Shown here in pieces: positions 1 to 22,489 of a stretch of 22,489 nt of DNA (positions within the stretch are counted from its first letter, which is position 1; each line of letters starts with the position of its first letter). A program made the position numbers and the translations under genes. Source of the stretch: a virus; IMG/VR virus record IMGVR_UViG_3300031766_000078, positions 1 to 22,489 of that record; one strand, given 5' to 3'. Below the pieces are notes generated by a model. That model ran no database searches. It saw only the letters and a list, made by a program, of their open reading frames with translations, and was not told where the DNA came from.

Positions 1-221
1 GCTTATAATATTTTTTTATAATTAGTAACATCTAGCCCTAGCCAGACACAAACAGCAGCCCTATTTTTCTAAAAAAAACCAAATAAAGCGCCCTTTTAGC
101 CTATTATAACAAATAAAACAAAATAAAAGCTAGCTTTGGCCCGTTTTTATTATGCCAAACAAATAAGCGCAAACCCCCCACTTTTCCCAGAACTTACAAA
201 TAAACATATAGTACTAATACA
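1..221. other. AT-rich leader region without a gene
   Basis: I see no credible reading frame here. The stretch is very AT-rich and holds four copies of CAAATAA (80, 110, 160, 197) plus a near copy at 119. It also has a perfect 12-bp palindrome AAAGCTAGCTTT at 126-137. It ends with a TATAGT hexamer (208-213) shortly before the first + strand gene, which may be that gene's -10 box. It could be an intergenic control or origin-like region. Confidence 0.6.
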
Positions 222-410
222 ATGCAACAAGATGACAATAAAAATAAATTCGATGTAAACCTTGATCCTGAACAAACAGAGAGGTTAAGAGAAATATTTG
301 GATTTAATAATAAGCAGCCCTTTGGAGACTTCATGGTTGATAGCTCAAAGAAAGGAAAATTCTACGATAAAATAAAGAAGGAGCAAGCTAAAAAAAATAA
401 AAACAAATAA
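222..410 (+). CDS. small charged hypothetical protein, 62 aa
   Basis: I do not recognise this protein. It is hydrophilic and ends in a lysine-rich tail (KKEQAKKNKNK), so it is probably cytoplasmic and could bind nucleic acid, but no motif proves this. The ATG follows the TATAGT-like box at 208-213 by 8 nt and has no Shine-Dalgarno sequence, as for most genes of the window. It is the only likely + strand gene in the left 8 kb apart from a doubtful mini-ORF near 7.0 kb, and it lies in the CAAATAA repeat field, which stops at its start and resumes after its end. That repeats avoid the frame supports it being a gene. Confidence 0.6.
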   Translation: MQQDDNKNKFDVNLDPEQTERLREIFGFNNKQPFGDFMVDSSKKGKFYDKIKKEQAKKNKNK

Positions 411-545
411 GCCCCAAGGTTGTAGGATATTCTTGCAAATAATAAAGTGCAAGTTTGCCAGATATTTTCGCAAATAATAAGGTGGCTCAAAATGCCCACT
501 TTTTTATAGAATTGCAAATAAACATATAGCACCAAAACAAATAAA
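411..545. repeat. repeat-bearing intergenic region
   Basis: No gene is seen. Two copies of a longer unit occur at 424-445 (degenerate) and 455-480. The unit reads TGCCARATATTT, two free bases, then GCAAATAA. It returns at 5100-5122 and 5135-5157. A second duplicated block, CAAATAAACATATAG followed by YACYAA, is at 515-535. It matches the block just upstream of the first gene at 197-217. Confidence 0.7.
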
Positions 546-563
546 AAGCCCCCGAAGGGGCTT
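543..563 (-). terminator. intrinsic terminator of the 575-808 gene
   Basis: Read on the - strand, a perfect 7-bp stem AAGCCCC/GGGGCTT with a TTCG-type loop is followed by a run of Ts. It lies 12 nt after the stop codon of the gene at 575-808. Confidence 0.85.
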
Positions 564-574
564 GCTGATATTAA

Positions 575-808
575 TTAATCTTTGTGAATGGTCCAGCCAG
601 CCTCACCGCGAGAGTGGTAGAACTCGGCATCGACCTCGTTGCACCACCTGCGTTTCCGAAGCTTCGACTCCCGCCAGTGCGGACCCATCGCATCTTCCCA
701 AGCGTCGTCAGGCGAAAGCCCGAACCCCAGATTTAGGGTTCCCCCATAGGGACAGGCATGAGATAGGCATTGAACAACATAGTATCTAGTAGAGGTAGTA
801 TCAGACAT
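575..808 (-). CDS. hypothetical protein, 77 aa
   Basis: I do not recognise a family. The protein starts MSDTTSTRYYVVQC, has cysteines near residues 14, 19 and 55, and carries a W-rich C-terminal half (DAWEDAMG, RWCNEVDAEFYHSRGEAGW). I take the ATG at 808 rather than the in-frame TTG before it, because the -10 box TATAGT ends 7 nt upstream. It forms a complete one-gene cassette: promoter at 816-843 and terminator at 543-563. Its base composition is clearly more GC-rich than the AT-rich flanks and the late genes, which suggests a separate origin. Confidence 0.8.
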   Translation of the reverse strand: MSDTTSTRYYVVQCLSHACPYGGTLNLGFGLSPDDAWEDAMGPHWRESKLRKRRWCNEVDAEFYHSRGEAGWTIHKD

Positions 809-815
809 CAACAGA

Positions 816-843
816 ACTATAACAAATAATATATTATAGTCAA
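816..843 (-). promoter_or_regulatory. sigma-70-like promoter for the 575-808 gene
   Basis: On the - strand TTGACT (843-838), a 16-nt spacer and TATAGT (821-816) lie 7 nt before the ATG. The expected transcript start falls at or next to the start codon. Confidence 0.7.
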
Positions 844-984
844 GGACTTTTTAATCAGCAGCAAATAAAAATAAACACAAATAAGCAAATGCCCGTTTTC
901 TAGCATATAGACAAATAAACGTTATTATATTCTTGACAGTATAACTAACTGATTATCAGAGACTTACATTAAGTAAAAATCGTT
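844..984. other. gene-free stretch with CAAATAA repeats and a degenerate hairpin repeat
   Basis: No gene is seen. CAAATAA copies lie at 862, 878 and 912. TTGACA is at 933-938, and a degenerate copy of the boundary hairpin repeat (TAACTAACTGATT ... GACTTAC) is at 942-967. Confidence 0.6.
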
Positions 985-1070
985 GTAACTCACTGATTAG
1001 TAAGGAGTTAGAGCGCCCCGCCCGCCCCCGCCCTGTAACTCGCTGATAGACAACGAGTTACGGGGGTTTT
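985..1070. terminator. boundary repeat locus 1: paired hairpins around a G/C-run spacer
   Basis: Two copies of the hairpin repeat lie at 985-1010 and 1035-1061, separated by a C-run segment at 1016-1033. The right hairpin (GTAACTCG/CGAGTTAC) is extended by CCC/GGG and followed by seven Ts on the + strand, a strong + strand terminator. The left hairpin is flanked by an A-run, so it can end transcripts on the - strand. It sits at the 3' end of the 2534-to-1076 operon. Confidence 0.75.
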
Positions 1071-1075
1071 TTTAT

Positions 1076-1321
1076 TTAGCTTTTTTTATAGTTGGGGTGC
1101 CAAGTTGGGAATTCTACTTTTGGGGCCAATTCTGTATAACCTAACTCTGTGAAATGTTCATGCAGCTCGTAAGCTCCATGCAAGCATATTTCAAAAAAAA
1201 CTTGTTTCTTTTCGTCAGAGTACTCAAAGTTACAATCATTCCTTCCACTTTCACACTTAGTTACTCTAAATGTTTTAGGGAATACCCCCGTCAATTTAAC
1301 TGTTGGTGTTTCGTTGTTCAT
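1076..1321 (-). CDS. hypothetical protein, 81 aa
   Basis: I do not recognise this protein. It has two cysteines in the first third, aromatic residues throughout, and ends near the boundary repeat (locus 1). Longer forms starting at 1363 or 1381 are possible. I choose the ATG at 1321 (MNNETPTVKLTG) because it limits the overlap with the upstream gene to 26 nt and removes a low-complexity basic extension. It is the last gene of a tightly packed five-gene operon that begins with the GP88-like gene. Confidence 0.65.
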   Translation of the reverse strand: MNNETPTVKLTGVFPKTFRVTKCESGRNDCNFEYSDEKKQVFFEICLHGAYELHEHFTELGYTELAPKVEFPTWHPNYKKS

Positions 1322-1583
1322 CTTTTGCTTGTTGTATTTTTTTCTTTCTGTCGTTTCTGTCATGGAACCATGCAGAGCCATATCTAATGTTTCTTGATTT
1401 AAAGAATTCGTCGCAAGCTTCGCTCACTGTGCGAGCAATGTTTGCGGGGAGTACATCGTACATCCCGAAATTCTTTTGAGAGGATTGCTGGATTATTTCT
1501 TTCTTATCGATAGCTTTCTTAAGGAAAGGATCGTGTTCTATATCGGATTGATTAACAGAGTTGTCTCTTGTGGAAGTGCTCAT
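1296..1583 (-). CDS. hypothetical protein, 95 aa
   Basis: I do not recognise this protein. It is hydrophilic, with a basic C-terminal stretch (DRNDRKKKIQQAKDEQR), and has no membrane segment. Its ATG directly abuts the stop codon of the 47-aa gene before it (TAA-ATG), which implies translational coupling. Its 3' end overlaps the next gene. Confidence 0.7.
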   Translation of the reverse strand: MSTSTRDNSVNQSDIEHDPFLKKAIDKKEIIQQSSQKNFGMYDVLPANIARTVSEACDEFFKSRNIRYGSAWFHDRNDRKKKIQQAKDEQRNTNS

Positions 1584-1727
1584 TTATTTTATTTCCTTTA
1601 CAATTTCTAAGAGGGATTCTTTATCGACGTTGATCATTATTTCGATTTCATCTTTGTCATCGCCCAAGAATAGAAGACAGACTTCATTTGGATTATCGGG
1701 GACGGGTCTTTGTGCTTCTAGTTTCAT
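1584..1727 (-). CDS. small acidic hypothetical protein, 47 aa
   Basis: The short frame (MKLEAQRPVPDNPNEVCLLF ...) has an acidic middle (LGDDKDEIEIMI). It has the look of a compact beta-alpha peptide ending in a charged helix (DKESLLEIVKEIK). It begins 2 nt after the stop of the 24-aa peptide gene and ends directly at the next ATG. Gapless packing inside the operon is the main support, together with the protein-like composition. The function is unknown. Confidence 0.65.
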   Translation of the reverse strand: MKLEAQRPVPDNPNEVCLLFLGDDKDEIEIMINVDKESLLEIVKEIK

Positions 1728-1729
1728 TC

Positions 1730-1804
1730 TTATCTATTTCTTTTTAGAGACCATATAATTCCAGCTAGTATATAAAAGGCTGTCTTTAAAATTTCTACGT
1801 CCAT
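1730..1804 (-). CDS. 24-aa predicted single-pass membrane peptide
   Basis: This tiny frame reads MDVEILKTAFYILAGIIW followed by a basic tail SLKRNR. It has an acidic N-terminus, about 14 uncharged and mostly hydrophobic residues, and a positive C-terminus, the layout of a small membrane peptide. The ATG is 1 nt after the stop of the GP88-like gene, and the stop is 2 nt before the next gene, so it fills the gap in the operon exactly. A role (membrane effector, toxin-like, lysis aid) would be a guess. The frame could be chance, but the spacing argues otherwise. Confidence 0.5.
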   Translation of the reverse strand: MDVEILKTAFYILAGIIWSLKRNR

Positions 1805-1805
1805 A

Positions 1806-2534
1806 TTATTTGGGCTCAACAACGAAACCCGTTTCGTCTTCTTTAGCAAGACCTTTCTCAACCAATCCAACGATCACGCCTTTAGGATCTTTGAAGCGCA
1901 GATCATGCTCATCTCCATTTACTACGGGATAGCCAAGATAAGTTTTAGGAAGTGAACCACGGAAGACGACGGCGACGTTACCTCCTAGCTCAAGGATTGT
2001 TTTCATTTTGTTATCACTAGTCTCCTCACTGCGAGAAAAGGTAAGATGGTAGTTGTCAGGCATTTTGCCATCAAGCCAAGCCCTCATTCTATAAAACCCT
2101 TTAGTGTAATCGTAGAAACTCACATTTGGGAACTCTTCCATTACATTAAGAGGGCGAACTAGTTGGGGGTTTACTGTTCGGCCTTTAAGGACATTCTCCC
2201 AAGGAATATCTGAAGTAAGATTAAGGCGAAAGCATGGAATCATTTGCTTTTTACCTGCGCTAATGATCGCCTTGGCGATTTCCGTTCTAAGGTCCGACAT
2301 GAAACCAAAGTTATCCTTAAAGAATCTTTTAGTTTTATTGATTCTAGAAGTTTGCACGTTGCTCATGCAACCACGACCCGCAGTATCTAAACAAGCGGCA
2401 CGACAACCTGCGCTTGCCCATTGGCAGACATTGAATCCTGATTTATTAGCGGGGGAAAGGTGGAGACCGAAAGTGCGATATCCTAGAACCTCTCCCTTTA
2501 GTGTTTTAGTGTTACCTTTATTAAGTAATTTCAT
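1806..2534 (-). CDS. GP88-family phage protein (cysteine-rich), 242 aa
   Basis: The N-terminal half has the look of the phage 'gene product 88' family. It opens with MKLLNKGNTKTLKGE, then a cysteine-rich block with C37, C44, C48 and C56 (C-x6-C-x3-C-x7-C, containing W39 and GR), and then C101 in a PCFRLN motif. I know no established biochemical role for this family; the cysteines suggest metal or iron-sulfur binding, which is inference. The length fits a full-size member. It is the first gene of the operon running down to 1076. Its promoter is at 2544-2572 with only 9 nt between the -10 box and the ATG. The assignment is by remembered family pattern and has not been searched. Confidence 0.7.
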   Translation of the reverse strand: MKLLNKGNTKTLKGEVLGYRTFGLHLSPANKSGFNVCQWASAGCRAACLDTAGRGCMSNVQTSRINKTKRFFKDNFGFMSDLRTEIAKAIISAGKKQMIPCFRLNLTSDIPWENVLKGRTVNPQLVRPLNVMEEFPNVSFYDYTKGFYRMRAWLDGKMPDNYHLTFSRSEETSDNKMKTILELGGNVAVVFRGSLPKTYLGYPVVNGDEHDLRFKDPKGVIVGLVEKGLAKEDETGFVVEPK

Positions 2535-2543
2535 AACGAGGGG

Positions 2544-2572
2544 AGAATACCAGAAGAGAGAATGCGCTACAA
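2544..2572 (-). promoter_or_regulatory. sigma-70-like promoter of the GP88 operon
   Basis: On the - strand TTGTAG (2572-2567), a 17-nt spacer and TATTCT (2549-2544) lie 9 nt before the ATG. An A-rich tract (TTAAAAAAGG) precedes the -35 box, as in several other cassettes, and looks like an UP element. Confidence 0.75.
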
Positions 2573-2635
2573 GCCTTTTTTAATTATTATTAAATGTTTT
2601 TTAATGCTTGACACGCCATTAAAACAAAAACCTTC

Positions 2636-2725
2636 GTAACTCACTGATTGATAGGGACTTAGAGCGCGGCGGCGGCCCCCGCCCTGTAACTCATTGATAC
2701 TCAACGACTTACAACGATTTTTTTT
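2636..2725. terminator. boundary repeat locus 2: paired hairpins
   Basis: Hairpin repeats lie at 2636-2661 and 2686-2712 around the GC-rich spacer 2662-2685. The right copy is followed by a run of nine Ts (+ direction), and the left copy is flanked by A-runs (- direction). Several stems carry a single mismatch (GACTTA against TAACTC). TTGACA motifs flank it at 2608-2613 and 2728-2733. Confidence 0.7.
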
Positions 2726-2735
2726 TCTTGACAAA

Positions 2736-2771
2736 GAAAAACCCCGCCCTCCATGCAGAGAGGACGAGGTT
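2736..2771 (-). terminator. intrinsic terminator after the 37-aa gene
   Basis: On the - strand a 12-bp stem (AACCTCGTCCTC paired with GAGGGCGGGGTT, two G-T pairs) and an 8-nt loop are followed by a T-run. It ends the two-gene cassette that starts at 3776. Confidence 0.85.
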
Positions 2772-2795
2772 ATGTTTGTTACCCCTAACAAAAAA

Positions 2796-2909
2796 TTATA
2801 GTGCCATCCTGACAAGCTGGATGAGGCCGAAGAGAGTAACTAGGCCAGAAAGTAGGACTATGCAAGTGAAAACTACATTCTCGAAAAAAGATCTATCTTG
2901 TTCTTTCAT
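2796..2909 (-). CDS. 37-aa predicted membrane peptide
   Basis: The frame begins MKEQDRSFFENVV. A long hydrophobic segment follows (FTCIVLLSGLVTLFGLI, about residues 14-30) and then QLVRMAL. This is a clear single transmembrane helix with a charged N-terminus. It starts 10 nt downstream of a C7/G7 hairpin that should end most transcripts of the DUF932-like gene, so it may depend on readthrough. Its own terminator follows at 2736-2771. No promoter is visible between the two. The function is unknown; small holin-like or host membrane-acting peptides are possibilities only. Confidence 0.6.
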   Translation of the reverse strand: MKEQDRSFFENVVFTCIVLLSGLVTLFGLIQLVRMAL

Positions 2910-2914
2910 GGGAA

Positions 2915-2936
2915 GAAACCCCCCCTTGCGGGGGGG
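2915..2936 (-). terminator. C7/G7 hairpin terminator or attenuator
   Basis: On the - strand seven Cs, a GCAA loop and seven Gs are followed by TTTCTT, 9 nt after the stop of the DUF932-like gene. The T-run is short and interrupted, so termination may be partial, feeding the 37-aa membrane peptide gene just beyond it. Confidence 0.75.
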
Positions 2937-2945
2937 CGTTATGGG

Positions 2946-3776
2946 CTATGCAGGTAAAATTAAAGCTGACTCGCGATCATCTTGGGAGATGACAACTTCG
3001 GGAGGATTGACCACACGGTCAAAAATCTGCTGGGCTTGCATCGTCATGCGGGGAAGGTGCATGACATTGTTAGCGGTTAGATTCTTAAACGACTCGGTCA
3101 CGGCGTTGTAGACATTCCAGAGAGTCCCCTTGTACTCGGAGAACGCGCCCTCGTTGCCGTCCTTATCGACGCCACCGTTTTCGATGTTGTCGAAGATAGC
3201 TTCAATCTTGGTGGGCTTGATTAAACCCGCCTTGACAAGCTTATTGAGAACCGAAACCTCATTGGCCTCGGTGTTTTTGTAAGCCTCAATGCGCTTACCT
3301 TGGTTGTCCCAAGTCTGTTGAACTTGGCCGATTGCCTTATTAAAAAGGAAAGGAAGGTCTTTTAAGATGTTTTGCGTATGCTTGCGAGCAAGTGTGACGT
3401 CAGAAGAAAAACAGAGGTTTTCGCAAACCAACATGGAATTCCCAATTGCGAGGCTGCTGGCAAATTTCTGGTTGTGGGAGTTGCGAAGTCCCATGACAAG
3501 CTGGCGCTCTTCACTGTCGAAGCCAGACTTGCGAAGAGCGAAACCGCTGAAGCAATTCATATTACCTTCGGAAAGACCGTGCTCTTCCTGTTCAATGGTG
3601 AAACCATTGTCCTTAAGAGTTTCGCGAGCTTGATTAATGAGGGCATCATGAGCGATAGGGAAGTGGTTGCCTTTGCCTTCGGCGTCTGGCTTCCTCATCC
3701 AGTTGGGAGCAGGAGTTTCGATAGCTTTAACGGCTGCGAAGTCAACTTTGTTGGATGAGTAGATTAGGTTTTTCAT
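2946..3776 (-). CDS. DUF932-like phage protein, 276 aa
   Basis: The middle section (about residues 94-126) reads VMGLRNSHNQKFASSLAIGN and continues into a CENLCFSSD motif. This resembles the signature of DUF932 phage/plasmid proteins: an invariant N-S-H, then a small-residue strand, then C-x-N. The flanks are soluble and helical, and there is no membrane segment. The biochemical role of the family is not established to my knowledge. It leads a two-gene cassette whose promoter is at 3834-3861. Unlike its neighbours it has a long leader (about 50 nt) containing a hairpin and seven ACT triplets. Confidence 0.65.
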   Translation of the reverse strand: MKNLIYSSNKVDFAAVKAIETPAPNWMRKPDAEGKGNHFPIAHDALINQARETLKDNGFTIEQEEHGLSEGNMNCFSGFALRKSGFDSEERQLVMGLRNSHNQKFASSLAIGNSMLVCENLCFSSDVTLARKHTQNILKDLPFLFNKAIGQVQQTWDNQGKRIEAYKNTEANEVSVLNKLVKAGLIKPTKIEAIFDNIENGGVDKDGNEGAFSEYKGTLWNVYNAVTESFKNLTANNVMHLPRMTMQAQQIFDRVVNPPEVVISQDDRESALILPA

Positions 3777-3797
3777 AGTAGTAGTAGTAGTAGTAGT
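3777..3797 (-). repeat. (ACT)7 triplet repeat directly before the start codon
   Basis: Seven perfect ACT triplets on the - strand (AGT on the + strand) run straight into the ATG of the DUF932-like gene. They replace any ribosome binding site. Confidence 0.9.
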
Positions 3798-3808
3798 TAG
3801 TGGTAAAG

Positions 3809-3825
3809 CGAGAGCGTTTCTCTCG
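3809..3825 (-). promoter_or_regulatory. hairpin in the 5' leader of the DUF932-like gene
   Basis: A perfect 6-bp stem CGAGAG/CTCTCG with a 5-nt loop lies between the promoter and the ACT repeat. It is near the predicted 5' end of the message, where it could stabilise the RNA. Confidence 0.6.
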
Positions 3826-3833
3826 ACAGGAGA

Positions 3834-3861
3834 ATTATGACAGAAAAGTAATTAACTGCAA
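3834..3861 (-). promoter_or_regulatory. sigma-70-like promoter of the DUF932 cassette
   Basis: On the - strand TTGCAG (3861-3856), a 16-nt spacer and CATAAT (3839-3834) are preceded by the A-rich tract TTAAAAAAGGG. The leader to the ATG is about 50 nt, the longest among the cassettes. Confidence 0.75.
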
Positions 3862-3934
3862 GCCCTTTTTTAATCTTTTATGCATTTTTATTTTTTTGTT
3901 TTGAGCTTGACAAGGAGTTAACGAAAAAACCGCC

Positions 3935-4018
3935 GTAACTCACTGGTACTCAAGGAGTTACAAGGCGGCGGCGGGGGCTGGCTCCTAAGCCACTGATATT
4001 CAATGACTTAGGAGATAT
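3935..4018. terminator. boundary repeat locus 3: paired hairpins
   Basis: Repeats lie at 3935-3961 and 3984-4012 around a GGCGG-rich spacer. On the - strand the left copy is extended by CCGCC/GGCGG and followed by six Ts, an excellent terminator for the 5032-to-4021 operon. The right copy has an extended CTCCTAAG/CTTAGGAG stem followed by an A/T run on the + side. Confidence 0.8.
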
Positions 4019-4020
4019 TT

Positions 4021-4197
4021 TTATTTAATGTATTCTTTTACAGAGAGGCAGTTAAACTCCATTGCCCTTTGATCGGTAGGATCTCCAGCCTCTCCGACCT
4101 CAACCAAGTCGATAGCCGCAGCCTCCGAAGAGGCTTCAACTTCAAACTGCAAGCGGTTTACTTCCTCTACTATCACTAAGTAGTTTTTAATCTTCAT
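4021..4197 (-). CDS. small hypothetical protein, 58 aa
   Basis: I do not recognise a named family. The protein starts MKIKNYLVIVEEVNRLQFEV, then an alanine/glutamate-rich helix (EASSEAAAIDLVEVGEAG) and a short C-terminal strand. This is a compact layout reminiscent of small phage proteins that put a helix between beta strands. I take the ATG at 4197, which overlaps the preceding stop by 11 nt, rather than an extension to 4248. It is the last gene of the four-gene operon and stops just before locus 3. Confidence 0.7.
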   Translation of the reverse strand: MKIKNYLVIVEEVNRLQFEVEASSEAAAIDLVEVGEAGDPTDQRAMEFNCLSVKEYIK

Positions 4198-4477
4198 CTG
4201 GCAATGGCTCCTTTCCGTAGTCGAGGTAATGCTTATGCTGCCTAGCATATTGGTAAACCTTATTCATTGCTTTCTCCACTTCTCCTCTTTCCTGACAAGC
4301 TTTATCCCAAGCTTCCTCTCCAAGAGGGTAGTAATCCCTCTCATGGAAGTCTGTATCATAAAGGAGTTTGACTTGAGCGTCGCTTACAGCGCAAAACAAA
4401 TCATTGTATTGTCTGCGTAGTCTATCCTCATCCGATCCATTCATGTGGATGCACGGCATTGTATGTTTTTTAATCAT
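4187..4477 (-). CDS. hypothetical protein, 96 aa
   Basis: I do not recognise this protein. It is hydrophilic, with two histidines and a cysteine near the N-terminus and a tyrosine-rich C-terminal half (KVYQYARQHKHYLDYGKEPLP). An internal start at 4459 (MPCIHMNG) is also possible. It begins 3 nt after the previous stop and overlaps the next gene by 11 nt, so it is translated as part of the operon. Confidence 0.65.
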   Translation of the reverse strand: MIKKHTMPCIHMNGSDEDRLRRQYNDLFCAVSDAQVKLLYDTDFHERDYYPLGEEAWDKACQERGEVEKAMNKVYQYARQHKHYLDYGKEPLPDED

Positions 4478-4480
4478 AAT

Positions 4481-4663
4481 TTAAATTCTTTCTGTTGCTT
4501 GTTCAATGACTAAGACAAAGCCCAACTCTTTTAGGGCCTCAATGTCATAGTGAGTTAAAGTTTTTCTTCCTGTTAGTTTCTTTATAGAATTCCTGACAGA
4601 TTCTTTTTTTACATAAGTTAGGGTATTACCGTAAACTTCTTTTCTTTCAACCTCTATTGTCAT
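4481..4663 (-). CDS. hypothetical protein, 60 aa
   Basis: I do not recognise a family. The frame contains SVRNSIKKLTGRKTLTHYDI followed by EALKELGF, which could form a small helix-turn-helix-like bundle, but this is weak. It lies 18 nt after the 'MGLDQYA' gene and 3 nt before the 96-aa gene, in the same operon. No ribosome binding site is seen. Confidence 0.65.
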   Translation of the reverse strand: MTIEVERKEVYGNTLTYVKKESVRNSIKKLTGRKTLTHYDIEALKELGFVLVIEQATERI

Positions 4664-4681
4664 AGTTAATTTTGTTTAATT

Positions 4682-5032
4682 TTACCACCAGCAAGTATAA
4701 AAAACTTGATCGCCTTCTGAGATGGCTTCTCTAGCTTTTGCCACAAACTCTAGATCATAATCTTGGCGCGTTGCGTCGTGACTAGTATCACTCCCAAAGA
4801 AAAAGCCTTGGGTTTGAGGTAATGTTTGGTGCTTAATGCAAGTCCATAATTGGTCCAAGTCTTCTGTAGTGATTTCAAGCTCTTGGCAATTAAGATCACT
4901 TTCTGATTTGCCAGTTTTGATGGCCCAAAGTTTTTCCATCCAACCTTGCAAAGCATTATGTTTGCGCCAGTAAGAAAGCTCAGTTGACTCACCATTAGAG
5001 TCCTTTCGGTGTGCATATTGGTCTAATCCCAT
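4682..5032 (-). CDS. conserved phage protein of the 'MGLDQYA' type, 116 aa
   Basis: The pattern is a short family I recognise from many phages. It starts MGLDQYAHRKD, has a YWRKHNALQGWMEKLW block (about residues 21-36), a CQELEIT strand, a GFFFGSD motif and an aromatic C-terminus YTCWW. Such proteins are usually annotated as hypothetical and I know of no proven function. The ATG lies 6 nt after the -10-like GATACT. It heads a four-gene operon ending at locus 3. Confidence 0.7.
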   Translation of the reverse strand: MGLDQYAHRKDSNGESTELSYWRKHNALQGWMEKLWAIKTGKSESDLNCQELEITTEDLDQLWTCIKHQTLPQTQGFFFGSDTSHDATRQDYDLEFVAKAREAISEGDQVFYTCWW

Positions 5033-5038
5033 AACAGA

Positions 5039-5069
5039 AGTATCCTGACAGAATATTTATAATGGTCAA
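5039..5069 (-). promoter_or_regulatory. promoter-like sequence of the 5032-to-4021 operon
   Basis: TTGACC (5069-5064) and GATACT (5044-5039) are separated by 19 nt, longer than ideal. The -10 box is 6 nt before the ATG as in other cassettes, and an A-tract precedes the -35 box. Confidence 0.5.
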
Positions 5070-5219
5070 CGATTTTTTAATGTTTTTTTTGCGCTAACAA
5101 TGCCAAATATTTTTGCAAATAAACTTGACTAACATTGCCAGATATTTAAGCAAATAATGCGCTAAGGTCACTAAGGTTAAAAGCAAATAAGCCAAATATA
5201 CGCCCAGATCCACAAAAGA
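5070..5219. repeat. second CAAATAA / TGCCARATATTT repeat cluster
   Basis: No gene is seen. Copies of the composite repeat lie at 5100-5122 and 5135-5157, with a third, rearranged copy at 5184-5200 (GCAAATAA then GCCAAATAT). Spacing between CAAATAA units is 35 and 33 nt. Confidence 0.7.
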
Positions 5220-5358
5220 TAACCCACTGATACTCAGTGAGTTACAGAGCAGCTTAAAATTAAAAAACCTTCTAAGTCACTGATACTCAACGAGTTAGAG
5301 CGATTCGCCTGCCCCCGCCCGCTAACTCACTGATATTCAACGAGTTACAGCGTTTTTT
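5220..5358. terminator. boundary repeat locus 4: three hairpin copies
   Basis: Copies lie at 5220-5245, 5272-5298 and 5322-5348, the only triple locus. The first can also fold as CACTGA/TCAGTG. The last two flank a GC-rich spacer (5299-5321) and are followed by seven Ts on the + strand. The stretch 5246-5271 ends in AAAAAACCTT before the second copy, serving as the T-run for the - strand. Confidence 0.75.
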
Positions 5359-5406
5359 TCTAAAATGATTTTTTTCGGGCTGTAAAGCTAAAAAAGGGAC
5401 AAAGGC

Positions 5407-5430
5407 AAAAAAAAGCTCCCTTTCGGGAGC
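5407..5430 (-). terminator. intrinsic terminator of the RMF-like gene
   Basis: On the - strand GCTCCC, a GAAA loop and GGGAGC are followed by eight Ts, 14 nt after the stop codon. Confidence 0.9.
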
Positions 5431-5444
5431 CTTGCGCGGGGCGG

Positions 5445-5672
5445 TTAGTCGTGCCAAGGAGCCACCTCTTTCTCGCTATGCTCACAGTGAGCTACCCACT
5501 CTTGGGCTTCGGCATAGGCTGTTCTCCAAACCCCCATGGCCAACTCCCCGTCTTCAAACATTTCTGGGATCACCCACCCACGGTAAGACCTTGGGCAAGT
5601 CATGCTCTCCTGCCCTTGGAGTCCTGCCTGATAAGCGAAGTCATATAACTGATGTACATTTAGTGTTGCCAT
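5445..5672 (-). CDS. ribosome modulation factor (RMF)-like protein, 75 aa
   Basis: The core AYQAGLQGQESMTCP (about residues 13-27) closely follows the RMF signature, in which a GYQAG segment is followed after a few residues by CP. Further on, VWRTAYAEA parallels the W-R-E-A-M segment near the RMF C-terminus. RMF binds the 30S subunit and drives ribosome dimerisation and hibernation in bacteria. Here the spacing between the two blocks is longer and the C-terminus is extended, so the function is inferred, not shown. It is a single-gene cassette with its own near-perfect promoter 6 nt from the ATG and a strong terminator. Confidence 0.55.
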   Translation of the reverse strand: MATLNVHQLYDFAYQAGLQGQESMTCPRSYRGWVIPEMFEDGELAMGVWRTAYAEAQEWVAHCEHSEKEVAPWHD

Positions 5673-5678
5673 GCGTAG

Positions 5679-5707
5679 ATTTTACTCCAGAAAAGAATTA
5701 GATGCAA
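5679..5707 (-). promoter_or_regulatory. sigma-70-like promoter of the RMF-like gene
   Basis: On the - strand AAGC then TTGCAT (5707-5702), a 17-nt spacer and TAAAAT (5684-5679) lie exactly 6 nt before the ATG. A leaderless transcript is expected. Confidence 0.8.
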
Positions 5708-5727
5708 GCTTTCTTTGTATAAAAAAC

Positions 5728-5767
5728 AAAAAAAACCCCGCCCCCAAAAGAAGGAAAGGGGGCGAGG
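5728..5767 (-). terminator. intrinsic terminator of the 6482-to-5869 operon
   Basis: On the - strand a 10-bp GC stem (CCTCGCCCCC with GGGGGCGGGG) and a 12-nt loop are followed by eight Ts. Confidence 0.9.
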
Positions 5768-5795
5768 CTTATGCACTAGGCTTTTATGCAGTTAC

Positions 5796-5864
5796 CTAGT
5801 CGGCGATGATTTGACCAGAAGGGACAGAAACACAAAACCCTCCCGCTGCATTACCGATACACAC
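5796..5864 (-). CDS. possible 22-aa peptide after the 99-aa gene
   Basis: A GTG-started frame (GNAAGGFCVSVPSGQIIAD after the first residues) fills most of the gap between the stop at 5869 and the terminator at 5728. It has a protein-like, glycine-rich composition. It could also be reached from the upstream gene by a frameshift at the C-T6 run near its end. There is no ribosome binding site and no other support, so it may be chance. Confidence 0.3.
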   Translation of the reverse strand: MCIGNAAGGFCVSVPSGQIIAD

Positions 5865-5868
5865 ACAC

Positions 5869-6168
5869 CTAAAAAAGAGTTTTGATCATTTGGACTGCGG
5901 TGGCGAAGCGGCCTTTCACCTTGGTGATCCCTGCAACGTGGAGGGTGCGGAACTTGCGCTCCCCTGCGTCATCAAGGTCGCGGGTAGCAGCGACGACATA
6001 ACGCTTGCCATTCAATTCGGCGAATCCATCGGTCTGGATTTCTTCCACAAGGAAGCTTCTGATACCGTCAGCCTTAACGGTGCTTTGCCCAGCATTGGCG
6101 TAGGTGATCACACGCTTGTTGAGCTTAGATTCAAGGGCGGCGGGGGATAGTGTATATAGGTTTTTCAT
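5869..6168 (-). CDS. hypothetical protein, 99 aa (paralogue of the 6539-6751 product)
   Basis: I do not recognise a named family. The protein is basic and strand-rich, with KRVITYANAGQ near residue 18 and KFRTLHVAGITKVKGRF near residues 71-87. The second block matches VFKTLHFGRIEK of the neighbouring 70-aa protein, and the first matches its KQFVYYTANN, so the two look like diverged duplicates. It has its own promoter (6176-6204) whose -10 box contains the stop codon of the gene before it. It can therefore be transcribed both in the operon and alone. It ends in CTTTTTTAG. Confidence 0.7.
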   Translation of the reverse strand: MKNLYTLSPAALESKLNKRVITYANAGQSTVKADGIRSFLVEEIQTDGFAELNGKRYVVAATRDLDDAGERKFRTLHVAGITKVKGRFATAVQMIKTLF

Positions 6169-6175
6169 CAGGGAT

Positions 6176-6204
6176 AGTTTAAAGGTTTTGAGAGATCTTG
6201 TCGA
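6176..6204 (-). promoter_or_regulatory. internal promoter for the 99-aa gene
   Basis: On the - strand TCGACA (6204-6199), a 17-nt spacer and TAAACT (6181-6176) lie 7 nt before the ATG. It is embedded in the 3' end of the 47-aa gene. Confidence 0.65.
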
Positions 6205-6322
6205 GGATATTTCGGCGATTTTCTGCTTTTATTTTTTGATCTTGCTCCCACTCCCGAAGCTCAAGGTTTCCAGAGATTACCATGAGAAGAGTGAGGCCAG
6301 TGAGGAAGAGAAAGGTTTTCAT
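6179..6322 (-). CDS. 47-aa protein with N-terminal hydrophobic segment
   Basis: The frame starts MKTFLFLTGLTLLMVISGN, a classic short signal-anchor or signal peptide (K2, then about 15 hydrophobic residues). It continues as a charged helix (ELREWEQDQKIKAENRRNIL ...). The product is probably anchored in the inner membrane with a soluble helical tail. The layout recalls very small spanin- or lysis-type proteins, but no lysis gene is adjacent and the role is unknown. The ATG is 1 nt after the stop of the 52-aa gene. Confidence 0.65.
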   Translation of the reverse strand: MKTFLFLTGLTLLMVISGNLELREWEQDQKIKAENRRNILDKISQNL

Positions 6323-6323
6323 A

Positions 6324-6482
6324 TTACTTAGAGGCTTTTAGGATTTGTTTTTTCTTTTCAGCAATTAACTTTTCTGCAGAGAGGGTACAGAGACCGTAGG
6401 ACTTGATTTTTTCCAGACCTTGTTCCATGCCCTCTAATTCTGCTTTATACATTCTTACTGTCCAGTTGTTGGTGTTGCTCAT
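6324..6482 (-). CDS. small helical hypothetical protein, 52 aa
   Basis: The frame (MSNTNNWTVRMYKAELEGME ...) is mostly amphipathic helix with one cysteine and a lysine-rich end (AEKKKQILKASK). It is unrecognised. The ATG lies exactly 6 nt after a perfect TATACT -10 box. It is the first gene of the cassette that includes the 47-aa membrane protein and the 99-aa protein. Confidence 0.7.
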   Translation of the reverse strand: MSNTNNWTVRMYKAELEGMEQGLEKIKSYGLCTLSAEKLIAEKKKQILKASK

Positions 6483-6488
6483 GTGAGA

Positions 6489-6516
6489 AGTATAGTTGAA
6501 TTGGGGTTGGAGTCAA
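6489..6516 (-). promoter_or_regulatory. sigma-70-like promoter of the 52-aa gene
   Basis: On the - strand TTGACT (6516-6511), a 16-nt spacer and TATACT (6494-6489) lie 6 nt before the ATG. An A-rich tract precedes the -35 box. Confidence 0.8.
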
Positions 6517-6538
6517 CCCCTTTTTAAATGTTTTTTAA

Positions 6539-6751
6539 TTATTTTTCAATGCGCCCGAAGTGAAGAGTCTTGAACACTTGCTTGTTGCTAGTCTTGCTAT
6601 CGTGACTCTTGTCCACGACCTTGCACACTGCGAACTCATTTGTCATGCGCTCGATACCACGAAGGATATACATACGAGGATTGTTGTTGTTGGCGGTATA
6701 GTAAACAAACTGTTTCCCTGTCAGGCTAGCGATACTTTCTTTAGTGATCAT
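6539..6751 (-). CDS. hypothetical protein, 70 aa (paralogue of the 99-aa protein)
   Basis: The protein (MITKESIASLTGKQFVYYTA ...) is basic and strand-rich and shares two blocks with the product of 5869-6168 (YYTANN and FKTLHFGRIEK). A longer reading from 6799 exists, but its first 16 codons lie across the promoter. The TATACT box ends 6 nt before the ATG at 6751, which fixes the start there. It forms a one-gene cassette. No hairpin terminator is seen after it; an A/T-rich stretch leads into the next promoter. Confidence 0.7.
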   Translation of the reverse strand: MITKESIASLTGKQFVYYTANNNNPRMYILRGIERMTNEFAVCKVVDKSHDSKTSNKQVFKTLHFGRIEK

Positions 6752-6757
6752 GCGAAG

Positions 6758-6786
6758 AGTATAGGGCCAGAGGCAGAGAATTAAAA
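6758..6786 (-). promoter_or_regulatory. sigma-70-like promoter of the 70-aa gene
   Basis: On the - strand AAGC then TTTTAA (6786-6781), a 17-nt spacer and TATACT (6763-6758) lie 6 nt before the ATG. Confidence 0.75.
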
Positions 6787-6867
6787 GCTTTTTTCGCATA
6801 AAATTAATTTATTTTTTTCAGCAAAAGGCTTGACATAGGGCCAGAGTATACTATGGAAAAAAACCTC

Positions 6868-6956
6868 GTAAGTCGTTGATACTCAATGAGTTACGGGGCG
6901 GGGCGGGGCGCTCCGCGCTAAGTCGTTGTCGCTCAGTGAGTTAGAGCGTTTTTTAT
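6868..6956. terminator. boundary repeat locus 5: paired hairpins around GGGGC repeats
   Basis: Copies lie at 6868-6894 and 6918-6944, separated by a spacer with three GGGGC units and GCGC. On the - strand the left copy extends to CTCG/CGAG and is followed by seven Ts. On the + strand the right copy is followed by six Ts. It works in both directions on paper. Confidence 0.75.
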
Positions 6957-6993
6957 TTAAATGTTTTTATTTACTTTTTTTACCCTAAAAGGC

Positions 6994-7022
6994 TTGACAC
7001 TCTCACTGTTCTGATTTAAAAT
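6994..7022 (+). promoter_or_regulatory. sigma-70-like promoter on the + strand
   Basis: GC then TTGACA (6994-6999), a 17-nt spacer and TAAAAT (7017-7022) form the best + strand promoter match in the left region. It points toward the 3' end of the - strand operon, so its RNA would be antisense to that end or encode a very short peptide. Confidence 0.6.
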
Positions 7023-7128
7023 GGTGGCATATTTCTGCGAGGGCTATGCCAGACCCACGATCACTCCTTATTTAACGTCTTACGGATCGCTTAACCGTGT
7101 TTATACTCACTTGACGAAAGTTTATTGA
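7021..7128 (+). CDS. possible 35-aa tyrosine-rich peptide
   Basis: A complete frame (MVAYFCEGYARPTITPYLTS ...) fills the gap between locus 5 and the 3' end of the 7122 gene, overlapping that gene's stop by 7 nt. It has seven tyrosines and a plausible composition. Its ATG overlaps the TAAAAT box at 7017-7022, so this promoter would start transcription after the ATG; expression would need another start. A TGGCATA/TATGCCA hairpin lies inside. It may instead be a non-coding structured RNA or nothing. Confidence 0.3.
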   Translation: MVAYFCEGYARPTITPYLTSYGSLNRVYTHLTKVY

Positions 7129-7379
7129 TCTAGGTTTTGCGCTAAGAGCGCGGCGAGACCCTGAGGCTCCTCCTTCTTCTCTTGTCTTAGTCCTATGGAG
7201 ATTTCAAACTCATGAAGAGCGTATTCTAGATCTTCAGCTATATTTTTGCGTTGTTCAAAGTTTTTAGCTTTAGAGCGGGTTTTAAGATGTGATATCTTCC
7301 AAGCTAGACATTCTCTTAACCAATTTAAAGATTTGATTTGTTTAAATGTCCCTGATAAGTCTATTTTATCTTCGTTCAT
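7122..7379 (-). CDS. hypothetical helical protein, 85 aa
   Basis: The protein is rich in charged helix (KAKNFEQRKNIAEDLEYALH) and ends AALLAQNLDQ. It is unrecognised. It is the last gene of the three-gene cassette starting at 7825, 11 nt after the 74-aa gene. No strong terminator follows directly; locus 5 lies about 180 nt downstream. Confidence 0.65.
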   Translation of the reverse strand: MNEDKIDLSGTFKQIKSLNWLRECLAWKISHLKTRSKAKNFEQRKNIAEDLEYALHEFEISIGLRQEKKEEPQGLAALLAQNLDQ

Positions 7380-7390
7380 ATTATTTTTAT

Positions 7391-7615
7391 TTACTTGCCG
7401 TAGATCCAGCGAAGCTCATCACTCCACTCCTTGACCATCTCAGCCTCATGCCCCTTTGGGTTCTTGCAAGCTGCACCGATCCACTTTCTGATCATGCGCT
7501 GGAGCTTTTTCATCCTGCGCCATTCCATCCAATGCACACCAATGGCGAAAGGGTAAGTGAGAATGAGAATGGCTTTGCCCTTGGCGTCTTGGTCTTTGAA
7601 GTTGTGTAGGTTCAT
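7391..7615 (-). CDS. hypothetical protein, 74 aa, possible membrane segment
   Basis: The frame has a hydrophobic stretch AILILTYPFAIGVHW (about residues 15-29) after a charged N-terminus. It continues with a very basic helix (RRMKKLQRMIRKWIG), suggesting association with the inner membrane. It is unrecognised. It starts 3 nt after the stop of the coiled-coil gene and has no ribosome binding site, so translation is probably coupled. Confidence 0.65.
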   Translation of the reverse strand: MNLHNFKDQDAKGKAILILTYPFAIGVHWMEWRRMKKLQRMIRKWIGAACKNPKGHEAEMVKEWSDELRWIYGK

Positions 7616-7618
7616 GGG

Positions 7619-7825
7619 TTATGAGTAAGTTTTGATTTGTTCGCGAGCGTTGTCGATTTCCTTAACAGAATTATCAGCCATATCCCCCAACTTGCGAAAC
7701 ACCTTGCGTTTTTCCTCGTCGGAGTATAAAGCCTCGACTCTAGCTTTAGAAGAAATTTCACCAAGCCTTAGGCGTAAAGTAAAGAGTTGGTCTTTGAGGA
7801 ATGCGATGTGTTCTTGTTCAGTCAT
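7619..7825 (-). CDS. small coiled-coil-like protein, 68 aa
   Basis: The protein (MTEQEHIAFLKDQLFTLRLR ...) shows heptad-like leucine spacing and alternating charges over most of its length, so it is likely a helical dimer. It is unrecognised. The ATG is 6 nt after TAGAAT. It leads a three-gene cassette with the 74-aa and 85-aa genes. Confidence 0.7.
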   Translation of the reverse strand: MTEQEHIAFLKDQLFTLRLRLGEISSKARVEALYSDEEKRKVFRKLGDMADNSVKEIDNAREQIKTYS

Positions 7826-7831
7826 GGGAGT

Positions 7832-7860
7832 ATTCTAGTATAGAGTTAGGGCTAAAGAAA
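7832..7860 (-). promoter_or_regulatory. promoter-like sequence of the 68-aa gene
   Basis: TAGAAT (7837-7832) lies 6 nt before the ATG. The -35 region 17 nt upstream (TTTCTT, 7860-7855) is poor, so the call rests mainly on the conserved -10 position. Confidence 0.5.
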
Positions 7861-7864
7861 AGGT

Positions 7865-8035
7865 TTATTTTGTTTTTCTTGGGGCGGGGGAAGCGTGAGA
7901 GCAATCGCTAAAGAAAGGGATCGGCTCTTGCTTGGCGAACTCCTCAGAATTCTTTTTGAACTGAGCTTTGCGCTGATCAATGAGATCTTGAACTTCTTGT
8001 GAGCGAGTGGCGGGGTAAGGCTTGTTTGCTTTCAT
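7865..8035 (-). CDS. small hypothetical protein, 56 aa
   Basis: The frame (MKANKPYPATRSQEVQDLID ...) continues with QRKAQFKKNSEEF and a proline-rich end with SDCSHASPAPRKTK. It is soluble and unrecognised. Support comes from the promoter at 8042-8070, whose TAAACT box ends exactly 6 nt before the ATG, and from the fit between the neighbouring genes. It is a one-gene cassette. Confidence 0.7.
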   Translation of the reverse strand: MKANKPYPATRSQEVQDLIDQRKAQFKKNSEEFAKQEPIPFFSDCSHASPAPRKTK

Positions 8036-8041
8036 GTGAGT

Positions 8042-8070
8042 AGTTTACTTTGTTTTCCTGAGTAGTGCAA
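8042..8070 (-). promoter_or_regulatory. sigma-70-like promoter of the 56-aa gene
   Basis: On the - strand AAGC then TTGCAC (8070-8065), a 17-nt spacer and TAAACT (8047-8042) lie 6 nt before the ATG. Confidence 0.8.
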
Positions 8071-8093
8071 GCTTTCTTTGCTATTATTTCGAT

Positions 8094-8315
8094 TTATTTA
8101 CTTATCCAACCGAACTTAAAAAAGTCAAAGTGACCATTGTCATCCCCATACTTCAGATACTCCTTGGTGATCTCTGAACCATACTTGTCTTCGATGTCTT
8201 TGTACATACTGCCAGCAAAAACCTCGTCCATGATCTGGAAGAATAAACTCTTGTTCATACCTCCACCATCTTCGTTGGCGTAGTTAAAAGACTGCATCTC
8301 TTCTTGTTTCTTCAT
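8094..8315 (-). CDS. hypothetical protein, 73 aa
   Basis: The protein (MKKQEEMQSFNYANEDGGGM ...) has a C-terminal half with many aromatic and acidic residues (DDNGHFDFFKFGWISK). It is unrecognised. Upstream in-frame ATGs at 8321 and 8342 overlap the promoter. The TATACT box at 8327-8322 sits exactly 6 nt before the ATG at 8315, so I choose that start. It is the outermost - strand gene, facing away from the late block across a control region. Confidence 0.7.
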   Translation of the reverse strand: MKKQEEMQSFNYANEDGGGMNKSLFFQIMDEVFAGSMYKDIEDKYGSEITKEYLKYGDDNGHFDFFKFGWISK

Positions 8316-8321
8316 GGGCAT

Positions 8322-8350
8322 AGTATACAGCGAACAGCTCACAATTAAAA
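8322..8350 (-). promoter_or_regulatory. sigma-70-like promoter of the 73-aa gene
   Basis: On the - strand AAGC then TTTTAA (8350-8345), a 17-nt spacer and TATACT (8327-8322) lie 6 nt before the ATG. Confidence 0.75.
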
Positions 8351-8541
8351 GCTTTTTTTTGTATTATCTGACATTTTTGCAAAGGGGAGGGGTTTTCTGA
8401 AAGTTTTTGCTTTTTTGCTTGACACGCACACAGCGGGGGGGTGGTGAACACTATATAGAAAGTTATTTTTATAAATTAGGGGATGCGCCATATAATAAAA
8501 TACAGCTACAAGGTTAGAAACCGTGTAATAGATAAAAACCA
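8351..8541. promoter_or_regulatory. divergent control region between the two transcription directions
   Basis: No gene is seen. It contains GCTTGACA (TTGACA at 8419-8424), a G7 run near 8435, ACTATATAG at 8450-8458, a TATAAT at 8491-8496 as the likely + strand -10 box, and GTGTAA at 8523-8528. The last element recurs before later structural genes. The -35 region 17 nt before TATAAT is weak (TTTATA). Confidence 0.55.
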
Positions 8542-9216
8542 ATGGCAAAAGACAACAGCTTATTATTGGGTCATATTGAATTGACAAAGAAACAAAAAGA
8601 ATTCTATGATATCATGACTGACGACAAAACACGAATAGTGTTTGTTGGGGGTCCAGCAGGAACAGCAAAGACATTTTTATCAGTTTATAGTGCATTAGAT
8701 TTATACAATAGCGACAAAAACTTAAAAATATTATATTTGCGTAGTGTGGTGGAGAGTGCGGATAGGGGGATAGGTTTTCTGAAAGGAGACATGGATGATA
8801 AGTTTGGGCCATATATGGCACCCCTTTTAGATAAGATTGATGAGTTATTGAATAAGCCAGAGAAAGACCAATTAAAAAATAAAAAGGTACTAGAAGCGGA
8901 ACCGATAAACTTTTTGCGCGGATGTACTTGGAGAGATAAGGTGGTTATTGTGGATGAGGCTCAGAATATGAGTGTGAGAGAATTGACTACTGTGCTTACA
9001 AGGATAGGTCGTGGTAGTAAGTTGTTTATATGTGGAGATAGTTTGCAGAGTGATATTAGGAATAGTGGGTTCGATAGGCTTAAGTCTTTGTTTGAGGATG
9101 AGGCTAGTTCCAAAAAGGGTGTGTGTAGTGTATCTTTTGGGAAAGAAGATGTGATAAGAGATAAAATTATCAGTTATCTTGTAGAAAAAATTGAATTATT
9201 AACCCCGAAACAATAA
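8542..9216 (+). CDS. phoH: PhoH-like ATPase, 224 aa
   Basis: Walker A is GGPAGTAKT (residues 36-44, with A in place of the usual second G). The PhoH-type segment LRSVVESADRGIGFLKGDM follows at about 67-84, ending toward KFGPY. Walker B is VVIVDEAQN (134-142), followed by the LFICGDSLQSD motif (161-171). Together these define a PhoH-family P-loop ATPase, close in length to the ATPase domain alone. Cellular PhoH proteins are linked to phosphate stress and RNA metabolism; the phage role is unsettled. It is the first gene of the + strand block, with a leader of roughly 40 nt. Confidence 0.92.
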   Translation: MAKDNSLLLGHIELTKKQKEFYDIMTDDKTRIVFVGGPAGTAKTFLSVYSALDLYNSDKNLKILYLRSVVESADRGIGFLKGDMDDKFGPYMAPLLDKIDELLNKPEKDQLKNKKVLEAEPINFLRGCTWRDKVVIVDEAQNMSVRELTTVLTRIGRGSKLFICGDSLQSDIRNSGFDRLKSLFEDEASSKKGVCSVSFGKEDVIRDKIISYLVEKIELLTPKQ

Positions 9217-9225
9217 AATTTCTAT

Positions 9226-9594
9226 ATGAATAAAGTATTTTGTTCTTCCTGCGGTCACAAGAATGTGTACGAGGTGGCTAAACCAAAGTTTTGTGCTGAC
9301 TGTGGTGCTTCTATAGGGATGCCCTCTCAAGCTTCTGTCAAAAAAGTGACAACGGAAGTCGAGCATGAGGTAGAACAACCTCGTAGACTTGATCTTAATA
9401 GATTAAAAAACGATATTGTTGCCGAAGTTGGGGATAACCAAGGAACTACTCTAACTGATTTATGGAAATCTGCTACTCCAGATTCTGCTAATAGTTTTGA
9501 TCGCCCAGCGCCTAATCTACCAGATGGCGAAGCTATGATCAAACAGAGTCAGGCTGATTGTTCTTCCTCACGAGTCCAAGATATTGATGGATAA
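9226..9594 (+). CDS. zinc-ribbon protein, 122 aa
   Basis: Two CxxC pairs near the N-terminus (C6/C9 in CSSCGHKN and C23/C26 in CADCGAS) form a zinc ribbon. The rest is acidic, polar and probably disordered. The protein is likely a small nucleic-acid- or protein-binding factor, and its place between PhoH and the sigma-like protein suggests a role in transcription or RNA handling (inference). It starts 9 nt after phoH with no ribosome binding site and overlaps the next gene by 8 nt. Confidence 0.8.
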   Translation: MNKVFCSSCGHKNVYEVAKPKFCADCGASIGMPSQASVKKVTTEVEHEVEQPRRLDLNRLKNDIVAEVGDNQGTTLTDLWKSATPDSANSFDRPAPNLPDGEAMIKQSQADCSSSRVQDIDG

Positions 9595-10261
9595 GACTTA
9601 TGAAGACCTTATCCCAGAAATAGAATTACTTTTAAATAGATATAGAGCTAAGTGGCAACTTAATTCTATAGCATGGTTGGATTACGATGACGTATGTCAA
9701 ATCATCCGTATCCATTTACACAAAAAGTGGCATCTGTGGGATCAGAAGAGGGCTTTCAAGCCTTGGGCGTCTATGTTGATGAATAATCAGATTAAAAACT
9801 TGATTAGGAATCACTATGGGAACTTTGCTAAGCCATGCCTTCGTTGTTCCTTCTACTTAGGTGGAGATGAATGTGGGTTTACTAAAAGTAAAGAGCAAGA
9901 TGATGAGTGCGATGATTTCGCCAAGTGGAAGACCAAGAAACAATCAGCCTTTAATTTAAAAATGCCTGTTTCACTTGACTCTCTTATTTCCGTTCAAGAT
10001 AGAATGAAAGACGATGAATTGAACTATGAAGAAAAAGCTTTAAAGATACATAATTTAATTATGTTGGAATTGGGGGAGAAACATAAAGAAATATATAGGT
10101 TATTATACATGGAGCATTGGGATGAAGAAAAGGTAGCTAAGAAGTTCGGGTTTAAGAAAGACACTAGTAAGAGAAAGACCCCTAGATACAAACAAATAAA
10201 CAATTTAAAAAAGAAATTCTATATGATTGCGTTGAAAGTGGTAAAACAGGAGGATTTATGA
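9587..10261 (+). CDS. sigma-70-family-like protein, putative late transcription factor, 224 aa
   Basis: Residues ~30-80 resemble sigma region 2: LDYDDVCQIIRIHLHKKWHL then PWASMLMNNQIKNLIRNHYG, with the acidic-hydrophobic start and an N-x-x-R core. The C-terminal part (about 150-220, including HWDEEKVAKKFGF and a basic tail) can form a region-4-like helix-turn-helix. Between them lies an insert with five cysteines, CLRCSFYLGGDECGF and a later C-D-x-x-A... stretch, possibly metal-binding. Small sigma-like proteins of this layout occur in environmental phages. I take the ATG at 9587, after an in-frame TTG. Its 3' end overlaps the next gene by 4 nt (ATGA). Confidence 0.6.
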   Translation: MDKTYEDLIPEIELLLNRYRAKWQLNSIAWLDYDDVCQIIRIHLHKKWHLWDQKRAFKPWASMLMNNQIKNLIRNHYGNFAKPCLRCSFYLGGDECGFTKSKEQDDECDDFAKWKTKKQSAFNLKMPVSLDSLISVQDRMKDDELNYEEKALKIHNLIMLELGEKHKEIYRLLYMEHWDEEKVAKKFGFKKDTSKRKTPRYKQINNLKKKFYMIALKVVKQEDL

Positions 10262-11316
10262 TATACGATTTAACAGAGAAGCAGAAAGAGCAGATTTTAA
10301 AACTGTTTAAAAAGAATCCTGACTTAATGTATATAACCCGAAAGATATTTAATGATGAGAATATCGATGGTCGGTCTAAACAAGGGAGAGCAGTTAGAAA
10401 GTTCTTAGCTGAACAAGACAAAAGAGCAAATACTTCATTAGCCCCAAAGGTAGAGCAGGTACATCTCAACAAAGAGCAGAAAGAGTTCCTAATGACGGAT
10501 AATATTGAGGTTGGTATGAATGCACTAGAAATAGCCCGACTCACATTCAAAGACAGGGACATCATTCCTCTTAGCATGAAACATCGAGTCATCGTTGATT
10601 TCCTTAAGACCTATCGGCCAGAAATCGTTGATGATAATGAAATTGTAACAAAAGAGAAGTGGGTGGCTCCAAAGTCAATTAGTAGGGCTATAAGTAAGGT
10701 AAATAACTTCTGTTCAACCCAATTAGAAGAATTATCTCTCCAGACAAAACAAAAGAAATTAATGGAGCAATTAATCATCTACTTGCGTAGCCCAAGATTT
10801 AATCACTTCATAAATCAATATACAACTCTAGCTGATCGCGACTTATTTGAAAGTGAGTTCGTCAGGGCGATTTGGGACAAGCCTGACCTCACTAATGACG
10901 AATTGAACTTGTATGTGACCGTGTGTACCAACTACGTGCGCCAAAAACACATCCAGCAGCGCATTGACAAGCTTAACGCACTACTTGACGACCAAGACAA
11001 CGAAAGGGACATCACAATGCGTCTGACGGAGATTATCAAGGCCACTAGTGATGAGCTTAACCAGTGTGAAAAACGAATTGAATCATTGACGAAGGATCTC
11101 AATGGATCTAGAACTGCTCGACTAAAAGCCAAAGGAGAAGAAAATGGATCTATCTTTGCTTTGGTCGAAGCATTCCAAGAACGAGAAGAAAGAGACCGTA
11201 TGATCATGATGGCTGAACTTCAAAATAAATTAATTGAAGAAGAAGCTGACAGATTGGAGAGTATGGACGATTATAAAGCAAGGATCTTGGGAATATCCAA
11301 AAAAGAATTATTATGA
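10258..11316 (+). CDS. DNA-binding protein in the small-terminase position, 352 aa
   Basis: The N-terminal 120 residues hold two similar helical units, each beginning L-T/N-K-E/x-Q-K-E and ending in a helix of the type RAVRKFLAEQ or HRVIVDFLKTY. This looks like tandem helix-turn-helix domains. A central region and then a long acidic/basic coiled coil (about 235-340) follow. The context directly upstream of a nuclease and TerL suggests a terminase small subunit or a recognition partner, but it is larger than most and I recognise no family signature. AGGAGG 6 nt before the ATG is the only good Shine-Dalgarno match in the block. Its stop overlaps the next ATG (ATGA). Confidence 0.5.
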   Translation: MIYDLTEKQKEQILKLFKKNPDLMYITRKIFNDENIDGRSKQGRAVRKFLAEQDKRANTSLAPKVEQVHLNKEQKEFLMTDNIEVGMNALEIARLTFKDRDIIPLSMKHRVIVDFLKTYRPEIVDDNEIVTKEKWVAPKSISRAISKVNNFCSTQLEELSLQTKQKKLMEQLIIYLRSPRFNHFINQYTTLADRDLFESEFVRAIWDKPDLTNDELNLYVTVCTNYVRQKHIQQRIDKLNALLDDQDNERDITMRLTEIIKATSDELNQCEKRIESLTKDLNGSRTARLKAKGEENGSIFALVEAFQEREERDRMIMMAELQNKLIEEEADRLESMDDYKARILGISKKELL

Positions 11317-12263
11317 GTGACTTTGTTTGTAAAGAATGTGGTAAGGCTTACGACAGCCGAAGGGGTTTCCATGCCCACCTAAAAGCACATAGCGTTTCCA
11401 TAGGAGAGTACTATGTGGAAAATTATGCTAAAAGGGATTTATTTACAAACGAGCTACTAAAATTTAAAAATTACGACCAGTACTTCATGGAAGATTTTAA
11501 TCAACCAGAGAATTACATATCTTGGTTGAAAACGACTTCACCAATAAAAGCTAAAAACCACCTTATAGAATATACAAAAAGGAAGTTTGGGAATAAAGAT
11601 GTTAAGTTTACCCCTCCTGATCTTTACTATATGTTAGCTAAACTCCCGAATATAGATTACTATAGGAAAATGTGGAGTTCTTACTCTGACTTTTCAAAAG
11701 ATTTAGGCATAGAGTCTTGGTTCTCTAAAAACCTACCAAAAGACTTCTGGGAGAAGAACCACAATGACCTTCCTATTTTTGTAGACACAAGGGAGCAAAA
11801 ACCATTAAAATTTGAAAACGGCGTAAGCAACAAGTTAGACTTCGGTGATTATACAGCCGCAGGTAAATATTACTCAAAAACATTTGTAGATAGAAAAGCA
11901 CAAGATGACTTCAGACAAACATTCGGGAAAGATATTAAAAGATTTAGGCGGGAAATGGATCGTTGTGTCCAGTTTAATTCTTACATGTTCATTGTTGTCG
12001 AGTCTTCTATTGAAAAAATCGAAGAAGACAACAAAATATCGAAGTTTAAATCGAACTTAGGTTATTTGTGGCACAATGTGCGAGATCTAATGCTCGATTA
12101 CCCAGAGAATGTACAATTCATTTTTGCATACTCAAGGGCGGGAGCTAAAAAGATAATCCCCAAAATATTATATCACGGCCAAGGCTTATGGCATGTTGAT
12201 GTACAATATCATTTAGAGAAAAAAGTTCATGGCATGGCAGAAAGGAAAACAGCGGTATCGTAA
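11313..12263 (+). CDS. C2H2 zinc finger-ERCC4/XPF-type nuclease fusion, 316 aa
   Basis: The N-terminus is a single C2H2 finger: C6 and C9, then H22 and H26 (CKECGKAYDSRRGFHAHLKAH split by 12 and 3 residues). The C-terminal half is an ERCC4-type nuclease: VDTREQKPLKF (D158, R160, E161), LDFGDY (175-180) and VDRKAQDDF (192-200), matching the family's D, GDY and [ED]RK..D metal-site motifs. Such domains cut branched or single-strand/double-strand junction DNA. Its end overlaps the TerL start by 35 nt, suggesting a packaging-linked role, for example resolving branched concatemers before packaging (inference). It could also be a free-standing intron-less homing-type nuclease. Confidence 0.8.
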   Translation: MSDFVCKECGKAYDSRRGFHAHLKAHSVSIGEYYVENYAKRDLFTNELLKFKNYDQYFMEDFNQPENYISWLKTTSPIKAKNHLIEYTKRKFGNKDVKFTPPDLYYMLAKLPNIDYYRKMWSSYSDFSKDLGIESWFSKNLPKDFWEKNHNDLPIFVDTREQKPLKFENGVSNKLDFGDYTAAGKYYSKTFVDRKAQDDFRQTFGKDIKRFRREMDRCVQFNSYMFIVVESSIEKIEEDNKISKFKSNLGYLWHNVRDLMLDYPENVQFIFAYSRAGAKKIIPKILYHGQGLWHVDVQYHLEKKVHGMAERKTAVS

Positions 12264-14127
12264 TGATTACTCCGCTACGGAATTTAATTCTTATTTAAAA
12301 ACACTCGACGGCGACTTGCCTGACGAGGAAGCAAAGTATTTATTATATAAGTTCTTAAGGGCTAATATTGCATTTACCTCTGAGTTATTTTTAGGGGTAA
12401 AATTATTTCCATTTCAGGCTATGGCTATTAAGGGGATGATGGTATCGGACTATTCTATGTTCGTATTCTCCCGTGGTATGTCTAAAACATTCTCTACAGC
12501 TATTTATGTACTACTTGAGTGTCTTTTAAACCCTAACGCGAATATAGGTGTTATTGCAGGTAGCTTTAGGCAATCAAAACAAATCTTCCAAAAAATGGAG
12601 GATATACTTAGTAAGCCCGAAGCAAAACTAGTAAAAGAGTGCGGAGTTAAAATCACAAAGGGAACTGACCAATGGACCCTCAAAATTGGTAATAGTCGTG
12701 CGATAGCCCTTCCGCTAGCTAATGGAGAACGACTGCGTGGATTTCGATTTAATAGGATAGTACTAGATGAGTTCTTAACAATACCAGAAAAGATATTCAA
12801 TGAAGTTATTATTCCATTCCTTGGCGTAGTGGAAAATCCAATTGAAAGAGAGGAATTGCATAAACTAGAATCCCGCCTAATCGACAAGGGTGAGCTGAAA
12901 GAAAATGAAAGGTATGTGTGGCCCAATAACAAACTTATAATACTTTCATCTCCATCCTTCAAATTTGAATATATGTTTAAACTCTATAAGAAGTATGAGG
13001 GGCTTATTCTTGGAGAACTTGATTTAAATAAAAATAATGATGATGAAGAACAAGCGGCTGATGATGCTTATCGATTAATAATGCAATTAAGTTATGATTG
13101 TGCTCCTACTAGATTATATGATCAAAACTTACTTAAACAAGCGAAAGAGACTATGTCTGAAATGCAGTTCAAACGAGAGTTCGGTGCTCAATTTGTGGAT
13201 GAGAGTGACGGTTACTTCAGATTATCTAAGATGGCGGCTTGCACCATCGCTGATGGAGAATTCCCTGCTGTTGAAGTTGTAGGCAATCCAAGTGATGACT
13301 ATTTACTTGCTTTTGACCCTAACTGGGCTGGTAACACAAGTGCTGACCACTTCGCTATGCACGTATTTAAGGTTCTGAGAGACGAACAGAAGGTCTGCCT
13401 TGTCCATAGCTACGCTTTGGCTGGAGTGTCCTTAAAAGACCATATGAAGTACTTCTTGTACCTTATAGAATCTTTTAACATCGTTGGGATATGCGGTGAC
13501 TACAACGGAGGAGTTCAATTCATAAATTCTTGTAATGAGAGCCAATTGTTTAAAACAGCTAAGGTTGATATTGGTGTTATAGAAGTAGACTTAGAAAAGC
13601 CTGATCAATGGCATAACGATATACTTAGTTTTAAGAACCAATATAATCAGAGAGAAAGAAAGTATTGTATCTTAAGAAAGCCTACAGTTAACTGGATCAG
13701 AAGTGGTAATGAGATGTTACAAGCAGCCATAGACCATAAAAGAATACTATTTGCTTCTAGAGCGGTAGACGATCACTTTGATCAACAAAGGAAAAAGAAT
13801 TTACCTATTGATGAAATAAAGTGGGATAATAAAATTACAGCTACCTCTAAAGGAGCAAAAATGATTGACCTTCTCGATCAACAAAAAAGTAACATTGAAC
13901 TTACAAAGTCGGAATGCGCTAACATTGAGGTTACTACAAACCCCCAAGGTTCACAGTCATTTAATCTACCCCAAAACATCCGAAGACAAAAAGGGCCGAA
14001 TAGAGCACGTAAAGACTCTTATTCTGCTTTGATTCTGGGCAATTGGTTCGCCAAAGTATATTTTGACTCTCTGCACGTTAAGCCTGAAAAGAAACCTACT
14101 GCTACATTTATACCGTTTACTATTTGA
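12229..14127 (+). CDS. terL: terminase large subunit (TerL), 632 aa
   Basis: This is the packaging motor ATPase and nuclease. A Q-like motif LFPFQAMAI (59-67) is followed by a variant Walker A, SRGMSKTFS (81-89), of the type found in T4-like terminases. Walker B plus catalytic glutamate is RIVLDEF (176-182), and coupling motif III is ILSSPS (238-243). The RNase H-like nuclease domain begins with LLAFDPNWAG (D363) and continues with ICGDYNGG (D424). The length is typical. The start overlaps the nuclease gene by 35 nt in another frame. It is followed by an 11-bp inverted repeat and the portal gene. Confidence 0.95.
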   Translation: MAWQKGKQRYRNDYSATEFNSYLKTLDGDLPDEEAKYLLYKFLRANIAFTSELFLGVKLFPFQAMAIKGMMVSDYSMFVFSRGMSKTFSTAIYVLLECLLNPNANIGVIAGSFRQSKQIFQKMEDILSKPEAKLVKECGVKITKGTDQWTLKIGNSRAIALPLANGERLRGFRFNRIVLDEFLTIPEKIFNEVIIPFLGVVENPIEREELHKLESRLIDKGELKENERYVWPNNKLIILSSPSFKFEYMFKLYKKYEGLILGELDLNKNNDDEEQAADDAYRLIMQLSYDCAPTRLYDQNLLKQAKETMSEMQFKREFGAQFVDESDGYFRLSKMAACTIADGEFPAVEVVGNPSDDYLLAFDPNWAGNTSADHFAMHVFKVLRDEQKVCLVHSYALAGVSLKDHMKYFLYLIESFNIVGICGDYNGGVQFINSCNESQLFKTAKVDIGVIEVDLEKPDQWHNDILSFKNQYNQRERKYCILRKPTVNWIRSGNEMLQAAIDHKRILFASRAVDDHFDQQRKKNLPIDEIKWDNKITATSKGAKMIDLLDQQKSNIELTKSECANIEVTTNPQGSQSFNLPQNIRRQKGPNRARKDSYSALILGNWFAKVYFDSLHVKPEKKPTATFIPFTI

Positions 14128-14171
14128 AAAGTTATAAAGTAACTTTTATAACTTTAGTGTAACAATTGTTA
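14128..14171 (+). promoter_or_regulatory. inverted repeat and palindrome between TerL and portal
   Basis: Directly after the TerL stop, an 11-bp perfect stem AAAGTTATAAA/TTTATAACTTT (14128-14138 and 14145-14155) has a 6-nt loop. It is followed by GTGTAA (14158-14163) and the 12-bp palindrome TAACAATTGTTA at 14160-14171, three bases before the portal ATG. The stem is too AT-rich for a typical terminator. It may be an operator, RNA processing site or late promoter region. Confidence 0.6.
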
Positions 14172-14173
14172 GC

Positions 14174-16138
14174 ATGGCCAAGAAGCGTAAGTATACAAAG
14201 AGATCAGAATATTGGAGTAAATTTAAAGACAGTACTCCTAATCACAATTTAGAAGATATCACAAGCCAATCATTGGCAGAAGAGTTTTCTCCTGAACTGG
14301 TTGGTGAGTCGCTATATGAGACTACAGCTTCTCGTCTTGCAGATTCTTCAAAACGTTCTAGCTCAAGGACAAATAGTATTACCCAGAGTTATACTAAAAA
14401 TAGATTTAAAAACATCGAAGATGGCTTATTGCCATTTGATTACTCCCGTGACTCAGTAAATTCTCGTGATGCCATACAACTATGCCAGAAAGCTTACTTC
14501 AATGTGCCTTCATTCCGTAGTACAATAGACTTATTATCAGACTTCGCTGATTCTGATTTATATTTGGATGGAGGTTCTGAGAAATCTCGTAACTTCATTA
14601 ATGCTTGGTTCAAAAGAATCAAGATGCATGATTTAAAATCTCAATACTTCCGTGAATACTATCGATCTGGCAATGTGTTTATGTACCGCATGGATGGTAG
14701 AATTAAAACCAGTGATACGGGTAAGGTTTTAGAGACTTATGGCGCAACTAAAAATGTACCTATACCCATTAAGTACTTAATCATGAACCCTACAGATATT
14801 GCCACTAAAGGTTCTATCTCTTTTAATGACTTTCAATACTTCAAGGTTCTTACACCATATGAAATCTCTAGACTTAAAGAACCTAAAACAGAGCATGAGA
14901 TTGAGATGTATAACTCTTTGCCAGAAGATGTACAGGTAAGGATTCAAAACAACACAGCCACAACCACTGAGCGTTTATATATTAAATTAGCTTCTGAACT
15001 ACTACATGTAGTATTTGCTAAAAAACAAGACTATGAGCCTCTTTCAGTCCCTTATGGTTTCTCTGTCTTAGACGACATCAATAAAAAATTAGAACTTAAA
15101 AAAATTGATCAAGCAATCTCCCGCTCTATTGAAAATGTCGTTCTTTTGGTCACAATGGGTGCTGAACCAGATAAAGGAGGAGTTAACCATAAAGCTCTGG
15201 CTGCTATGCAGAACATCTTTAAAAACCAAAGTGTCGGTCGAGTACTCGTATCTGATTATACAACAAAAGCTGATTTTGTTATACCCGATCTTCGTAAGGT
15301 CATTGGACCCGAAAAGTATGAGATACTTAATCGTGATATTCAAGAAGGTCTCCAGAATGTTCTAATTGGAGACAATAAGTATGCTGACGGTCAGCTTAAG
15401 ATGAAGGTGTTTATTCAAAGACTTGAGGAGTCCCGCCAGCAGTTCTTAAGGGATTTCCTCCAGCCAGAAATTCGTCGTATTTGTAAGGCTGCAGGTATGC
15501 GTTCTTGGCCTGAAGCGAAGTTTGTCAAAACGGACACTTTAGATAATTCAGACATGACAAAGCTTGCTACTCGCATGATGGAGCTAGGAGTCCTAACCCC
15601 TCAACAAGGTATGGAAGTCATTCATACTGGAGAATTCCCCAAGTCTGAAGATATGGGTAAGGCTCAAGAAGAATTTAAAGAGCATAGGGAAGAAGGGCAT
15701 TATTTACCTTTGGTTAATAGCATTAACTTATACCAAGAAGAACAGGGTGCCGATGAGCCTGTTAAGCCTGAAGTCGCCCCTGTCGCTCCATCTGGAGGTC
15801 GCCCTATCGGAGTATCAAACTCTAATTTCTCTAAAAAGAGCATTATTGAAGCTACTAAAATAGTTAGTGAATTTGAACTCAAGGCTTATGCAGACTTTGC
15901 AATAAAGTACGGTTTAGATGAATTAGATGAGCAAAGAAAAGATTTAGTCTCTCAAGCTTGTGAGTCCATCGTTGTTTCTAAAGCAAGGGAGGAATGGGAT
16001 GATACTTTAGCTAGTATTGTTGAAAATATAGAAAACCTTTCTGAACTTAATGTTGATAAAGATGTGCTTGATTTAGGATGTAAACATCAACTTGATGATA
16101 TGTCTGCTGCAATTTTACATCACTCAACTAAGATTTAA
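14174..16138 (+). CDS. phage portal protein, 654 aa
   Basis: Its position between TerL and the protease, its length, and its layout fit a portal protein. The layout is a basic N-terminus, a long mixed core with the NPTDI motif near residue 200, and then a helical stretch ending RQQFLRDFLQPEIRRIC. An acidic, proline-containing C-terminal region follows. Portals form the dodecameric ring at the head vertex through which DNA passes and to which terminase docks. I recognise it mainly from context and general pattern rather than an exact family. The stop is followed after 9 nt by the next ATG. Confidence 0.88.
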   Translation: MAKKRKYTKRSEYWSKFKDSTPNHNLEDITSQSLAEEFSPELVGESLYETTASRLADSSKRSSSRTNSITQSYTKNRFKNIEDGLLPFDYSRDSVNSRDAIQLCQKAYFNVPSFRSTIDLLSDFADSDLYLDGGSEKSRNFINAWFKRIKMHDLKSQYFREYYRSGNVFMYRMDGRIKTSDTGKVLETYGATKNVPIPIKYLIMNPTDIATKGSISFNDFQYFKVLTPYEISRLKEPKTEHEIEMYNSLPEDVQVRIQNNTATTTERLYIKLASELLHVVFAKKQDYEPLSVPYGFSVLDDINKKLELKKIDQAISRSIENVVLLVTMGAEPDKGGVNHKALAAMQNIFKNQSVGRVLVSDYTTKADFVIPDLRKVIGPEKYEILNRDIQEGLQNVLIGDNKYADGQLKMKVFIQRLEESRQQFLRDFLQPEIRRICKAAGMRSWPEAKFVKTDTLDNSDMTKLATRMMELGVLTPQQGMEVIHTGEFPKSEDMGKAQEEFKEHREEGHYLPLVNSINLYQEEQGADEPVKPEVAPVAPSGGRPIGVSNSNFSKKSIIEATKIVSEFELKAYADFAIKYGLDELDEQRKDLVSQACESIVVSKAREEWDDTLASIVENIENLSELNVDKDVLDLGCKHQLDDMSAAILHHSTKI

Positions 16139-16147
16139 GTGTATAGA

Positions 16148-17677
16148 ATGAATATGGACTTAAAAGATTTTGAGGTAAGCAGTTTTGATTGTAATATCAG
16201 GGCGCTTAAAGAGACTGATTATGATAAGTTTGGAGTATCCGAAGGCTCTATCGCGGAAGCTGCTAAATCTTTACTACCTGAAGATTTCGATCCATCAGCA
16301 AACGTAGATGTACTTCCTGTAGTATTCAACCTCGCTGTAGTAAATGAATTTAATAAAAACGGCGATGGTATAGATTCAGAAACAGCGGTATCAGCAGTAA
16401 AAAGATTTATAAACAAACCTATCAATATTGAACACAAGAAGCATAAAATCGTCGGTCACATGATTAATGCTTCTTTTTCTGTAGAAGAACTTGATTTTAA
16501 AGACAACGCTATTGATTCATACGCAGAAAAGGAAGAACCTTTTTATATAAACGCCGCTGGATTAATTTATAAAAATATTTTCCCCGAACTTGCTAACGCT
16601 ATTCAGGAAGCCGCTAACGAAGAAAATGAAGAATATCAGAGTATTGCTACTAGTTGGGAACTTGCATTTAAAAACTATAAAGTCGTCTATGGATCAGATA
16701 GATTGGACGAGTGTGAGATTGCCGAAGGTTCACAGGCAGAGGAACTTAAGCAGTATGTAAAAGGGTTCGGAGGCAAGGGGGTTGATAAAGAAGGTACGCC
16801 AGTCCATCGTCTGATTTATGGTGAGACTTACCCTTTAGGTGCTGCGTTAACATATAAACCCGCTGCTAGAGTGAAAGGAATTTATACTTCCGAACCAAAT
16901 AAAGAAGAAAAGGATGTTGATAATTCTTTAGCGGAACAAGATAATATTAATATTAAAAATTCCCTAAAAGCGGAATGTGATGTAACAAATAACAAATTCG
17001 ATATTTTTGATATGGATAAAGAACAATTCGAGACATTAATGACACAAGTTGCCGAAAGCGTAGCTTCAGTAGTCAAGAAAGACGATCAAGCCGCTTCGGT
17101 TGGCGAGATTATGCGTGATGCTCTTAACGAGCATTCCGAGAACTGGAAATCTAAGGTACAACTTGAAACTGAAGCTCGTGAAAAAGCTGAAGTTGAGATG
17201 GCTGAGTTGAAAGCTTCTTTTGAGGCTGTTCAAACTGAACTATCTTCTCTTAAGTCTGAGGTTGAAGCTCAAGCTGCCGTTGAGTTATTTAACTCTCGCA
17301 TGACCTTTATCGATTCCACATATGAACTGACTGAAGCTGAGCTTAAGTTAGTCGTAGATGAGTTAAAGTCTGTTGAAGCTTCTGATGAAGCCTTCGATAC
17401 CTTTAAAGAAAAACTTTCTATTCTTTTTGCTAGCAAGACCAAAGAGGCCATTGCAGCTCAGGAGGAAGAAGTCAAAGCTAAGATCGAGGAAGCTATCGCT
17501 TCTAAGCTCCAGCAAGACGAGCCTGAAGAGCAAGAGGAAGTTAAAGCTAGTGAAGATGAGTTAGAAGTTGAAGAAGTTGAGACTACTCCAATTCCTAATA
17601 ATAACGCACAAGCTTCTGAACAAATCTCTTTAGTTGAGAAACTAAAAGAAAACTTCTCTGTTGAAGTAACAAAATAA
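16148..17677 (+). CDS. prohead protease fused to scaffold, 509 aa
   Basis: The N-terminal ~250 residues carry features of phage prohead proteases: VVNEFNKNGDGIDSETA (near 65-80), then INIEHKKHKIVGHMINASF with the conserved H in a KPxxxxH...GH pattern, and ATSWELAF later. The C-terminal ~220 residues are Glu/Lys/Ala-rich coiled coil without aromatic core, like an internal scaffold that is cleaved out of the prohead. I take the ATG at 16148, not an in-frame GTG at 16139. An internal ATG at 17012 (MDKEQFETLM) could produce the scaffold alone (221 aa). The combined gene precedes the decoration and capsid genes as expected. Confidence 0.82.
   Translation: MNMDLKDFEVSSFDCNIRALKETDYDKFGVSEGSIAEAAKSLLPEDFDPSANVDVLPVVFNLAVVNEFNKNGDGIDSETAVSAVKRFINKPINIEHKKHKIVGHMINASFSVEELDFKDNAIDSYAEKEEPFYINAAGLIYKNIFPELANAIQEAANEENEEYQSIATSWELAFKNYKVVYGSDRLDECEIAEGSQAEELKQYVKGFGGKGVDKEGTPVHRLIYGETYPLGAALTYKPAARVKGIYTSEPNKEEKDVDNSLAEQDNINIKNSLKAECDVTNNKFDIFDMDKEQFETLMTQVAESVASVVKKDDQAASVGEIMRDALNEHSENWKSKVQLETEAREKAEVEMAELKASFEAVQTELSSLKSEVEAQAAVELFNSRMTFIDSTYELTEAELKLVVDELKSVEASDEAFDTFKEKLSILFASKTKEAIAAQEEEVKAKIEEAIASKLQQDEPEEQEEVKASEDELEVEEVETTPIPNNNAQASEQISLVEKLKENFSVEVTK
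17012..17677 (+). other. possible internally initiated scaffold protein, 221 aa
   Basis: An in-frame ATG (MDKEQFETLMTQVAE ...) sits at the junction between the protease-like domain and the coiled-coil part. Several phages make a scaffold from an internal start of the protease gene. No ribosome binding site is visible here, but neither do most genes of this window have one. Confidence 0.35.
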
Positions 17678-17686
17678 AAATCTAAT

Positions 17687-17692
17687 TATAAT
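17687..17692 (+). promoter_or_regulatory. TATAAT box before the decoration gene
   Basis: A perfect TATAAT lies 8 nt before the ATG at 17701, in the 23-nt gap after the protease-scaffold gene. There is no good -35 match. It could drive the strongly expressed decoration and capsid genes. Confidence 0.4.
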
Positions 17693-17700
17693 ATAAAATT

Positions 17701-18279
17701 ATGGCTAATGAAATTACCAATATGCTGCCATTTCGTCAATATGATGACAACGATGTTGTTAACATGTTCGCGTATGAAGGCGGTGCTGTAGGGGCAGGTA
17801 CTGTTGTAAAAGTATCTGCTGCTAATCTCAACGACGATCTTGTTGATCTCGTTGATGGTGGAAGCGCATTCCTGACTTCTCAGGGAAATGCTTACTCTCC
17901 ACTTGCTGTTAACCCACTCCGTGTGGACGCTGGCGCTTCTGGTGCTGCTGCTCTTGGAATTACTCTTCGTGACGTTCGCGACACTGACGAGAATGGAGAG
18001 AAGCTTCGCTTCTACCCTCAGAAAAAAGAAGAGCTTCAGTGTGTTCTCTCTGGAGAATCTGTACCTGTTGCGACTAAAGGAACCTTCGCTTTATTAGAAG
18101 GAGCTTTCGCTGGTGGTGTTATTCCTGCTCCTATGACTGAGCTTGCTTCTTGGGGAGCTGGTGATCTTGGAGAAGCTGCTGCTACTGACGTTGTTGTCGG
18201 TAAGGTTCTCGCAACTGGAACTCGTGCTGCTGGTGATACCCACGCAGGAGGATACGCAATTGTCAACATCAACTTCTAA
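17701..18279 (+). CDS. putative head decoration protein, 192 aa
   Basis: The protein is small, Ala/Gly/Val-rich and beta-structured (FAYEGGAVGAGTVVKVSAAN, later GKVLATGTRAAGDTHAGGYA). It lies directly before the major capsid gene, the usual place of a capsid decoration or stabilising protein. No catalytic motif is seen. Codon choice (CGT, CTC, GGA, AAC, TTC) matches the capsid gene and differs from the AT-rich flanks, which suggests high expression. It has a 14-nt gap to the capsid gene and probably shares its message. Confidence 0.7.
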   Translation: MANEITNMLPFRQYDDNDVVNMFAYEGGAVGAGTVVKVSAANLNDDLVDLVDGGSAFLTSQGNAYSPLAVNPLRVDAGASGAAALGITLRDVRDTDENGEKLRFYPQKKEELQCVLSGESVPVATKGTFALLEGAFAGGVIPAPMTELASWGAGDLGEAAATDVVVGKVLATGTRAAGDTHAGGYAIVNINF

Positions 18280-18293
18280 TTCACTCACAGATT

Positions 18294-19406
18294 ATGAAAA
18301 TTACTATTAAAAGAACTGAAGATCAGTTAGCCCTAGTTCGCGCTATGGGTTCGAATAATCGTGAAGAGGCTTACGAGGCACAGGCAGCTGTTGCAGAACT
18401 TCTTGGGCCAGTGGTCAGCGAAGTTATCAACAACGCTGTTACTATTGGAAATCTTTTCACCACTCTGACTTATCAGGCTGATGACAATCCTTCCCTCCCT
18501 CTTGACCTCTTCCACGACATTTCTGAAGAAGATTATGTGCAAGTTTACTCTCAGCAAGTTGCTGGAGGACTTCCATACAATCAGGTGTTCCCAGCTCATA
18601 ACGAACTAAAGTTTAGCACTTATACCCTCGATAGCGCACTCGCTTTCGACCGTAAGTACGCTAAGAAGGCTCGTGTTGACGTTGTGTCGAAGACCTTCAC
18701 TCGTATGGCTCAGGAAGTTATGCTTAAGCAGGAGCGCACCGCATTCAACGTGCTTGCTTCCGCCCTTGTTGGTGGAGACTCTGCTCCGACAGGAACTGGA
18801 ATTGGTTCATCCACAAAGCACGTAATTAGTGCTGCTGGATCTAACCTCGTTCTTGATGACTTTAACAGCTTGATCACCCACTCTAAGCGTATCAACAGCT
18901 CGTTTGTTGGAGGTACTCCTGTTGGTGGCAGTAAAGCTGGAGTTACTGATCTTTTGGTTTCTCCTGAAGTTATCGCAGACATCCGTGCAATGGCGTATAA
19001 CCCAGTAAACACTCGCCAAGCGACTTCTGGAACTACCAGCATGGCTGCTCCTGAAGAGCTTCGCTCTCAGCTTTACAGCGGTGCAGGACTTCCTAGCTTC
19101 TACGGTATCAATGTTATTGAGATCCTTGAATTAGGGAAAAATCAGCGTTTCAACAAGATCTTTGATGCTGTTGCAGGTAGTGCAATTACCTTCAACCCAG
19201 CGTCTCAACAGATCCTTATTGGTGTTGATCGTTCTCGTGACGCTCTTGTCCGTCCTGTCGTTCTTGACGAAGGATCTACTGGTGAACTCAGCGTTCTCGT
19301 TGATGATCAGTTCTCCGTCCGTCAAAATAAGATCGGTTACTACGGTAAGGTCGAAGAAGGTCGTGTTTGCATCGATGATCGCGCTCTTTGCGGAATCGTC
19401 CTGTAA
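18294..19406 (+). CDS. major capsid protein, 370 aa
   Basis: Order (protease-scaffold, decoration, this gene, terminator), size and composition all point to the major capsid protein. It is rich in Gly, Ala, Ser and Val. It has a helical N-terminus (ALVRAMGSNNREEAYEAQAA), a central long helix and strands including FYGINVIEILELGKNQRFNK. It is likely of the HK97 fold, but I cannot prove this by eye. It uses strongly biased codons and is followed by an intrinsic terminator 26 nt after the stop. Confidence 0.88.
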   Translation: MKITIKRTEDQLALVRAMGSNNREEAYEAQAAVAELLGPVVSEVINNAVTIGNLFTTLTYQADDNPSLPLDLFHDISEEDYVQVYSQQVAGGLPYNQVFPAHNELKFSTYTLDSALAFDRKYAKKARVDVVSKTFTRMAQEVMLKQERTAFNVLASALVGGDSAPTGTGIGSSTKHVISAAGSNLVLDDFNSLITHSKRINSSFVGGTPVGGSKAGVTDLLVSPEVIADIRAMAYNPVNTRQATSGTTSMAAPEELRSQLYSGAGLPSFYGINVIEILELGKNQRFNKIFDAVAGSAITFNPASQQILIGVDRSRDALVRPVVLDEGSTGELSVLVDDQFSVRQNKIGYYGKVEEGRVCIDDRALCGIVL

Positions 19407-19431
19407 TCCACTGGATAAACAATTAAATATT

Positions 19432-19465
19432 GAGAGTCGCTTCGAAAGAGGCGGCTCTTTTTATT
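19432..19465 (+). terminator. intrinsic terminator after the major capsid gene
   Basis: An 8-bp stem AGAGTCGC/GCGGCTCT (one G-T pair, 19433-19440 and 19451-19458) with a 10-nt loop is followed by TTTTTATTT. Confidence 0.9.
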
Positions 19466-19472
19466 TGATTTT

Positions 19473-19498
19473 TTTAGTGTAACCTATTATTATAAGTT
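19473..19498 (+). promoter_or_regulatory. GTGTAA element and TATTAT-rich leader before the 124-aa gene
   Basis: A T-run and GTGTAA (19478-19483) lie 16 nt before the ATG, with TATTAT between. It follows a terminator, so a new promoter is needed here for the connector genes. Confidence 0.45.
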
Positions 19499-19873
19499 AT
19501 GTCTGATAAGAAAGAATTTTTAGAGGGGTTTGAATTTGCTGACGGGAAAGATCGTACAGGGAAAGAGGAGCAGATTGAAAAAGCTAAAGAATTGGAGGGT
19601 CTGCTTGGTATCCAAGATATGAATCCATATAAGACTTTAAACAAAAACATCTTTGCAGAGAATCTAGGATCAATGTCGGTCTCTCAAATGACAGAGTTAG
19701 CCCAAAGAGTTGGGATTTCGGGGATGGAAATGAGTTCTAAATTATCGTTGAAGAAAGCTCTAGAGAAATCTTTCGACATATATTTAAGGCAACATAATGT
19801 CTCTGTGGCTGGACCACCTACTCCAGTAGCTACTGATGTCAGTGACGAAGTGAAGAAGCTGTTTGAACTGTAG
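19499..19873 (+). CDS. hypothetical structural-region protein, 124 aa
   Basis: The first half is charged helix (EEQIEKAKELEGLLGIQDMN) and the middle has a SMSVSQMTELAQRVGISGME segment that could form a small helical domain of SAP/HeH type. A proline-containing tail follows. It is unrecognised. It is the first gene after the capsid terminator, where many phages have a head-tail joining or minor head protein. Confidence 0.65.
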   Translation: MSDKKEFLEGFEFADGKDRTGKEEQIEKAKELEGLLGIQDMNPYKTLNKNIFAENLGSMSVSQMTELAQRVGISGMEMSSKLSLKKALEKSFDIYLRQHNVSVAGPPTPVATDVSDEVKKLFEL

Positions 19874-19910
19874 AGTTCCCTAAAGGCTTGTTTGACTGTA
19901 AGATTATTTA

Positions 19911-20432
19911 ATGAATGATCTTGGTTCTCTTGCTACAAAAATCGTAAATTACGAATTTTCAGAAGACCGTCAGAGGTTTCCTGTATCTTACGTTTCTGGC
20001 TGGCTAGAGACAAATATAGGAGAACTTAACGGTCTTACCAATGAAGAATTTTATGTTAATAATACTGGAGCTATAGAAATAGGCGAAGGTTCAGGTTTGA
20101 TGCCTGTAGAAGAAAATATTTTGAGTGCTCTTTACGAAATTCATTACTACGAAAAGGCTGCTAGAGATTCCTTAAGGGGATTCACGTATGGTTCAGATAC
20201 CGATTGGCTCACTTTAAAAGAGGGTGATACAACAATACAAAGACAAAACAAAAATTCTGTAGCTAAAACATTTAGAGATTTAAAAGTAGATGCAACAGAC
20301 AGGTTGAATGATTTAGTAGGGAAATACAATGTATATAAGTCATCCCCTCTTCAAGTTTTTGGCCGAGACGGCATTGAACCCGTCGATAATATCAACGCCT
20401 ACAGTTCAACTAATTCATATAGATCTTTCTAA
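19911..20432 (+). CDS. putative head-tail connector (adaptor-like) protein, 173 aa
   Basis: The layout resembles phage adaptor proteins: an N-terminal helical bundle, VSGWLETNIGELN near residue 27, a central VEENILSALYEIHYYEKAAR helix, and a flexible C-terminus. Such proteins attach below the portal ring. The function is by position and pattern only. It overlaps the next gene by one base (TAATG). Confidence 0.6.
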   Translation: MNDLGSLATKIVNYEFSEDRQRFPVSYVSGWLETNIGELNGLTNEEFYVNNTGAIEIGEGSGLMPVEENILSALYEIHYYEKAARDSLRGFTYGSDTDWLTLKEGDTTIQRQNKNSVAKTFRDLKVDATDRLNDLVGKYNVYKSSPLQVFGRDGIEPVDNINAYSSTNSYRSF

Positions 20433-20881
20433 TGGCCTCTTTACTTACAAGCTCTCAAAAGCTAGCTATAAAAAATGCACTCTCAGAAGTCCACGATACT
20501 TTTGCTAGAGATATTTATGTATTTATTGAGAAAAAGGTAGCTACAAGGCCATCAACTTTAAATTACAACCCTTTGTATGGTAGAAAAAAAGATGACTCTA
20601 AATTAAACTCTCAAACAGAATTGGTTAAACACACCGTACAGGCTAGAGTTAGTTTCTCTCCGAATCAAGGGGAATCTGTTGTGGACGCTGGAGCGCAGTT
20701 TAATCTAACCGCTTCTCATGGGAAAGTTAAAATTAAAGTTGATTCGAAAGGTTATGAAAAAGTAAAAGATAGTATAAGGGTAGAAATAGACAATGATTTA
20801 TATGTAATCGATTCTGATGCGAAGCATGTAGGACCATTCTCGACTCAGTACTATACAGTGTTCCTTAAAAGAGAAAACTAA
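20432..20881 (+). CDS. putative neck/stopper-like protein, 149 aa
   Basis: The protein has a helical N-terminus and then strands with RARVSFSPNQGESVVDAGAQ, KVKIKVDSKGYEKV and DSIRVEIDNDLYVIDSDA. It is a small beta-barrel type, as expected for a head-completion or stopper protein. The position after the adaptor-like gene and before the next connector gene supports this. I recognise no exact family. It overlaps its neighbours by one base on each side. Confidence 0.6.
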   Translation: MASLLTSSQKLAIKNALSEVHDTFARDIYVFIEKKVATRPSTLNYNPLYGRKKDDSKLNSQTELVKHTVQARVSFSPNQGESVVDAGAQFNLTASHGKVKIKVDSKGYEKVKDSIRVEIDNDLYVIDSDAKHVGPFSTQYYTVFLKREN

Positions 20882-21510
20882 TGTCTAAAGCCTTTCTGTC
20901 AGTTACTAAATTTGATGTAGGTATTAATAAAGCGGCCCTACTAAATTCAATTACCAATTCCAAAAATGGGAAAATTACAGGTAGGGAGGTTCGTAAATAT
21001 ATATTACCGATTATAGAAGAAGCTCAACAAAAATTAATAAAGGACTTCTATAATCACGCTATAACTAAAGAAATTAACTCAGGCCCATCTTCATCTAATT
21101 CTTCTGGGACACTGGGGGGTTATGGAAATCTTTTTTCATTCATAGGTTTCGAAAGAGGGGATAACCCAACCGCAATTATAGATAAGATATTGAGAGAAAA
21201 ACTTACCCTTAGAGTTAGGGCTATTTCTAGAGGTAGATTTAGAATTTCGATTTTCAACGCTCCTTCGGAAGAAAAAATTTATACGGCTACCCCTATACCT
21301 TGGGCGACAGGAGCTAGTTGGGCAGAGGGCATGGAGAAGGGGATATCTAATTTAGGTTCTTTTTTATACAGTTCTAGCGGGAGTTTCGATACATCTAGAT
21401 CTAGTAAGGGTATACAATTGAAAAATCAATTCAGGCCAACAACGTTTAAATCAAAGCCTTATGTGTCTAAGATGCTTCACAAATTCTTAAATAACATTAT
21501 AAAATTTTAA
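20881..21510 (+). CDS. putative tail-completion/neck protein, 209 aa
   Basis: The protein has a basic N-terminal helix (REVRKYILPIIEEAQQKLIK), a glycine/serine-rich loop (SSSNSSGTLGGYGNLFSFIG), and a strand-rich middle with IPWATGASWAEGMEKGISNL. The C-terminus is basic and helical. It is unrecognised at family level. Its place in the connector string suggests a tail-completion or neck role (inference). It is followed after 3 nt by the next gene. Confidence 0.55.
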   Translation: MSKAFLSVTKFDVGINKAALLNSITNSKNGKITGREVRKYILPIIEEAQQKLIKDFYNHAITKEINSGPSSSNSSGTLGGYGNLFSFIGFERGDNPTAIIDKILREKLTLRVRAISRGRFRISIFNAPSEEKIYTATPIPWATGASWAEGMEKGISNLGSFLYSSSGSFDTSRSSKGIQLKNQFRPTTFKSKPYVSKMLHKFLNNIIKF

Positions 21511-21513
21511 ATC

Positions 21514-22392
21514 ATGAAAGCCCAATTCGATCAAAACCTCTTATCTAGTTTCTATTTATGGTTAGAGAACCGTCTATTAAAAGATGATACCAAAGCATAT
21601 ATTACGGAATTAAATAATGATTTCCGTTATGTTGATTTTGATGATATCCCTTCTGATATGATAGGTTATCAGGGTGAATATAGACAACTTGTTGCTGAGT
21701 ATAATGTAGATAATGTAAATTCTGGTTTTTTTGTAGGAGATGATTTTATTACGGGAGATTCAAGCGCAAATGGAGATGTGTATACAGATTACAACAATGG
21801 TCGTATCTTATTCCCTTCGGCTTCTGGGACTGGGCTGAGCATATCAGGCACTTACACTGTTAAGGAAGTCAATACATACATTTCTCATGATGACGATCTA
21901 GATTTCCTTTTACATTCTGATTTCATTGAAAATGGCCAAGATTCCCCGTATTTTTATAATAAATCTTCAATGGTGAATGACGGGGCTTATTTTTTACCCG
22001 CTTGCTTTATTTCTTTAGCTTCTTCTGAAAACCAAGAATTTGCATTTGGAGGGGAAGAGGATACTCAGAGTAGAGTGAGGGTCATGGTACTTACAAAAGA
22101 TTCTTACATTCTCGATTCTGTTATATCTAAATTGAGAGATACTGTAAGGGAAAAAATCACTCACATACCTTATGAGCAATTTCCTTACGCTTACTCTTAT
22201 TCTGTAAAGAACTTCCCATATACTTATGATGGTTTAGTCGTAAATCAGGGGGATGATCCTTTATGCTCTTACGTACAAAGAGTTTCTTCTTCAAAGGTCG
22301 TATCAGAAGCCTTGAGGGAAAAGTTAAATTCTAATTTCTCTATCGCTTTCGTTGATTTCGATTTATCTACATATCGTTTCCCAAGGGCTTAA
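21514..22392 (+). CDS. putative structural protein of the head-tail region, 292 aa
   Basis: The protein is strand-rich and acidic, with several G-D-D motifs (FVGDDFITGDSSANGDVYTD). A C-terminal helical segment contains DSVISKLRDTVREKITHIPY. There are no membrane segments or enzymatic motifs. It is unrecognised; probably a connector or tail-terminator type protein given its position. Confidence 0.6.
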   Translation: MKAQFDQNLLSSFYLWLENRLLKDDTKAYITELNNDFRYVDFDDIPSDMIGYQGEYRQLVAEYNVDNVNSGFFVGDDFITGDSSANGDVYTDYNNGRILFPSASGTGLSISGTYTVKEVNTYISHDDDLDFLLHSDFIENGQDSPYFYNKSSMVNDGAYFLPACFISLASSENQEFAFGGEEDTQSRVRVMVLTKDSYILDSVISKLRDTVREKITHIPYEQFPYAYSYSVKNFPYTYDGLVVNQGDDPLCSYVQRVSSSKVVSEALREKLNSNFSIAFVDFDLSTYRFPRA

Positions 22393-22426
22393 TCAAGTGT
22401 ATTTAAAATAAACCTTTTAATATAAT

Positions 22427-22489
22427 ATGGCTTCAAGAACACGAGTAATTTCACAGAATAAAGCAGTTTATGTCACTCCGACAGGTTGG
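22427..22489 (+). CDS. start of a structural gene (partial, first 21 codons)
   Basis: Only the N-terminus MASRTRVISQNKAVYVTPTG plus one residue is inside the window. It begins directly after TATAAT (22421-22426), with an AGTGTA element at 22396-22401 farther upstream. From position it could be a tail sheath, tube or other tail gene, but nothing in these residues decides it. Confidence 0.55.
   Translation, partial: MASRTRVISQNKAVYVTPTGW

Follow-up and report, generated by a model that had tools for sequence, protein, structure and literature searches.

A 75-amino-acid open reading frame (ORF) on the minus strand of a viral record of 22,489 bases, the whole of which is referred to here as the window, is confirmed by its conservation as a real gene, and its product belongs to a new family of small phage proteins from the early region. 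The resemblance of this family to ribosome modulation factor (RMF) is real as a motif, homology with RMF is unproven, and the window gene as it stands is to be regarded as encoding a conserved early protein. The layout of the promoter, which ends six nucleotides before the ATG, is a sturdier surprise than the RMF resemblance.

A conserved acidic family and its genomic setting

The window has a block of small, mostly minus-strand genes (approximately 575–8342); a second block, on the plus strand, includes PhoH, a sigma-70 region 2 protein and the terminase. The preliminary description of positions 5445–5707 had drawn attention to an AYQAGLQG...CP core and a WRTAYAEA segment, and both are present as described in the minus-strand translation of the ORF, where AYQAGLQGQESMTCP forms residues 13–27 and WRTAYAEA residues 49–56. 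A reading-frame check of the plus strand of 5445–5707 showed that the protein is not encoded there, nor anything comparable, and position 5707, given earlier as the end of the feature, is where the -35 hexamer TTGCAT begins (Table 1).

Table 1. Positions in the window of the 75-aa ORF and the elements around it
Feature	Position	Strand	Remarks
75-aa ORF	5672..5445	minus	ATG at 5672, TAA ending 5445; conserved acidic family
-35 element TTGCAT	5702..5707	minus	Sequence; TTGC/TTGT kept in relatives
-10 element TAAAAT	5679..5684	minus	17-nt spacer to -35; TAAAAT missed by a stricter consensus scan
6-nt gap, -10 to ATG	5673..5678	minus	Count peak at exactly 6 nt
Intrinsic-terminator-like hairpin AAGGCTCCCGAAAGGGAGCTTT, then T run	5412..5433	minus	Downstream of gene; same kind after the gene in many relatives
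Terminator-like hairpin	5741..5754	minus	Upstream of gene; counterpart in several relatives

Members of the family were found in the window and in 26 other IMG/VR contigs, 25 of these by tblastn and one (L208) by motif scan, with identities to the window protein of 50–90% (13 other sequences, alignment A5) and a common motif of AYQAGLxGxESxTCP ... WRxxYxE. Across the 14 sequences of A5, 23 residues are invariant (M1, A13–L18, G20, E22, S23, T25–P27, S29, Y30, G32, I35–E37, F39, G42, W49 and R50), and L208 differs at three of these sites (I for L18, T for S29 and F for Y30). The short length of the ORF, and the lack of an above-threshold annotated database match for the window protein, would suit a chance ORF that is no gene, yet the conservation already refutes this, third codon positions varied most in seven of eight pairwise comparisons (with a tie in the other) and, of 24 frames read on the opposite strand in eight relatives, 23 are interrupted by stops, so that the probability of a chance ORF is practically nil.

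Searches of the phage genomes collection gave no match to the window protein by tblastn and no relative of the window by megablast, and the 68 stretches fitting the family pattern in genome contigs included no family relatives. Of the 25 contigs examined for gene context, 23 carry one or more further window genes at the locus, the usual neighbours being g12 and g17 upstream, DUF932 and GP88 downstream, and PhoH/sigma divergent. In L028 and L029 the family gene is the sole window gene in common; in L028 it lies among DnaB-like and small genes, all on one strand, and the sequence just upstream is A-rich, without an evident promoter of the TTG-TAnnnT type. The gene thus belongs for the most part to one phage group, yet has moved. 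The occurrence of the family gene in L028 and L029 without other window genes, in L028 near a DnaB-like helicase, may be a sign of transfer between phage lineages.

As to the host, a search with TerL brought up distant phages alone, the majority infecting Bacillus and Lactococcus, a search with the capsid-like protein gave no matches, and TerL was found in none of 398 genomes of one phylum in a search without a positive control. GP88 matches included mycobacterial and marine phages among others, and the group is tentatively called 'marine' from these GP88 relatives. The sigma-70 region 2 protein (window 9584–10261; 29.9 bits against a cut-off of 24) is a candidate late sigma factor.

Promoter layout and predicted leaderless transcripts

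That the gene stands under its own promoter, as proposed beforehand, was upheld: the sigma70-like TTGCAT-17-TAAAAT (5707–5679), ending 6 nt before the ATG, is conserved in two diverged upstream classes of the relatives. These two main classes, the window-like TTGCATCTAATTCTTTTCTGGAGTAAAATCTACGCATG and TTGCCAAAAACTAATTCTTCGGCTACTATCCCCTCATG, share the -35 element, the 17-nt spacing, TAnnnT and the 6-nt gap, and otherwise differ. The hairpin upstream of the gene would isolate it from the preceding unit. Early expression is inferred from position, as the gene belongs to the block of small genes that runs divergently from the PhoH/sigma/terminase block.

Promoter-like patterns of the form TTG-N19..21-TAnnnT-Nd-ATG that open an ORF of 40 aa or more were counted in the window and 25 loci for values of d from 0 to 20. 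At d = 6 there were 51 distinct ORFs in 18 homology clusters, compared with 0–10 ORFs and at most five clusters at any other d, the clusters being the fairer count as the contigs are related; ORFs under 40 aa showed no 6-nt peak. In the window, starts with TTG...TAnnnT 6 (or 7) nt before the ATG are found at 8035, 6482, 5672 and 808 on the minus strand and 9226 on the plus strand, and they occur at many related loci as well. Given the standard distance between a -10 element and the start of transcription, a -10 element ending 6 nt before the ATG would place the transcript start on the AUG or no more than one or two bases from it, and a leaderless mRNA is therefore predicted. The mRNA of the 75-aa gene is probably leaderless, and the layout predicts a largely leaderless early transcriptome in this phage group.

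Shine-Dalgarno (SD)-like sequences were rare among the listed window starts (two of the 15 early starts and one of the 14 late ones, late being the plus strand 8542–22392), and SD sequences appear to be scarce at translation starts throughout the phage. Of the two early matches, one belongs to the 75-aa gene, where GGAG at 5688–5685 abuts the -10 element and so would not be part of a leaderless transcript. According to PMC5312081, transcripts without a leader are frequent in phages, and to that extent the idea of leaderless phage mRNA is known in kind.

Two other kinds of repeated element were observed in the window. Near-palindromes of the type GTAACTCACTGATACTCAACGAGTTAC occur, mostly in intergenic positions, at 1035, 2686, 5220–5350 and 6868–6946 and at related loci; some are paired approximately 50 nt apart with G+C-rich sequence between them, and these may be terminators. 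A stretch of TTTAGTGTAAC is common to 14130–14173 and 19455–19498, upstream of the portal-like gene and the gene at 19499, and is a possible late promoter element.

Resemblance to ribosome modulation factor

The YQAGxxGxxxxxCP block of the family has spacing identical to that of E. coli RMF (PF04957/NF011162), the later W-x3-aromatic-x-E block of RMF is also found (W-R-x-x-[YW]-x-E recalling WLGGWRE), and the proteins are of similar small size. Within the family YQAGLxGx5CP is invariant except for L18, but there are also marked differences from RMF. The family has 12 extra residues between the blocks, the W following CP after 21 residues against 9 in E. coli RMF, which bears out the longer core-to-C-terminus spacing reported previously; the G of the RMF W-x-x-G-[WY] is absent except in L018; RMF G16 is replaced by A and Y31 by R (R, K or S across members); and the basic N-terminus of RMF is absent. 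The window protein has a net charge of -8 and a pI of 4.7, and all 15 distinct members carry net charges of -4 to -8, whereas 51 enteric RMFs showed net charges of +5 to +8 and pI values of 10.1–11.2 (about 10.5). However, 35 divergent genomic PF04957 matches were also negative in mean charge (-3.9), and the acidity of the family therefore counts against RMF function more than against descent. Divergent acidic PF04957-like proteins in Pseudomonadota genomes (for example L153 and L164) are, like the family, acidic on average and without a KRQKR-type N-terminus, but unlike it they have normal block spacing and better HMM scores.

In searches of the curated libraries, no NCBIfam family other than RMF was matched, and RMF was hit by 5 of 14 members (best E 0.014). 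In Pfam, RMF was again the family hit most often (6 of 14, best E 0.14); DUF2799 alone appeared besides it, in one member and with a better value (E 0.011). The window protein scored 12.4 bits against the NCBIfam RMF model (cut-off 40) and had no hit in Pfam, L005 and L018 scored 11.3 and 12.3 bits against PF04957 (cut-off 27.9), and the curated RMF cut-offs were reached by no family member (0 of 12 records in one such test). The proposed relation to RMF thus stands insofar as both libraries single out RMF, and falls short in that they do so only below threshold; by the strict cut-offs, the profile search found no significant RMF relation, an outcome that the preliminary description had itself named as telling against the relation. 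RMF itself matched PHROG families 10492 (E 1.9e-4) and 13106 (E 0.015), while the window family matched neither of these in PHROGs, nor any known family above chance level.

Alignment of profiles by hhalign gave P values for the family against RMF of 1.7e-4 and 6e-4, or 0.0014 with a more diverse RMF set, and a score that topped all 43 decoy clusters (profiles) from the same viral loci and was reached by 4 of 400 column-shuffled profiles. With a superfamily HMM the window protein ranked 24th of 3,366 sequences, amid chance ORFs. With a two-block RMF matrix in which the gap between the blocks was left free to vary, three of 3,526 decoy ORFs scored at least as high as the window protein (19.6; best decoy below it, close behind, 18.7). 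Pfam assigns an RMF domain to two of the three, L218 and the RecT fusion L196 described below, but not to the third, and none of 200 column-permuted matrices reached the window score. The first-block PSSM gave 12.1 bits, compared with 25.5–32.1 for four RMF-like proteins (three from phages, one from a plasmid), and the second block was best placed elsewhere in 6 of 15 members (L007, L008, L011, L019, L021 and L025); W-R-x-x-[YW]-x-E fits 14 of the 15, L007 having serine for E. AlphaFold models were of low confidence (mean pLDDT 54.3 and 53.2 with 8 and 14 sequences), and a Foldseek search with the low-confidence model had a best E of 4.3, RMF not being among the matches, and is uninformative. 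Taken together, the profile and block tests for RMF kinship are suggestive at best; the family may be a distant offshoot of the RMF-like superfamily, and the 'new branch' of RMF raised at the outset is possible but unproven.

The motif by itself is not diagnostic, since the 49 YQAG-G-CP pattern stretches in viral contigs comprised 26 of this family, two RMF by Pfam, four terminase-like proteins (the YQAG-CPHC proteins L202, L214, L219 and L231, which we take to be large terminases) and 17 short or chance-looking frames. The RMF likeness could be a convergence on a short motif by an unrelated, phage-specific family, an explanation that fits a takeover role and not RMF descent, and to which we give somewhat less than an even chance: the noise-level HMM scores, the shuffled profiles that equalled the hhalign score and the occurrence of the block-1 motif in terminase-like proteins are in keeping with it, while the choice of RMF by two curated libraries and the fit of nearly all members to the second block as well argue against it.

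Phage proteins above the cut-off already exist in public records, and the idea of a phage RMF is therefore not new in kind; a literature search for phage-encoded RMF, limited in reach, gave nothing in point. Among them, the PF04957 proteins of Caulobacter phage Cr30 (AGS81047.1, 35.7 bits) and Rhodococcus phage Trogglehumper (gp62, 31.3 bits) are small, have an RMF-type motif and are annotated as hypothetical; they keep CPY, have normal spacing and pass the Pfam cut-off, none of which holds for the window family. A 54-aa viral protein (L218:2243–2404, minus strand; Pfam RMF 36.4 bits, above the cut-off) is a genuine RMF-type phage protein. A RecT protein (L196:223–1323, minus strand; RecT 130.1 bits) has a C-terminal RMF domain (28.3 bits against 27.9), and two Shewanella plasmids carry an RMF gene a short distance ahead of recT.

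Candidate roles of the protein

The reading to which we give an even chance of being correct is that of an acidic early takeover protein, expressed as its own unit from a leaderless mRNA, with a helix-linker-helix structure and maybe derived from RMF. The gene would be transcribed as a separate unit (terminator, promoter, ORF, terminator) and the protein probably translated from the leaderless mRNA right after infection. The core, consisting of a predicted helix AYQAGLxGxESxTCP, then SYxGWVIPExFxxG and then a second predicted helix starting WRxx[YW]xE, probably forms a short helix-linker-helix module, for which distant descent from the RMF-like superfamily, with 12 residues added in the linker, is evenly balanced with its absence. 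By position and analogy, the protein is most likely a host-takeover factor, which would grip a host protein or complex and make no 100S dimers. Its conservation, its nearly fixed early position between the small early genes and DUF932/GP88, its own promoter and the flanking hairpins are in favour of this reading, as are the RMF matches in the libraries, the hhalign and two-block scores and the uniform acidity; the scores below every curated cut-off, the superfamily HMM rank, the shuffled profiles and the first-block motif in terminase-like proteins weigh against it. Takeover through protein contacts is preferred because a protein of pI 4.7 is a poor candidate for the ribosome site of RMF.

According to PMC6746590, that site is on the back of the 30S subunit, close to where 16S rRNA ends in the anti-Shine-Dalgarno sequence; a working phage RMF would bind there and park host ribosomes. 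The identical Y-Q-A-G-x-x-G-x5-C-P spacing, the consistency of RMF as the sub-threshold library match and the existence of above-cut-off phage proteins lend this some credit, but it is improbable in view of the low pI, the missing basic N-terminus, the substitutions at G16 and Y31, the unconserved G of WxxG, the lengthened linker and scores below every cut-off. The suggestion that the protein parks host ribosomes is unsupported, with the acidic charge counting clearly against it. An inhibitor in the style of DNA-mimic or anti-restriction proteins, acting via negative charge, is unlikely to a similar degree: a net charge of -4 to -8 in about 75 aa and an early position would suit it, but only two of the 23 invariant positions, E22 and E37, are acidic, so that charge is not what is most conserved, and the PHROGs search pointed to no known family.

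Leaderless mRNAs can initiate on whole ribosomes, and an RMF-derived protein could be imagined to fill the anti-Shine-Dalgarno pocket of the 30S subunit, turning off SD-dependent host mRNAs while leaderless, SD-free phage mRNAs are read, a combination that we regard as very improbable. If the takeover protein favoured here is indeed RMF-derived, phages would have remodelled the ribosome-hibernation fold into an acidic takeover factor. Irrespective of any RMF descent, a phage group in which the promoters of small early genes repeatedly stand exactly 6 nt ahead of the start codon offers a natural system for testing how uncultured bacteria translate leaderless mRNAs.
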